Part shown: positions 1-53,133 of the stretch, piece by piece
How positions within the stretch are numbered: position 1 is the first letter of the stretch
Layout of the letters: every line of letters begins with the position of its first letter
Assembly (NCBI GenBank): GCA_903928915.1
Contig: CAIYSL010000092.1
Span: forward strand, 1-53,133
From: an uncultured Syntrophobacterales bacterium
Lineage (GTDB): Bacteria; Desulfobacterota; Syntrophia; Syntrophales; UBA5619
Reading direction: 5' to 3'
DNA length: 53,133 nucleotides
Made by a program: the position numbers and the translations under genes
Notes under the pieces: generated by a model
Told to the model about the DNA's origin: nothing
The model's input: the letters and a program-made list of their open reading frames with translations, nothing else
Database searches by the model: none

Positions 1-1227
1 GCCATCGGCATCGAGATCCCCAACCAGGAGCGCGAACCGGTCCGGCTGCGCGACGTCCTCGACCACACCGCGTTTCGCGAAACCTCCTGCAGGCTCCCGA
101 TCGCCCTCGGCGAGGATATCGTCGGCGCGCCGGTCATCGCGGACCTGATCCGCATGCCGCACCTCCTGATCGCCGGCACGACCGGGTCGGGAAAGAGCGT
201 GTCGCTCAACGCCATGATCTGCAGCATCCTGTTCAAGGCGCCGCCCGACGAGGTCAAATTCCTGATGATCGATCCCAAGCGGCTCGAATTGTCCGGCTAC
301 GAAGGGATCCCCCATCTCCTCCACCCCGTGGTCGTCGATCCGAAGAAGGCCTCGCTCGTCCTCAGGTGGGCCGTGGAAGAGATGGAGCGGCGCTACCGGA
401 TCATCGGCAGCGTGGGGGTGAAGAGTATCGAGGCGTACAACAGGTCGCGCGACGGCAAGCCGGCGGGGCCGGAACGGGCCGCGCCGCCTGAGACCGGGGC
501 CGAAGGGCCCGCCGACGGGGAACCGGAGGAGGACGCGGCGGCGGCCCCCTCCCCGGAGGAGATCGGGCCGCTCCCCGATCGTCTCCCCTACCTGGTCATC
601 GTCATCGACGAGCTGGCCGACCTGATGATGGTTGCCCAGCGGAACGTGGAAGAATCGCTGACCCGCCTTGCCCAGATGGCCCGCGCCGCCGGGATCCACC
701 TGATCCTGGCGACCCAGCGCCCGTCGGTAGACGTCATCACCGGGATCATCAAGGCCAATTTCCCGACCCGGATCTCCTTCCAGGTTTCCTCGAAGGTGGA
801 CTCGCGGACGATCCTCGACCAGCTGGGCGCGGAGAAGCTCCTCGGCGCGGGCGACATGCTCTTCGTCCCGCCGGGCATCTCCCGCCTGGTGCGGATCCAC
901 GGGGCCTACGTCTCGGATACCGAGATCGACCGGATCGTCGAGTTCGTGAAGAAGCAGGGCCAGCCCGCCTACGACGAATCGATCACCGAGTTCGAACCCG
1001 ATTCGGGCGAAGAGAAGCCGGACGATGATTTCGACGAGAAGTACGACCAGGCCGTCGAACTGGTGACCGACCTGGGGCAGGCCTCGATCTCGCTCGTCCA
1101 GCGGTACATGAAAATCGGGTACAACCGGGCGGCCCGGCTGATCGAGCGGATGGAGGCCGAGGGGGTCGTCGGCCCGTCGGACGGCGCCAAACCCCGGAAG
1201 GTCCTCGCCCGCAAACTGTCCCGCTGA
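1..1227 (+). CDS. ftsK: DNA translocase FtsK, C-terminal part (5' end outside window)
   Basis: This is the motor half of FtsK/SpoIIIE, the hexameric ATPase that pumps chromosome ends through the division septum. The reading frame is open from base 1, so the N-terminal membrane domain and linker lie upstream; 408 residues are visible. The Walker A motif GTTGSGKS is at visible residues 59-66 and the Walker B stretch VIVIDELADLM follows at about 198-208. The last ~65 residues (from DEKYDQAVELV) form the winged-helix gamma domain that reads KOPS/SRS sites in this family. Between Walker A and B, about 445-580 bp, lies an acidic, Ala/Pro-rich insert that looks longer than in textbook FtsK and is probably a surface loop. 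rimO starts 16 bp after the stop. The identification is firm; only the N-terminus is missing. Confidence 0.96.
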   Translation, partial: AIGIEIPNQEREPVRLRDVLDHTAFRETSCRLPIALGEDIVGAPVIADLIRMPHLLIAGTTGSGKSVSLNAMICSILFKAPPDEVKFLMIDPKRLELSGYEGIPHLLHPVVVDPKKASLVLRWAVEEMERRYRIIGSVGVKSIEAYNRSRDGKPAGPERAAPPETGAEGPADGEPEEDAAAAPSPEEIGPLPDRLPYLVIVIDELADLMMVAQRNVEESLTRLAQMARAAGIHLILATQRPSVDVITGIIKANFPTRISFQVSSKVDSRTILDQLGAEKLLGAGDMLFVPPGISRLVRIHGAYVSDTEIDRIVEFVKKQGQPAYDESITEFEPDSGEEKPDDDFDEKYDQAVELVTDLGQASISLVQRYMKIGYNRAARLIERMEAEGVVGPSDGAKPRKVLARKLSR

Positions 1228-1242
1228 GGAAGAAGAGCCGCT

Positions 1243-2595
1243 ATGCCCTCCCGCACGGTCCACATCGTCAGCCTCGGTTGTCCCAAGAATCTGGTCGATT
1301 CCGAGGTCATGGCCGCCGCCCTCGCCGAGGGGGGCTATCTGCTCACCGACCGCCCCGAGGAGGCCGCGGTGATCCTGATCAACACCTGTGCCTTCATCCT
1401 GCCAGCCAAAGAGGAATCGGTCGAGGAGATCCTCCGTATGGCGGCCTGGAAGGGTGGGGGAAGCGGTCCCTGCACGCACCTGGTGGTCACGGGGTGCCTC
1501 CCCCAGCGGTACGGAGCGTCTCTGGAGGAGGCCCTGCCGGAGGTGGATCTCTTCCTCGGCGTCGGCGAGGTCCCCCACATCGCCCGCCGCCTCGACGCAC
1601 TGCTGGGCGGCCCGAAGCGCCCGGGGCCCCGGCGGCGGTCCGTCATCGGGAAACCGACCTTCCTGATGAACGCCGACCAGCGGCGTCCCGGTCCCGCCAT
1701 GCCCCCGAGCGCCTACATCAAGATCGCCGACGGCTGTTCCAACCGCTGCTCCTACTGCGTCATCCCCGCGATCCGCGGCAAGGCCCGGAGCCGGACCGTC
1801 GACGACCTGGTGCGGGAGGCGGCGGGGCTCGCCTCCCGGGGCGTCCGCGAGCTGATCGTCACCGCCCAGGACACGACCGCCTACGGGGCCGACCTGAAGG
1901 GAAAGCCGACGCTCGGCCTGCTGCTCACCGAGTTGGCCGGCGTGGACGGCATCGCCTGGATCCGCCTGCTGTACACCTATCCCGCCCGCCTGACCGAAGA
2001 GCTGCTCGGGGCGATCGCCCGTCAGGAGAAGCTTTGCCGGTACATCGACATCCCGATCCAGCACTGCGACGACGCGGTCCTGCGAGCCATGAACCGGCGC
2101 GGCGACGCCGCAGAGCTCCGAACGGTGATCTCCCGGGCCCGGGAGATCATCCCCGGGGTTGCCCTCCGCACCTCGCTGATCGTCGGGTTCCCCGGCGAGA
2201 CCCGCAGGCGGTTCGAAAATCTCCTCGCCTTCGTCCGGGAGGTCCGGTTCGACCACCTCGGGGTGTTCACCTACTCCCGCGAAGAGGGAACGGCCGCCGC
2301 CGAGCGCCCGTCGCGGATCTCCGCACCCGAGAAGGAACGGCGGCGCGAGCTCGTGATGGAGGAGCAGGCGCTGATCTCAGCCGAGATCAACGCGGCGCTG
2401 GTCGGGAGCGAGCAGGAGGTCCTCGTCGAAGGGACGAGCGACGCTGCGGGCTACGGCGGCCTCGGCAGGTGCCGGCACCAGGCCCCCGATATCGATGGAG
2501 TGACCCATATCGTCCAGACCCCTCCGCCCGGGGCCATCGTCCGCTGCCGGATCGTCGCCGCGGACGAGTACGACCTCTACGCCACGCTGCTCTGA
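1243..2595 (+). CDS. rimO: Ribosomal protein uS12 methylthiotransferase RimO
   Basis: RimO is a radical-SAM enzyme that methylthiolates a conserved aspartate of ribosomal protein S12. The 450-residue length is normal. The N-terminal methylthiotransferase domain begins HIVSLGCPKNLVDSE and carries the further cluster cysteines in NTCAF and TGCLPQ. The radical-SAM motif CSNRCSYC places cysteines at residues 165, 169 and 172, and is followed by VIPAIRGKARSR, typical of RimO rather than MiaB. A TRAM domain occupies roughly the last 65 residues. The ATG at 1243 is used because the conserved N-terminus begins there. The gene lies just after ftsK on the same strand, so the two may be co-transcribed. 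The long overlapping frame in phase +1 is a GC-rich shadow. Confidence 0.96.
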   Translation: MPSRTVHIVSLGCPKNLVDSEVMAAALAEGGYLLTDRPEEAAVILINTCAFILPAKEESVEEILRMAAWKGGGSGPCTHLVVTGCLPQRYGASLEEALPEVDLFLGVGEVPHIARRLDALLGGPKRPGPRRRSVIGKPTFLMNADQRRPGPAMPPSAYIKIADGCSNRCSYCVIPAIRGKARSRTVDDLVREAAGLASRGVRELIVTAQDTTAYGADLKGKPTLGLLLTELAGVDGIAWIRLLYTYPARLTEELLGAIARQEKLCRYIDIPIQHCDDAVLRAMNRRGDAAELRTVISRAREIIPGVALRTSLIVGFPGETRRRFENLLAFVREVRFDHLGVFTYSREEGTAAAERPSRISAPEKERRRELVMEEQALISAEINAALVGSEQEVLVEGTSDAAGYGGLGRCRHQAPDIDGVTHIVQTPPPGAIVRCRIVAADEYDLYATLL

Positions 2596-2701
2596 TCCCC
2601 GGCTCTCTGCCCGGCGTCGTCCGCTTGCCCGAGGGGGGAACGGCCCTGGCGCCCAACTGCGCCGATGACCGGTTGTTATCCATTATATGATTATTATTCG
2701 T

Positions 2702-2729
2702 TTGACTTATATGACCAGAGGAATAGATT
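2702..2729 (+). promoter_or_regulatory. Putative sigma70 promoter of phnW
   Basis: TTGACT (2702-2707) is separated by 16 bp from TAGATT (2724-2729). It lies in an AT-rich island (about 2675-2750) that contrasts with the GC-rich surroundings. It would start a transcript about 30 bases before the phnW ATG. Support is sequence match and position only. Confidence 0.5.
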
Positions 2730-2768
2730 CATTTTCAACGAACATCCGGAATGGAAAGGAAGAGGTGT

Positions 2769-3887
2769 ATGGATATAGACAGTTTGCCGGACAACCCCTA
2801 CCTGCTGCTCACCCCGGGGCCACTGTCCACCACCAAGAGCGTCAAGGCGGCAATGCTCAGAGACTGGTGCACCTGGGACGATGATTACAAGCAGCTCGTG
2901 CAGGAGGTCAGGACGACGCTGACCCGGCTGGCCACGGATCGGACGGACCTCTACACCACCGTACTGATGCAGGGAAGCGGGACCTTCTGCGTGGAGTCCA
3001 CCATCGGCACGGCACTTCCGGCGGGCGGGAAACTGCTGGTGCTGCCCAACGGCGCCTACGGCGACCGGATGGTGCAGATCGCCCGCACGCTGAAGATCGA
3101 CTGCGCCGCCAACGACAGCGGCGAGGTCGATCCGCCCGACCTGGAGAAACTGGAGGCGACCCTCAAGATGGACGACGCGATCACCCACGTCGCCGTGGTC
3201 CACTCCGAAACCACCACCGGCATGCTCAACCCAATCGAGGCGATCGGCCGGATCGTCAAGAAGTACGGCAAGGTTTACATCGTCGACGCGATGAGCAGCT
3301 TCGGCGGCATCCCTATCGACGTAGCGGGGATCGACATCGACTTCATCGTCAGCAGCGCCAACAAGTGCATCCAGGGGGTGCCGGGCTTCGGGTTCGTCAT
3401 CGCCAAGAAGGACGCGCTTCTGAAGTGCAGGGGACAGGCCCGCTCGCTTTCGCTCGACCTGTACGACCAGTGGAAGACCATGGAGGAGGACAAGGGGAAA
3501 TGGCGCTACACCTCCCCGACGCACGTGGTCCGCGCCTTCTGCCAGGCCCTCGCGGAACTCGACGCCGAGGGGGGGATCGCCCGACGGGCGGAGCGCTACC
3601 GGGCCAACCACCGGACCCTCGTCGACGGCATGCGGAAGCTCGGCTTCCGGACGCTCCTCGCCGACGCCTTTCAGGGGCCGTTCATCACCTCCTTCTACAG
3701 CCCGGAGGATAAACGGTACGCATTCAAGACCTTCTATGATAAACTGAAGGCCCGGGGGTTCGTGATCTACCCGGGCAAGGTCTCCCGGGCCAGCGCCTTC
3801 CGCATCGGCACGATCGGCGACGTGCACCCCGCGGACATGGAGCGGCTCCTGGGGGCGGTCGAGGCCTCGCTGTTCTGGAAGGGGTGA
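2769..3887 (+). CDS. phnW: 2-aminoethylphosphonate:pyruvate transaminase PhnW
   Basis: PhnW is a PLP class V aminotransferase that moves the amino group of 2-aminoethylphosphonate (ciliatine) to pyruvate, giving phosphonoacetaldehyde and L-alanine. The N-terminus [16 protein letters not shown], the block [12 protein letters not shown] and the PLP-lysine motif [15 protein letters not shown] (Lys199) are diagnostic of PhnW within the class. I chose the ATG at 2769 because AAAGGAAGAGG ends three bases before it; an in-frame ATG at 2751 would add six residues. The predicted length is 372 residues, normal for the family. ald follows after 21 bp, which suggests that the alanine produced is re-oxidised to pyruvate. 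No phosphonatase gene is adjacent. PhnW can also serve AEP synthesis, but the ald partner argues for breakdown. Confidence 0.93.
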
Positions 3888-3908
3888 TCCCGTTCACCGG
3901 AGGGTGAC

Positions 3909-5021
3909 ATGATCATCGGCGTGCTCAGGGAGATCAAGACCGAGGAGTACCGGGTCGCCATGACCCCGGCCGGGGCGGAGGTCCTGGAGCGCCACGGCCA
4001 CGGGGTCATCGTGGAGCAGAACGCCGGTCTCGGCAGCGGGTTTTCCGACGACGCCTACCGCAGCGCAGGTGCCGAGATCGTCGGGAGCGCGGCGGAGGTG
4101 TACGCCCGCTCCCGGCTGGTGATGCACGTCAAGGAGCCGCAGCCCGCCGAGTACCCGCTGATCCGTTCCGGCCAGGTCGTGTTCACCTATTTCCATCTCG
4201 CCGCCAGCGAAGCGCTGACGCGGGCCATCATCAAGACCCGCTGCGTCGCCCTTGCCTACGAAACGATCCGGAAGATCGACGGGACCCTGCCGCTGCTGAC
4301 GCCGATGAGCGAGGTGGCCGGCCGGATGGCGATCCAGGAGGGGGCGAAGTATCTCGAGATGGAGTACGGCGGGGAGGGGCTGCTGCTCGGCGGCGTCCCC
4401 GGCGTGGAGCCGGCCACGGTGCTCGTCATCGGCGCCGGGACGGTGGGCACCCAGGCGGCCCGGATGGCCTGCGGTCTCGGTGCGCGGGTGTATCTGATCG
4501 ATTCCTGCCTGCAGCGTCTCCGCGACCTGAGCGAGGTGATGCCGCCGAACTGCGTCACCCTCGTCTCCTCACCGGCGACGATCCGCCGGCTGATCCGCGA
4601 GGCGGACCTCGTCGTCGGGTCGGTGCTCATCCCGGGGGCCAAGGCCCCCAAGCTCGTCACCCGCGACATGCTCGCCCAGATGAAGAAGGGAGCGGTCCTG
4701 GTGGACGTGGCGATCGACCAGGGCGGCTGCTTCGAAACCTCACGGCCCACCACCCACAAGGACCCCATCTACACCGTCGACGGCATCATCCACTACTGCG
4801 TCGCCAACATGCCCGGGGCCGTGGCCAAAACCTCGACCATGGCCCTGACCAACGCTACCCTCCCCTACGCCGTCGAGATCGCCGATAAGGGGTGGAAGCA
4901 GGCGATGCGCGAAAACCCCGAGATCGGAGAGGGGGCCAACGTCGTCGCGGGAAAGGTCACCCACCGGGGGGTCGCCGAGGCCTTCGGCCTGAAGTTCACC
5001 CCCATCGACCGGCTGCTCTGA
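3909..5021 (+). CDS. ald: Alanine dehydrogenase
   Basis: Ald is a cytoplasmic NAD-dependent enzyme interconverting L-alanine with pyruvate, ammonium and NADH. The 370-residue length is standard. The N-terminus MIIGVLREIKTEEYRVAMTP is characteristic of the Ald/PntA family. Lys75 (in HVKEPQ) and His96 (in TYFHLAAS) fall at the numbers of the catalytic residues of characterised alanine dehydrogenases. The NAD-binding turn VLVIGAGTVGTQAA is in the middle. It begins 21 bp after phnW, with GGAGGGTGAC just upstream of its ATG, so the two are almost certainly one transcript. The natural reading is that Ald regenerates the pyruvate used by PhnW and releases AEP nitrogen as ammonium; that coupling is inference. 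Confidence 0.95.
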   Translation: MIIGVLREIKTEEYRVAMTPAGAEVLERHGHGVIVEQNAGLGSGFSDDAYRSAGAEIVGSAAEVYARSRLVMHVKEPQPAEYPLIRSGQVVFTYFHLAASEALTRAIIKTRCVALAYETIRKIDGTLPLLTPMSEVAGRMAIQEGAKYLEMEYGGEGLLLGGVPGVEPATVLVIGAGTVGTQAARMACGLGARVYLIDSCLQRLRDLSEVMPPNCVTLVSSPATIRRLIREADLVVGSVLIPGAKAPKLVTRDMLAQMKKGAVLVDVAIDQGGCFETSRPTTHKDPIYTVDGIIHYCVANMPGAVAKTSTMALTNATLPYAVEIADKGWKQAMRENPEIGEGANVVAGKVTHRGVAEAFGLKFTPIDRLL

Positions 5022-5200
5022 TCGGGTTCCCACCTCGGGGCAATCGCCGCCGGCCCTCCTCACCCGGGAGCCATCGTCGAGGTAAGACTGCCGGCAGGGT
5101 GGAATCCCCATGCGAACAGGTCCGCGAAGAAGATCTTCCTATGCCCCCGGGAGCGTCTGTCTGCCTGTTCGTGGTCGGCACGCCCGCGGCCCGGCCTTCC

Positions 5201-5614
5201 TCACCGCCTGCCACCCGCCAGCTTCATCAGGATCGCCACGCCGAGCCCCCAGGCGCCGTTGAGAAGCAGCCCCAGCAGGAGCGCCGACGGTTTCCACCCG
5301 GCGGCGAGGGGCAGCCCCTTCAGCGGGGCGACCACGAACCAGGCGACGAGGCTCGGCAGGACCGCTCCGAAGGCCAGCGCCATCAGCCAGTGGTTCACCC
5401 CGTTCTTCCGCCGGACGGCCATCCACAGCGGGATGCCCCACAGGCCGCCCCAGAAGGCGAGCGACAGGACCTGCGGGACCCCGAACGGCGCCGTCGGGGC
5501 AAAGGAATAGGGGACCCGCGGGATATACCCGGCGCCATGGAGGAGCGCAACGAGCCCCTGGTGAAAGATCAACGTGGCGGCAAACCCCGCCAGAAACGCC
5601 TTCAGGTACCGCAT
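5201..5614 (-). CDS. Small integral membrane protein, function unknown
   Basis: This 137-residue protein has about four hydrophobic segments (starting near residues 5, 45, 78 and 108) and a short basic tail ending KLAGGRR. The beginning MRYLKAFLAGFAATLIFHQG resembles small conserved proteobacterial membrane proteins of unknown role, but I recognise no named family. The start has GAGG a few bases upstream on the minus strand. It lies 48 bp downstream of the hydrolase/phosphoribosyltransferase pair on the same strand and may be the last gene of that transcript. The opposite-strand frame here looks like a shadow because it lacks any domain. Confidence 0.65.
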   Translation of the reverse strand: MRYLKAFLAGFAATLIFHQGLVALLHGAGYIPRVPYSFAPTAPFGVPQVLSLAFWGGLWGIPLWMAVRRKNGVNHWLMALAFGAVLPSLVAWFVVAPLKGLPLAAGWKPSALLLGLLLNGAWGLGVAILMKLAGGRR

Positions 5615-5662
5615 CTTCCCTCAGCCTCCTTCCCGTGCCCCCATGACGTGGGCTATGGTTTG

Positions 5663-6406
5663 TCACCGGGCCGGGGAATCACCCGCCACGGCCTCCGCCT
5701 GCCGGGCATCGTCCCCCCGCCCCGCAGCACCGCCGACGAGGTAGCGCCGGAGCCACTGGGATGCCAGGTTGGCCGCCCGCTCCAGGGCGCCGGGCTCCTC
5801 GAACAGGTGGGTCGCCCCGGGGACGATGACCATCCGTTTCGGTCCCGGCAGCCGGTCCATCGCCTGCTCGTTGAGCAGGATGACCTGATGATCGTTCCCC
5901 CCGACGATCAGCAGCGTCGGCGCCTGAACCCGTCCGAGCGCCTCGCCGGCGAGGTCCGGCCGGCCGCCGCGCGAAACGATGGCGCGCACCGCGGCGGGGT
6001 TCTCCGTCGCGGCGATCAGCGCGGCCGCGGCGCCGGTACTGGCGCCGAAGTAACCCGCGGCCAGATTCCCTGTTTCCGCCTGGGCGGCGAGCCACCGGGT
6101 GACACCGGAAAGCCGGCGGGCGAGGAGGCCGATGTCGAAGCGCAGCTTCAGCGTATACGTATCGATCTGTTCCTCCTGACGCGTCAGCAGATCGAACAGC
6201 AGCGTCGCCAGCCCGTCCTGCCTGAGGTACTCGGCCACGAACCGGTTGCGCGAACTGAACCGGCTGCTGCCGCTGCCGTGGACGAACACGACGATCCCCC
6301 TGGCCAGCTGAGGGATCGCCAGATCCCCCTCCAGGGTGACCCGGTCCAGGTTGATCCTGACAGGCCGTTCCGAACGCCCCGGTGCCCTTCCCCACCCCTC
6401 CTTCAT
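5663..6406 (-). CDS. Alpha/beta hydrolase, dienelactone-hydrolase type
   Basis: A 247-residue alpha/beta hydrolase. The oxyanion-hole region is FVHGSGSSRFSSRN, the nucleophile elbow is GASTG (serine flanked by glycines), the acid is in VGGNDHQV, and the histidine is in GATHLFEEPG, so the Ser-Asp-His triad is complete. The chosen start (6406) overlaps the stop of the upstream phosphoribosyltransferase as ATGA, indicating translational coupling; an in-frame ATG 30 bases upstream would lie inside that gene. Adjacent or fused phosphoribosyltransferase and hydrolase modules of this type are common in proteobacteria and actinobacteria. The substrate is unknown, and no signal peptide is present, so it is cytoplasmic. 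Confidence 0.88.
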   Translation of the reverse strand: MKEGWGRAPGRSERPVRINLDRVTLEGDLAIPQLARGIVVFVHGSGSSRFSSRNRFVAEYLRQDGLATLLFDLLTRQEEQIDTYTLKLRFDIGLLARRLSGVTRWLAAQAETGNLAAGYFGASTGAAAALIAATENPAAVRAIVSRGGRPDLAGEALGRVQAPTLLIVGGNDHQVILLNEQAMDRLPGPKRMVIVPGATHLFEEPGALERAANLASQWLRRYLVGGAAGRGDDARQAEAVAGDSPAR

Positions 6407-7071
6407 CGTTCCGCTCCCGTGCTCCCCTTCGCCCACCCAGGCGATTCCAGCAGGTACCGCACCTCCTCGTCCGTGGTCTGGGAGAAATCTTCATACCAGG
6501 CCCCCACGGCATGAAACGGTGTCGGGGTGATCCCGCAGAGGACCTCGTCAACCTCCGCCCGGAATTCATCGCAGGTACCCGGCGCCGCCGTGGGGACCGC
6601 CACGACGATCCGCCGGGGGGCCTGCCCCCGGAGCGCCCGCACCGCAGCGCGCATCGTCGCACCCGTGGCGAGCCCGTCGTCGACCAGGATCACCGTGAGC
6701 CCCTTCACGTCGCGGCGCGGCCCCTTCCCGCGGTACGCCTCCTCGCGCCGGGCGAGTTCCTGCTCCTCCCTGCGCGTGACGGCCTCGATGGCGGCCGCGG
6801 AGACGCTGATCTGCCGCAGCACCTCCTCGTTCATGACCCGTACGCCGCCCGTGGCGATCGCCCCCATGGCCAGTTCCTCGTAGCCGGGGACGCCGAGCTT
6901 CCGCACCACGAACACCTCGAGGGGGAGCCCGAGCCTCCGGGCCACCTCGGCGGCGACGACGACGCCGCCGCGGGGGAGCCCGAGAACCACCGCATCGGGC
7001 GCCTGCGCATAGGGCAGCAGCCGCTCGGCGAGATATTGACCGGCATGAACTCGATCGTGAAAGCGAAACAT
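6403..7071 (-). CDS. Phosphoribosyltransferase-family protein
   Basis: A type I phosphoribosyltransferase-fold protein (222 residues from the preferred start). The PRPP-binding loop VILVDDGLATGATM is intact, and the N-terminal part (VVLGLPRGGVVVAAEVARRL) and FVVRKLGVPGYEELAMGAIA match the stand-alone family often annotated simply as phosphoribosyltransferase. I prefer ATG 7071 (MFRFHDRV), with GGGAGGG about ten bases upstream, over the ATG at 7092, which has no ribosome site. Its stop overlaps the hydrolase start by four bases. The physiological base or product is not known for this family, and a role in stress or nucleotide salvage would be guesswork. Confidence 0.88.
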   Translation of the reverse strand: MFRFHDRVHAGQYLAERLLPYAQAPDAVVLGLPRGGVVVAAEVARRLGLPLEVFVVRKLGVPGYEELAMGAIATGGVRVMNEEVLRQISVSAAAIEAVTRREEQELARREEAYRGKGPRRDVKGLTVILVDDGLATGATMRAAVRALRGQAPRRIVVAVPTAAPGTCDEFRAEVDEVLCGITPTPFHAVGAWYEDFSQTTDEEVRYLLESPGWAKGSTGAER

Positions 7072-7201
7072 CCGGTACGCTCCCTCCCGCATCCGTCTCC
7101 GGCATCGCTGCGACGGCCGTCGGTCGGCCGTCTCCCGTACTGCCGGAGCTCCGTGGATAGAGGGTAAGCGGTTGGGACGGCCCGGACAATAGGAATCGAT
7201 C

Positions 7202-7224
7202 GTATGGCTTTCGGTATGCCATAC
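7202..7224. repeat. Inverted repeat downstream of fumC
   Basis: GTATGGC (7202-7208) and GCCATAC (7218-7224) form a 7-bp perfect stem with a 9-base loop, about 30 bases past the fumC stop on the minus strand. There is no uridine run on either side, so it is at best a processing or stability hairpin rather than an intrinsic terminator. The rest of the 184-bp fumC to phosphoribosyltransferase spacer shows nothing else. Confidence 0.4.
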
Positions 7225-7255
7225 CTACCATCTGGCGCATCGCACCCGGGCAGGC

Positions 7256-8668
7256 TCAGCCCCGGGGCGGTGAACCGGAGTGGGGAGTGGCGATTCCGCC
7301 GCCGATCAATGTTGCCGGATCGAGCAGGCGTTCAAGCTCCGGCCGGGAGATGCCAGTCAGTTCCTGGGCCACATCGATCACCGACCGGCCGGTGCGGATG
7401 GCCAATGCGGCGATCTCAGCCGCCTTTCGGTAGCCGATGATCGGGTTCAGGGCGGTGACGAGGATCGGGTTTACCGCCAGGACGCGCTTCAGGTTCTCTT
7501 CCCGCACCGTAAAACCGGCGATTGCCCTGTCCGCCAACAGGGGCGAGACGGAGGCGAGCAGTTCGATCGACTGCAGGAGGTTATGGGCGATCACCGGCAG
7601 CATGACGTTGAGCTGGAACGACCCGGACTGGCCGGCGATCGTGATCGCGGCGTCGTTGCCGATCACCTGGACGGCGGCCATGCAGACCGCCTCCGGGATG
7701 ACCGGATTGACCTTGCCCGGCATGATGCTGGAGCCCGGCTGCAGGGCAGGCAGCTCGATTTCCCCCAGTCCGGCGAGCGGACCGGAGTTCATCCAGCGCA
7801 GGTCGTTGCCGATCTTCAGCAGCGAGACGGCCACGGTCTTCAGTTGGCCGGAGAGCTCCACCGCCGCATCCTGGCTGCTCAGCCCTTCGAACAGCGACGG
7901 GTTCGCCACGAAGGGGAGGCCCGTGGCGGCGGCCAGGCAGGCCGCCATGCGCGCCGCGAATTCGGGATGGGCGTTGATCCCGGTGCCAACGGCGGTCCCG
8001 CCCTGGGCGAGGCGGTACACCCGCGGCAGGCTGCCCCGGAGCCGGTCGATCCCGTTGCCCACCTGCAGTGCCCAGCCGTCGAGCTCCTGGCCGAGGCGCA
8101 GCGGCATCGCGTCCATCAGGTGGGTGCGGCCGATCTTGACCGCCGCCCCGACCGTGCGGGCCTTTGCACGGATTGTTGCCCGCAGGTGCTGCAATGCCGG
8201 GATCAGCCGGTGACTGACGGCGAGGGCGGCGCTGAGATGGATCGCCGTGGGGATCGTGTCGTTGCTGCTCTGGCCCATGTTGACGTGGTCGTTGGCGCTG
8301 ACCGGCCTGCGCGTGCGGCGCGATGCCAGAGTCGCGATGACCTCGTTGACGTTCATGTTGGTGCTGGTGCCCGAACCGGTCTGGAACACGTCGAGCGGGA
8401 ACTGTTCCCGGTAGCGTCCGGCCACGATCTCCCCGGCCGCCGAACCGATGGCCCGGCCGATCTCCCCGTCGAGGAGCCCCAGTTCTCCGTTCACCTTGGC
8501 GGCGCACTGCTTGATCAACGCCACGGCACGGATCAGGGCGGGGGGCATGGGGATGCCGCTCACGGGGAAATTTTCCACGGCGCGCTGGGTCTGGGCTCCG
8601 TACAGCGCGCCCGCCGGCACCTTCACCTCTCCCATGCTGTCCTGTTCGCTGCGGTACTCGTCGCTCAT
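7256..8668 (-). CDS. fumC: Class II fumarate hydratase (FumC)
   Basis: FumC is the iron-independent, homotetrameric fumarase of the TCA cycle (fumarate to L-malate). The N-terminal MGEVKVPAGALYGAQTQRA, the FQTGSGTSTNMNVNEV block and the superfamily signature GSSIMPGKVNPV are all present. The catalytic His region GRTHLMDAMP is intact; QSSNDTIPTA is also as expected. From the chosen ATG at 8668 (MSDEYRSEQDSMG), preceded by GAGGGGC, the protein has 470 residues, near the usual ~465; the frame is open further upstream but without family similarity. Aspartate ammonia-lyase is the nearest alternative, but the sequence details fit fumarase. A strong sigma70 promoter lies about 100 bp upstream. Confidence 0.95.
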   Translation of the reverse strand: MSDEYRSEQDSMGEVKVPAGALYGAQTQRAVENFPVSGIPMPPALIRAVALIKQCAAKVNGELGLLDGEIGRAIGSAAGEIVAGRYREQFPLDVFQTGSGTSTNMNVNEVIATLASRRTRRPVSANDHVNMGQSSNDTIPTAIHLSAALAVSHRLIPALQHLRATIRAKARTVGAAVKIGRTHLMDAMPLRLGQELDGWALQVGNGIDRLRGSLPRVYRLAQGGTAVGTGINAHPEFAARMAACLAAATGLPFVANPSLFEGLSSQDAAVELSGQLKTVAVSLLKIGNDLRWMNSGPLAGLGEIELPALQPGSSIMPGKVNPVIPEAVCMAAVQVIGNDAAITIAGQSGSFQLNVMLPVIAHNLLQSIELLASVSPLLADRAIAGFTVREENLKRVLAVNPILVTALNPIIGYRKAAEIAALAIRTGRSVIDVAQELTGISRPELERLLDPATLIGGGIATPHSGSPPRG

Positions 8669-8766
8669 GGCTGCCCCTCGACCGGCGCCGGGTATGCCCC
8701 GCGGGGCCATCCCGCCCGGAGGGGCCGCGCGGCGGGCGCAGGAAAGCGCCGCGTCCTTCTTCTGAA

Positions 8767-8795
8767 AAGATAAGGAGGGCGGGGGAGGCTGTCAA
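8767..8795 (-). promoter_or_regulatory. Sigma70 promoter of fumC
   Basis: On the minus strand TTGACA (8795-8790) and TATCTT (8772-8767) are separated by exactly 17 bp. The -35 is perfect and the -10 matches 4 of 6. It would give a leader of about 90 bases before the fumC ATG at 8668. Confidence 0.7.
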
Positions 8796-8865
8796 GGATA
8801 ACTGCCCCGCCGGCAGGGCACGCACTGAACCGGTAGGTTTCCCTTACCAGTATCCTTCCTTTTAT

Positions 8866-8900
8866 ACCTTATTGCCCGTGCCGACACCGGGCGGTAAGGT
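8866..8900. repeat. 13-bp hairpin upstream of the baeRF-like gene
   Basis: ACCTTATTGCCCG (8866-8878) can pair over its full length with CGGGCGGTAAGGT (8888-8900), allowing two G-U pairs, with a 9-base loop. No U-run follows on either strand, so a terminator is unlikely; an operator or leader hairpin for the gene starting at 8979 is more likely. Confidence 0.5.
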
Positions 8901-8978
8901 AGCCCCGTCGGTATCCGGCAAAAGACGAAACCGCTGTTCACATCAACAGGGCTCATGCCCACCGGAGGGAAAAGACGC

Positions 8979-10130
8979 ATGGACCAACTCGCGAAAGAAG
9001 ACCTGAAGGACCTCTTGTCCCCCTGCGGACAGCACTGCGTATCCCTGTACATGCCCACCACGCGGGCGCCGGTCGAAGGCCGTCAGGACCCAATCCGGTT
9101 CAAGAACATGGTGCGGGAGACGGAAGAGCGGCTGATCCGGGAGGGGGTCCGCTCCGCAGAAGCGAAGGAGTTCCTGGCGCCGCTGATGAAACTGCAGGAT
9201 GACCTGGCGTTCTGGCAGCACCGGGGTGACGGGCTGGCGGTCTTCTATTCGCCGGCCCTCCTCCGTCCCTATCGCCTCCCCGTACGGTTCGCGGAACTGG
9301 CGGTGGTTGCAAACCGCTTTCACCTGAAACCGCTGCTCCCGCTGTTCACCGAAGACTCGGTGTTCTTCGTCCTGGCGCTCAGCCAGAACAAGACCCGGCT
9401 CATCCAGGGGAACCGGTACGGCGCCCGGGAGCTGGAATTGGGAAACATCCCCGCCAGCCTCGCCGAGGCCCTCAACTATGACGAGCCGGAGAAGCAGCTC
9501 CAGTTCCGCAGCAATACCTCCCTCGGAGGAGGGAAGCGGCACGCCGCGGTTTATGCCCAGGGCGGGGTCGACGACTCCAAACAGGACGTCCGCCGCTATC
9601 TGCAGCTGATCGACCGGGGGCTGCCGGAGGCGCTCCGGCAGAACGGGACCCCGCTGCTGGTGGCGGGGGTCGACTATCTCGCGTCGCTGTACCGGGAGGT
9701 GAACTCCTCGGCCAATCTCCTGGCCGAGGGGATCATCGGGAACCCCGATCTCCTCAGCCCGGAAGAGCTGCACGCCCGGGCCTGGAAGCTCGTCCAGCCC
9801 CGGTTCCTGAAGGCCCGGCAGGAGGCGATCTCCCAGTACCGGCAGGCGGCCGGTACGGGCAGGACATCCCGGGAGATCACGGAGATCGTCCCGGCCGCTG
9901 CCCAGGGACGGGTCGATAAACTGGTGGTCGCCCCGGGTGTCCAGGTCTGGGGAAGTTACGATCGCGACCGGGGGGGCGTCGCGCTCGACGGCAAACCCGC
10001 GGCCGGCAACGAAGACCTCCTGGACCTGGCCGCCATCCAGACCCTGCTGAACGGGGGAAAGGTGTACACCGCCGAGGCGGACGAGACCCTGCCGGAGCAG
10101 GCCTCGCTCGTCGCTCTGTTCCGCTACTGA
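8979..10130 (+). CDS. baeRF (bacterial archaeo-eukaryotic release factor-like) family protein
   Basis: A 383-residue cytoplasmic protein resembling the bacterial eRF1-like (baeRF) families found in many environmental bacteria. The pattern is an N-terminal domain beginning LLSPCGQHCVSLYMPTTR, a central segment with VFFVLALSQNKTRLIQGN, and a C-terminal domain containing VDKLVVAPGVQVWGSYD, corresponding to the eRF1/Pelota-like domain 2/3 fold. The ATG at 8979 follows GGAGGGA with an 8-base gap. The function of these proteins is not established; a ribosome rescue or ribosome-associated stress role has been proposed from homology to eRF1. I cannot see the GGQ catalytic loop of true release factors. 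It sits alone, between the divergent fumC and the PagL-like gene. Confidence 0.7.
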   Translation: MDQLAKEDLKDLLSPCGQHCVSLYMPTTRAPVEGRQDPIRFKNMVRETEERLIREGVRSAEAKEFLAPLMKLQDDLAFWQHRGDGLAVFYSPALLRPYRLPVRFAELAVVANRFHLKPLLPLFTEDSVFFVLALSQNKTRLIQGNRYGARELELGNIPASLAEALNYDEPEKQLQFRSNTSLGGGKRHAAVYAQGGVDDSKQDVRRYLQLIDRGLPEALRQNGTPLLVAGVDYLASLYREVNSSANLLAEGIIGNPDLLSPEELHARAWKLVQPRFLKARQEAISQYRQAAGTGRTSREITEIVPAAAQGRVDKLVVAPGVQVWGSYDRDRGGVALDGKPAAGNEDLLDLAAIQTLLNGGKVYTAEADETLPEQASLVALFRY

Positions 10131-10201
10131 GCCTCCCCCGTCGCTGCGGGCAGGAAGAAATCCGGGTCCCTGATCGAGGTCTATTCATGAGGAGGCATGC
10201 C

Positions 10202-10897
10202 ATGATCGCTGAAGCGCACCCGCGGCAACGGGAACGGGAGGCAGGCGGGTCTGAACTGTCCGGCAGGGCGGCTGCCGGGAAGACCGCGCGGCAATCGGCG
10301 GCGCAGCGGCTGGGCGCGGCGGTCGTCGGCGCGGTCCTGCTGCTGGCGGCCTTTTCCGGGGCCGCGCCTGCCGCCCAGGGGGAAGACGGCGCTGCCCGGG
10401 CGAACGGGCGATGGATCAGCGAGGCTGGATTCATCGGCGGGTACGGAACGGCGCCGATCGACGAAGGGCGCTACAAGACGGCGCTGCTGATCGCGCACAT
10501 CGGCATGGACGTCAACCGATTCCTTCCGGGGCTGCGGGGCCACCGGGGAACCCTGTCGCTTTTTCTGGAGCCGCAGTTCAACCCGGTCCTGAAGCCGTCC
10601 GCCGTCGAGTTCGGCCTGGGCATCGGGCTCCAGTATGCCTACCCGCTCACGGAACGGATCTCGCCCTATATCCTGCTGGTGACGGGCCCGCACTACATCA
10701 CCGTCGACACGACGACCCAGGCCGACGGGTTCAGCTTCTCCAATGCGATCGGCGTCGGGTTCTACCTGACGCTGACCAAGGGGGTGGCGCTCAACTGCGG
10801 CTACCGGCGCCGCCACGTCTCCAACGCCGAGCTCAGGCAGCCCAACAGCGGGATCGACAGCGACATCGGGCTGCTGGGGGTATCGTTCTTCTTCTGA
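10202..10897 (+). CDS. PagL-like outer membrane lipid A 3-O-deacylase (acyloxyacyl hydrolase family)
   Basis: An outer-membrane beta-barrel of the PagL family, which removes the 3-O acyl chain from lipid A. The C-terminal signature HVSNAELRQPNSGID matches the PagL catalytic loop: His205 and Ser207 are present, and the acidic residue 14 positions after the His is Asp219 where PagL has Glu. The protein ends in an aromatic beta-strand (LLGVSFFF), as outer membrane proteins do. The start at 10202 (GGAGG seven bases upstream) gives 231 residues with an unusually long, charged stretch of about 35 residues before the hydrophobic signal core AAVVGAVLLLAAFSGAAPAA. The signal may be longer than normal, or translation may begin at an unrecognised later codon. 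Confidence 0.8.
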   Translation: MIAEAHPRQREREAGGSELSGRAAAGKTARQSAAQRLGAAVVGAVLLLAAFSGAAPAAQGEDGAARANGRWISEAGFIGGYGTAPIDEGRYKTALLIAHIGMDVNRFLPGLRGHRGTLSLFLEPQFNPVLKPSAVEFGLGIGLQYAYPLTERISPYILLVTGPHYITVDTTTQADGFSFSNAIGVGFYLTLTKGVALNCGYRRRHVSNAELRQPNSGIDSDIGLLGVSFFF

Positions 10898-10916
10898 TCC
10901 CGCAGCCCGCCGTCCC

Positions 10917-12041
10917 TCACTTCCGGTAGCTGATCCGGTAGATCACGCCTGCCCGGTCGTCCGAGACCAGGAGGCTGCCGTCGGGCATCTCCTGGATGTC
11001 GACGGGTCGCCCCGATACGGCCCCGCCCCGCAGCCACCCCTCGGCGAACACCTCGTACCTGACCGCACGGCTTCCCTCCAGCCGCGCCAGCGTGATCCGG
11101 TAGCCGACCGCCTCCGAGCGGTTCCACGACCCGTGCTCGGCGATGAAGATCTGGTTCCGGTAGGCCGCCGGGAACATGCTCCCCCGGTAGAAGCGCATCC
11201 CGAGCGAGGCGACGTGGGCCCCCAGCTCCAGGGCCGGCGGGGTGTAGGCCGTGCAGGACTTACCCTTTCCGAACTCCGGGTCGAGGATGTCCGTGCCGTG
11301 GCAGGTGGGATAGCCGAAGTGCATCCCTTTGACCGGGGCGCGGTTCAACTCGTCCGGCGGCCGGTCGTCGCCCAGCCAGTCCCGGCCGTTGTCGGTGAAC
11401 CAGAGCTCCCCGGTCAGGGGGTGCCAGTCGAACCCCACGGTGTTGCGCACCCCGCGGCTGAAGACCTCCAGCCCGGTCCCGTCGCGGTTCATCCGCATGA
11501 TCGAGGCGTAGCGGGGATCGTCGCGCTCGCAGATGTTGCAGGGGGCCCCCACGGGCACATACAGCATGCCGTCGGGGCTGAACCGGATGAACTTCCAGCC
11601 GTGGTGCCGGTCCTTCGGGAACCGATCGTTGACCACGACCGGCGCCGGAGGGTCGGCAAGGCGGGACTCGATCCCGTCGTAGCGCAGGACGCGGTCGATC
11701 TCGGCGACGTACAGCGCCTCCCCGAAGAAGGCCACGCCGTTGGGCGAGTTCAGCCCTTTCGCCACGACGAGGACCTCGTCGGCGACACCGTCGGCGTTCC
11801 GGTCGCGGACCGCGTAGATATTCCCCTCCGCCCGGCTGCCCACGAACAGGGTGCCCCGGGCGCCGAGGGTCAGCGAACGGGCGCCGGGGACGTCGGCGGC
11901 GTAGAGGCTGATCCTGAACCCCGGCGGCAGGGAGATGCTCCCCGGCTGCGGCGCGGCGCCGAACGCCAGCCCCTCGCGCTGCCCGGAGCTACACAGGGTG
12001 AAGATGGTCAGCAGAATCGCCGCGAGCCGTCTGAATCCCAT
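10917..12041 (-). CDS. Secreted sorbosone/glucose dehydrogenase-like beta-propeller protein
   Basis: A 374-residue exported protein of the PQQ-dependent aldose/L-sorbosone dehydrogenase (GSDH) family, a six-bladed beta-propeller oxidising sugars in the periplasm. The start at 12041 follows GGGGAGGAAACG and yields a signal peptide (MGFRRLAAILLTIFTLCSS). Typical family blocks are PPGFRISLYAADVPGARSL, NSPNGVAFFGEALYVAEIDR, HHGWKFIRFSPDG, DWHPLTGELWFTDNGRD and AEHGSWNRSEAVGYR. PQQ use is expected for the family but cannot be proven here, since many bacterial relatives are of unknown cofactor. It is convergent with the PagL-like gene (19 bp between stops). Confidence 0.86.
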   Translation of the reverse strand: MGFRRLAAILLTIFTLCSSGQREGLAFGAAPQPGSISLPPGFRISLYAADVPGARSLTLGARGTLFVGSRAEGNIYAVRDRNADGVADEVLVVAKGLNSPNGVAFFGEALYVAEIDRVLRYDGIESRLADPPAPVVVNDRFPKDRHHGWKFIRFSPDGMLYVPVGAPCNICERDDPRYASIMRMNRDGTGLEVFSRGVRNTVGFDWHPLTGELWFTDNGRDWLGDDRPPDELNRAPVKGMHFGYPTCHGTDILDPEFGKGKSCTAYTPPALELGAHVASLGMRFYRGSMFPAAYRNQIFIAEHGSWNRSEAVGYRITLARLEGSRAVRYEVFAEGWLRGGAVSGRPVDIQEMPDGSLLVSDDRAGVIYRISYRK

Positions 12042-12269
12042 CGTTTCCTCCCCGTCTTTCGTTACGGGATAGCGCCTTCCTTTCTTCCGCAGGCATCGCA
12101 CCCGTGCAGGGTCCCGCCCCAGGCGAGGGCGCCGACTGCACCGCACTCCCGTCCAGGGATCGCTTCCGCACCGGCCTTGACTTGCCCCCTGCGCCGGCCT
12201 GTGGTATCCTCCACCTGTCGGAGGGCAACGGTTTACGGTAAGCCCCTCTCTTCAGCCCGTGGAGGAGTT

Positions 12270-13376
12270 ATGAGTATACTGTTTGCAAGCGGCGAAATCA
12301 ACGGCATGCGGCTGCGAAACCGGTTCGTCCGGTCGGCCACCTGGGAGGGGATGGCCTCCGCGGACGGCGCGGTGACCCCGAAGCTGATCGAAACCATGGC
12401 CCTCCTGGCCAAGGGCGGCGTGGGGCTCGTCATCAGCAGCCATGCCTACGTCCGGCCCGACGGCCAGGCATCCCCCTGGCAGATCGGCGTGTACGAGGAC
12501 GGGCTGATCGACGGGCTGCGGCAGATGACCGCGGCGGTCCATCAGGCGGGCGGCAGGATCGTCCTGCAAGTGGCCCATGCCGGCACCTTTGCAGCGGAGG
12601 AGCTCACCAAAACACCCCCGCTGGTCGTTTCCGATTATGACGGTCTGGCCAAGACGCCGCGCAGGGAACTGACGGCGGACGATATCGTGGAGCTGGTGGC
12701 CGCCTTTGCCGCGGCTGCCGGCCGGGCCAAGGCGGCCGGGTTCGACGGGGTCCAGATCCATTCCGCCCACGGCTACCTGCTCAGCCAGTTCCTCTCCCCG
12801 GCGTTCAACCGCCGCACCGACGACTACGGCGGGGACATCCGGAACCGCTGCCGGATTCATCTCGAAATACTCCAGGCAGTCAGGAAAGTCACGGGTGCCG
12901 ACTACCCGGTGCTGATCAAGCTGAACTGCCGCGACTTCACGGAAGGGGGCCTCACCCTGGAGGACTCCCTGGGCGCCGCCGGTCTCTTGGCCGAGGCGGG
13001 CATCGACGCGATCGAGGTCAGCGGGGGGCTCCTCACCAGCCGCAAACTCTCCCCCGTCCGGCCGCATATCGACTCGGAGGAGAAAGAAGCCTATTTCCGG
13101 GAGGAGCTGGCTCAATTCAGAACCCGGATTCACGTTCCTCTGATCCTGGTCGGCGGAATCCGATCCTTTACTGTCGCCGAACGGCTCGTGGCCGGAGGAT
13201 CGACGGACTATGTCTCCCTGAGCCGCCCCTTCATCTGCGAGCCGGACCTGATCGCCCGCTGGCAGGGAGGCGACCGCCGCCCGGCGGCATGCAAATCCGA
13301 TAATCTCTGCTTCACCCCCGGATTAGAGGGCGGCGGGATCCGGTGCGTGACCTACGAACGGGGAGGGCCGGCATAG
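12270..13376 (+). CDS. NADH:flavin oxidoreductase, Old Yellow Enzyme family
   Basis: An FMN TIM-barrel reductase of 368 residues. It starts MSILFASGEINGMRLRNRFV at an ATG preceded by GGAGGAG (12261-12267). Family features are RFVRSATWEG, the active-site motif IHSAHGYLLSQFLSPAFNRR with the paired histidines that bind the carbonyl oxygen, TDDYGGDIRNR and the phosphate-binding VGGIRSFTVAE. After the barrel a short Cys-bearing tail (NLCFTPGL...IRC) recalls the start of the Fe-S module of 2,4-dienoyl-CoA reductases, but the flavodoxin-like and NADH domains are absent, so this is a single-domain ene-reductase. The substrate is unknown. The frame continues far upstream without a domain; that extension is a shadow of the opposite gene. 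Confidence 0.92.
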   Translation: MSILFASGEINGMRLRNRFVRSATWEGMASADGAVTPKLIETMALLAKGGVGLVISSHAYVRPDGQASPWQIGVYEDGLIDGLRQMTAAVHQAGGRIVLQVAHAGTFAAEELTKTPPLVVSDYDGLAKTPRRELTADDIVELVAAFAAAAGRAKAAGFDGVQIHSAHGYLLSQFLSPAFNRRTDDYGGDIRNRCRIHLEILQAVRKVTGADYPVLIKLNCRDFTEGGLTLEDSLGAAGLLAEAGIDAIEVSGGLLTSRKLSPVRPHIDSEEKEAYFREELAQFRTRIHVPLILVGGIRSFTVAERLVAGGSTDYVSLSRPFICEPDLIARWQGGDRRPAACKSDNLCFTPGLEGGGIRCVTYERGGPA

Positions 13377-13485
13377 CGGCCGGGGAAAAACCGGGTCTGT
13401 GGACAGACCGGGATGAATGAATCCGACAATGCCAAATCCTGGCAGGCTTAGTTGCTATCCATCACGGAACATGAGGAGGTCCCCG

Positions 13486-14370
13486 ATGAACAGGTATTCC
13501 GCAAGAGCAGGATGGGCGTTCTTTCTGTTGTTGACGCTGGCCGGTTGTGCGGCGACCTCGGCGTCGCCTAAGGTATCCGGCACCATCACGCCTCCGACGT
13601 CGCCCGACGCACTGTCCGGGGAACGACCGGGGTATGTGATCGGCTATCTCAAGCCGGCGGAGCTCCCGAGCAGCCAAGCCTTTCTCCCGCCGCCGCCCGC
13701 AGCCGGGAGCGCGGCATTGGCAGCCGATGAAGAGGCCTACCGGTCCACCCGCGTACTCCGCGATACGCCGCGCTGGGCACTGGCCGCGAAGGACGCGGAC
13801 CTGACCTTCCCGAATGCGGCCCGGACCTTCTCCTGCGCCCTCGGCATCCCCATCTCGGAGGAGGCGACGCCGCACCTGAACATGCTGATCCGCCGCGTGC
13901 GGGCCGATGCGAGCCGGGCGAACGACAAGGCCAAGGCCCTCTACAAGCGGAAGCGCCCGTACCTGGCCCATGGCGACGCGAGCTGCACGCCGAAAGAGAA
14001 GCACAAGGACGACTCCTATCCTTCGGGACACACCTCGATCGGGTGGGCCTGGGCGCTGGTGCTCGCGGAGATCGCGCCGGATCGCATGGACGCCATCTTC
14101 AGCCGGGGGCTTGCGTACGGCGAGAGCCGCGTCGTCTGCGGGGTGCACTGGATGAGCGACATCCAGGCGGGCCGCATCGTCGGGGCCGCAACGGTGAGCC
14201 GCCTGCACGGCGACCCGGTGTTTGCGGCCCAGATCGAGCTGGCACGCAAGGAGGTCGAAGCGGCCCGGGCCGCGGGCGCGAAACCGGCCGTCGACTGCGC
14301 AGCCGAGGCGCAGGCGCTTGCCGCCGGACAGTCGGGGGCTCCCTTGAAGAACAGCCCTCTCGCAAAGTAG
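13486..14370 (+). CDS. Class A nonspecific acid phosphatase, PAP2 superfamily, lipoprotein
   Basis: A 294-residue exported phosphatase. The lipobox LTLAGC gives an acylated Cys near residue 20, so it is membrane-anchored in the periplasm. The class A signature K-x6-RP ... PSGH ... SR-x5-H-x3-D is complete: KALYKRKRP, YPSGHTSIGWAWA and SRVVCGVHWMSD. These residues bind phosphate and carry the catalytic histidines of PhoN/PhoC-type enzymes, which hydrolyse organic phosphomonoesters. The ATG at 13486 follows GAGGAGG by six bases. The N-terminal ~70 residues after the lipid anchor are a Pro/Ser-rich linker. The enzyme would release phosphate from scavenged organophosphates. Confidence 0.93.
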   Translation: MNRYSARAGWAFFLLLTLAGCAATSASPKVSGTITPPTSPDALSGERPGYVIGYLKPAELPSSQAFLPPPPAAGSAALAADEEAYRSTRVLRDTPRWALAAKDADLTFPNAARTFSCALGIPISEEATPHLNMLIRRVRADASRANDKAKALYKRKRPYLAHGDASCTPKEKHKDDSYPSGHTSIGWAWALVLAEIAPDRMDAIFSRGLAYGESRVVCGVHWMSDIQAGRIVGAATVSRLHGDPVFAAQIELARKEVEAARAAGAKPAVDCAAEAQALAAGQSGAPLKNSPLAK

Positions 14371-14373
14371 GCC

Positions 14374-15190
14374 GTGAGAACGGCAATGTCCGCACACGGC
14401 AACGGCGCGGCAACACGGCTCCGTTTCCACAGGATACCGGGACCCACAGTGACGGGGGTACTGTTCCTGCTGCTGCTCTTCTCCGGTTCCCCGACGGCGC
14501 CCGACGCAGCGATGCTGTATACCTGTACGGACCGGGCGGGAAACGTATCGATCACGGACAGCCCGACGCCCGATGCGCAATGCGAATCGCGCGGCAGGGG
14601 CGCGGAATCGTTACCGCAAGAGGCGCAAAGAGCCGGCATCGAGACGATCCCCTACCCGTCTGAGGATGGTATCGTGCCGAAGGCGGAGGTGACCGAGAAC
14701 CTCGCCTATACCTACTACACCGCAGAGGCGGACTCGCGGAAGTCGCTCCTGAGTATATTGAATGCTTCGTCACCGATCCGGCATCAGGGCAGAGTCTATC
14801 ATGGGTGGTATGACTCTCACGTATCCTGGTCCTGCGGGGCGGTCTCACAGGGCAGACAGAACATACAGGATTACCAAGGTCACTGTCACATTGATCGGCA
14901 CGATCACGTTACCCCAGCTGAGGGGGGAGACCTTGTCACAACGAGGCAGGTTCGATGCGTTTCTTTCAGCGCTACGTATCCACGAGCTGGGTCACCATGA
15001 CATTGCCAGGGACGCTGCGGCAGAGATCGGCAGAAGAATTCTTTCCTTGTCTGACATGTTAAATGGCCAGGCACTCCTGTCGGCTGCCAACGACCTCGGA
15101 CGGCAAGCGCTGAAGGAATTCAAACAGAGCGCAGACCGATACGACGCCGAGACAAGACATGGCTGGACCCAGGGGGCGCGGCTCGACTGA
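14374..15190 (+). pseudogene. Frameshifted secreted DUF922-type (HExxH) protein with N-terminal DUF4124-like segment
   Basis: Two overlapping frames make one protein. The first (GTG 14374 or ATG 14386) has a signal peptide, a DUF4124-like start (AAMLYTCTDRAGNVSITD) and the first half of a DUF922-like domain (TYYTAEADSRKSL, GRVYHGWYDSHVSWS). The second frame continues with TYRITKVTVTLIGTITLPQL and the metalloprotease-like motif ALRIHELGHHDIARDAA, then runs to a normal end at 15190. The switch lies at about 14840-14870 and needs a +1 shift. DUF922 proteins are described as putative secreted zinc proteases. This is either a recent pseudogene, a sequencing error or, least likely, programmed frameshifting; I see no slippery heptamer. 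Confidence 0.72.
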
Positions 15191-15242
15191 CAGGATCGCG
15201 CATTGGCCGCTTCGGCGATCCCAATACTGCGGCACAGGTTTT

Positions 15243-16358
15243 CTACGACGGGCGTTCTTTTTTCTTCTTCAGCAGGTGGACGCTCCGCGGGATCTCCACC
15301 TCCACCTTGTCGGCGTGGGTGAACCGCTGGGCGTCGCGGGGGTTGTACTGGTCGATGATCATCTTCTTGTCGCCGATGGCCACGGTGCACTTCGCCAGCG
15401 ACCCGGCGTACATGTAGGACCTGAGGGTCCCGCAGACCACGTTCTTGCGCTTGATCCCGCAGTCGAGGGAGATGGTCACGCTCTCCGGCCGGATGACCAT
15501 CAGGACCTCGTCGCCCGGGGCGATATCCTTCTGCTCCAGGCTGACCTCGAAGGCGCCGTAGGGGGTATCGACGGAGGCGGTGTGAGCCGCCGCGTCGAGC
15601 GCGGAGACGGTCCCGTCCATGAAATTGACGTACCCGACGAACCCGGCGATGAACTCGTTGGCCGGCCGCTCGTAGATCTCGATCGGGGTCCCCACCTGCT
15701 CGATCAGCCCGTCCTTCATCACGACCAGGCGGTCGGAGATCGCCATCGCCTCGAACTGGTCGTGGGTCACGAACACGGTGGTGATGTGCAGCCGCTCCTG
15801 GAGCTTGCGGATCTCCTCGCGCATCACGAGCCTGAGGTTCGCGTCGAGGTTGGACAGGGGCTCGTCGAGGAGCAGGACCTTGGGTTCGAGGCTGAGCGCC
15901 CGGGCAAAGGCCACGCGCTGCTGCTGGCCGCCGGAGAGCTTGTCGATCATCCGCTCGCCGAAGGCCTTGAGCTCCACCATCTCGAGCAGTTCGCTTACCC
16001 GCGCCCTGATCCGCTCCTTCGGCCAGCCGTTGATCTTCAGTCCGTACCCGACGTTTTCCGCCACGGTCATGTGGGGGAACAGGGCATAGTTCTGGAAGCA
16101 GATCCGCGTGTCCCTGAGGTTGGGAGGGAGGTCGTTGACCCGTTTGCCGTCGAGGATGATGTCGCCCGCGCTGACGTCGGTGAACCCGCCGATCAGCCGG
16201 AGCAGCGTCGTCTTGCCGCAGCCGCTGGGGCCCACGAAGGTCACCAGTTCCCCCTCGTTCACCTCCAGCGAGATCCCCTTCAGGACCTCGTTCGTCCCGT
16301 AGAACTTATGGATGTCCCTGAGGACCAGCATCGGCCGTGCGTCCCGTTCCCCACTCAT
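15243..16358 (-). CDS. ABC transporter ATP-binding protein (ferric/2-aminoethylphosphonate importer type)
   Basis: A 371-residue ATPase of the PotA/FbpC/PhnT group, energising the importer encoded just upstream in the same operon. Walker A is GPSGCGKTT, the signature is LSGGQQQRVAFARAL, Walker B is VLLLDEPLSNLDA, and the switch histidine is in FVTHDQFEAM. The C-terminal ~130 residues form a TOBE regulatory domain. It begins 24 bp after the permease stop, with GGGGAC before the ATG. The family includes ferric-iron (FbpC/AfuC) and putative aminoethylphosphonate (PhnT2) ATPases that cannot be separated by eye; phnW in the window makes AEP a fair candidate substrate. Confidence 0.9.
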   Translation of the reverse strand: MSGERDARPMLVLRDIHKFYGTNEVLKGISLEVNEGELVTFVGPSGCGKTTLLRLIGGFTDVSAGDIILDGKRVNDLPPNLRDTRICFQNYALFPHMTVAENVGYGLKINGWPKERIRARVSELLEMVELKAFGERMIDKLSGGQQQRVAFARALSLEPKVLLLDEPLSNLDANLRLVMREEIRKLQERLHITTVFVTHDQFEAMAISDRLVVMKDGLIEQVGTPIEIYERPANEFIAGFVGYVNFMDGTVSALDAAAHTASVDTPYGAFEVSLEQKDIAPGDEVLMVIRPESVTISLDCGIKRKNVVCGTLRSYMYAGSLAKCTVAIGDKKMIIDQYNPRDAQRFTHADKVEVEIPRSVHLLKKKKERPS

Positions 16359-16381
16359 CGATCAGGAGTCCCCCTTCCCTG

Positions 16382-18073
16382 TCACGCCGCGGGCTTGCCC
16401 ATGGCGCTGCCCAGACGGGTCTTTTTCGTGATGTAATTCAGTATTGCCACGCAGCCCATGACGATCAGGACCAGCTTGATGGTCGTGGCCGAGGCGATGC
16501 CGATCTCCCCGTACACCGCGGCGTCGAAGATCTTCACGGCGGCGAGCTGAAACCCGGGGCTGACCAGAAACACGACGGCGCTCAACGAGACGATGGCCGT
16601 CATGAAGGTGTAGATGAACCCCGCGATGAAGGCGGGAAACATGATCGGCAGGACGATCCGGAAGAAGGTGGTCAGGAAGCTCGCCCCCAGGTCGGCGGAG
16701 GCCTCTTCGATCTCGATATGGATCTGGTGGAGCTTGCTGATCCCCGCCTCGACGCCGACGGCGAGGAACCGGAACACGCAGTTGAGCGCCAGGATCATGA
16801 TGCCGCCGGTGAGCTGCAAGGGCGGCGCGCTGAAGGCCAGCAGGTACCCGATGCCGAGAACCGTCCCGGGCAAGGCGAACCCCGACAGCGACGCCATCTC
16901 GATGAAGCTGCGGCCAAAGAATTTCCCCCGCACGATGACGTAGGCCAGAAGCACGCCGATCACGGCGCCGATCACGGCCGCCACCAGGCTCACCCGGATG
17001 CTGTTGTAGATCGCCTGGTTCGAGGTGAAGTCGAGATAGTTGCTCAGGACGAACCGGTCGGTTACCCCGAGGATCTTGTAGAAGGAGGCGGCCAGGACGA
17101 CGGCGAAGCAGATGAAGATCGCCCCGGCGGCCAGGGTGGTGATCAGGACGAAGGGGACCTTGATCAAGGGCGTAATCTTCCGCGGCTCCGCGGCGACGGG
17201 CTTCCCGCCGATGGTGGTGAATTTCTTCCCCTCGAGCAGATAGTTGTGGATGAAGAAGATGACGATGCAGGGGGCGATCAGGACGACCGACAGCACGCTC
17301 CCCATGTTGAAATCAGACTCCCCGGTGATCATCGTGTAGGTGTCCGGCGCCAGGAAAGGGGTCCTGCCGCCGAGGATGGCGGCGTTTCCGAATTCGGCGA
17401 TGGTCATGACAAAGATCAGGAGCCCCGCCTTGAGGAGCCCCGGGGCCATCAGCGGGATCGTGATCGTTCGCAGGATCGTCGCCTCGGATGCCCCCATGTC
17501 GTAGGCGCTCTCCTCGAGGTTGGGGTTGAGCGACATCAGCGTGCTTTCGAGCATCATGTAGGCAAGCGGGATGAACGCCAGGGTCTGCGAGATGACCACA
17601 CCGCTGAACCCGTACAGCTCCCAGTGGAGGTCCAGCATGCGGGTGACGAGGCCGTTCCGACCGAAGAGGATGATGAGCGACAGGGCGAACAGGTACGGGG
17701 GGGCGATCAGCGGGACCAGCGAGATGATCTTCAGCGGCTTGCGCAAAAGCCAGGGCCCGCGGGTCGTCATGTAGGCCAGACAGAACCCGATCACCAGGCA
17801 GACCGCCGTGTTGATCGCCCCCAGCAGCAGCGTGTTGACCAGTGACCGGTAGTAGTAGCTCTTGGCGAAAAAGGCCCGGTAGTATTCCAGGGTGAACCCC
17901 GCGGGCCCCCGCACGCTCTTGATCAGGACCGCGATGATCGGGTAGAGGAGAAAGAAGGCCAAGAGCAAGAACAGGACGGCGGCCAGGATGTTGATCAGGT
18001 TGGCGTTCAGGAAGTCCTTGATCCTGCTGCCGCTGCCCGCCTGCACCTTCAGGGATAGTTCCGCCGTTGCCAT
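16382..18073 (-). CDS. ABC transporter permease, double-length (ferric/2-aminoethylphosphonate type)
   Basis: A 563-residue inner-membrane permease containing two fused BPD_transp_1 halves, about twelve membrane segments in all. Each half carries an EAA-type loop (near EESAYDMGASEATILRTITI and EEASADLGASFLTTFFRIVL). Single-chain double permeases of this size are characteristic of the FbpB/AfuB ferric group and of the putative AEP transporter permease PhnU2. It is the middle gene of binding protein-permease-ATPase, beginning 36 bp after the binding-protein stop. A first hydrophobic segment near residue 30 (IINILAAVLFLLLAFFLLYP region) starts the first half. Confidence 0.9.
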   Translation of the reverse strand: MATAELSLKVQAGSGSRIKDFLNANLINILAAVLFLLLAFFLLYPIIAVLIKSVRGPAGFTLEYYRAFFAKSYYYRSLVNTLLLGAINTAVCLVIGFCLAYMTTRGPWLLRKPLKIISLVPLIAPPYLFALSLIILFGRNGLVTRMLDLHWELYGFSGVVISQTLAFIPLAYMMLESTLMSLNPNLEESAYDMGASEATILRTITIPLMAPGLLKAGLLIFVMTIAEFGNAAILGGRTPFLAPDTYTMITGESDFNMGSVLSVVLIAPCIVIFFIHNYLLEGKKFTTIGGKPVAAEPRKITPLIKVPFVLITTLAAGAIFICFAVVLAASFYKILGVTDRFVLSNYLDFTSNQAIYNSIRVSLVAAVIGAVIGVLLAYVIVRGKFFGRSFIEMASLSGFALPGTVLGIGYLLAFSAPPLQLTGGIMILALNCVFRFLAVGVEAGISKLHQIHIEIEEASADLGASFLTTFFRIVLPIMFPAFIAGFIYTFMTAIVSLSAVVFLVSPGFQLAAVKIFDAAVYGEIGIASATTIKLVLIVMGCVAILNYITKKTRLGSAMGKPAA

Positions 18074-18109
18074 CTTTCTCCTCTACGTTCACCCACGATC
18101 GGGGCCGGA

Positions 18110-19102
18110 TCACTTGAAATCGGTGCGCAGCTTCGCCTTCCAGATGTCGTTGTTCTTCGCCTTGTCGTCGGCCGCCTTGCCCAGGTCTAGATTGATGTAC
18201 TTGGGCAGCGTCTTTCCGTACAGGGCGTTGGCCGCGGGCCGGGGGGTCATGTACCCGATCTCGGCCATCAGGGCGCTGAACTCGGGGGTGCCCAGGAGAT
18301 CGACGATCTTCTTGGCCGCGTCGAGCTTCTTGGTCCCCTTGAGGATCAGGGCGAAGGTGCCGTCGTACCCCGTTCCCTCGGCGGGAACCGACCAGATGAG
18401 CGGATACCCGTCGTCGAGACGCTTCTTGACGTTCTCGTCGGAGGTGAGCCCCAGGATGAATTCGCCGCGGCCGACGAGGTCCGTCGGGGCGTTGCCGCTG
18501 CGGGTGTAGTGATGGATGTTCTTGTCGAGGGCCTCGATGAATTTCCACCCCTCGGCGTCGCCGTACAGCGCCAGGAAGGAGTACCGCATCATGTTGGCCG
18601 TGCCGGAGCTCAGCGGCGAGGGCATGACGATCTCACCCTTCCACTTCGGGTCGAGCAACTCCTTCCAGCTCTTGGGCATCGTCCGGCCCGCCTTGGCCAG
18701 CCGGTCCTTGTTGCCCACCAGGAGGAAGGAGAAGTTGCCGATGTTGTACCAGTTGCCCTGCGGATCCATGAATACATCCGCAACCCCCTTCCAGGCCGGG
18801 GATGCGTAGGGAACGGCCCAGCCGTTCTTCTTGGCCAGGTAGCCCGTGGACGATCCGCAGCCGATGATCATATCGGCGTTGAAGTTGGGGGCCTCCGCCT
18901 TGACCCGGGCCTCGATCTCCCCGAAGGACTGGAAGGTCTGGTTGACGGTGATGCCGGTCTTGTCCTTGATGAATTTGGCGATCTTGGCGTTATTGTCCGG
19001 AGAGGTGCCCATGTAGGCGTTGATCTCTTGGGCCGCGGCGCTGCCGGCAAGGGCCACGCAGAAGATCGCGGCGACAACGACTGCTACGCATTTTCCTTTC
19101 AT
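18110..19102 (-). CDS. Periplasmic binding protein of the ferric/2-aminoethylphosphonate ABC importer
   Basis: A 330-residue periplasmic receptor with a clear signal peptide (MKGKCVAVVVAAIFCVALAGSAAA). The mature part (INAYMGTSPDNNAKIAKFIK, PKSWKELLDPKWKGEIVMPSP, GLTSDENVKKRLDDGYPLIW, PAANALYGKTLP) belongs to the COG1840 extracellular solute-binding group, which contains iron, spermidine-like, phosphosugar and putative 2-aminoethylphosphonate receptors. I do not see the adjacent Tyr-Tyr pair used by FbpA to bind iron, which favours a non-iron ligand, but this is not decisive. It is the first gene of the importer operon, preceded by GGAGGAACGGT, and so sits closest to the promoter, as usual for abundantly made receptors. 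Confidence 0.88.
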   Translation of the reverse strand: MKGKCVAVVVAAIFCVALAGSAAAQEINAYMGTSPDNNAKIAKFIKDKTGITVNQTFQSFGEIEARVKAEAPNFNADMIIGCGSSTGYLAKKNGWAVPYASPAWKGVADVFMDPQGNWYNIGNFSFLLVGNKDRLAKAGRTMPKSWKELLDPKWKGEIVMPSPLSSGTANMMRYSFLALYGDAEGWKFIEALDKNIHHYTRSGNAPTDLVGRGEFILGLTSDENVKKRLDDGYPLIWSVPAEGTGYDGTFALILKGTKKLDAAKKIVDLLGTPEFSALMAEIGYMTPRPAANALYGKTLPKYINLDLGKAADDKAKNNDIWKAKLRTDFK

Positions 19103-19223
19103 ACCGTTCCTCCAATCATGATGGGTATGCCATGTTAATCGTCGGAAACCGCACCCTTGGGCGGTCTCACCCCCGCTTGCGCCTCCTGCGAGACAACCTG
19201 TTTCATCCCTTCGTCCCGAAGGG

Positions 19224-19253
19224 TAGATACCAAGAAAACCGGTGACCTGTCAA
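19224..19253 (-). promoter_or_regulatory. Putative sigma70 promoter of the ABC importer operon
   Basis: On the minus strand TTGACA (19253-19248) is followed after 18 bp by TATCTA (19229-19224), or after 17 bp by GTATCT. The leader before the binding-protein ATG would be about 115 bases. Confidence 0.5.
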
Positions 19254-19365
19254 AGAAATGAGGGAAAAGGCTCCCCTGGATGGGGCGTCCGCGACCCGCC
19301 GTTCGAATACGTTCTTACCTATATCGTTGGGCTCACAAGTCAAATTAATAAAAATTATATCACCC

Positions 19366-19380
19366 ATGATAAATTATCAT
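19366..19380. repeat. 7-1-7 AT-rich palindrome, candidate operator
   Basis: ATGATAAATTATCAT is a perfect 7-1-7 inverted repeat inside an AT-rich island in otherwise GC-rich DNA. It recalls Fur-type boxes (TGATAATNATTATCA) without matching their exact spacing. It lies 264 bp upstream of the importer's binding-protein start and about 110 bp upstream of that operon's predicted promoter. Confidence 0.5.
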
Positions 19381-19590
19381 CATCCCGGCCGGGGAAGCGG
19401 TATCACTCCGATCTCGAAGGATTATCCTTGCCGGCGGCTCCCACAGCTGCCATGCTCGGCACCGAAGGGGGGCGCGAAGGGTCCCCCTACCCGCCGGAGA
19501 GAGACGGGCACGGGTGGCGACGCAATCGAGCCGCATCGCCCGGGGCAGCCTGTGCCGATCGATGGTCGAAGGAACGAAGGAAGGAAGGAA

Positions 19591-19624
19591 AGTAAAGAAA
19601 GAATCGGGGGGCGATCCGCCCCCC
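19591..19624 (-). terminator. Intrinsic terminator of the multiheme cytochrome gene
   Basis: GGGGGGC (19606-19612) and GCCCCCC (19618-19624) form a 7-bp stem with a 5-base loop. On the minus strand the stem is followed by the T-rich run ATTCTTTCTTTACT. It lies 27 bp after the cytochrome stop codon. Confidence 0.75.
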
Positions 19625-19650
19625 GGGGTGGTGAATAAACGGGCAGGCGC

Positions 19651-21186
19651 CTATCTTCTCCCGGACGGCATCTTCAGACCCCGTTCGGGCCGCGAGAAGC
19701 CGTGGCACCAGGAGCAGTCGTACTTCTTGTCTTTCACGTGTTTGTCGTGTAGCTTCGCATAGCCCGGCCTCTCTTCCCGTCCGTGGCACTGCCTGCAGGT
19801 CGTCTCCGGGGTCCCTTTCATCCGGTACCCCATGCCCTTCAGGTTCATCTGCGCCGCTGTCGCGGTGTGGCACTGGTTGCAGGTGAGGGCGTTGCCCTTC
19901 GGCATAACCTCGTGCGTTATCAGCTGGTAGGTGTCCGTCTCCACGTCGCTGTACGGAGTCGTATCGGAATACCCCATGTTTCGCAGACCGGCCTTTACCG
20001 CGGCCCCGTAATCGCCGGTCGCAAAATAGACCGCCGTGTCGAGCGCGACGAGCACGCCGGGACCGCCGGCCAGCGGCTGGAGTGCCTTCTTGTACTTGAA
20101 AGGATAGAGCTTGCTGGCCCGGTCGTTGATGCCGCCCTCGGGGCGCGATGTCCCGTACGCCCCGGACGCCGGGTCCAGCCATACCGTTTCCTTCAGGCTG
20201 TAGTTCCAGCTGAGGCCGTTCCAGAAGGCATACGCCGGTTTCAGGTTGCCGCCCCGCGTGATGGCCGGCTCCCAGCGGCCCAGTGCCGTATTCCATTCGG
20301 GGGTGAGCCAGTCGCGGTACACCTCCGTCGTTTCGGCAGCGGCTGTGTCCGCCGCGTTCCTGGCGTAGGTCGGGATGTGGCAGGTCTGGCAGGCCACGCG
20401 GCCGACGTGGCGGTCGATATTCTCGTTCCCATGGCCCTTCGCCGTCGCCTTGCCGGGATGGCAGGTCTGGGTGCTGCAGTTCATCTTTACGTCGAGATCG
20501 GTCTGCCGCAGATCGGAGCCGCGGCCGGCGATCCGGTGGTTTTGCGTCGTGTGGCACTGCTGGCAGCTGAGGTTGGCACCCGTCGTGGCCATGTGCACGT
20601 CGAAGGACCTGTCCGCCGTCGCGCCCTGCGCGAGCGCCATGTCGCCCCGCTTGTTGTTGTCGCCACCCCCGCCTTTGGCATGGCACTGCAGGCAGTTCGA
20701 CCGCTCCGGTTCATGCACGGTGCGGACGGCCTGATCCATCGTCACGGTCATGCTCGCCGTGTCGGGCACGAACACGCCGTTGACCTTTTTCCGTTTGTAC
20801 TGTTTTTGATGGCAGACGAGACAATCGACATTCTCAAGCTGGGCAACCGTGGCGGTTGCCTCGGGCTTCGCCCCCAGCCCCACGTGGCAGGAGCCGCAGG
20901 CGTTCCAGTTGCCCTGGATGGAGATGCAGTAGCTGTTGAGCGCCGTGCTCAGCTTCCCCTGGACCTCAGGCCCGTTGACCGTGTAGGGTGTAGGCCCCTG
21001 CCACTGGTAGTGGCTGGAACCGTGAACCTCGCGCGCCTCCGTCTGATGGCAGGCCAGACAGGTCTGGGGACCCTGCCACGACAGCCCGGCGTGCGGGTCG
21101 GCCGCGGATAGCTCCCCGGCAATCGCCAGAAGCACCGCGCCACCCAGGGCAACGTGCAGAACCGCTCCGATAAACCGTTTCTTCAT
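19651..21186 (-). CDS. Secreted multiheme c-type cytochrome (9 CxxCH plus one CX4CH)
   Basis: A 511-residue exported cytochrome. The start at 21186 follows AGGAGGG and gives a signal peptide (MKKRFIGAVLHVALGGAVLL, ending near SAADPHAG). Canonical heme sites are CLACH, CGSCH, CLVCH, CLQCH, CQQCH, CQTCH, CNQCH, CRQCH and CSWCH, nine in all, plus NCSTQTCH with four residues between the cysteines, which can bind a tenth heme in some cytochromes. A ~150-residue heme-free stretch separates CQTCH from CNQCH and may form a substrate or partner domain. The family is related to periplasmic multiheme cytochromes of metal- and sulfur-reducing bacteria, but I do not recognise a specific enzyme. It is monocistronic with its own terminator. 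Confidence 0.88.
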   Translation of the reverse strand: MKKRFIGAVLHVALGGAVLLAIAGELSAADPHAGLSWQGPQTCLACHQTEAREVHGSSHYQWQGPTPYTVNGPEVQGKLSTALNSYCISIQGNWNACGSCHVGLGAKPEATATVAQLENVDCLVCHQKQYKRKKVNGVFVPDTASMTVTMDQAVRTVHEPERSNCLQCHAKGGGGDNNKRGDMALAQGATADRSFDVHMATTGANLSCQQCHTTQNHRIAGRGSDLRQTDLDVKMNCSTQTCHPGKATAKGHGNENIDRHVGRVACQTCHIPTYARNAADTAAAETTEVYRDWLTPEWNTALGRWEPAITRGGNLKPAYAFWNGLSWNYSLKETVWLDPASGAYGTSRPEGGINDRASKLYPFKYKKALQPLAGGPGVLVALDTAVYFATGDYGAAVKAGLRNMGYSDTTPYSDVETDTYQLITHEVMPKGNALTCNQCHTATAAQMNLKGMGYRMKGTPETTCRQCHGREERPGYAKLHDKHVKDKKYDCSWCHGFSRPERGLKMPSGRR

Positions 21187-21819
21187 AAAAACCCTCCTTT
21201 GTGTACAGGGAAGCATGCATCCCCACTAGTGATGCGGCGCCAGGCCGACCGCCGGTCTTCACGACGATTCCCGGGGCAAACCCGCGGCCTGTTCTGCCCG
21301 GTGGGGGCCATGCGGTCCCTATAAGCAGTATCCATACCAAAACGTATCTCGCTGATATACCTTGGTTATGAATACCGGAGTGGGCTGACGCGAAGGAATT
21401 TTCTGCCGGCAAGCGGAAGCGGGCCCTTCCGCCTGCAGCCGGCCCTCCTCTCAGAACAATTTGATTTCATGCAGGAACTTCATGCCTCTCGGCGGTGAAT
21501 GGTTTTTCCTCCATACGCGTCAGGAAATTGATGCTGAGGCAGGGGTTTTCGAAACCCGCGGGGAGAAATATTCCTTGATCGCAGCCCTGTTTTGGTATAG
21601 GAGGTCGAGAGTTCATTCCCTCTCACCAGGGGTCTCTCAGAAGCGCCCTGCGCTCACCAGAACCGGTAGAGTATCCGCCCTATTATGGATGTACCTCTCC
21701 GGTCGCGCGTATCGCTGGCCGGGTCGCGCGGACCGGTGGAGACGTCGCGGCAGGACCGGAGGGCGGGCACGGAGAAACGCAGGGGCGCACGTTTCATTAC
21801 ACTTGAGGAGAAAGCAGCG
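21187..21819. other. Intergenic region between the cytochrome and the catabolic operon
   Basis: About 630 bp between divergent genes. It contains a possible sigma54 site for the cytochrome (21324-21339) and the ribosome site GAGGAG of the aldehyde dehydrogenase gene. I could not find a convincing plus-strand promoter. The open frames at 21461-21819 have no recognisable protein features. Confidence 0.5.
21324..21339 (-). promoter_or_regulatory. Possible sigma54 promoter of the cytochrome gene
   Basis: On the minus strand TGGTATGGATACTGCT has the invariant GG and GC of a -24/-12 promoter at the correct spacing, with mismatches to TGGCAC-N5-TTGCW at three positions. It would start RNA about 130 bases before the cytochrome ATG. 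Weak evidence. Confidence 0.3.
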
Positions 21820-23343
21820 ATGAGTCGACCAAAGCGATTGCGGTATTGTGTGGACAACGAGTGGCGGGAGTCGAAGACGACCAAACCCTACATGCCCGTG
21901 ACGGATTCGAGCACCGGTGCGGTCATCGCCGAGGCGCCCTGCTGCACCGTGGAAGAGGTGAACAGCGCCGTGGCGGCGGCAAAGGCCGCCTTTCCCGGCT
22001 GGTCCTCCCGGCCTGTCCAGCAGCGGATCGAGGTGATGTTCCACTTCCGCGCCCTGCTGGAGAAGCACCTGGACGAACTGACGCTGTCCGTCGCCACCGA
22101 GCTCGGCAAGAACCTCGACGAGGCCCGCGGGGACATCCTCAAGGCGATGGAGGTGGTGGAGGTAGCCTGCGGGGCGCCCATCCTGATGCAGGGCGATGCC
22201 CTGATGAACGTCTCCACCGGCCATGACACGGTCATGTACCGGGAACCGGTCGGCGTGTTCGCCGGGATCGTTCCCTTCAACTTCCCGGCCATGATCCCCT
22301 TCGGCTGGATGATCCCGCTCTGCATCGCCATGGGCAACACCTTCGTCCTGAAGTCGTCAAGCCTCACCCCGATGACGTCAATGCGAGTCCTGGAGCTGCT
22401 GATCGAGGCGGGCCTCCCGAAAGGGGTCGTCAACCTGGTCACCTGCAGCCGCGTCGAGGCGGAGTTGCTGCTGAAGCACCCCGATGTTCGGGGGATCTCC
22501 TACGTGGGCTCCACCTCGGTCGGCCTCCACATCTATTCGACGGCGGCGGCCCACGGCAAGCGCGTTCAGGCGCTCTGCGAGGCGAAGAACCACGCGCTGG
22601 TGCTCCGCGACGCCGCACTCGAACGGTCCGCCATCGGAATCATCAACTCCACCTTCGGCTGCGCCGGGATGCGCTGCATGGCCCTGCCGGCGCTCTGCGT
22701 CGAGGAGGCCTGCGCCGACGAGTTCATCTCTTATCTGGTAAAATACGCGAAGGCGCGGCGGGTGGGCTGCGCCTACGATCCGAAGACCGAGCTGGGGCCG
22801 GTGGTCTCGGCGGAACACAAGCAGTCGGTCATCGACTGGATCACCAAGGGGGTCGAGGAGGGGGCCGAACTGATCCTCGACGGCCGCACCGTCGTGGTTC
22901 CCGGGTTCGAGAACGGCCATTTCGTGGGTCCCACGATCTTCGACCACGTGCAGCCCGGGATGTGCATCGGCGACTGCGAGATCTTCGGGCCCGTCACCAG
23001 CATCAAGCGAGTCAAGGATTTCGAGGCGGGGCTGGCCGTCATGAACGACAACCGGTTCGCCAATGGTTCGTGCATCTTCACCCAGAACGGCAACTACGCC
23101 CGGGAGTTCGTCCGCAGGACCCACGGCGGGATGGTGGGGGTGAACGTGGGGATCCCCGTGCCCGTCGCCTACTTCCCCTTCGCCGGGCACAAGGACTCTT
23201 TCTTCGGTGACCTCCACGTGATGGGCAGGGACGGGGTGGCCTTCTACACCGAGGCGAAGTGTGTCACCTCCCGCTGGTTCAGCGAGGAGGACAAGCAGGA
23301 GAAGTGCGTCAGCACCTGGGATGGAACGATCACCCGGAAATAG
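21820..23343 (+). CDS. Aldehyde dehydrogenase, CoA-acylating methylmalonate-semialdehyde dehydrogenase type
   Basis: A 507-residue ALDH-superfamily enzyme closest in pattern to MmsA, the dehydrogenase that converts (methyl)malonate semialdehyde to propionyl- or acetyl-CoA. The signature regions are GVFAGIVPFNFPAMIPFGWM, the nucleophile region FGCAGMRCMALP with Cys286, and the C-terminal FPFAGHKDSFFGDLHVMGRD and KCVTSRWF, which are MmsA hallmarks. MmsA proper has QRCMA at the nucleophile; here it is MRCMA. The ATG at 21820 follows GAGGAG. It is the first gene of a six-gene plus-strand cluster, and could be the last enzymatic step of that pathway (aldehyde to acyl-CoA). The exact aldehyde is unknown. 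Confidence 0.87.
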   Translation: MSRPKRLRYCVDNEWRESKTTKPYMPVTDSSTGAVIAEAPCCTVEEVNSAVAAAKAAFPGWSSRPVQQRIEVMFHFRALLEKHLDELTLSVATELGKNLDEARGDILKAMEVVEVACGAPILMQGDALMNVSTGHDTVMYREPVGVFAGIVPFNFPAMIPFGWMIPLCIAMGNTFVLKSSSLTPMTSMRVLELLIEAGLPKGVVNLVTCSRVEAELLLKHPDVRGISYVGSTSVGLHIYSTAAAHGKRVQALCEAKNHALVLRDAALERSAIGIINSTFGCAGMRCMALPALCVEEACADEFISYLVKYAKARRVGCAYDPKTELGPVVSAEHKQSVIDWITKGVEEGAELILDGRTVVVPGFENGHFVGPTIFDHVQPGMCIGDCEIFGPVTSIKRVKDFEAGLAVMNDNRFANGSCIFTQNGNYAREFVRRTHGGMVGVNVGIPVPVAYFPFAGHKDSFFGDLHVMGRDGVAFYTEAKCVTSRWFSEEDKQEKCVSTWDGTITRK

Positions 23344-23484
23344 GGTTCCGCATCCGGCCCCTGCGGCCCGCGGCGGAAATCCCGGCGATTGCGGCGCAAG
23401 CGGTTTGCGGTCGTTCGGCAACGGTTAACCATACAGTCCCACAGCTACTCCGCATGAATGCGGTATTACCAGAGGAGGTTTGAC

Positions 23485-24708
23485 ATGATCGAACAGTTCT
23501 TGAAGAGGGCAGACGCACGGAGATGTTCCCTATCGCAGCACGAACTCGAACGAAGGTGGAAGGGGCTGCGCGAACGGATGGCGGCAAAGAAGATCGATTA
23601 CCTGGTGGTCCAGAGCCAGAACAGGGGCGTGGGCGGATACTTCCGCTATTTCACCGACCTGCCCGGCGGCAATTATCCCAACGCCGCGGTCTTCCCGCTC
23701 GACGGCGACATGGCGGTCATCTCGCACGGCCCGGCCTCGCCCGCCCCGCCGGCCAACCCGCCCGACTGGGCGCTCCGCGAAGGCAAGGTGAAGTTCAACA
23801 CCCCTGCCTTTCCCAACGTGTGGTGGGAAGAGGGGTGGGATGCGGAGAAGGCGGTGGCGTACATGCTGAAGAAGAAACCCCGGAAGGTGGGTTTCGTCGG
23901 GATGGGAAACATGTCCGCGGCGCTGTATGCGAACATCATGAAGGGGCTGCCCGGGGTCGAGTTCGTCAACGCCACCGACCTGGTCGATGAGCTGAGGATG
24001 GTCAAGAGCGAGGAAGAGCTCGCGCTCCACCGCGAAGCCGCCTACATGCACGAGCAGAGCTACGAGGTGGCCCTCGAGTCGATTTGCCCCGGCAGGACCA
24101 TCGAAGAGGTCATACTGGACATCCGCATCGCCCAGATGGAGGCGGGAAGCGAGGAGCAGCAGGTGGCCATCGCCTTCGGCCAGCCGAAGGAACCCCACCA
24201 CCCCGGGCAGATGAGCTGGGGCAACACCGTCATCCGGCGGAAACTGCGGGAAGGCGACATCGTCAACCTGCTGGTGGAGTCGAGCATGGCGGGCGGCTAC
24301 TGGTATGACATGCGGCGGTTCTTCTCGATCGGCCCTGTCCCCGCGGCCTACCGGGAAGCCTGGGAGATCGCCAGGGAGGCGCGGGCCATCATGGCGAAAA
24401 ACTGCCTGCCCGGCCTGCTGCCGGGGGTCGCCGTGAAGGCCTGCGACAAGTTCCTGAAGAGCAAGGGGTGCCCGCCGGAAAACCGGGTTTCTGGACACGG
24501 CCAGGGTCTGGACCTGGTGGAGCGGCCGGTCTTCTTGAAGGACGAACTCTGCAAGCTCGAGACGGGAATGATCGTCTGCCTCCATCCCACGGCCAAGACG
24601 AAGAACGCCGCCGTGTGTCTGTCGGACACCTACGTCGTGACCGAATCGGGGGCGGTTCCGCTGTACCAGAGCCTCTTCGACAAAGACGAAATCGCCGTCG
24701 TCGGTTAA
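23485..24708 (+). CDS. M24-family (creatinase/prolidase fold) protein with an incomplete metal site
   Basis: A 407-residue two-domain 'pita-bread' protein: a creatinase-type N-terminal domain (from LERRWKGLRERMAAKKIDYL) and an M24 C-terminal domain. In M24 metallopeptidases two Asp, one His and two Glu bind metals. Here the aligned positions read Val264, Asp275 (YWYDMRRFF), His338 (SGHGQG), His367 (IVCLHPT) and Ser380 (CLSDTYVV), so three of five ligands are replaced. This resembles creatinase, which uses the fold without metal, more than prolidase. The ATG at 23485 follows GAGGAGG. It lies in the catabolic cluster and may hydrolyse a C-N or similar bond of the substrate; that is inference. 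Confidence 0.85.
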   Translation: MIEQFLKRADARRCSLSQHELERRWKGLRERMAAKKIDYLVVQSQNRGVGGYFRYFTDLPGGNYPNAAVFPLDGDMAVISHGPASPAPPANPPDWALREGKVKFNTPAFPNVWWEEGWDAEKAVAYMLKKKPRKVGFVGMGNMSAALYANIMKGLPGVEFVNATDLVDELRMVKSEEELALHREAAYMHEQSYEVALESICPGRTIEEVILDIRIAQMEAGSEEQQVAIAFGQPKEPHHPGQMSWGNTVIRRKLREGDIVNLLVESSMAGGYWYDMRRFFSIGPVPAAYREAWEIAREARAIMAKNCLPGLLPGVAVKACDKFLKSKGCPPENRVSGHGQGLDLVERPVFLKDELCKLETGMIVCLHPTAKTKNAAVCLSDTYVVTESGAVPLYQSLFDKDEIAVVG

Positions 24709-24760
24709 CGGCGGCGCTCCGCAGGGGCACCGACCGGGCGCCGCTCCTTCCGGGAGGGGT

Positions 24761-25741
24761 ATGACGAAAATCGTTGTGGCGTGCGGCTTCGGGCTTGTCG
24801 AGCAAGCCCGGGCCGCGCTGGAGGAGGTCGCCCAGGTCACCGTACTGACCGACGACTCGGAAGCGGCACTGCGGACGGCGCTGCGGGATGCGAACACCCT
24901 CCTGGTAAGCATCCGGCCCGTCATAACCAGAAGCTTCATCGAGTCGGCAGGACAGCTGCGGCACATCGCCCGGCTGGGTGTCGGGGTGGACACCGTCGAC
25001 CTCGCGGCGGCGACGGAGCGCGGGATCTTCGTCACGAACGTTCCCGAGGTCACCTCCGACTCCGTCGCCGAATTCACCATGACGCTGCTGTTGGCGCTCG
25101 CCAAGAACATCTGCCGCGGCGACCGCGCGGTCAAGGAGGGCCGCTGGCCCGAGCGGCTCCAGCTGATCCGCGAGAACATCGAACTGAACGGAAAGACGCA
25201 CGGCATCGTCGGCCTGGGGAACATCGGACGCCGGGTGGCGGTCCGCTGCCGTGCCTTCGGCATGCGGGTCCTCTACACCAAGCGCAACCGGGACCCGGAG
25301 GCCGAGCGAACGCTGGGGGTGGAGTATGCCCCCCTCGACACCCTGCTCAAGGAATCCGACAGCATCAGCCTCCACCTCCCCCTGAGCGAAGAAACGCGCA
25401 GCCTGATAGACCGGCCCCGTCTGGAGGCGATGAAGCCCTCGGCGTTCCTGATCAACCAGGCCAGGGGCGAGGTGGTGGACGGGGAGGCCCTCGTCTGGGC
25501 CCTCAGAGAGGGCAAGATCGGCGGGTATGCCACGGACGTGTACAGCCAGGAGCCTCCCGATCCGCACGACGAGCTGTTTCAGTTCAAGAACGTGGTCGCC
25601 GCACCCCACCTCGGCGGGGGAACCCGCGAGGCCCGTCTGCGCGCCTGCATGACCGTCGTTTCCGAGGTGCTCAGGATCATCCGCGGGGAGATGCCGAACA
25701 ACCTGGTGAACAGGGAGGTGCGGGAACGAACGGCCCGTTGA
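24761..25741 (+). CDS. D-isomer-specific 2-hydroxyacid dehydrogenase
   Basis: A 326-residue NAD-dependent dehydrogenase of the D-2-hydroxyacid family (phosphoglycerate dehydrogenase relatives). The NAD turn is GIVGLGNIGRRVAVR, and the catalytic Arg, Glu and His are in NQARGEVVDG, DVYSQEPPDP and APHLGGGTREA. The length fits simple glycerate/2-hydroxyacid dehydrogenases without a regulatory ACT domain. GGGAGGGG immediately precedes the ATG. Within the cluster it would interconvert a 2-hydroxy- and a 2-oxo-acid upstream of the ThDP enzyme. 3-Phosphoglycerate dehydrogenase itself (SerA) is less likely, given the short length and catabolic neighbours. Confidence 0.9.
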   Translation: MTKIVVACGFGLVEQARAALEEVAQVTVLTDDSEAALRTALRDANTLLVSIRPVITRSFIESAGQLRHIARLGVGVDTVDLAAATERGIFVTNVPEVTSDSVAEFTMTLLLALAKNICRGDRAVKEGRWPERLQLIRENIELNGKTHGIVGLGNIGRRVAVRCRAFGMRVLYTKRNRDPEAERTLGVEYAPLDTLLKESDSISLHLPLSEETRSLIDRPRLEAMKPSAFLINQARGEVVDGEALVWALREGKIGGYATDVYSQEPPDPHDELFQFKNVVAAPHLGGGTREARLRACMTVVSEVLRIIRGEMPNNLVNREVRERTAR

Positions 25742-25823
25742 ACCACGGCGGGCACGATCCCGCAGAAGCCGAAGACCATTCTTATCCCGGGCGGTGATGC
25801 CCATCTTTGAAAGGAGATGTGCC

Positions 25824-26882
25824 ATGAAGGGAGAGGCCAGGAGCGGACGGGGTGTGGTACGATGGGGGTTCGGGGGCGGTCGGGGGCGTCACGGAGCCGC
25901 AGCGCAGCGGGCTACGGCGATCACCTCGATCTTCGCCCTTGCGCTGCTCCTGGTCGGCATTGCGGCCGCACCGCTTCACGCGCAGGCCTACCCGAACAAA
26001 CCGATCCGCTTTGTCTTCCCCTTTCCGCCGGGAGGACCGACCGACATCCTCGGCCGTCTGATCGGCCAGAAGCTTGCCGACCGGCTGGGCCAGCCGGTGG
26101 TCCCGGAGAACAAGCCCGGCGCCGGGGCCAACATCGGGCTCGAGATCGGGGCCAAGGCCAAGCCCGACGGCTACACCATCACCCTTGCCTCGCCCTCACT
26201 TTCGATCAGCCCGACCCTGTACAAGAAGCTGAACTATGATTCGGTCAAGGATTTTGCGCCGATCGCCCTGGTCGCCGAGATCCCCAACGTCCTGCTCGTC
26301 CCCTCCTCGTCTCCGCTCAAGAGCCTCCGGGAGTTGATCGAATACGCCAAGGCCAACCCCGGCAAACTCAACTTCGGCTCGGGCGGCATCGGAACCTCGA
26401 ACCATCTCGCCAGCGAGCTGTTGAAAAACCTCGCCCAGATCAACATCGTCCACGTGCCGTACAAGGGGTCCAACCAGGCGATGATCGGCATGATGGGCGG
26501 CGAGGTGGGCATGGTAGTGGTCGGCATCCCGCCGTCGCAGGCGCAGATCAAGGCCGGCAAGGTCCGGGCCCTCGCGGTCCTCAGCGAGCAGCGTCTGCCG
26601 GCCTTTCCGGCCATTCCGACGGCGAAGGAGGCCGGTGTCGAGAACTTCGAAGTGACCACCTGGTACGGCGTTCTCGCGCCTGCCGGGACGCCCCGCGACG
26701 TCGTCACCCGCCTGAACGCCGAATTGACCAAGATCGTTGCAACGGCCGATACCCGGGAGAAGATGCAGGCCGCCGGGTTCGAGCCGATGTCGAGCACCCC
26801 GGAAAAGTTTGCAGAATTCGTCAAAACCGAGATCGTACGCTGGGGAAAAGTCATCAGGGACGCCAACATAAGCGTCGAATAG
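25824..26882 (+). CDS. Bug/TctC-family periplasmic solute receptor
   Basis: A 352-residue extracytoplasmic receptor of the tripartite tricarboxylate transporter family, which binds carboxylates in a Venus-flytrap cleft. After an Arg/Gly-rich n-region comes the signal core IFALALLLVGIAAAPLHAQA, and mature residues begin YPNKPIRFVFPFPPGGPTDI, the classic Bug start. GKLNFGSGGIGTSNHLASEL and HVPYKGSNQAMIGMMGGEV are family blocks. AAAGGAGAT precedes the chosen ATG, so the longer frame from 25794 is not used. No tctA/tctB genes lie in this operon; the only membrane subunits in the window are at 39-41 kb on the other strand, with their own receptor, so this receptor may borrow them. Confidence 0.92.
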   Translation: MKGEARSGRGVVRWGFGGGRGRHGAAAQRATAITSIFALALLLVGIAAAPLHAQAYPNKPIRFVFPFPPGGPTDILGRLIGQKLADRLGQPVVPENKPGAGANIGLEIGAKAKPDGYTITLASPSLSISPTLYKKLNYDSVKDFAPIALVAEIPNVLLVPSSSPLKSLRELIEYAKANPGKLNFGSGGIGTSNHLASELLKNLAQINIVHVPYKGSNQAMIGMMGGEVGMVVVGIPPSQAQIKAGKVRALAVLSEQRLPAFPAIPTAKEAGVENFEVTTWYGVLAPAGTPRDVVTRLNAELTKIVATADTREKMQAAGFEPMSSTPEKFAEFVKTEIVRWGKVIRDANISVE

Positions 26883-26903
26883 CCAGAATCGGAGGTTGTG
26901 ATC

Positions 26904-28589
26904 GTGAGTGAAAGGCAAACGGGGGCGCGTTTCTTGGCCGAAACCTTCAAGGGGTACGGGGTGACCCACGTCTTTTTCGTTGAGGCGATCCTGAGAAAAA
27001 CCATGGTAGAGTTGGAGGCGCTGGGGATACGCCGGATCCTGACCCATTCCGAGAAGGCCGCCGCGTACATGGCGGACGGCTACGCCCGGGCCACGCGAAA
27101 GCCGGGGATCTGCATGGCCCAGTCGGTCGGTGCGGCAAACCTGGCCTCGGGGCTCCAGGACCCTTACCTGGGCTCATCGCCCGTCATCGCCTTCACCGGC
27201 AAGAAGCCGCCGCTCTGGCAGAACCGCAACTCCTACCAGGAGGTCGACCACAATCCGCTGTTCGCGGCAGTGACCAAGTACAACGTCACCGTGGACACAG
27301 CCGACCAGCTCCCCCTCTACGTCCGGCAGGCGTTTCGGGAGGCCACATCGGGCCGGCCCCGGCCGGTTCACCTGGATATCGCCGGCGGGTACATGGGGGC
27401 GGGCATCGAATCCGCCGCGGGGAATTTTCCCCTGCTCGTCGAGGAGCGGTTCACCGGGATGCCGGCGTTCAGGCCTGAACCGGAGGCAGACGCCCTGGCG
27501 CAGGCGGTGGAGCTCCTCCGGACGGCGGAGCGCCCCGTGATCGTCGCCGGGGGGGGGGCGCGCTCCTCGGGGGCGGGGCCGGAGATCGCCGCCCTGGCCG
27601 AGAAGCTCTCGATCCCGGTGGCCACGTCGCTCGACGGCAAGGACACCCTCGCCGATACCCACCCCCTGAAGGTGGGAATCGTCGGTTCCTATTCCCGCTG
27701 GTGCGCCAACCGGCTCGTCGCCGAGGCGGACCTGGTGCTGTACATCGGCAGCGGCACCGGAGACCAGGTGACCAACGACTGGACGATCCCGCGGATGGGG
27801 ACGGCGGTCATCCAGATCGACATCGACCCGTCCGAACTGGGGAGGAGCTACCCCAACCGGGTCTCGCTAATGGGAGACGCCCAAGCCACCCTCCGGCGGA
27901 TGCTCGGGCTGATCGGCGAGAAACGGGAGAATCCTGCCTGGGTCGGGCGCTGCCGGCAGCTCGTGACCGACTGGGAGAAGGAGATGGAGCCGCTCTGCCG
28001 TTCCGAGGCCGTACCGATCCGCACGGAGCGGCTCTGTCGCGAGATCGGCGACGCCTTTCCCGCCGACGGGCTCCTGGTGGCCGACACGGGGTGGGCCGGG
28101 ATCTGGACGGGCGCGCTGGTCAATTACCGCACGCAGGGACAGGGCTACATCCGCGCGGCGGGGTCCCTCGGCTGGGCATTTCCGGCGGCGCTGGGCGCCA
28201 AATGCGGCGCCCCCGAGCGACCGGTGGTCTGCTTCACCGGCGACGGCGGGTTCTACTACCACCTGACCGAGCTGGAGACGGCCAGCCGTTGCGGGATCAA
28301 CGTGGTGACCGTGGTCAACAACAACCAGCACCTCCGGCAGTGCGTCGACGGAATTCATGCGGCATACGGCAGCCGGCCGGGAAACCCCGACGAGCAGTGC
28401 AAATTCACGAAGACCGATTTCGCCCGGCTCGCCGAGGAGATGGGCTGCGTCGGGATCCGGGTGGAGAAGCCCGGCGAGATCGCCGCGGCGTTCAAAGAGG
28501 CCCTGTCGCTGAACAGGCCGGTGGTGGTCGACGTGGTCACCGATCCCGCCTGCCGGGCCCCCGGCCCCTGGACGCCGCCCGTGAAGTGA
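26904..28589 (+). CDS. Thiamine-diphosphate-dependent enzyme (acetolactate synthase/decarboxylase family)
   Basis: A 561-residue ThDP enzyme with the usual three-domain order (PYR, middle, PP). Glu50 in LTHSEKAAAYMADGYARATR is the conserved cofactor-activating glutamate. The ThDP/Mg motif is CFTGDGGFYYHLTELETA followed by VVTVVNNNQ. The GTG at 26904 has GGAGG eight bases upstream; the GTG at 26898 sits too close. The sequence is not the sulfoacetaldehyde acetyltransferase or short phosphonopyruvate decarboxylase type. It is best called acetolactate synthase-like; in this cluster a 2-oxoacid decarboxylase or carboligase role between the hydroxyacid dehydrogenase and the aldehyde dehydrogenase is a reasonable inference. 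Confidence 0.88.
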   Translation: MSERQTGARFLAETFKGYGVTHVFFVEAILRKTMVELEALGIRRILTHSEKAAAYMADGYARATRKPGICMAQSVGAANLASGLQDPYLGSSPVIAFTGKKPPLWQNRNSYQEVDHNPLFAAVTKYNVTVDTADQLPLYVRQAFREATSGRPRPVHLDIAGGYMGAGIESAAGNFPLLVEERFTGMPAFRPEPEADALAQAVELLRTAERPVIVAGGGARSSGAGPEIAALAEKLSIPVATSLDGKDTLADTHPLKVGIVGSYSRWCANRLVAEADLVLYIGSGTGDQVTNDWTIPRMGTAVIQIDIDPSELGRSYPNRVSLMGDAQATLRRMLGLIGEKRENPAWVGRCRQLVTDWEKEMEPLCRSEAVPIRTERLCREIGDAFPADGLLVADTGWAGIWTGALVNYRTQGQGYIRAAGSLGWAFPAALGAKCGAPERPVVCFTGDGGFYYHLTELETASRCGINVVTVVNNNQHLRQCVDGIHAAYGSRPGNPDEQCKFTKTDFARLAEEMGCVGIRVEKPGEIAAAFKEALSLNRPVVVDVVTDPACRAPGPWTPPVK

Positions 28590-28676
28590 GGGCCGGCGAT
28601 CGGCGCAACAATCATCCCTGCCGGATGCGGATACTACGATCAGCACAGGGTGGAGAGAGCGAGAAAGGGGAAGGGA

Positions 28677-29123
28677 ATGAAGACGAGAAGGGTCGTGACC
28701 GGGCACAATAAGGACGGCCGCAGCGTGGTCAAATGGGATTCCGCACTGGAGGGCACGCCGGGCCGGCCGCGCTTTGAAAAGGTGGAGCTCTGGGCAACCG
28801 ACACCCTGCCGGCTCGTCTCACCGAGGACGATCCGACCACCTGGGAGATGGGGACCAGCTTGGCGAACGGATCGGTGTTCCGGTTCTGCCGGTACGAGCC
28901 GGGGGTGGCCGAGCGCTGGCATCGGACCGATTCGATCGATTACGGCATCGTCATCTCCGGGGAGATGTGGATGCAGCTCGACGAAGGAGAGGTGCACCTC
29001 AAGGCCGGCGACGTGGTCATCCAGCGGGGTACCATCCACAACTGGGTCAACCGGGGGAGCGAACCCTGCGTGATGGCCTTCATCCTGATCGCCACGGAGG
29101 GGGCCGCCTCCACGGGCTGGTAG
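28677..29123 (+). CDS. Cupin-domain protein
   Basis: A 148-residue single-cupin protein. The cupin core has motif 1 with PGVAERWHRTDSIDYGIVISGE and motif 2 with LKAGDVVIQRGTIHNWVNRG, retaining the His/Glu-type metal ligands partly (WHRTDS, HNW). The ATG at 28677 follows GGGGAAGGG. It ends the six-gene cluster. Small cupins of this kind occur in catabolic operons as isomerases, dioxygenase-like enzymes or ligand sensors; I cannot tell which. Two hairpins follow the stop by 50-105 bases. Confidence 0.85.
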   Translation: MKTRRVVTGHNKDGRSVVKWDSALEGTPGRPRFEKVELWATDTLPARLTEDDPTTWEMGTSLANGSVFRFCRYEPGVAERWHRTDSIDYGIVISGEMWMQLDEGEVHLKAGDVVIQRGTIHNWVNRGSEPCVMAFILIATEGAASTGW

Positions 29124-29174
29124 CCAACCTCCCCCGCTGCCGCGCCACCGGCAAGGCATCGACGTGCAGAGATA

Positions 29175-29229
29175 CCCCCGGGAGCGGAACCGCCGGGGGA
29201 GAGAAACCGGGAACCGCTCGAGGGGTTCC
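29175..29229 (+). terminator. Two tandem hairpins after the catabolic operon
   Basis: CCCCCGG (29175-29181) pairs with CCGGGGG (29193-29199), and GGAACC (29210-29215) with GGTTCC (29224-29229). No U-run follows, so if these end transcription they do so inefficiently or with Rho; they may just protect the 3' end of the mRNA. Confidence 0.35.
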
Positions 29230-29402
29230 TGAAGGAAGCGAAATAACCCCCCACGGCAGGGATCGGAGTAGCCCTCTGCTGCCGCCCCTCCTGCCATGCT
29301 AAGAAACAGCCGCAGTCCTCACGTCGGCAGGCGCGCGGACCGGTGCTGGACAATCATCCTGCTTTCGTAGGTATCCCCTATCATTCTGCTGGTACTCTAC
29401 CC

Positions 29403-29434
29403 TTATTGACGACGCCACCGCAGGTCAATAATCT
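29403..29434 (+). promoter_or_regulatory. Promoter-like site overlapped by a long inverted repeat
   Basis: TTATTGAC (29403-29410) and GTCAATAA (29424-29431) are perfect 8-bp inverted repeats with 13 bp between them, two helical turns centre to centre (21 bp), as expected for a dimeric regulator. The repeats overlap TTGACG (29406-29411), 17 bp, TAATCT (29429-29434), a moderate sigma70 match. The likely target is the small membrane protein and multicopper oxidase downstream. Confidence 0.45.
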
Positions 29435-29681
29435 ATGCCAGACCAAAGGTTTTATTACAGCAAAGAAAATGCCAAGACAACGGCCGAGACAATGTAGTGC
29501 CTAATTGTTCTGATTGAAAAGGGTTCTCGCGAAAAAGGCGCAGGGTGGGCCAGGAATTCCGGAGGATATCTCCTTCAGCATCCGAAGGGATTCCCCTCCA
29601 GCAGCCCTGCCCCGGCAAGGGGTAGATCGGATCGGAAAGGACAGGCCCAGGTTGTTAAGAAAACTACCCAAGCATACGGCC

Positions 29682-29978
29682 ATGGTACTGTCGCCGGCGG
29701 TGCGGTATCTCCTCCTCGCCCTTGTCGTCGTACTGTGTTATTCCATCGTCGGCGCGGCGCTCGACGTCCACCCCAATCTGCAGCGCACCGCTGACTGTCT
29801 GCTGTGTAAATTCACCCAGAATCTTTCCTCCGCAGAGGGTTCTACCCCGCACTCGCTCCTGCCTGTTCCGGCGCTCCTGCGCCCGATGCCGCCAATCCGC
29901 GGTTCGTCCTCTTCCGTCACTACCGCTCTCCCCCCGCTCGGTTCACGATCGCCCCCGGGTTTCTCCCCGCTCTGCTGA
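29682..29978 (+). CDS. Small membrane-anchored protein with a CxxC motif, hypothetical
   Basis: A 98-residue candidate. One N-terminal hydrophobic segment (VRYLLLALVVVLCYSIVGAA) is followed by LDVHPNLQRTADCLLCKF, with a CxxC and an upstream His that could bind a metal, then a Ser/Pro-rich tail. Small proteins with this arrangement are found in related bacteria, but I know no function. There is no clear ribosome site for the ATG at 29682, and the frame is open further upstream, so start and reality are uncertain. It is 150 bp upstream of the multicopper oxidase on the same strand, which makes a copper-linked role conceivable. Confidence 0.45.
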   Translation: MVLSPAVRYLLLALVVVLCYSIVGAALDVHPNLQRTADCLLCKFTQNLSSAEGSTPHSLLPVPALLRPMPPIRGSSSSVTTALPPLGSRSPPGFSPLC

Positions 29979-30128
29979 GCGGCCCCGGCGTTGCCATCCC
30001 TGGCGGCCGGTCCCCGCTCACGTCGCAGGCATCCCGAACCGCAAACCCGCAGCGCGGATTTCGGAAGGCGTCCCTGACGCACTCCGGGGATTCCCTTCCG
30101 CCGCTGCCGAGACAAAGGAGAATGGGAA

Positions 30129-32849
30129 ATGAACGCTACCAGAAGAAGCACCGCAGCAGCCCTGTGGATGATCAGCCTGCTGCTCCTGACCGCGCTCGGC
30201 GTCACCGGCTGCGGCGGCGGAGGGGGCAGCAGCAGCAGCGAGCCCCCCACGATAACGGTGACGGCCTCCCCGACCGTCGTACAGGGACAGGCCGCAGCGA
30301 TCACCGTCACCGGGAGGTACGCCCAGGACCCGGCCGTTCCCCTCACCTACACGGTGAACGGCACACCGCGGAGCCTCGTCCTCAACGCCGCGACAGGGGC
30401 CTGCACCTGGACACCGGCCTATGACGAGATCGGGACCCACACGCTGAAATTCGCCGTGAGCACCGGATACCAGTCGGCGAGCCAGACCGTCCAGATCAAG
30501 GTGACGCCCAACACCGCGGTAGACAACACCGCTGCGCTGAAGGGGGGAACGCTCGACCCGCTGGCCATCCCCAAATACGTGACCCCGCTGGTCATCCCGC
30601 CGGTCATGAAGAACACCGGCGCGGCGGACAACTACGCCATTGCCGTGCGTCAGTTCAAGCAGCAGATCCTCCCCGGGGGGATCTGGAACACCGTCACCGG
30701 CCGCCTGGACGGTTTCCTGCCCACTACCGTCTGGAGTTACGGGCCGAATACCGACCCGGCGCCCGACTCGACGGCCCTGGGGGGAGGGGCAGGCATCGCC
30801 CCGGCGCCCAACTCCCAGTTCAACTACCCCGCCTATACGATCGAGACGCGGGCCGACACCCAGGTGAAGGTCCGCTGGATCAACGACCTCGTCGACGCCA
30901 GCGGCAACTACCTGCCCCATCTGCTCACGATCGACCAGACGCTGCACTGGGCGAACCCGCCCCGGGAGTGCGCCGAAGGGCCGGCGCGGTCCGACTGCAT
31001 GGGGATGAACCCCGCCCCCTACACCGGGCCGGTGCCGATCGTCACCCACGTCCACGGCGCCCATGTGGCGGGCCACAGCGACGGCTACCCCGAGGCGTGG
31101 TGGCTGCCGGCAGCGCGGAACATCCCGGCCGGGTACGCCCGGTCGGGGAACCTGTTTGACGATTCGACCGGCACCAACCCGGGCAACCTGGGGTATGCCG
31201 ATTTCCTGTACCGCAACGACCAGCCGGCGACGACCATCTGGTACCACGACCACGCCCTGGGAATGACCCGCAGCAACGTCTACGCCGGTCCCGCCGGGTT
31301 CTGGCTGATCCGCGGCGATCATACCCCGCCGGCCGGCGGCGGTCCCGTGGTCCGGGATGCGGTCGACGACTCCGGCACGGCAGCGCCAAACGACGGGAAG
31401 CTTCCCGGACCGCCGCCGGTGGCGGGCAATTCGGTCCTGGCGCTCAACATCCCCGGCGATCCGGTGCGCAACGCCGTCCGGGAGATCCCGATCGTCGTCC
31501 AGGACCGCTCCTTCAACGCCGACGGGTCGCTCTTCTACCCGGATAAGCGGGCCTTCTTCGAGGGTCTTGAACCGGGCGGCCTGAAGATCAAGTTCAGCCC
31601 CGATTCCGACATCGCCCCGTACTGGAACCCCGAGGCCTTCTTTAACGTCATGGTGGTCAACGGGGTGAGCTGGCCGAAGCTCGACGTGGCGCGGGCCAAG
31701 TACCGGTTCCGGCTGCTCAACGGCTGCAACTCCCGGTTCCTGAACCTGGCCCTGTTCGTCGTCAACCCCGCCACCGGCCGGATCGACAAGACCCGGGAGG
31801 TCCCCTTCTACATGATCGGGACCGAGCAGGGCGCCCTGCCCAAGGTGGTGAAGATCCGTACCGGGTTCGCCACCCAGCTCCCGGGCAACGGCACGTCGCC
31901 GGCGGACGTGGCGGCGCCCGACCCCGACCAGGCCCTGCTCCTGGCCCTGGCGGAGCGGGCCGACGTGATCGTCGATTTTTCGGAGCTCGCCGACGGGACG
32001 ATCGTGCGGATGGTCAACACGGCGCCCGACTCGCCCTTCGGCGGGTTCAACGGCGAGGCCGGGGAAGACGATATGGCTGACCCGCTCACCACCGGGCAGG
32101 TGATGCAGTTCATCGTCAACAACAACCTGACCGGCGCCAGCCCCACCGATCCCGGCGGGGCTACCCCGGCCACGGCGGTGGCGCGGCTGGTCCTCAACCC
32201 CGAGGCAACGCTCGGCGCGGCCTCCCGCCTGCGGCAGGTCTCGCTCAACGAGGAGATGTCGATCCAGGTCTGCGTAATCACGGACAATGACGGATCGACG
32301 ATCACGCAGCTCACCTCCGTCGCCCCGGCGGCGAACGAGGCCGACATCCCCCGCTTCCTGGCCGCCTGCGAGGCAGCGGGCGGCGAGCCCTTCGGCCCGA
32401 AGGCGGCCATGCTGGGGACGGTCAACCTCACCGATCCCGACTCGCCCGTCGGCATCCCGCTGAAATGGACCGACATGAGCGGCGCGAGCACCCCCGTCAC
32501 CGTGACCCTGACCAGCGGGGCGACCCGGCAGATCAACGTCACGGAGAACCCCCGGGTGGGCGACGTGGAGGAGTGGGACATCTATAACTTCACCGCGGAC
32601 GCCCACCCGATCCACCTGCACCTGGTGCGGTTCCAGGTGCTCAACCGGAGGCAGTTCGACGGGACCGCGAGCCCCCACGGCAGCCTCCAGCCCTGGGAGA
32701 CGGGGTATAAAGACACCTTCATCTCCTACCCGGGCGAGGTGGCGCGGATCAGGGCGAAGTTCACCATCCCGGGGCTGTACGTGTGGCACTGCCATATCGT
32801 CGAGCACGAGGACAACGAGATGATGCGGCCCTACGTCGTCTCGCCCTGA
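30129..32849 (+). CDS. Multicopper oxidase, exported lipoprotein with Ig-like domain
   Basis: A 906-residue laccase/CotA-type oxidase. The N-terminus ends in lipobox VTGC, followed by a Gly/Ser linker and an Ig-like domain at about residues 40-125, then the cupredoxin domains. Copper sites are HVHGAHVAGHSDG, IWYHDHALGM, AHPIHLHLVRF and the C-terminal HCHIVEHEDNEMM, so type 1 and trinuclear ligands are complete, with Met as the likely axial ligand. These enzymes couple oxidation of metals (Mn, Fe, Cu) or phenols to reduction of oxygen; OmpB/OmpC-type relatives occur in Geobacter. AAGGAGAATGGGA precedes the ATG. The membrane anchor and position suggest a cell-surface or periplasmic role. Confidence 0.93.
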   Translation: MNATRRSTAAALWMISLLLLTALGVTGCGGGGGSSSSEPPTITVTASPTVVQGQAAAITVTGRYAQDPAVPLTYTVNGTPRSLVLNAATGACTWTPAYDEIGTHTLKFAVSTGYQSASQTVQIKVTPNTAVDNTAALKGGTLDPLAIPKYVTPLVIPPVMKNTGAADNYAIAVRQFKQQILPGGIWNTVTGRLDGFLPTTVWSYGPNTDPAPDSTALGGGAGIAPAPNSQFNYPAYTIETRADTQVKVRWINDLVDASGNYLPHLLTIDQTLHWANPPRECAEGPARSDCMGMNPAPYTGPVPIVTHVHGAHVAGHSDGYPEAWWLPAARNIPAGYARSGNLFDDSTGTNPGNLGYADFLYRNDQPATTIWYHDHALGMTRSNVYAGPAGFWLIRGDHTPPAGGGPVVRDAVDDSGTAAPNDGKLPGPPPVAGNSVLALNIPGDPVRNAVREIPIVVQDRSFNADGSLFYPDKRAFFEGLEPGGLKIKFSPDSDIAPYWNPEAFFNVMVVNGVSWPKLDVARAKYRFRLLNGCNSRFLNLALFVVNPATGRIDKTREVPFYMIGTEQGALPKVVKIRTGFATQLPGNGTSPADVAAPDPDQALLLALAERADVIVDFSELADGTIVRMVNTAPDSPFGGFNGEAGEDDMADPLTTGQVMQFIVNNNLTGASPTDPGGATPATAVARLVLNPEATLGAASRLRQVSLNEEMSIQVCVITDNDGSTITQLTSVAPAANEADIPRFLAACEAAGGEPFGPKAAMLGTVNLTDPDSPVGIPLKWTDMSGASTPVTVTLTSGATRQINVTENPRVGDVEEWDIYNFTADAHPIHLHLVRFQVLNRRQFDGTASPHGSLQPWETGYKDTFISYPGEVARIRAKFTIPGLYVWHCHIVEHEDNEMMRPYVVSP

Positions 32850-32906
32850 CAATCACCTGCCATCCCGCCTCCCTTCCCGGGAGCGGGGCGATGCAGTCAA
32901 CCCGGT

Positions 32907-32940
32907 CGGCGGGGGGTGCTCAAGGCCCCCCGCCGGTCTT
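32907..32940 (+). terminator. Terminator-like hairpin after the multicopper oxidase
   Basis: CGGCGGGGGG (32907-32916) pairs perfectly with CCCCCCGCCG (32926-32935) around a 9-base loop, followed by the short U-rich GTCTT. It is 58 bp after the stop codon. Confidence 0.6.
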
Positions 32941-33280
32941 TCGGAGCACTCCTTCCCCCCTGCCCCAACCGGCCCTCCCGGCGGGGCCCGTCCATCGGCG
33001 AACCGGCTGCCGTCCCCGGCGGGTAATGAGTGCCCGAATCACCGGGAGCGGAAACATTTTCCTGACGGACCGTCGGTTTTTTCCCACCCCGCGGCTGTCG
33101 CCTCTACGCTCCGTGCCCGCGGGCACCGGGGCCGAGGCCTTGCCCTGCCGGTAGCGGCCCCTTCCCGAGTCCCCTTCTTCCCCCTGAACTCACGGCTGCG
33201 GCGGATTTTGGACGTCCGGGTGAGTCCCCCGCGCAACCGGCGCGGTCGTCACCGCCGCTTCCGCTTCCCCGCTCTATCGC

Positions 33281-33296
33281 TGGCACATTTTCTGCA
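33281..33296 (+). promoter_or_regulatory. Sigma54 (-24/-12) promoter of motAB
   Basis: TGGCACATTTTCTGCA matches TGGCAC-N5-TTGCW with a single mismatch and correct spacing between GG and GC. It ends 45 bp before the motA ATG. Sigma54 control of motility genes is common in proteobacteria. Confidence 0.7.
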
Positions 33297-33341
33297 TCTT
33301 TGTTTACAGACGACGGCAAGAAACCGAAAACGAGGTGCCCG

Positions 33342-34163
33342 ATGCTGCTGCAAGCGATCTGTTCTTTCGTAGCCCTGGCGGTGATTTTCTTACTGGAATT
33401 CAACCTCGAGGTGACCGAGATGGGGCTGGCCTCGAACTTCAACGCCCTGCTGATCGTCCTGGGCGGGACGGTGCTGGCGACCCTCATCGCCCATCCCCGC
33501 GCGCAGCTGACAGCCACCTTCCGGCTCCTGCGGAGATCCTTCGCTGCCGGCGGCGAGGTCGATTCGACCATCGAAACCATCGTGAATCTGGCCCGGGTCT
33601 TCCGCAACCGGGACCTCCGCCTGCTCGAGAAGGAGGTGAACAGGCTGCCCCCGGGGCTCCTGCGGATCGGCGTCGAATCGATCTGCTATCAGTACAGCCG
33701 CGACAACATCGAACAGATCATGCAGCGGGAAGCTGCGGCGGCCTACAACCGGTATGCCACCTCCCACAAGATCCTGCACAGCATGGCCCGCCTCGCCCCC
33801 GCCCTGGGGCTTGCCGGGACCATCGTCAGCCTGATCCGCATCTTCAGCCATATTACAGATCCGCAGAACCTCATCGGGTACATGGCCGTGGCGCTCTTGT
33901 GCACCTTTTACGGCGTGATCCTGGCCAACCTCTTCTTCGCCCCGCTGTCCAACAAGCTCAAGGAGTTCATGGACCAGGAAGAGCTCCGGCTGCAGATGGT
34001 CCAGGAAGGGATCCTCGACCTGTACGACAGCGAGCACCCGCGGGCGATCCGCTACAAGCTGGAGACGCTGATGCAGGGTTCCGGAACGCTCGACCGGACC
34101 GCCCCCCCGCCCAAGGTGGTTCTGCTTGCCTCCTATGAAAAGGCCAGGGGAGCGAACGGGTGA
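33342..34163 (+). CDS. motA: Flagellar motor stator protein MotA
   Basis: A 273-residue MotA/TolQ/ExbB-superfamily stator subunit. It has four membrane segments (ICSFVALAVIFLLEFNLEV, NALLIVLGGTVLATLIAH, then a pair near residues 150-205). Family marks are the proline-containing LAPALGLAGTIVSLIRIF and LLCTFYGVILANLFFAPLSNKL. The large cytoplasmic loop between TM2 and TM3 would contact FliG. The ATG at 33342 follows GAGGTG; 14 extra upstream codons are possible but have no ribosome site. The stop overlaps motB by four bases (GTGA). Other flagellar genes are not in the window. Confidence 0.9.
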   Translation: MLLQAICSFVALAVIFLLEFNLEVTEMGLASNFNALLIVLGGTVLATLIAHPRAQLTATFRLLRRSFAAGGEVDSTIETIVNLARVFRNRDLRLLEKEVNRLPPGLLRIGVESICYQYSRDNIEQIMQREAAAAYNRYATSHKILHSMARLAPALGLAGTIVSLIRIFSHITDPQNLIGYMAVALLCTFYGVILANLFFAPLSNKLKEFMDQEELRLQMVQEGILDLYDSEHPRAIRYKLETLMQGSGTLDRTAPPPKVVLLASYEKARGANG

Positions 34164-34933
34164 TTGCACCGTCAAGAAACCGTCAGTTATCCGAACGGAA
34201 TCCGGACCGGATGCCGTTGAACCGGAAGAGTCCCCCGGCGCGTTTTCCCAAGAAGGCGCTCCCCGCCGACGCGGGAAACGAGATCTGGCTCGTGACGCTG
34301 AGCGACCTGCTGATGCTGCTGTTGATCTTCTTCGTCCTGCTGTTTGCCGTGATCCTGCACCGGCAGAACCAGGCAGTGGCCACCCCGGCAGCCCCGCCGC
34401 CTCCGGCTGCGTCCGTCGAAGCCCCTCCCGCGCCCGCACTGCCGCCGGCCCGGGACGTCGTCCCCCCCCCGCCATCGCAAACGGCGGCGCTGGAGGCGGA
34501 CCTCGCCGAGCTGCTCGGAGAGCGGACCGAACGGGAGGTGACGCTGGAGCGGCGCTCCAACACCATCGTCGTGACCCTTCCCGAACGGATCGTATTCGAC
34601 TCCGGCAGGTCGGAACTCAAAGGCTCGGTGCAGCCGCTGCTGGAACAGGTGGCCCGCTTCATCCGCAACCATCCGGAGGTGGCGGTCGAGGTCCACGGCC
34701 ATACCGACGACCGGCCGATCAGCAGCCCGCGGTTCCCCTCCAACTGGGAGTTGTCCGCCGACCGTGCCACCCAGGTCGCCAAGGCCCTCGTCCGTCTGGG
34801 AACGGACCCGGTGCGGCTGTCCGTTCGGGGCTTCGGCGAATACCGTCCGCTCGCCGCCAACGACAGCGACCTCAACCGGGTGAAAAACCGGCGGGTGGAG
34901 GTCCAGTTCTCCCTCCTGTCCGCCGGGCCCTGA
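34160..34933 (+). CDS. motB: Flagellar motor stator protein MotB (OmpA-like domain)
   Basis: A 257-residue stator subunit. One membrane segment, VTLSDLLMLLLIFFVLLFAV, carries Asp49, the proton-channel aspartate. A Pro/Ala-rich linker (about 65-105) leads to an OmpA-like peptidoglycan-binding domain with FDSGRSELKG, EVHGHTDDRPI, LSADRATQVAKAL and NRVKNRRVEVQF. The GTG start overlaps the motA stop as GTGA, so the pair is translationally coupled. The 40 residues before the membrane helix are basic, consistent with a cytoplasmic N-terminus. Since the partner is MotA-like rather than TolQ/ExbB, a motor role is more likely than TolR. Confidence 0.9.
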   Translation: MIAPSRNRQLSERNPDRMPLNRKSPPARFPKKALPADAGNEIWLVTLSDLLMLLLIFFVLLFAVILHRQNQAVATPAAPPPPAASVEAPPAPALPPARDVVPPPPSQTAALEADLAELLGERTEREVTLERRSNTIVVTLPERIVFDSGRSELKGSVQPLLEQVARFIRNHPEVAVEVHGHTDDRPISSPRFPSNWELSADRATQVAKALVRLGTDPVRLSVRGFGEYRPLAANDSDLNRVKNRRVEVQFSLLSAGP

Positions 34934-34958
34934 CCGCCCCGCACCGCGGAAAAACGGC

Positions 34959-34987
34959 TTGACATGCCGCGGGGTCATCCCTATCGT
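34959..34987 (+). promoter_or_regulatory. Sigma70 promoter of the sulfite-oxidase-type gene
   Basis: TTGACA (34959-34964), 17 bp, TATCGT (34982-34987). It gives a leader of about 150 bases before the GTG at 35146, all of which is strongly structured. Confidence 0.65.
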
Positions 34988-35003
34988 CACCCGTGAGGGG
35001 CGT

Positions 35004-35088
35004 CTTGCCCCGGGCAAGCGGGCAACGGACCGGGGTGTGCCCCGCAGTGTTGCCCGTTGCTCTCCTGTTCAACTCCCCGGATGCGGGG
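35004..35088 (+). ncRNA. Structured 5' leader of the sulfite-oxidase-type gene, candidate cis-regulatory RNA
   Basis: Three consecutive hairpins lie between promoter and gene. The first is CTTGCCC/GGGCAAG (35004-35018, 7-1-7). The second has an 8-bp outer stem CGGGCAAC (35019-35026)/GTTGCCCG (35049-35056), a symmetric 4x4 internal loop GGAC/CAGT and an inner stem CGGGG/CCCCG closed by a TGTG loop. The third is CCCCG-GATG-CGGGG (35075-35088). The downstream gene encodes a molybdoenzyme, so a molybdenum-cofactor-type riboswitch is an obvious hypothesis, but I cannot match the consensus by eye. A stability element is the alternative. Confidence 0.35.
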
Positions 35089-35145
35089 CTGCCACTCGAC
35101 TGTCCCGGAAGAGGGGAAGACGGTACGCGATTACGGAGGTGCGCC

Positions 35146-36189
35146 GTGAAACCGACCCTGCGCGTCATGACCGAGCAGCCTTTCAACGCCGAAACCCCGG
35201 CCGAGCACCTCACCTCCTGGATCACCCCCACTGCGGTTTTCTTCAGCCGCAACCAGGGCGCCATCCCGGCGCGCCGCATCTCGCTGAAGCGCTGGCGGCT
35301 CACCGTGGAGGGGGAAGTGGATCGCCAGCTCACCCTGACCTTCGACGAACTCTGCCGCCTCCCCCGGGCGATCGCAGCCGACACCCTGGAGTGCTCGGGC
35401 AATGGCCGGTCGCTCCTCGGCGAACGGACCTCGGGCAACCCCTGGACGATCGGCGGGGTGGGAAACGCCGTCTGGGCCGGCGTGTGGCTCCGGGATGTGC
35501 TCGCTGAGGCGGGCCTGAAACCGACTGCCCGGCACGTGGCCTGCGAGGGGTTCGACACCCCCTTGGGCACCGCCGGGGTCAAGTTCATCCGCAGCATCCC
35601 CCTGGCAAAGGCGCTCGCCTCGACGCTCCTCGCCACCGAGATGAACGGCGAGCCCCTGCCGCTCAAGCACGGCTACCCGCTGAGGGCGCTCGCCCTGGGG
35701 TGGACCGGCGCCAACTGCGTGAAATGGCTCTCCCGCATCATGGTCCGGGAGCAGCCCTGGGAGGGGTTCTACATGGACAGCGTCTACCGGTTATTCCCGA
35801 AGGGGCAGGATCCCCGGTCGGGAGAGGTGGTCACGGCAATCAAACTCAAGGCGATCATCACCCGGCCGCAGCCGGCCGCGAAGATCGCGACAGGGAGCGT
35901 CGCCATCCTGGGGGCGGCCTACGCGGGCGAGGCCGACGTGGCGCGGGTCGATGTCTCGACGGACGGCGGCGCGACCTGGCGACCCGCCGAGTTCATCGGC
36001 CCCCACGAGCCCTATGCCTGGCGGCAGTGGCAGTTCCTCTGGGAAGCGCGGGGGCCGGGACAATACAGGATCATGGCCCGCGCCTTCGACACCGAGGGCC
36101 GCGCGCAGCCGATGGAAGCCGCGCTCAACGCCCTCGGCTACGGCAACAACGGCGTCCGGGAGCACGCGGTGGCGGTGACGATCGCCTGA
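35146..36189 (+). CDS. Sulfite-oxidase-type molybdopterin enzyme
   Basis: A 347-residue protein with an oxidoreductase molybdopterin-binding domain (first ~210 residues) and a C-terminal Mo-co dimerisation domain. Cys83 in DTLECSGNGRSLL is the molybdenum ligand of sulfite oxidases. VACEGFDTPLG, PLKHGYPLRALALGWTGANCVKWL and VDVSTDGGATW are family blocks. The GTG start follows GGAGG by six bases. There is no signal peptide and no heme domain, so it resembles the cytoplasmic, plant-type or SorA-like catalytic module; it may oxidise sulfite or another small oxo-acceptor, and the electron partner is not evident nearby. It is convergent with the first aminotransferase-fold gene (25 bp between). Confidence 0.9.
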   Translation: MKPTLRVMTEQPFNAETPAEHLTSWITPTAVFFSRNQGAIPARRISLKRWRLTVEGEVDRQLTLTFDELCRLPRAIAADTLECSGNGRSLLGERTSGNPWTIGGVGNAVWAGVWLRDVLAEAGLKPTARHVACEGFDTPLGTAGVKFIRSIPLAKALASTLLATEMNGEPLPLKHGYPLRALALGWTGANCVKWLSRIMVREQPWEGFYMDSVYRLFPKGQDPRSGEVVTAIKLKAIITRPQPAAKIATGSVAILGAAYAGEADVARVDVSTDGGATWRPAEFIGPHEPYAWRQWQFLWEARGPGQYRIMARAFDTEGRAQPMEAALNALGYGNNGVREHAVAVTIA

Positions 36190-36214
36190 AGGGAAATGCG
36201 CGTTGCGCGTCTTT

Positions 36215-37606
36215 TCAGTACCCCGCCCCGGCCTCCACCTCGCCGATCGCCTCGTCGAGGATGTCGAGCGCCCAGTCCAGCTCCTCGCGGGTGATGACCA
36301 GGGCCGGCCGGAGGGTGATGATATTGCCGTCGATCGTCTTGAAGGCGAGCCCCCGCTCCAGGCACTTGAACATGATCGCCTCGGCCTCCCGAGGAGCGCG
36401 CTCCTTCGTCTGACGGTCGCGGACCAAGTCGATCCCGATGTGGAGCCCGATCCCCGTGACCGACCCGATCAGCGGATGACGCCCGGCCATAGCCCGCAGC
36501 CGTTCGAGCGCGTGGGCCCCCAGGTTCGCGGCGCGGCCGCAGAGGTCCTCCTGTTCGATCACCGCGATCTCCGCCAGGGCCGCGGCGGCAGACAGGGCGT
36601 TCTTCTCGTGGGTGTAGTGGCCGACCGAGCGGTCCGGGCAGCAGTTGTACTTTTCCTGCGTGACGATCCCGGCCAAGGGGACGATCCCGCCGCCGAGCGA
36701 CTTGCCCAGGACCAGGATGTCGGGCGTGAGAAAGTGCTCGCTGGCGAACATCCGCCCGGTCCTGCCGAACCCCTCGATCACCTCGTCGAAGATCAGAAGC
36801 GCCCCGTATCTTACGCAGAGCTCCCTGACCCCTTCCCAGTACCGCCGGCTGGGCACCACGGGGTTGGCCGAGATCGGCTCGCCGATCACGGCCGCCATCT
36901 CCGGCTCCCGCCTGAGGACCAGCTCGATCTGCCTGAGGCATTCGGCATCCACATCCTCCTCGCGGGTGAACCGCCAGGGGTTCCGGTAGTAGTTGGGGAA
37001 CTCCACGTGGAAGGCGCCGGGGACGAGCGGGCCGAGGCCGCCGTGGAAATGCTCCTCCCCCCCCACGCCGGCGGCCCCGAACCCTGCCCCGTGGAAGGAG
37101 TCCCAGTAGGAGATCGTCTTGAACCGGCCGGTGACATACCGGGCGAGCTTCAGCGCCATCTCGATGGCGTCGCTCCCCGAGGGACAGAACAGCGACCGGC
37201 TGAGGCCGCCGGGCGTGATCTCGGCCAGCTTCTTCGCCAGCCGGACCATGGGAAGGTTGGTGTACCGCCGCGGGCAGAAGCTGAGCCCTTGGTCGAGCTG
37301 CTCCTTGACCGCCCCGACCACTGCCGGGTGGTTGAACCCGGCGTTGTGGACCCCGTTGCCGTGCATGTCCAGGTACCGTTTCCCGTCGAGGTCCTCCAGC
37401 CAGGCCCCCTCGGCGCGGGCGAGCACGTTGAGCACCGGCGTGGAGAGGCTCTGGTGGAGGAAATACCGGCTGTCCTCGTCGAACCACATCCGGGCCTCTC
37501 CCGCGAGATTCCGCTCCCAGTACCGCTGCCGGGCCTCGGTGGTGTTCACATCCCCCTGTTCCGCTGCGGGCCGGACTCCTCTGCCCGCCTGCCGGTCAAT
37601 CGCCAT
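36215..37606 (-). CDS. Class III aminotransferase-fold PLP enzyme, PbfA-like paralogue 1
   Basis: A 463-residue fold-type I PLP enzyme. Lys302 in VLGKSLGGGIVPL is the Schiff-base lysine; IFDEVIEGFGRTGRMFASEH contains the cofactor aspartate. The N-terminal half (YFLHQSLSTPVLNVL, YLDMHGNGVHNAGFNHP, LSFCPRRYTNLP) shares a distinctive pattern with the divergent neighbour at 37840. That pattern is seen in the class III subgroup containing (R)-1-hydroxy-2-aminoethylphosphonate ammonia-lyase (PbfA), usually annotated 'aspartate aminotransferase family protein'. The two paralogues are only moderately alike, so this copy probably has a related but different amine substrate. The start ATG 37606 has GAGGGGGC upstream. 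Confidence 0.82.
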   Translation of the reverse strand: MAIDRQAGRGVRPAAEQGDVNTTEARQRYWERNLAGEARMWFDEDSRYFLHQSLSTPVLNVLARAEGAWLEDLDGKRYLDMHGNGVHNAGFNHPAVVGAVKEQLDQGLSFCPRRYTNLPMVRLAKKLAEITPGGLSRSLFCPSGSDAIEMALKLARYVTGRFKTISYWDSFHGAGFGAAGVGGEEHFHGGLGPLVPGAFHVEFPNYYRNPWRFTREEDVDAECLRQIELVLRREPEMAAVIGEPISANPVVPSRRYWEGVRELCVRYGALLIFDEVIEGFGRTGRMFASEHFLTPDILVLGKSLGGGIVPLAGIVTQEKYNCCPDRSVGHYTHEKNALSAAAALAEIAVIEQEDLCGRAANLGAHALERLRAMAGRHPLIGSVTGIGLHIGIDLVRDRQTKERAPREAEAIMFKCLERGLAFKTIDGNIITLRPALVITREELDWALDILDEAIGEVEAGAGY

Positions 37607-37697
37607 CGCCAGCCCCCTCGTTTGTTCCGGATCCCGGCACCTGCCCCGGACACCGATCCGGGGTTCGCCGGGGTGACGCCTCCTCATCTGGGTTGCC

Positions 37698-37727
37698 ATT
37701 ATTCGTTCATCCGCGGCCCCGGGGCAA
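37698..37727 (-). promoter_or_regulatory. Possible promoter of PbfA-like paralogue 1
   Basis: On the minus strand TTGCCC (37727-37722), 18 bp, AATAAT (37703-37698). The -10 is good and the -35 weak. The 233-bp divergent spacer also has TTGACT (37765-37770) on the plus strand, but no good -10 follows it. Confidence 0.3.
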
Positions 37728-37839
37728 GGGAAAAAAAGTGATCCATTCCATAAGAAAAGAGGAATTGACTTGCGCAAACGGGGATGTTACGGAAAACACG
37801 GTCGAATCATCATCCCATCGCTGAGCAAGGAGCTGCCCC

Positions 37840-39201
37840 ATGGAAAAGCTGCACCGGTCGGAAGGCGACATCAACATCTCTCCGCGCCGCAAACGCTGGC
37901 AGGACGAGAATCTCGACGCCGAGACCCGGGCCCTCCTCGCCGAGGACGAGAAATACTTCCTCCGCCAGTCCCTCTCCACCCCCTGCCTGAACGGGCTTGG
38001 CGCCTGCGACGGGATCTGGGTCGAGGACCTCCAGGGCCGGCGGTACATGGACTTCCACGGGAACAACGTCCACCAGGTGGGGTTCGCCAACCCGGCGGTG
38101 ATCGCCGCGATCAAGGAACAGCTCGACGGCGGGCTCTCCTTCTGTACGCGGCGGTACACCAACCGCGTGGCAGTGGACCTGGCGAAGAAGCTCGCCCAGA
38201 TCGCGCCGGGGGACCTCAGCAAGGTCCTGTTGTGCCCCGGCGGGGCGGAGGCGATCGGCATGGCGCTCAAGCTCGCCCGGATCGCCACGGGCCGCCACAA
38301 GACGATCTCCATGTGGGACTCCTTCCACGGGGCGTCGCTCGACGCGATCTCGGTCGGCGGCGAGGCGGTCTTCCGCCAGGACATCGGGCCGCTCCTGCCC
38401 GGCACGGAGCACGTGCCGCCCCCGGACGAATACCACTGCCTCTACCAGTGCCGCGGCCGCGGCGGCTGCGACATGATGTGCGCCCGGTACGTGGAGTACG
38501 TCCTGGAGAAGGAAGGCGACGTGGCGGCGGTGATCGCCGAGCCGATCCGGAGCACACCCTACATCCCGAAGCCCGAATACTGGCAGATCATCCGCAAGGC
38601 CTGCGACCGTCACGGGGCGCTCTTGATCTTCGACGAGATCCCCCATGCCCTCGGCAGGACCGGCCGAATGTTCACCTGTGAGAACTTCGCCGTCGTCCCC
38701 GACATGCTGGTGATCGGCAAGGGGCTGGGCGGCGGCATCCTCCCGCTGGCCGCCCTGATCGCCCGCGAGGGGCTCGACGTGGCGGCAGACCGCGCCCTGG
38801 GCCACTACACCCACGAGAAGAGCCCGGTCGCCTGCGCCGCGGCCCTGGCCACGATCCGGTACGTGGAGGAGAACAACCTCGCCGCACACGCCCGCGAGCT
38901 CGGTCAATACGCACTCGCCAGGATGGCGGCGATGATGGAGCGCCATCCCCTGATCGGCGACGTACGCGGCCTGGGGCTGTTTCTGGGCATCGAGCTGGTG
39001 AAGGACCGGGCAACGGGCGAGCGGGCGAGCGAGGAGGCGGAGGCGGTGATGTACGCGGCCCTCAGCCGCGGGCTGAGCTTCAAGCTCACGATGGGAAACA
39101 TCCTCACCCTGACCCCGGCGCTGACGATCACCCGCGCCGAGCTGGACCGGGCACTGGACATCGTCGAGGCCTGCATCGGGGAGGTCGAACAGGACGCGTG
39201 A
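37840..39201 (+). CDS. Class III aminotransferase-fold PLP enzyme, PbfA-like paralogue 2
   Basis: A 453-residue cytoplasmic PLP enzyme. Lys294 in DMLVIGKGLGGGILPL is the Schiff-base lysine and LLIFDEIPHALGRTGRMF holds the cofactor aspartate. The start EGDINISPRRKRWQDENLDA, then YFLRQSLSTPCLNGL, MDFHGNNVHQVGFANP and the Cys-rich CLYQCRGRGGCDMMC, look to me like the subgroup of PbfA, which splits (R)-1-hydroxy-2-aminoethylphosphonate into phosphonoacetaldehyde and ammonia and is usually found with phnW. The size is right for PbfA. A generic aminotransferase is the alternative. It is divergent from its paralogue, with tctABC beyond its 3' end. PhnW is present 34 kb away. Confidence 0.82.
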   Translation: MEKLHRSEGDINISPRRKRWQDENLDAETRALLAEDEKYFLRQSLSTPCLNGLGACDGIWVEDLQGRRYMDFHGNNVHQVGFANPAVIAAIKEQLDGGLSFCTRRYTNRVAVDLAKKLAQIAPGDLSKVLLCPGGAEAIGMALKLARIATGRHKTISMWDSFHGASLDAISVGGEAVFRQDIGPLLPGTEHVPPPDEYHCLYQCRGRGGCDMMCARYVEYVLEKEGDVAAVIAEPIRSTPYIPKPEYWQIIRKACDRHGALLIFDEIPHALGRTGRMFTCENFAVVPDMLVIGKGLGGGILPLAALIAREGLDVAADRALGHYTHEKSPVACAAALATIRYVEENNLAAHARELGQYALARMAAMMERHPLIGDVRGLGLFLGIELVKDRATGERASEEAEAVMYAALSRGLSFKLTMGNILTLTPALTITRAELDRALDIVEACIGEVEQDA

Positions 39202-39351
39202 GGGGCGGCACGCGGCAACGGCCCGCGCCGGACCCCGTCCCCCCCGGCGTTGGCGTTCCTTCATCCTGCCGGCGCTTTTCCCCTCGCATTTCCTGACCGC
39301 TGCCGGGACGCGAGGGCCGATCGTGCAGCGCTGCGCCGCCCGGCCGGCCCC

Positions 39352-40839
39352 CTACAGCATCTTTTCCCGCTTCCTGCTGAAAAAGGGGATGAAATTACTC
39401 AGCATCAGCACCAGGGCGATCCCCAGACAGACTGCCGAGAGCGGGCGGGTGAAGAAGATCGCGAAGCTCCCCTGGGAGAGGAGCAGCGCCTGTCGCATGG
39501 CCACCTCCAAGAGGGGCCCCAGGATGAAGGCCAGGCACAGGGGCGCCGGGTCGAACCCGAACTTGCGCATCAGGTAACCCAGGATCCCGAAGGCCAGCAT
39601 CAGCCCCAGGTCGATCGTCTTGAGGTTGATCGCGTAGACGCCGATGATGCAGAAGAGCATGATCAGCGGGAAGATGATCCGGTAGGGGACCTTCAGCACC
39701 TTTACCCACATCCCGATCAGGGGCAGGTTCAGGATCAGGAGCATCACGTTGCCCACGTACATCGAGGCGACGATGCCCCAGAAGACGTCGGGGTGCTCCG
39801 AGAAAAGCATCGGACCGGGGCGGACCCCGTGGATCATCAGCGCCGCGAACAGGAGAGACACCGTCCCGTTCATGGGGATCCCCAGCGACAGTAGGGGGAT
39901 GAGGGCGGAACCCGCGGCAGCGTTGTTGGCCGACTCCGGCCCCGCCACACCGGCGATCTCGCCCGTTCCGAACCGCTCAGGGTGCTTGGAGACCTTCTTC
40001 TCGACGATGTAGGACATGAAGCTGGCGATGATCCCCCCGCCGCCCGGGATCATCCCCAGGAAGAACCCCAGGAGGGAGCCGCGGGTGATGGCGCCGGCGC
40101 TCTGCCGCCACTCCTCGCGGTTCGGCAGCAGGTTCGTGATCTCCACCTTCGAGACGGTCTTGACGGCGCTCTTCTCCAGTTCCGAGAACACCTCGGCGAT
40201 CCCGAAGAGCCCCATGATCAGCGGGACGATGCCAACCCCATCGGCCAGCTCGAGCAGGTCGAAGGTGAAGCGGTTCGTGCCGTTTACCAGGTCGATCCCC
40301 ACCCAGGAGAGGAGCATGCCCAGCAGCGCCGACATCAGGGCCTTGAGCGCCGACTTGGTGGAGAGGTAGGTGGCCAGCACCAGCCCCATCAGGACAAGGG
40401 AAAAGAATTCCGGCGGGCCGAACTTAAGGGCCGCCGCCGCCAGGGGGACTGCCAGGAGCATCAGCCCCACGACGCTGAAGGTGCCGGCGATGAAGGAGCC
40501 GATGGCGCAGATGCCCAGCGCGGGCCCCGCCTTCCCCTTCAGGGCCATCTGGTAGCCGTCCACACAGGTCATGACCGAGGCCGCCTCGCCCGGGATGCTC
40601 ACGAGGATCGAGGTGGTCGACCCCCCGTACATGGAGCCGTAGTAGATCCCCGCCAGCATGATGATCGACCCCACGGGGGTGATCTGCAGGCTGATGGGCA
40701 GCAGGATGGCCATCGCGCCTGCCGGGCCGATCCCGGGCAGTACGCCCATCAGCGTCCCCAGCAGGACCCCCAGGAAACAGAACAGGAGGTTGTCAGGGGT
40801 CAGCGCGACCTGAAAGCCGTAGAGGATGTCCGTCCACAT
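39352..40839 (-). CDS. tctA: Tripartite tricarboxylate transporter large membrane subunit TctA
   Basis: A 495-residue inner-membrane protein with about 11-12 segments, the channel subunit of a carboxylate importer driven by the ion gradient. Diagnostic motifs are GVLPGIGPAGAMAILLP near residue 35, YYGSMYGGSTTSILVSIPGE, FFLGMIPGGGGIIASFMSY and EIAGVAGPESANNAAAGSALIPLLSLGIP. It is the third gene of the tctC-tctB-tctA operon, separated from tctB by an 86-bp spacer with a very strong hairpin. The cargo is set by the receptor TctC. Another Bug receptor encoded at 25.8 kb has no membrane partner of its own and may also dock here. Confidence 0.94.
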   Translation of the reverse strand: MWTDILYGFQVALTPDNLLFCFLGVLLGTLMGVLPGIGPAGAMAILLPISLQITPVGSIIMLAGIYYGSMYGGSTTSILVSIPGEAASVMTCVDGYQMALKGKAGPALGICAIGSFIAGTFSVVGLMLLAVPLAAAALKFGPPEFFSLVLMGLVLATYLSTKSALKALMSALLGMLLSWVGIDLVNGTNRFTFDLLELADGVGIVPLIMGLFGIAEVFSELEKSAVKTVSKVEITNLLPNREEWRQSAGAITRGSLLGFFLGMIPGGGGIIASFMSYIVEKKVSKHPERFGTGEIAGVAGPESANNAAAGSALIPLLSLGIPMNGTVSLLFAALMIHGVRPGPMLFSEHPDVFWGIVASMYVGNVMLLILNLPLIGMWVKVLKVPYRIIFPLIMLFCIIGVYAINLKTIDLGLMLAFGILGYLMRKFGFDPAPLCLAFILGPLLEVAMRQALLLSQGSFAIFFTRPLSAVCLGIALVLMLSNFIPFFSRKREKML

Positions 40840-40870
40840 AGCGCCACCGTCTCTCGCCGAACAGATGAAC

Positions 40871-40907
40871 AGGGAGGCCCGCCCCCGGCCGGGGGCGGGC
40901 CATCCCT
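40871..40907 (-). repeat. Strong hairpin between tctB and tctA
   Basis: Bases 40876-40901 form a perfect 26-nt palindrome (GGCCCGCCCCCGG and its complement) extended by AGGGA/TCCCT across a bulged A. No U-run follows on the minus strand, so it is unlikely to be an intrinsic terminator; a role in uncoupling tctB and tctA mRNA levels is plausible. Confidence 0.6.
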
Positions 40908-40925
40908 CCTTGGGTATTCAACGGC

Positions 40926-41396
40926 TCAGCCGAGCCGGAGCAGTCCCTGGGGCAGGTTGACCTGCAACAGGGTAGAAAAGAGCAGGTAGCTGAGCACGGA
41001 GGTCGCGGCCGACCAGGCCACGGCGCCGATCCAGCTTCCCTTTTCGTAGATCTGGAACAGCAGGAACAAGAACGCAAAGGTGCACAGGACGTACCCCACC
41101 GGGGTCATCAGGAAGATGTAGGCAAAATTCGCCGCGACGACCACCAGGATCCGCCAGCCGTGGGTCCTCTCTGCGCTGCCGGCGGCCTGCCGCCGGCCCA
41201 GGGTTGCCCGGAAGAACAGGGCAATCGCCAAAAGCCCCAGCAGGGTCGCCGTTCCCAGGAACATGAACCCGGAGCCCGGCTCCCTCGGCGTGCCGACGCC
41301 CAGGTCCAAGGCCCCGTGAATCACGTACCCGGAGAAGATCATCAGGATCAGGGAGATCCAGAGATCGCTTCCCGTGTACACCGACCAATGCTTCAT
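40926..41396 (-). CDS. tctB: Tripartite tricarboxylate transporter small membrane subunit TctB
   Basis: A 156-residue protein with four predicted membrane helices (near residues 13, 45, 82 and 120), the small subunit of the Tct transporter. The pattern of short hydrophobic protein between tctC and tctA, and GYVIHGALDLGVGTPREPGS after the first helix, matches the TctB family, which is poorly conserved in sequence. Its assignment rests largely on position. The ATG at 41396 is 39 bp after the tctC stop. Confidence 0.88.
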   Translation of the reverse strand: MKHWSVYTGSDLWISLILMIFSGYVIHGALDLGVGTPREPGSGFMFLGTATLLGLLAIALFFRATLGRRQAAGSAERTHGWRILVVVAANFAYIFLMTPVGYVLCTFAFLFLLFQIYEKGSWIGAVAWSAATSVLSYLLFSTLLQVNLPQGLLRLG

Positions 41397-41435
41397 CGTG
41401 AAATCTCTCCCTTACGCCTGCCCGCCGGGGTCGGG

Positions 41436-42437
41436 CTACTTCTTCTGGAGCCCGATCTTCTTGGCCAGTTGCTCCACGTCCTTGTACCCCTTCACAAGAT
41501 GCTCCTTCAGGGCCTGGCCCGTGATGGGCATGCCGTCCTGGAAGATGTACCGCTCCTTGGCGTAGGCCTGGAACGAGGGGGCCTTCCGCCCTGCCTCGAA
41601 GATGGTGATCAGCTTCTGGACGATCGGCTCGGGAAGCCCCTTCGGTCCGGAGACGAACAGACCCGAATAGAAGACCTCCGACTTCATCCCGTAGTCCTTG
41701 GCCACTTCCTTGAGAGTCGGCAGATCGGGGAAGGCCGCCAGCCGCTTCTCGCCCTGCATGACCGCCAGGGCCCGCAGTTTGCCCGCCTGCACCTGGGAGA
41801 TGCAGGACTCGGTCGCGATCCCGCCGGCCATCAGATGGCCTCCCAGCAGGGCGGCGATGATCTTGTTCTCCCCCGCAAAGGGGACATGGGAGAGCTTCAG
41901 ACCCGTCTCGAGGCCCATCTGCGCCATGGTCAGGTAGGGCACCGTGCCGAACCCCGGATTCCCGAAGGTCAGCTTATCGGGGTTCTCCTTGGCATAGGCC
42001 AGCAGGTCCTTGAGGGTCTTGAAGGGGCTGTTCGCCGGGACGACGATGAAGTGGGTGAAGATCCCGTAGAAGATGACCGGGGTCATCTCCGAGATGGGAT
42101 CGAACTTCAGCTTCATGGTGTGGGGGGCCCGCACGAAGGGCGTGTCGGTGGAGGGGAACAGGGTATACCCGTCCGGCTTGGAATTGACCACGTAGCTGGC
42201 CGCGATCATGTGGCTCGCCCCCGGCCGGTTTTCCACGACGATGTCCTGGCCGGCGACTTTCTTGCTGCCCTCGATCAGCATCCGCGTCGCCACGTCCACG
42301 ATCCCGCCCGGATCCATCCCGCAGACCATGGTGATCGTTTTGGCGGGAAATTCCTGCGCCGACGCGGCCGTTCCCAGGCCCAGCACCAGCAACGCACCGA
42401 TAAGACACGCGAGAATCTTTCCTGAACACCTTTTCAT
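41436..42437 (-). CDS. tctC: Bug/TctC periplasmic receptor of the Tct transporter
   Basis: A 333-residue receptor, first gene of the transport operon. The signal peptide is KILACLIGALLVLGLGTAASA, with mature start QEFPAKTITMVCGMDPGGIV, a Bug signature. Other family blocks are KPDGYTLFPSTDTPFV, AKENPDKLTFGNPGFG and HVPFAGENKIIAALLGGHL. It has GGAGGCAGAG before the ATG. The ligand is probably a dicarboxylate or related organic acid; nothing in the sequence identifies it. It is divergent from a molybdopterin oxidoreductase gene, with which it shares a compact two-way promoter region. Confidence 0.93.
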   Translation of the reverse strand: MKRCSGKILACLIGALLVLGLGTAASAQEFPAKTITMVCGMDPGGIVDVATRMLIEGSKKVAGQDIVVENRPGASHMIAASYVVNSKPDGYTLFPSTDTPFVRAPHTMKLKFDPISEMTPVIFYGIFTHFIVVPANSPFKTLKDLLAYAKENPDKLTFGNPGFGTVPYLTMAQMGLETGLKLSHVPFAGENKIIAALLGGHLMAGGIATESCISQVQAGKLRALAVMQGEKRLAAFPDLPTLKEVAKDYGMKSEVFYSGLFVSGPKGLPEPIVQKLITIFEAGRKAPSFQAYAKERYIFQDGMPITGQALKEHLVKGYKDVEQLAKKIGLQKK

Positions 42438-42535
42438 CTCTGCCTCCCTCGCCTTGATCGAAGGTCCGACAACCCCGTCCGCCGCTCATCGCCGGCAGGC
42501 CACCTCGCCGCATCGGTAAACACCAATCGACCGCT

Positions 42536-42564
42536 TTGATAGCCGGGCACCGCCCCTTTGTCAA
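42536..42564 (-). promoter_or_regulatory. Sigma70 promoter of tctCBA
   Basis: Minus-strand TTGACA (42564-42559), 17 bp, TATCAA (42541-42536). The -35 lies inside the inverted repeat TTTGTCAAGACAAA (42557-42570), a likely regulator site. Confidence 0.65.
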
Positions 42565-42575
42565 GACAAATCCCC

Positions 42576-42604
42576 TTGACATCCCGCAGTGCTTTCCCTA
42601 TCTT
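42576..42604 (+). promoter_or_regulatory. Sigma70 promoter of the molybdopterin oxidoreductase operon
   Basis: TTGACA (42576-42581), 17 bp, TATCTT (42599-42604). Only 11 bp separate its -35 from the -35 of the divergent tctC promoter, and the TTTGTCAAGACAAA repeat sits between, so one regulator could control both. Confidence 0.7.
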
Positions 42605-42706
42605 GACCGGACCAAAAAATTCAGAGTATTCGCCATCACGCGCGGAACAGAGGCCGGCACGGCACCGGGCCGCCCGTTCCCCGGACCACGGAAAGGGGAA
42701 AGCACC

Positions 42707-44791
42707 ATGAACATCGTCAAGACCGTCTGCGGGGCCTGCGCCCAGAACGACTGCGGCATGGACGTCTATGTGGAGAACGGCAGGATCGCCCGGATCGCGG
42801 GGATGAAAGAACACCCCTACAACCGGGGAACCCTCTGCCCCAAGGGGCTGGCCGCCTCCCAGACTGTCACGGACCCCCTGCGCCTGAAGTACCCGCTCAA
42901 GAGAATCGGTGCACGGGGCGAGGGCAAATGGGCGCGCATCTCCTGGGATGAGGCGTTAGAGACGATCGCGGGCAGACTCCTGGCCCTGAAGGAACAATTC
43001 GGCCCCGAGACCTTCGGCCTCTTCCGCGGCGCCGGCCCGGGCTGGGGCGGGAGCTGGGTCTATGCCCAGCGGTTCATGCACGCCTTCGGCTCTCCCAACT
43101 ATGCCACCCAGGTCCACCTCTGCTTCGGCCCCCGGGCCGTGACCATGGCCACCACCTACGGCGGCGTCCCCGAGGCGGATTTCGAAAACGCCGGCCTGAT
43201 CATCCTCTGGGCATCGAACCCCGTGGAGACCTCCCTGCCCAACTACGGGCGGCGGGTCATGCAGGCCAAGGCCCGGGGCGCGAAGCTCGTGGTGATCGAC
43301 CCCCGCTTCACCAAGACCGCCGCCAAAGCGGACTGGTACATCGCCCCCCGCCCCGGCACCGACGGGGCCCTGGCCCTGGGTCTCGCCCACGTGATGATCC
43401 GGGAAAACCTCTACGACAAGGATTTCGTCGCGCGCCACACCCACGGCTTCGCCGAGTTCGCCGAGGTGGTCCGGGAGTACCCGCCGGAGCGGGTGGCGCA
43501 GATCACCGCCGTCCCCGTCGAGACTATCGAGAGGCTCGCCCGCCTCTACGCCGCCACCCGGCCCGCGGCCCTGATGTCGGGCAACGGCGTGGAGCAGCTG
43601 ACCAACACGATGCAGACGGTGCGGGCAATCCAGCTCCTGCCGGCCCTGACCGGAAACCTGGGCGTCAAGGGGGGGTATGTCTTCACCCCCAACGTGGCCT
43701 GGTCGGATATGCCGCTGAAGGGGAAATACTTCGGCGAACTGATCGACCGTTCCGTCTCCCGGCACAAGATGTTCTCCGGGTTTTCGGTGGTCTATCCGGA
43801 CCTGCTGGACGCCATCGAGACGGACGAGCCCTATCCCGTCAAGGCGATCCTCTGCCTCGGGGCCCCGCTGACCGTCCTGCCCCAGGGGGACCGGTACCGG
43901 GAGATCCTCAAGAAGCGGCTGGACCTCTTTGTCGTCCACGACCTGTACATGACCTCGGAAGCGGAGATCGCCGACATCGTCCTGCCGGCCACGAGCTTCC
44001 TGGAGTGCTCGCGCCTCCGCTCGACGCGGTACAAGGCGGACCCCTACACCCAGCATATCGCCCTGCAGAACAGGGTGGTGGCCCCCGTCGGCGAGAGCCG
44101 CCCCGACGAAGAACTCTTTTTCGAACTGGGCCGCCGCCTGGGAATGGCGGAGCTGTTCCCCTGGCAGAACGCCCTCGAGGCGGCCGGCGCCGCCGTCGAG
44201 TCCCTGGGCCTGACAATCCAGGACCTCACCGACAACCCCGGCGGCAAGGAGTGGCGCTACCCCGAGGCTGAGGTCCTGAAGTCCTACGAAACGGCGGGGT
44301 TTGCCACGCCCACCAAGAAGGTGGAGATCTACAACACGACCTTCGAGAAGAACGGCTACGACCCCCTGCCCCGGTACCAGGAGCCGGCCGAGAGCCCGGT
44401 GTCGCAACGGTCGCTGAGCCGCGAGTATCCCCTGGTCTGCGTCAACGGCATCAAGAGCGTCCTGTACTCTCACACCCAGTTCCGCACGCTCCCGCTGCTG
44501 CGCGACATCCTTCCCGATCCCTGGGTGGAGCTGCACCCCGACAAGGCGGCCGAGTTGGGCATCGGCGAGGGGGACCTCGTACTGATGACCTCGCCGCGGG
44601 GACAGGTCCGCATCAAGGCGAAGGTCTCCGCCGGCGTTTCTTCCCCGGACGTGGTCTTTTCCACCTACGGCTGGGGCCAGGCCTACGTGGGGGGGCCGGT
44701 CACGAACTATCTGAGCCCCGGGCAACCGCGGGACCCGATCTCGGCCTCTACGGGCAGCCACGCCTTTTTGTGCCGTATCGAAAGAATCTGA
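42707..44791 (+). CDS. Molybdopterin-dependent oxidoreductase, DMSO-reductase superfamily, cytoplasmic
   Basis: A 694-residue catalytic subunit. An N-terminal [4Fe-4S] site uses Cys8, Cys11, Cys16 and Cys44 (CGACAQNDC ... GTLCPKG). The likely Mo/W ligand is Cys139 in VHLCFGPRA. Domain blocks WASNPVETSLPNYGRR, VVIDPRFTKTAAKADW, ADIVLPATSFLE and the C-terminal MGDBG-binding region (VELHPDKAAELGIGEGDLV) complete the fold. There is no Tat signal, so it acts in the cytoplasm. The start follows GAAAGGGGAAAGC. A two-cluster ferredoxin gene follows after 15 bp and probably carries its electrons. The substrate is not identifiable; thiosulfate/polysulfide reductase, formate dehydrogenase and transhydroxylase relatives all share this pattern. 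Confidence 0.9.
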   Translation: MNIVKTVCGACAQNDCGMDVYVENGRIARIAGMKEHPYNRGTLCPKGLAASQTVTDPLRLKYPLKRIGARGEGKWARISWDEALETIAGRLLALKEQFGPETFGLFRGAGPGWGGSWVYAQRFMHAFGSPNYATQVHLCFGPRAVTMATTYGGVPEADFENAGLIILWASNPVETSLPNYGRRVMQAKARGAKLVVIDPRFTKTAAKADWYIAPRPGTDGALALGLAHVMIRENLYDKDFVARHTHGFAEFAEVVREYPPERVAQITAVPVETIERLARLYAATRPAALMSGNGVEQLTNTMQTVRAIQLLPALTGNLGVKGGYVFTPNVAWSDMPLKGKYFGELIDRSVSRHKMFSGFSVVYPDLLDAIETDEPYPVKAILCLGAPLTVLPQGDRYREILKKRLDLFVVHDLYMTSEAEIADIVLPATSFLECSRLRSTRYKADPYTQHIALQNRVVAPVGESRPDEELFFELGRRLGMAELFPWQNALEAAGAAVESLGLTIQDLTDNPGGKEWRYPEAEVLKSYETAGFATPTKKVEIYNTTFEKNGYDPLPRYQEPAESPVSQRSLSREYPLVCVNGIKSVLYSHTQFRTLPLLRDILPDPWVELHPDKAAELGIGEGDLVLMTSPRGQVRIKAKVSAGVSSPDVVFSTYGWGQAYVGGPVTNYLSPGQPRDPISASTGSHAFLCRIERI

Positions 44792-44806
44792 CCGAAGGAG
44801 AGAGAC

Positions 44807-45118
44807 ATGCTACTGGTTGATTTGGATAAATGCCTCGGCTGCTGCGCCTGCGAGGTGGGCTGCCAGCAATGGCACCAGGCGCCCCGGGAAAAGAAGCGGG
44901 TCAGCGTCCGGACGATCGGCCCCGAGAAGAAAGGAGATCAGCTCATCGCCGAGCACTACCCGGAGATGACCCAACACTGCGACCTCTGCGTCTCGATCCC
45001 GAGCCAGTCCCCGTTCTGCGTGGAGGTCTGTCCGGTAAAGGCGATCGCCTCCTGCGACGACCGGGGAGCCGTGGCGCTGCTCAACAGCGGCAGGCGCTAC
45101 CAGATCTGCAGACCCTAA
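44807..45118 (+). CDS. Ferredoxin-like iron-sulfur subunit with two [4Fe-4S] sites
   Basis: A 103-residue electron carrier related to DmsB/NrfC proteins. The first cluster motif is CLGCCACEVGC and the second CDLC ... CVEVCP with nine residues between. It ends soon after the second site, so it is a half-length version of the usual four-cluster subunit. GAAGGAGAG precedes the ATG. It lies 15 bp after the molybdopterin subunit, which strongly suggests a heterodimer. No membrane anchor gene follows, so its electron partner must be soluble or encoded elsewhere. A last Cys near the C-terminus (YQICRP) is unpaired. Confidence 0.9.
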   Translation: MLLVDLDKCLGCCACEVGCQQWHQAPREKKRVSVRTIGPEKKGDQLIAEHYPEMTQHCDLCVSIPSQSPFCVEVCPVKAIASCDDRGAVALLNSGRRYQICRP

Positions 45119-45154
45119 CCCTGGGACCGCCGGCGGGCGGCCGACGGCGGGGGA

Positions 45155-45191
45155 CAAAAAAAACAGGCGCGGTGCCGATCGGCACCGCGCC
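45155..45191 (-). terminator. Intrinsic terminator of the biotinyl carrier gene
   Basis: Bases 45166-45191 are a perfect 26-nt palindrome (GGCGCGGTGCCGA and its complement), followed on the minus strand by eight T (complement of 45156-45163). It is 40 bp past the carrier stop codon and may also stop plus-strand transcripts from the ferredoxin gene. Confidence 0.85.
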
Positions 45192-45231
45192 CCCATTCAT
45201 ACGGTATCCGGGGAAATCCCGTTTCCGGCGA

Positions 45232-45447
45232 TTACCCGATGATCATCAACACCTGTTCCGTCTCGACGGAGTCCAGGGCCTTGACCTTGATCTCCTTCAC
45301 GGTGCCGTCGGCCGGCGCATAGATCGGATTTTCCATCTTCATGGCTTCCAGCATGACGACCTCGTCGTCCTCCTTCACCTGGTCCCCCACCTTCACGAGG
45401 ACCTCCAGAATCTTCCCCGGCATGGGGGCTTTAACCTCTACGCTCAT
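45232..45447 (-). CDS. Biotinyl (biotin carboxyl carrier) domain protein
   Basis: A 71-residue, single-domain protein: APMPGKILEVLVKVGDQV, then the biotinylation site EAMKM with Lys37, then a closing strand VKALDSVETEQVLMIIG. It matches the carrier domains of oxaloacetate decarboxylase, methylmalonyl-CoA decarboxylase and related sodium-pumping or biotin-dependent carboxylases. No carboxyltransferase or carboxylase gene is in the window, so its partner enzyme is encoded elsewhere. A lipoyl role is less likely because of the AMKM motif. It is monocistronic, with its own terminator, and divergent from a LysR regulator. Confidence 0.92.
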   Translation of the reverse strand: MSVEVKAPMPGKILEVLVKVGDQVKEDDEVVMLEAMKMENPIYAPADGTVKEIKVKALDSVETEQVLMIIG

Positions 45448-45591
45448 TTAATTACCTCCGTGATGTGATGATTCCACCTTCCCGATGTCCCGCAGCCCTG
45501 TCGGGCTGCACCCGATATCCCGTTCTTGCGCCCGCCCGCGGGAAGAATCTCCCGGGCGATGCCGGCATGCTGACCCGGTTGTTCAGCGGTT

Positions 45592-45620
45592 TCTTTATCC
45601 CTACCGGGCGGGCAAGTCAA
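45592..45620 (-). promoter_or_regulatory. Possible promoter of the biotinyl carrier gene
   Basis: Minus-strand TTGACT (45620-45615), 17 bp, TAAAGA (45597-45592). It is back to back with the regulator promoter. Confidence 0.35.
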
Positions 45621-45638
45621 GATCAAAGTGCGCGGCAC

Positions 45639-45666
45639 TTGACAAATCGTCCCAAACGGCGATAAG
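45639..45666 (+). promoter_or_regulatory. Promoter of the LysR-family regulator gene
   Basis: TTGACA (45639-45644), 16 bp, GATAAG (45661-45666), 45 bp before the ATG at 45711. The 18-bp gap to the divergent -35 is a likely place for LysR binding. Confidence 0.45.
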
Positions 45667-45710
45667 GGAAAGCTACGTTAATAACACCCCCTTTTCGATA
45701 AGAAAAAGTT

Positions 45711-46640
45711 ATGAACCTCAACCAGCTGAAGATCTTCTACCTGGCCGCAAAGCAGGGGAGCCTGAGCGCCGCCGCGGAGGCGCTGTACATCACCCAGCCT
45801 GCGGTCACGAAGGGGATCCAACGGCTCCAGGAGCATTACGAGATCAAGCTGTTCAACCGCTTCGGGAAGAAGATGGCCCTGACCGATGCCGGGGAGGTCC
45901 TGTACGGCATCGCCGAATCCATCTTCGAGCTGGAAAACCAGGCGGAGGAGAGTCTCCGCGACTTCCAGCAGCGGAAGCGGGGGTTCATCCGGATCCTCTC
46001 CAGCGAGAGCTTCGGCGCCTACTACCTCCCGTTCATCCTCAACCGCTTCAGCAGACAAAACCCGAAGATCAGGATCTCCGTGGAGATCCTGCCGACGGAG
46101 CAGATCGTGGAGAACACGGCGGCCCTGTACAACGACATCGGATTCATCTCCTATCCGGTGCCGCACAAGAAACTCAGCACGCGCGAGGTCCTGGAGGACA
46201 GCTACCAGGTGATCGTGCCGGCGGGCCACCCCCTGGCGGCGAAACCGGTCATCGAACCCGGGGACCTCTCCGGCCAGTCGCTGATCGTCCACGAGAAGGG
46301 GTCCGCCCCCCGCAAGAGCACGGACGAATTCCTCCGGCGGCACAACATCGCTATCCCGATCCCGCTGGAACTGTCGAACAATGAGGCGATCAAGACCGCC
46401 GTGGAGGAGGGGCTGGGGGTGGCCGTGATCACGCGGCGCGTCGTCAGCAAGGAGATCGGGATGGGGACGCTCCGGGCGATCCCGCTGGCGGACGCGGCCA
46501 TGAAACGGAAATTCTACCTGATCCACCACAAGGACAAGTACATCTCCCGCCCCCTCCAGGGGCTGATCGACACGGTTTCCCAATGGAGCGCCGAATACTG
46601 CCGGGAGAACGGCAACCCTTGCTGCGGAACGATCCGATGA
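45711..46640 (+). CDS. LysR-family transcriptional regulator
   Basis: A 309-residue regulator. The N-terminal winged helix-turn-helix is canonical (LKIFYLAAKQGSLSAAAEAL, ITQPAVTKGIQRLQEHYEIK), followed by a linker helix and a periplasmic-binding-protein-like effector domain (residues ~90-300). The ATG at 45711 begins MNLNQLKIF. It reads away from the biotinyl carrier gene, the usual geometry for autoregulation plus control of the divergent gene. Its stop overlaps the start of the next gene as ATGA, which is unusual for a regulator and suggests a functional link. The effector is unknown. Confidence 0.93.
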   Translation: MNLNQLKIFYLAAKQGSLSAAAEALYITQPAVTKGIQRLQEHYEIKLFNRFGKKMALTDAGEVLYGIAESIFELENQAEESLRDFQQRKRGFIRILSSESFGAYYLPFILNRFSRQNPKIRISVEILPTEQIVENTAALYNDIGFISYPVPHKKLSTREVLEDSYQVIVPAGHPLAAKPVIEPGDLSGQSLIVHEKGSAPRKSTDEFLRRHNIAIPIPLELSNNEAIKTAVEEGLGVAVITRRVVSKEIGMGTLRAIPLADAAMKRKFYLIHHKDKYISRPLQGLIDTVSQWSAEYCRENGNPCCGTIR

Positions 46641-49600
46641 AGGCGCTCGCCGCAAAGATCCTGTTCGACCGGAAAGACCATGAACTGCTGAAGATGGTCC
46701 AGGAGGTCCTCAGCCGGGAGCAGACCCGGCAGAACTTCCGGAACCTGCTCAACCCCTACCTGAACCCGCACGGCATCAAAGAGATGGCGGCCTACCGGGG
46801 GTACCGCATCGCCTACGCCATGGCCAACCTCCTCCATTCCCTGGAAATGGGTAAGGCCGCCGACCGGCTGAGCGCCCTCGCCGCCCTTCACGACGAGGTG
46901 ATGACCATCACCTACAGCTCGCTCCGCCGCAACACGGCGCGGGTGCTCTTGCAGATCATGAAGGAGTTGGTCCGGCTCCCGAAGGAGCACGGCCGGCGGC
47001 TCGAACTGGCGCACGACTTCCGTATGGCCGTGTCGGGGCGCCCCCGGTTGATCCGCGAGGAGCTCAGGCGATACCATCTCCTGGAGATGCCCGAGGAGTG
47101 GAACCAGATCGCCTTTGACGACCACGTCCACGACGCCAACACGAAGGGGCGCAAGACCCCTACCCACTTGATCATGGACGCCTGGATCAAGGGGATCCGC
47201 CGCCTGACCGTAATCTACTACAACTTCGTTCCGCCGGAGGCCGCCGCGGAGCTGCTTGAGGCGGGCGAGATCATGGGGATCACGATCCGGATCGGGATCT
47301 CCCTCGGCGCCCGCTTCCGGGATCGGAGCACCCGCCTGATCTGGGTACCGCGGGGGTTCTGCGACGCCAAGGACTTCCTCTCCTTCCTCGCAGAGCCCGC
47401 CGTCCGGGCCTTCATGGACGATGAGCGCCGGGTGTCCGAGTACCAGCAGAACCACGTCCTGATGGTCCTGGAGGAGTTCAACCGGACACACCGCATCGGC
47501 GTCAACGGAACTTTCGACGTCCAGCTCCCACCGCTCGAGCAGGCCGATTTCCTCGGGTTCGTCGGCAGCGGCCAGGCGTCGCTCCTCCACCTGGGGGAGT
47601 TCATCCACAGCCGCCTGCTGCCGTTGATGGAGGCACGCCTCGCCGACCTCCGCGTCCGGTATGCCGCGGCGGAGGGCCAGGAGCGCGAACACCTGGAGGC
47701 CCTGGTGGCACAGATGCGGGAGCTCGACTCGGAAAAGATCGTCGAGGAGTACCTCAGGCCGGCCCGCACCCCCTCCCTCCCCGACCCGAACATCCTTCCG
47801 GAGGATCCCGAAGTGGCAGGCCTCATGGGGCGGTCGCCCCGCGAACTGATGGAGCGGTTGGATCGGCTCCACGCGGGGTACCGGAGCTGCCTCAACCTCA
47901 GCGACCTAGCCATGGAGGACGTCCTGGAGATCCTGTACGACTGCAACGGGATGGTGACGCACCTGGAGATCTTCAACCTCAAGGACTACGTCGACGGAAA
48001 GGCGTCACACTACGGCGAGATCAGCGAACTCCAGACGGCGCTCAACGAGGGAAACGTCATCCGGCTCAAACGGCTGATCCGCACAATCCGCCACCGTCTC
48101 GAAGAAAGCCGGCAGGGGGACTGCGCCGAGCGAGTGGCCAAACTGACCGAAATCCTCTGCAACATCCCGGTCCTCCAGGCCCACTACCGCGCCGTCCCCC
48201 TCGGGGCGTACATCGGCAGCGACTCCACCGGCCGTTCGCTCCACCGGTACGGGATGGGGCTGCTCCTCAGGGAGACCGTGCCCCGGCGGGCCCAGATGGC
48301 CATCCCGCATACCCTGGGGCCGACGGTGTTCACGTTGCCTGTCCGGATGACGGCCTTCCTCCGCACGACCTGCCTCCCCTCCGGCATGCCGACGGCGATC
48401 AAGGCGCGGCTCCGGAGGCTCCTCCAACTCCTGCCGGGCCTCGGCCACCTGGGGGAACGGCACCGCCGCGACTGGGAAATCCAGGACAACGCCACCCGCC
48501 TGGCAGCGCCGGGGAACATCGTCCCCCTCGGCGGTCTGCACGAAGAAGGGGGAAACGAGCTGTACCTGGAAGAGAAGAAACTGCGGCTCGAATCGGGGGG
48601 GACCTGGCGGTACCTCAACAGCGGCGTCAAGAATGCGATCAAGGTGGCGATCGGATTCATCCCGGCCTTTCTGACCTTCGCCCTGACTAAGGACTGGTGG
48701 CTGTTAGCCTACGGCGGGGCCTTCATCTGGTTCGGGATCACGGGCCTCAGGAACATCCTCCAGTCGGTCCTCGGCGGGGGCGGCATCCGCCGCTCGCCGC
48801 TGCTGCGCTGGAACGACTACGTGAGTTGGGGCAGGCTGACCGACTCGCTCTTGTTCACCGGGTTCTCGGTGCCTCTGCTCGACTACCTCGTCAAGACGGT
48901 GCTTCTCGACCGCACCTTCGGCGTCACGACCGCAACCGGCCCGCTCGTCCTGTATTCCGTCATGGCCTTGGCCAACGGGCTGTACCTGTTCAGCCACAAC
49001 ACCTTCCGCGGCCTCCCCAAGGGGGCGATCATCGGGAGCTTTTTCCGGACCATCCTGTCCATCCCGCTCGCCATCGCGTTCAATGCGGCCATCGGCGGCA
49101 TCCTGTGCGAGGCGGACGTGCAGCGGATCGACGAGATCCTGCAGAAATGGGCGGCGGTCATCTCCAAGGCGGCCTCGGACAGCGTCGCCGGCGTCATCGA
49201 AGGACTCGCCGACCGGTACGAGAACATCCGACTCCGGGAACGCGACTACACCGCAAAGCTCGGTCAACTCTTCGACACCTATGCCCGTCTCGAACTCCTC
49301 TTCCCCGAGATGGACGTCCTGGCGATGCTCGCATCGCCGAAACAATTCATCCAGATGCTGAGCGCCGAAGCGCGGGACCTCGAACGGATCATCATCATCA
49401 ACGCCCTCGACCTCCTGTACTTCTGGATGTACCAGCCCCGGGCCCGGAGCGTCCTGAAGGCGCGCATCCGGGCCATGTCCGAAGAGGAACGGCGGATCTT
49501 CGTCAGCTCGCAGTCCGTCCTCCTTCGCCAGCGGGAGATCAGCCAACTCTTCCTGGACGGGATCATCGGCAAGAACTTCCCCCGGGGGCTGGCCTTCTAC

Positions 49601-49687
49601 CTGGACCGGTACCAAGAATACCTGGAAGGGCTGCGGCGGCTGGCATTCCCGGACGAGGCCCCGCAGTCGGAGGGGAAGCCCGGCTGA
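46637..49687 (+). CDS. Large unrecognised protein with a PHP-like motif and membrane segments
   Basis: A 1016-residue protein I cannot assign to a named family. The start ATG overlaps the LysR stop (ATGA). Residues 160-166 read FDDHVHD, and the following DAWIKGIRRLTVIYYN ... GEIMGITIRIGI recalls the opening of PHP phosphoesterase domains, where a His-x-His binds metal. The middle (~330-560) is helical and charged. Four hydrophobic segments lie at about residues 666-710, 735-760, 770-792 and 798-825, followed by a soluble tail to 1016. The overall picture is a cytosolic or inner-membrane enzyme or sensor anchored in its second half. Translational coupling to a LysR regulator is notable. Confidence 0.75.
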   Translation: MKALAAKILFDRKDHELLKMVQEVLSREQTRQNFRNLLNPYLNPHGIKEMAAYRGYRIAYAMANLLHSLEMGKAADRLSALAALHDEVMTITYSSLRRNTARVLLQIMKELVRLPKEHGRRLELAHDFRMAVSGRPRLIREELRRYHLLEMPEEWNQIAFDDHVHDANTKGRKTPTHLIMDAWIKGIRRLTVIYYNFVPPEAAAELLEAGEIMGITIRIGISLGARFRDRSTRLIWVPRGFCDAKDFLSFLAEPAVRAFMDDERRVSEYQQNHVLMVLEEFNRTHRIGVNGTFDVQLPPLEQADFLGFVGSGQASLLHLGEFIHSRLLPLMEARLADLRVRYAAAEGQEREHLEALVAQMRELDSEKIVEEYLRPARTPSLPDPNILPEDPEVAGLMGRSPRELMERLDRLHAGYRSCLNLSDLAMEDVLEILYDCNGMVTHLEIFNLKDYVDGKASHYGEISELQTALNEGNVIRLKRLIRTIRHRLEESRQGDCAERVAKLTEILCNIPVLQAHYRAVPLGAYIGSDSTGRSLHRYGMGLLLRETVPRRAQMAIPHTLGPTVFTLPVRMTAFLRTTCLPSGMPTAIKARLRRLLQLLPGLGHLGERHRRDWEIQDNATRLAAPGNIVPLGGLHEEGGNELYLEEKKLRLESGGTWRYLNSGVKNAIKVAIGFIPAFLTFALTKDWWLLAYGGAFIWFGITGLRNILQSVLGGGGIRRSPLLRWNDYVSWGRLTDSLLFTGFSVPLLDYLVKTVLLDRTFGVTTATGPLVLYSVMALANGLYLFSHNTFRGLPKGAIIGSFFRTILSIPLAIAFNAAIGGILCEADVQRIDEILQKWAAVISKAASDSVAGVIEGLADRYENIRLRERDYTAKLGQLFDTYARLELLFPEMDVLAMLASPKQFIQMLSAEARDLERIIIINALDLLYFWMYQPRARSVLKARIRAMSEEERRIFVSSQSVLLRQREISQLFLDGIIGKNFPRGLAFYLDRYQEYLEGLRRLAFPDEAPQSEGKPG

Positions 49688-49696
49688 GCCACACCC

Positions 49697-50575
49697 TCAG
49701 ACCGACTCGGCCCGCCAGATGCCGTCCCGCATGACGACCCGGGAAGGCTGGCCGGGACGGGGCGGCCGCCGGTAGGCGTTCTGCGGGTACTCGGCGTCGT
49801 TGGGCAGCAGGACGCCGAAACAGTCGGCCCTCCGGAAGGCCTCCGGAAGGATCGGGAGTATCCGCCGGGAGCGGGCGGCGGCAACGAGGGGACCGCCGGC
49901 GGAGAAGCCCGCGAGCTCCGCGACGGTCACCAGCGTGGGCGGCATCAGGACGATGCGGCCCGCGGCGTGCTCGCGGAGGGCGTCGGCGGGCGTCAGCCAG
50001 CAGGACTGGGTCAGCTCCCGGCTGTCGTGGAGGGCGACCTGCCCCTCCGGCAGCCGGGCGAGGAAGAACCGGGTGTCGAACCGGCGGGGCTCGATCGTCG
50101 GCGTGATCCAGTGCGCGTAGGGGACGAGCAGGTCCGGGGCGTAGCGAATCCCCTCTCCTTCGGCAAGCGCCTCCAGGCTGAGCCGCTCCTCCTGCAGCTC
50201 CCGGCGGTAGACGGCAAAGCGGGCGGCTCGGGCCGGATCGGTCAGGTCTACCATATCCCCGGAGGCATCGCGGGCGATCAGCACCCCCGCCTCCTCGAAG
50301 GTCTCGCGGATCGCCGCCAGGAAGAGGCCGACGGCCGTCTCAGCGGAGAGCCCCGGCTCCTGGAGGAGGCGCTGCGCACCCGCCCCGGAGAATCCCCCGA
50401 CGAGCAGGGGGTTGCAGTCGCCGGCAGCAAGGCTGCCGCCGGGAAACACATGCGCCCCTGCCATGAAGGTCTGCGCCCGATGACGGCGCATCAGGAAGAG
50501 TTCGAAGCCCCCCCCGGCCCGGTCGCGCAGCAGGATAATGGTTGCCGAATCCCGCGGTGAGCCGGTCGGTTCCAT
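49697..50575 (-). CDS. Nudix hydrolase with a long insert in the Nudix box
   Basis: A 292-residue protein of the NUDT19/acyl-CoA diphosphatase-like group. The Nudix box is split: FPGGSLAAGDC near residue 45, an insert of about 40 residues, then the catalytic helix RETFEEAGVLIA. This arrangement (G...REtxEEaG with a long gap) is known in NUDT7/NUDT19-type enzymes that may cleave CoA derivatives. LFLMRRHRAQTFMAGAHVF at the start and WITPTIEPRRFDTRFFLA agree with that group. GGGAG lies six bases before the chosen ATG. Its stop is 9 bp from the convergent large gene. The frame is open upstream but contains no domain. Confidence 0.87.
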   Translation of the reverse strand: MEPTGSPRDSATIILLRDRAGGGFELFLMRRHRAQTFMAGAHVFPGGSLAAGDCNPLLVGGFSGAGAQRLLQEPGLSAETAVGLFLAAIRETFEEAGVLIARDASGDMVDLTDPARAARFAVYRRELQEERLSLEALAEGEGIRYAPDLLVPYAHWITPTIEPRRFDTRFFLARLPEGQVALHDSRELTQSCWLTPADALREHAAGRIVLMPPTLVTVAELAGFSAGGPLVAAARSRRILPILPEAFRRADCFGVLLPNDAEYPQNAYRRPPRPGQPSRVVMRDGIWRAESV

Positions 50576-50718
50576 CACATCTCCCTCAGATACGCCGTGA
50601 TCGACCGCCCCGGCGGTGCGGAATCGACCGCCACCGGAAGCGGGAACGCGCCATCCCCGACAGGGGACCGAGAGCGCATCGCGCTGCCGGCAAGGCAGGC
50701 AGCGCGGAAACGCAGCGC

Positions 50719-51084
50719 TCAGAACCGGTTGATCGGTTTCTGCAGCAGGACGCGATACCGGATGTACCACAGGACGTCCGCATCCTGCAGCTCGATGAAC
50801 TCCTCCTTCGCCCCGATGACACAGCGGTCGCCGACGAAAGATACGTACTGCCAGGGGTCGTCGTCGAGCCGGAGCTTGGCCTGGGCATGATGCAGATCGG
50901 CCTTGTTCCTGGCGGTCCCGAAGGCAACCTTTACTTCGTGATCGGGGTATCTTTCCTGCATTGCCAGGGCGCAGACGACGGCCGTATGGCGGCATTCCAG
51001 TGGAACGGCCGCGGTCCTGTTCACGGCGCACCCCGCGACAAGAAGCGAGGAAAGGGCGATTGCGATGGCAAGCGCAATCTTCAT
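50719..51084 (-). CDS. Small lipoprotein with a transglutaminase-like Cys-His pattern
   Basis: A 121-residue lipoprotein: signal MKIALAIAIALSSLLVAGC with lipid Cys19. After it, LECRHTAVVCALAMQERYP and HHAQAKLRLDDDPWQYV resemble the Cys and His parts of small transglutaminase/NlpC-like cysteine hydrolases (C31 and H66), but the third catalytic residue is not clear, so activity is uncertain. The start follows GAGAGGAGACG. It lies 143 bp upstream of the Nudix gene on the same strand. The longer frame to 51333 has no ribosome site. Alternatively it is just a structural lipoprotein. Confidence 0.7.
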   Translation of the reverse strand: MKIALAIAIALSSLLVAGCAVNRTAAVPLECRHTAVVCALAMQERYPDHEVKVAFGTARNKADLHHAQAKLRLDDDPWQYVSFVGDRCVIGAKEEFIELQDADVLWYIRYRVLLQKPINRF

Positions 51085-51249
51085 CCCCGTCTCCTCTCCG
51101 CGGTGCACCGCCGGCGTGTCCGCACCGAAAACAGGCAAAACGGAATAGCCCTTCCGGTGCCGCCGGCTCCGCAGGATGCCGCCGTTCGACATTCCCCCCC
51201 CTGTTCCCCGCTTACCCGCTGCTCGATACGTCGTTGTCAATGCGGGCAG

Positions 51250-51278
51250 AGTATGCGGACAGGCCGGGTGTATGTCAA
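51250..51278 (-). promoter_or_regulatory. Promoter of the small lipoprotein gene
   Basis: Minus-strand TTGACA (51278-51273), 17 bp, CATACT (51255-51250). Confidence 0.45.
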
Positions 51279-51301
51279 GAGAATTGAGCCCTCTTTTCTG
51301 A

Positions 51302-51330
51302 TTGACAGTCAGCGGCCACTTACCTACACT
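51302..51330 (+). promoter_or_regulatory. Promoter of the PSD-PDZ gene
   Basis: TTGACA (51302-51307), 17 bp, TACACT (51325-51330), about 85 bp before the GTG at 51417. Confidence 0.6.
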
Positions 51331-51416
51331 CAACCGCAGGGGCGTTGCGACGGTGTTATCCAGAAGATAAAAAGAGCGCAGCGATCAGGCGCTGAATAAG
51401 ACCGAGAGGTACGGAT

Positions 51417-52853
51417 GTGAAGAATGCAGCAAACTTCGTGATCGCGATTCTGTGCTGTGCATCGATCATGTGCATAGACGTTGACGTCTTTGCCCAAAGC
51501 AACACTGCGGCATCCCCCGCAGTCGATGAACTCAAGGCCCTTCTGGACAACAAGAGGCCCGACCTTAAGCATGCCCTGCTCAAATTGATCGATGCCAGCG
51601 CAAAGGACAAGAACTCCTACTGGCATAAGCGCAACAGTCTGGAAGAGTTCTACCGGTTCCTCGCTGCCTGGCGGACGTACACCCCCCGTACGATCGCAGG
51701 CGCGCAGGACTATTCGGAACGATTCAAGTCCCTGTACAGAAGCAAAGGACACGACAACAAGACCTATTATAGCGACGACGGGATCAGTTTCATGCGGGAC
51801 AAGGACTTCACGGACTGGATGCAGAAATTCGTCCGTGAGCGCGGGGTGTTCATGGACAGCAAGGAGTCTGCGGCAGCGGCGAACCGATGGGTCGATGACG
51901 GCACGATCGATATGAGTTCCTATCAGATACCCGCGGGCGGGTTCGCATCTTTCAATGAATTCTTCACCCGCAGACTGAAACCCGGCGCACGCCCCATCTC
52001 TGATCCGAACAGCGCTGCGGCCCTCATATCCCCGGCAGATTGCAGGGTCTCCCCCATCCCGTATGCCTTGACCTCCGACCGGGACTTTGAGGTAAAAGGC
52101 GATACCTACAACATCGCTGCCTTGCTGGGCAGTGTCGAACTGGCGGAGAGATTCGCCGGCGGAGCTGCGATCGTCTGCCTCCTGTATCCCAAGGACTACC
52201 ACCGCTTCCATGCGCCGGTAACGGGTACGATCGCAGCGAAAGGATCGCTGGACGACAGGCACTACTATCACGGGTTCAAGGGTCTGGTGAAATACTTCTC
52301 CGAGTATCATCGGGCATACTACCTGATAAACACGAAAAATTCTGGGCAGGTGGGGTTCGTGGCCATCGGCATGAGCGACATCAACTCGGTGAACATGCCC
52401 CTTCCCGTCGATGCGCGCAAGGAGATACGGAAAGGCGACGAGATCGGCTATTTCGCATACGGCGGCTCCGGGATCGTGATGCTTTTCGAACCCGGCATAC
52501 TGAAACCGTCCCTGCCCCCTGATTCAAAAAGGGGGAGGAGCCCAACCGGGTCAACGCTCGGCGCCGCCGCTGTGGACGACCCGGCCGGCGCCAGGCTGGA
52601 GAGCGTGGATCCCTCGGGCCGCGCAGCCGGGTTCGGTCTGCAGAAGGGGGATGTGGTGCGCAGGATCAACGGCCGAACCGTGAATGGAGCGGCATCGTTT
52701 CGTAAAGCAGTGAGCGCCGTCGCCCCGGACGCTCCGGTGAGCATTCACGTCCTGCGCGACGGGAGGGAAGCGACCATCGACCGGGAGGCGGCTTCGTATG
52801 TGGGGCGCTTCGTGCGGATGGGAACGCGGATCGGAACCTTATCCACGAAATAA
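51417..52853 (+). CDS. Secreted phosphatidylserine decarboxylase-like protein fused to a PDZ domain
   Basis: A 478-residue protein. A signal peptide (NAANFVIAILCCASIMC region) is followed by a helical N-terminal domain, then a PSD core: NEFFTRRLKPGARPI, ISPADCRVSPIP, KDYHRFHAPVTG and the pyruvoyl cleavage site YGGSGIVMLFEPG with Ser351. The usual SPADG reads SPADC here. From about residue 395 a PDZ domain follows (ESVDPSGRAAGFGLQKGDVV, RRINGRTVNGAASF). PSDs normally act on the cytoplasmic face of the inner membrane; an exported PSD with a PDZ is unusual and suggests a periplasmic decarboxylase or a related amine-lyase. The GTG start follows GAGAGGT. The gene is not near pssA, so a housekeeping role is less likely. 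Confidence 0.85.
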   Translation: MKNAANFVIAILCCASIMCIDVDVFAQSNTAASPAVDELKALLDNKRPDLKHALLKLIDASAKDKNSYWHKRNSLEEFYRFLAAWRTYTPRTIAGAQDYSERFKSLYRSKGHDNKTYYSDDGISFMRDKDFTDWMQKFVRERGVFMDSKESAAAANRWVDDGTIDMSSYQIPAGGFASFNEFFTRRLKPGARPISDPNSAAALISPADCRVSPIPYALTSDRDFEVKGDTYNIAALLGSVELAERFAGGAAIVCLLYPKDYHRFHAPVTGTIAAKGSLDDRHYYHGFKGLVKYFSEYHRAYYLINTKNSGQVGFVAIGMSDINSVNMPLPVDARKEIRKGDEIGYFAYGGSGIVMLFEPGILKPSLPPDSKRGRSPTGSTLGAAAVDDPAGARLESVDPSGRAAGFGLQKGDVVRRINGRTVNGAASFRKAVSAVAPDAPVSIHVLRDGREATIDREAASYVGRFVRMGTRIGTLSTK

Positions 52854-53001
52854 TGGTTGGTCTACCTGCCCGAAGCAAGCGTTGAATTCATACAGCGCAG
52901 TCCAGGCGGGACCGGTACGAACTAGGCGCAGTCGGCCCGGCCCCGATAAAAAAAGGGCGCGCCCCTCACAGCCGCAGCCCTTGATCTACCTGGTGCCGGC
53001 G
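52854..53001. other. Gene-free stretch before the insertion sequence
   Basis: About 150 bp in which I see no gene, promoter or clear terminator; a GC-only palindrome GGGCGCGCCC next to seven A could weakly end minus-strand transcripts. Confidence 0.35.
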
Positions 53002-53133
53002 TAAGCTCCCCCTAAAAGCGGACCATACAAAAGTAGAGTTTTCTGGCATAATACGTCCAGGAGGCTCTGATGAAGAAGGCACGTTTTACCGAAACCCAGA
53101 TCATTGGCATTCTCAAAGAGGCTGATGCCGGAA
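53002..53133 (+). mobile_element. Left end of an IS3-family insertion sequence (continues beyond window)
   Basis: The stretch beginning TAAGCTCCCCCTAAAAGCGG, at about 53002, resembles IS3-family terminal repeats (a CCCC...AAAAG.GGAC pattern), and the OrfA reading frame begins 68 bp inside it. The exact terminal base cannot be fixed without the right end. Confidence 0.7.
53070..53133 (+). CDS. IS3-family transposase OrfA, N-terminus (cut by window end)
   Basis: The first 21 residues MKKARFTETQIIGILKEADA match the start of IS3-type OrfA, a helix-turn-helix DNA-binding protein that with OrfB forms the transposase by -1 frameshifting. GGAGG is about nine bases upstream of the ATG. The rest lies outside the window, so intactness is unknown. 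Confidence 0.88.
   Translation, partial: MKKARFTETQIIGILKEADAG

Follow-up and report, generated by a model that had tools for sequence, protein, structure and literature searches.

Six genes on one strand of an uncultured Syntrophobacterales genome (positions 21820-29123 of the window, the whole 53,133-nucleotide contig that we analyzed) form a mosaic of smaller recurrent units. Our leading but tentative reading, with a probability of about 0.45, is a carboxylate-catabolic operon assembled from these sub-modules and following an oxidative route. The locus brings known enzyme folds, several of them in uncharacterised clades, together in a new way, and is no categorically new system.

Gene content and boundaries of the locus

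The window is contig C92 of a 4.34 Mb assembly (141 contigs, contamination estimate 3.6%). The six open reading frames, their order and the families named in the initial annotation were all recovered from the ORF list and the Pfam and NCBIfam searches (Table 1), with scores far above the Pfam gathering scores (Aldedh, 437 bits; Peptidase_M24, 74, accompanied by Creatinase_N; 2-Hacid_dh_C, 203; TctC, 277.8; the three TPP_enzyme domains, 84-133; Cupin_2, 45).

Table 1. Features of the six-gene locus (coordinates in the window).
Feature	Position	Strand	Basis
ALDH, CoA-acylating-type, MMSDH subfamily TIGR01722, Lys108 variant clade	21820..23343	+	TIGR01722, Aldedh
M24 (pita-bread) fold protein, remodelled metal-ligand positions	23458..24708	+	Pfam M24 + Creatinase_N, structure model
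D-isomer-specific 2-hydroxyacid dehydrogenase (2HDH), glyoxylate reductase/PGDH-like	24761..25741	+	Pfam 2-Hacid_dh + 2-Hacid_dh_C
TctC/Bug periplasmic solute receptor	25824..26882	+	PF03401
ThDP-dependent enzyme, unassigned AHAS-like catabolic clade	26898..28589	+	Three TPP domains
Cupin, small, single-domain, 'RRVVTG' family (c18)	28677..29123	+	Cupin_2

The span runs from the ALDH start, where there is a GAGGAG-type ribosome site, to the cupin stop, with intergenic gaps of 114, 52, 82, 15 and 87 nt and a uniform GC content (0.62-0.69). Upstream, about 600 nt away, lies a divergent cytochrome-like ORF on the opposite strand (19651-21216), and the next plus-strand gene, a multicopper-oxidase-like ORF (30129-32849), begins 1 kb downstream. 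A single transcription unit is thus plausible, and given the nature of these flanking genes the six-gene set stands alone as a unit. Scans of the region for sigma-70 promoters and terminators returned nothing that proves a single transcription unit.

No TctA or TctB permease gene accompanies the TctC receptor within positions 21820-29123; the nearest TctA (39352-40839) is part of another gene group, and genome-wide we counted 63 TctC and 41 TctA matches. In this the PF03401 receptor resembles the Bug/TctC receptors of TTT systems, most of which lack permease genes in their operons (PMC5994714), but the host here appears to be of the Desulfobacterota type and not a beta- or alpha-proteobacterium. 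Other phyla are already known to have large sets of receptors; Rhodoplanes sp. Z2-YC6860 has 434 TTT receptors, only nine of them in full TTT operons (PMC5994714). The catabolic, carboxylate-uptake context proposed for the locus at the outset is supported.

Enzymes that depart from their closest characterised families

The ThDP enzyme has the three-domain architecture and the catalytic Glu (E52) of the acetolactate synthase/glyoxylate carboligase class, and its best NCBIfam models bear the name acetolactate synthase (AHAS). It scores only 332.3 bits against TIGR00118, however, for a cut-off of 538.35, and stays below all the curated NCBIfam cut-offs shown, whereas two AHAS large subunits encoded elsewhere in the same genome (contigs C18 and C15) both exceed the TIGR00118 cut-off. 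In the alignment, GSGTGDQ stands where these two have GTRFTER and GVRFDDR, so that both arginines of the GxRFxxR motif, which we take to be the second-substrate site of AHAS, are missing. No regulatory-subunit gene adjoins the window gene, whereas at C18 ilvB is followed by IlvN-like and IlvC-like frames (read by eye). On sequence grounds the enzyme is not an acetolactate synthase, because its score lies far under the cut-off, the arginine motif is absent and two genuine AHAS are present elsewhere in the genome; a biosynthetic role, the outcome that the initial annotation had named as fatal to its own reading, is highly improbable. Loci combining ThDP, acetate kinase and TRAP genes also brought up sulfoacetaldehyde acetyltransferase or another organosulfonate pathway, which we rejected (TIGR03457, 185 versus 676 bits).

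The ALDH passes the MMSDH model TIGR01722 (538.6 bits; cut-off 448.5) and, like the MMSDHs IolA, MmsA and DddC, retains both the catalytic Cys286 and Arg285 just before it. It differs from them at Lys108, where the alignment shows Arg in all five solved MMSDHs included; this Arg, in the xRG(I/L) motif, presumably binds the carboxylate of malonate semialdehyde. The same Lys occurs in a 61% identical relative from a Rhodoplanes MAG, encoded two genes downstream of an M24 gene (L082), and in a 68% identical relative from a groundwater betaproteobacterium, and the window protein shares with both a distinct C-terminal tail, STWDGT. Because of this substitution and the common tail, the ALDH is placed by its sequence in a distinct clade, probably acting on another aldehyde than does MMSDH.

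The 2HDH retains the catalytic Arg-Glu-His set (R235, E264, H283), as does a 59% identical paralogue in the same genome, and its nearest NCBIfam models score under their cut-offs. Towards the end of strand two of the nucleotide-binding fold it has Lys-Arg (YTKR) and no acidic residue, a pattern that could point to NADP(H) as the cofactor and to a reductive role. In the cupin, inspection against the HxH and second-motif His of metal-binding cupin dioxygenases found a single His in motif 1, H82, and in motif 2 H121; a family alignment shows it to be homologous to cupins and bicupins that adjoin relatives of the ThDP enzyme.

The M24-fold protein was modelled with AlphaFold from an alignment of 74 sequences (pLDDT 89.8). 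The closest structural matches, which extend over the whole length of the model, are to prolidase, ectoine hydrolase and creatinase (Z 34-36), with prolidases on top. The prolidase alignment places L272, D284, H347, H376 and S389 at the five metal-ligand positions, where dinuclear metallopeptidases have D, D, H, E and E; the canonical dinuclear metal site is therefore absent. These changes extend through the 74 sequences, which have L/M at the first position in 65 cases, E/D at the second in 66, H at the third and fourth in 72 and 71, and mostly C (55) at the fifth. With its ligand set so remodelled, the protein, as judged from alignment and model, probably does not act as an ordinary metallopeptidase, and it may be metal-free, as creatinase is, or have a new mononuclear site. 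Were it an ordinary Xaa-Pro dipeptidase supplying peptide-derived amino acids, prolidases would be expected as top fold matches; but the positions L, D/E, H, H and S/C throughout its relatives, and neighbour genes for organic-acid transport and dehydrogenases, leave this reading with a very small chance.

Among the nearest characterised counterparts are creatinase (1chm, 7yto) and ectoine hydrolase DoeA/EutD (6twk), M24-family small-molecule hydrolases of catabolic clusters whose fold agrees from end to end (Z about 34-36). They are, however, only about 19-20% identical to the window protein and have different neighbour genes, and ectoine hydrolase models score it at 37-40 bits against cut-offs of 575-613. 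The DMSP lyase DddP (4b28, 4s00; Z 29) is likewise a non-peptidase with an M24 fold that acts on a carboxylate, but DddP enzymes are metalloenzymes (PMC4108388), whereas the ligand set is altered here. A DMSP pathway, brought to mind by the M24 fold of DddP beside a cupin and a DddC-like ALDH, is unsupported, given the altered M24 ligand set and the changed ALDH arginine. The initial annotation had proposed that an M24-like protein possibly releases the hydroxyacid from a conjugate; the fold, that of small-molecule hydrolases, agrees with this, and the release itself is conjecture.

Recurrence of the parts in other genomes

Co-conservation of all six genes, which the initial annotation had put forward as the test of its reading, is not what the gene-neighbourhood search found: among about 900 genomes sampled, the full set was absent from 79 M24 loci and from the surroundings of the closest ThDP and cupin relatives, and only pairs and runs of its genes recurred. 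Nor did we find a description of the set in open-access papers, and the initial annotation likewise knew of no described pathway with it. The genome collections searched did not include contigs under 3 kb or many species, and some counts are approximate because genes of the comparison loci were called by a simple greedy ORF script. M24 relatives were retrieved by a four-row alignment search; a single-sequence M24 scan of genome contigs gave nothing.

The strongest evidence that cupin, 2HDH and TTT uptake belong together is a second operon of the same genome (G000:C33), which encodes an acyl-CoA ligase, an HMGL-like enzyme of the isopropylmalate/homocitrate-synthase family, a cupin, a 2HDH, and TctC, TctB and TctA. 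Its cupin is 82% and its 2HDH 59% identical to those of the window, and the HMGL-like enzyme and acyl-CoA ligase take the place of the ThDP enzyme and ALDH. These three parts thus appear to move as a group, with interchangeable enzymes downstream. At E <= 1e-20 the cupin occurs in just 3 of the 395 genomes sampled from the phylum, including that of the window; a 72% identical cupin from a different genus of this phylum adjoins a 73% homologue of the HMGL-like enzyme. Beside this 2HDH-cupin-TTT run, recurrent runs include ThDP-Bug-cupin in Betaproteobacteria and M24-ALDH in the Rhodoplanes MAG, and at one locus (L096) 2HDH, cupin, Bug and M24 genes stand in a row.

The M24 and 2HDH pairing recurs across phyla, from Clostridium and Eubacterium to Hyphomicrobiales and Desulfobacterota. 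At 39 of 73 M24 loci a 2HDH gene on the same strand is no more than 3.5 kb away, and 2HDHs make up 43 of the 486 near genes compared with none of the 229 genes more than 6 kb away (Fisher p 6e-8). The Clostridium and Eubacterium loci also carry CitF, CitE-like and malic-enzyme-like genes. Near the six closest M24 relatives (59-68% identity) we found Bug or TctA genes and no 2HDH, ThDP or ALDH gene, and in the tree the main clade of M24-linked 2HDHs does not include the window enzyme; the M24-2HDH link of the window therefore holds at the superfamily level only. Enrichment of Bug genes near M24 genes was not significant (p 0.22), and such proximity is weak evidence because Bug genes are so numerous in the comparison genomes. 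It is quite possible, though short of an even chance, that the M24 clade (74 aligned members, Bacillota to Proteobacteria) is a new non-peptidase enzyme class with a remodelled D/E-H-H(-C) site that acts on a common natural conjugate to release a 2-hydroxy- or 2-oxo-acid, the window operon being one of several pathways built around such enzymes.

Relatives of the ThDP enzyme (49-64% identical) occur in Bug- or TRAP-linked loci, with several copies per genome in groundwater Betaproteobacteria; of the 395 genomes sampled from the window's phylum, 10 have the enzyme, again counting the window's own. Among 21 copies of the clade examined, the genes within 3.5 kb include a Bug receptor in 17, an SMP-30 lactonase-type gene in six and a c18 cupin in four. 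The neighbours vary within the phylum, and in one genus are TRAP transporters, SDRs and 3-hydroxyacyl-CoA-dehydrogenase-like genes.

Proposed route and competing explanations

From family membership we infer each reaction; their order and the kind of substrate are likewise predicted. The Bug receptor would bind an organic acid and hand it to a TTT permease whose genes lie elsewhere, and the M24-fold protein, by analogy with creatinase, ectoine hydrolase and DddP, probably breaks a C-N, C-O or C-S bond in the substrate by hydrolysis or elimination. A 2-hydroxy acid and the corresponding 2-oxo acid would be interconverted by the 2HDH, the ThDP enzyme would decarboxylate the 2-oxo acid, and the MMSDH-like ALDH would convert the resulting (semi)aldehyde to acyl-CoA, with the cupin as a putative accessory of the 2HDH and ThDP steps. 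This chain from hydroxyacid to acyl-CoA, already sketched in the initial annotation, stands as the simplest reading; its exact form is conjectural, the 2HDH lying outside the main M24-linked clade and the ALDH being without the conserved Arg.

The Lys108 of the ALDH, a 2HDH that may prefer NADP(H) and the conjectural chemistry of the M24 protein allow for other step orders. The same carboxylate operon could run on different chemistry, with the 2HDH as a reductive (NADPH) redox or detoxifying valve, the ThDP enzyme making an acyl-phosphate, acyl-CoA or acyloin in place of a free aldehyde, and the ALDH taking a semialdehyde from the M24 or cupin step. We consider this unlikely, while giving it real weight: the wider ThDP class includes ligases, oxidases and acetyltransferases, homologues of the window clade (L188, L191) lie near other unassigned ThDP genes and, in one locus, near an acetate kinase, YTKR suggests NADP(H), and Lys108 suggests a substrate other than (methyl)malonate semialdehyde. 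The loss of the AHAS arginines, however, argues against acetolactate-type carboligation, and the oxidative route is the simplest fit for an ALDH, a 2HDH and a ThDP enzyme that share an operon with an organic-acid receptor.

There may also be no single pathway, but a patchwork in a TTT-rich genome, its genes acquired independently of one another, sharing a promoter region and serving several organic acids. The uniqueness of the six-gene set is consistent with this, as is the solitary position of an M24 paralogue in the same genome (G000:C61). The closest relatives also differ from part to part, being found in Betaproteobacteria and Desulfobulbaceae for the M24 protein, in a groundwater betaproteobacterium for the ALDH, and in other members of the same phylum and Betaproteobacteria for the ThDP enzyme. 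A patchwork is nevertheless the less likely of these two alternatives, and on the whole improbable, given the tight same-strand spacing, the renewed pairing of cupin and 2HDH in the second operon, and the cupin's presence with 2HDH, Bug and M24 genes in L096 and with ThDP and Bug genes in several loci.

At this locus the M24 variant, AHAS-like ThDP, RRVVTG cupin and Lys-type MMSDH clades, all recurrent and as yet unassigned, meet beside a solute receptor whose ligand can be screened for. Such a ligand, once found, could reveal what these families, present in several phyla, do, and would help account for the dozens of TTT receptors in some environmental bacteria.

Tripartite tricarboxylate transporter expansion and paralogues within the genome

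Matches to TctC (n = 63) and TctA (n = 41) across the whole 4.3 Mb Desulfobacterota-type genome reveal a large expansion of tripartite tricarboxylate transporters (TTT) in which permeases are numerous. This differs from the Bug receptors of Bordetella, which are mostly orphans. Parts of a second operon of this genome, on contig C33, are paralogous to portions of the window operon, and a molybdopterin oxidoreductase adjoins it. In the window itself, class-III-aminotransferase-like ORFs adjoin the TctA and TctC genes of the further TTT region. The genome's second M24 variant is solitary, and the genes on either side of it have no relation to uptake.

Relatives of the operon proteins in other genomes

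The gene sets surrounding the M24 variant in Clostridium and Eubacterium ramulus form a second coherent, putative pathway. LutB/LutC-like lactate-utilisation genes adjoin the 68% ALDH relative (L171:1-3839). Within the window's own genus, a ThDP relative is clustered with a 2HDH (D-2-hydroxyacid dehydrogenase) and methylaspartate-mutase E/S/GlmL-type genes, together with a methylisocitrate-lyase-family protein, GarR-like dehydrogenases and fumarate-reductase-like genes, a gene content that suggests a B12-dependent carbon-skeleton rearrangement pathway.

Features in the window and at the comparison loci
Location	Feature	Content or context
Window 19651-21216	Multihaem cytochrome-like ORF	Numerous CxxCH; flanks operon
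Window 30129-32849	Multicopper-oxidase-like ORF	Flanks operon
Window 37840-42437	Further TTT region	
Window 39352-40839	TctA	In TTT region
Window 41436-42437	TctC	In TTT region
Window 42536-44791	Molybdopterin-oxidoreductase-like ORF	Adjoins TTT region
L206:4594-12744	Second operon (C33)	Acyl-CoA ligase, HMGL-like, cupin, 2HDH, TctC, TctB, TctA
L012:9716-10933	Second M24 variant (C61)	60% identical
L042:4020-12008	Clostridium locus	CitF, CitE-like, M24 variant, two 2HDH, malic-enzyme-like gene
L048:7399-17349	Eubacterium ramulus locus	CitF, CitE-like, M24 variant, two 2HDH, malic-enzyme-like gene, TRAP
L195:5916-19901	ThDP-relative cluster	Same genus as window
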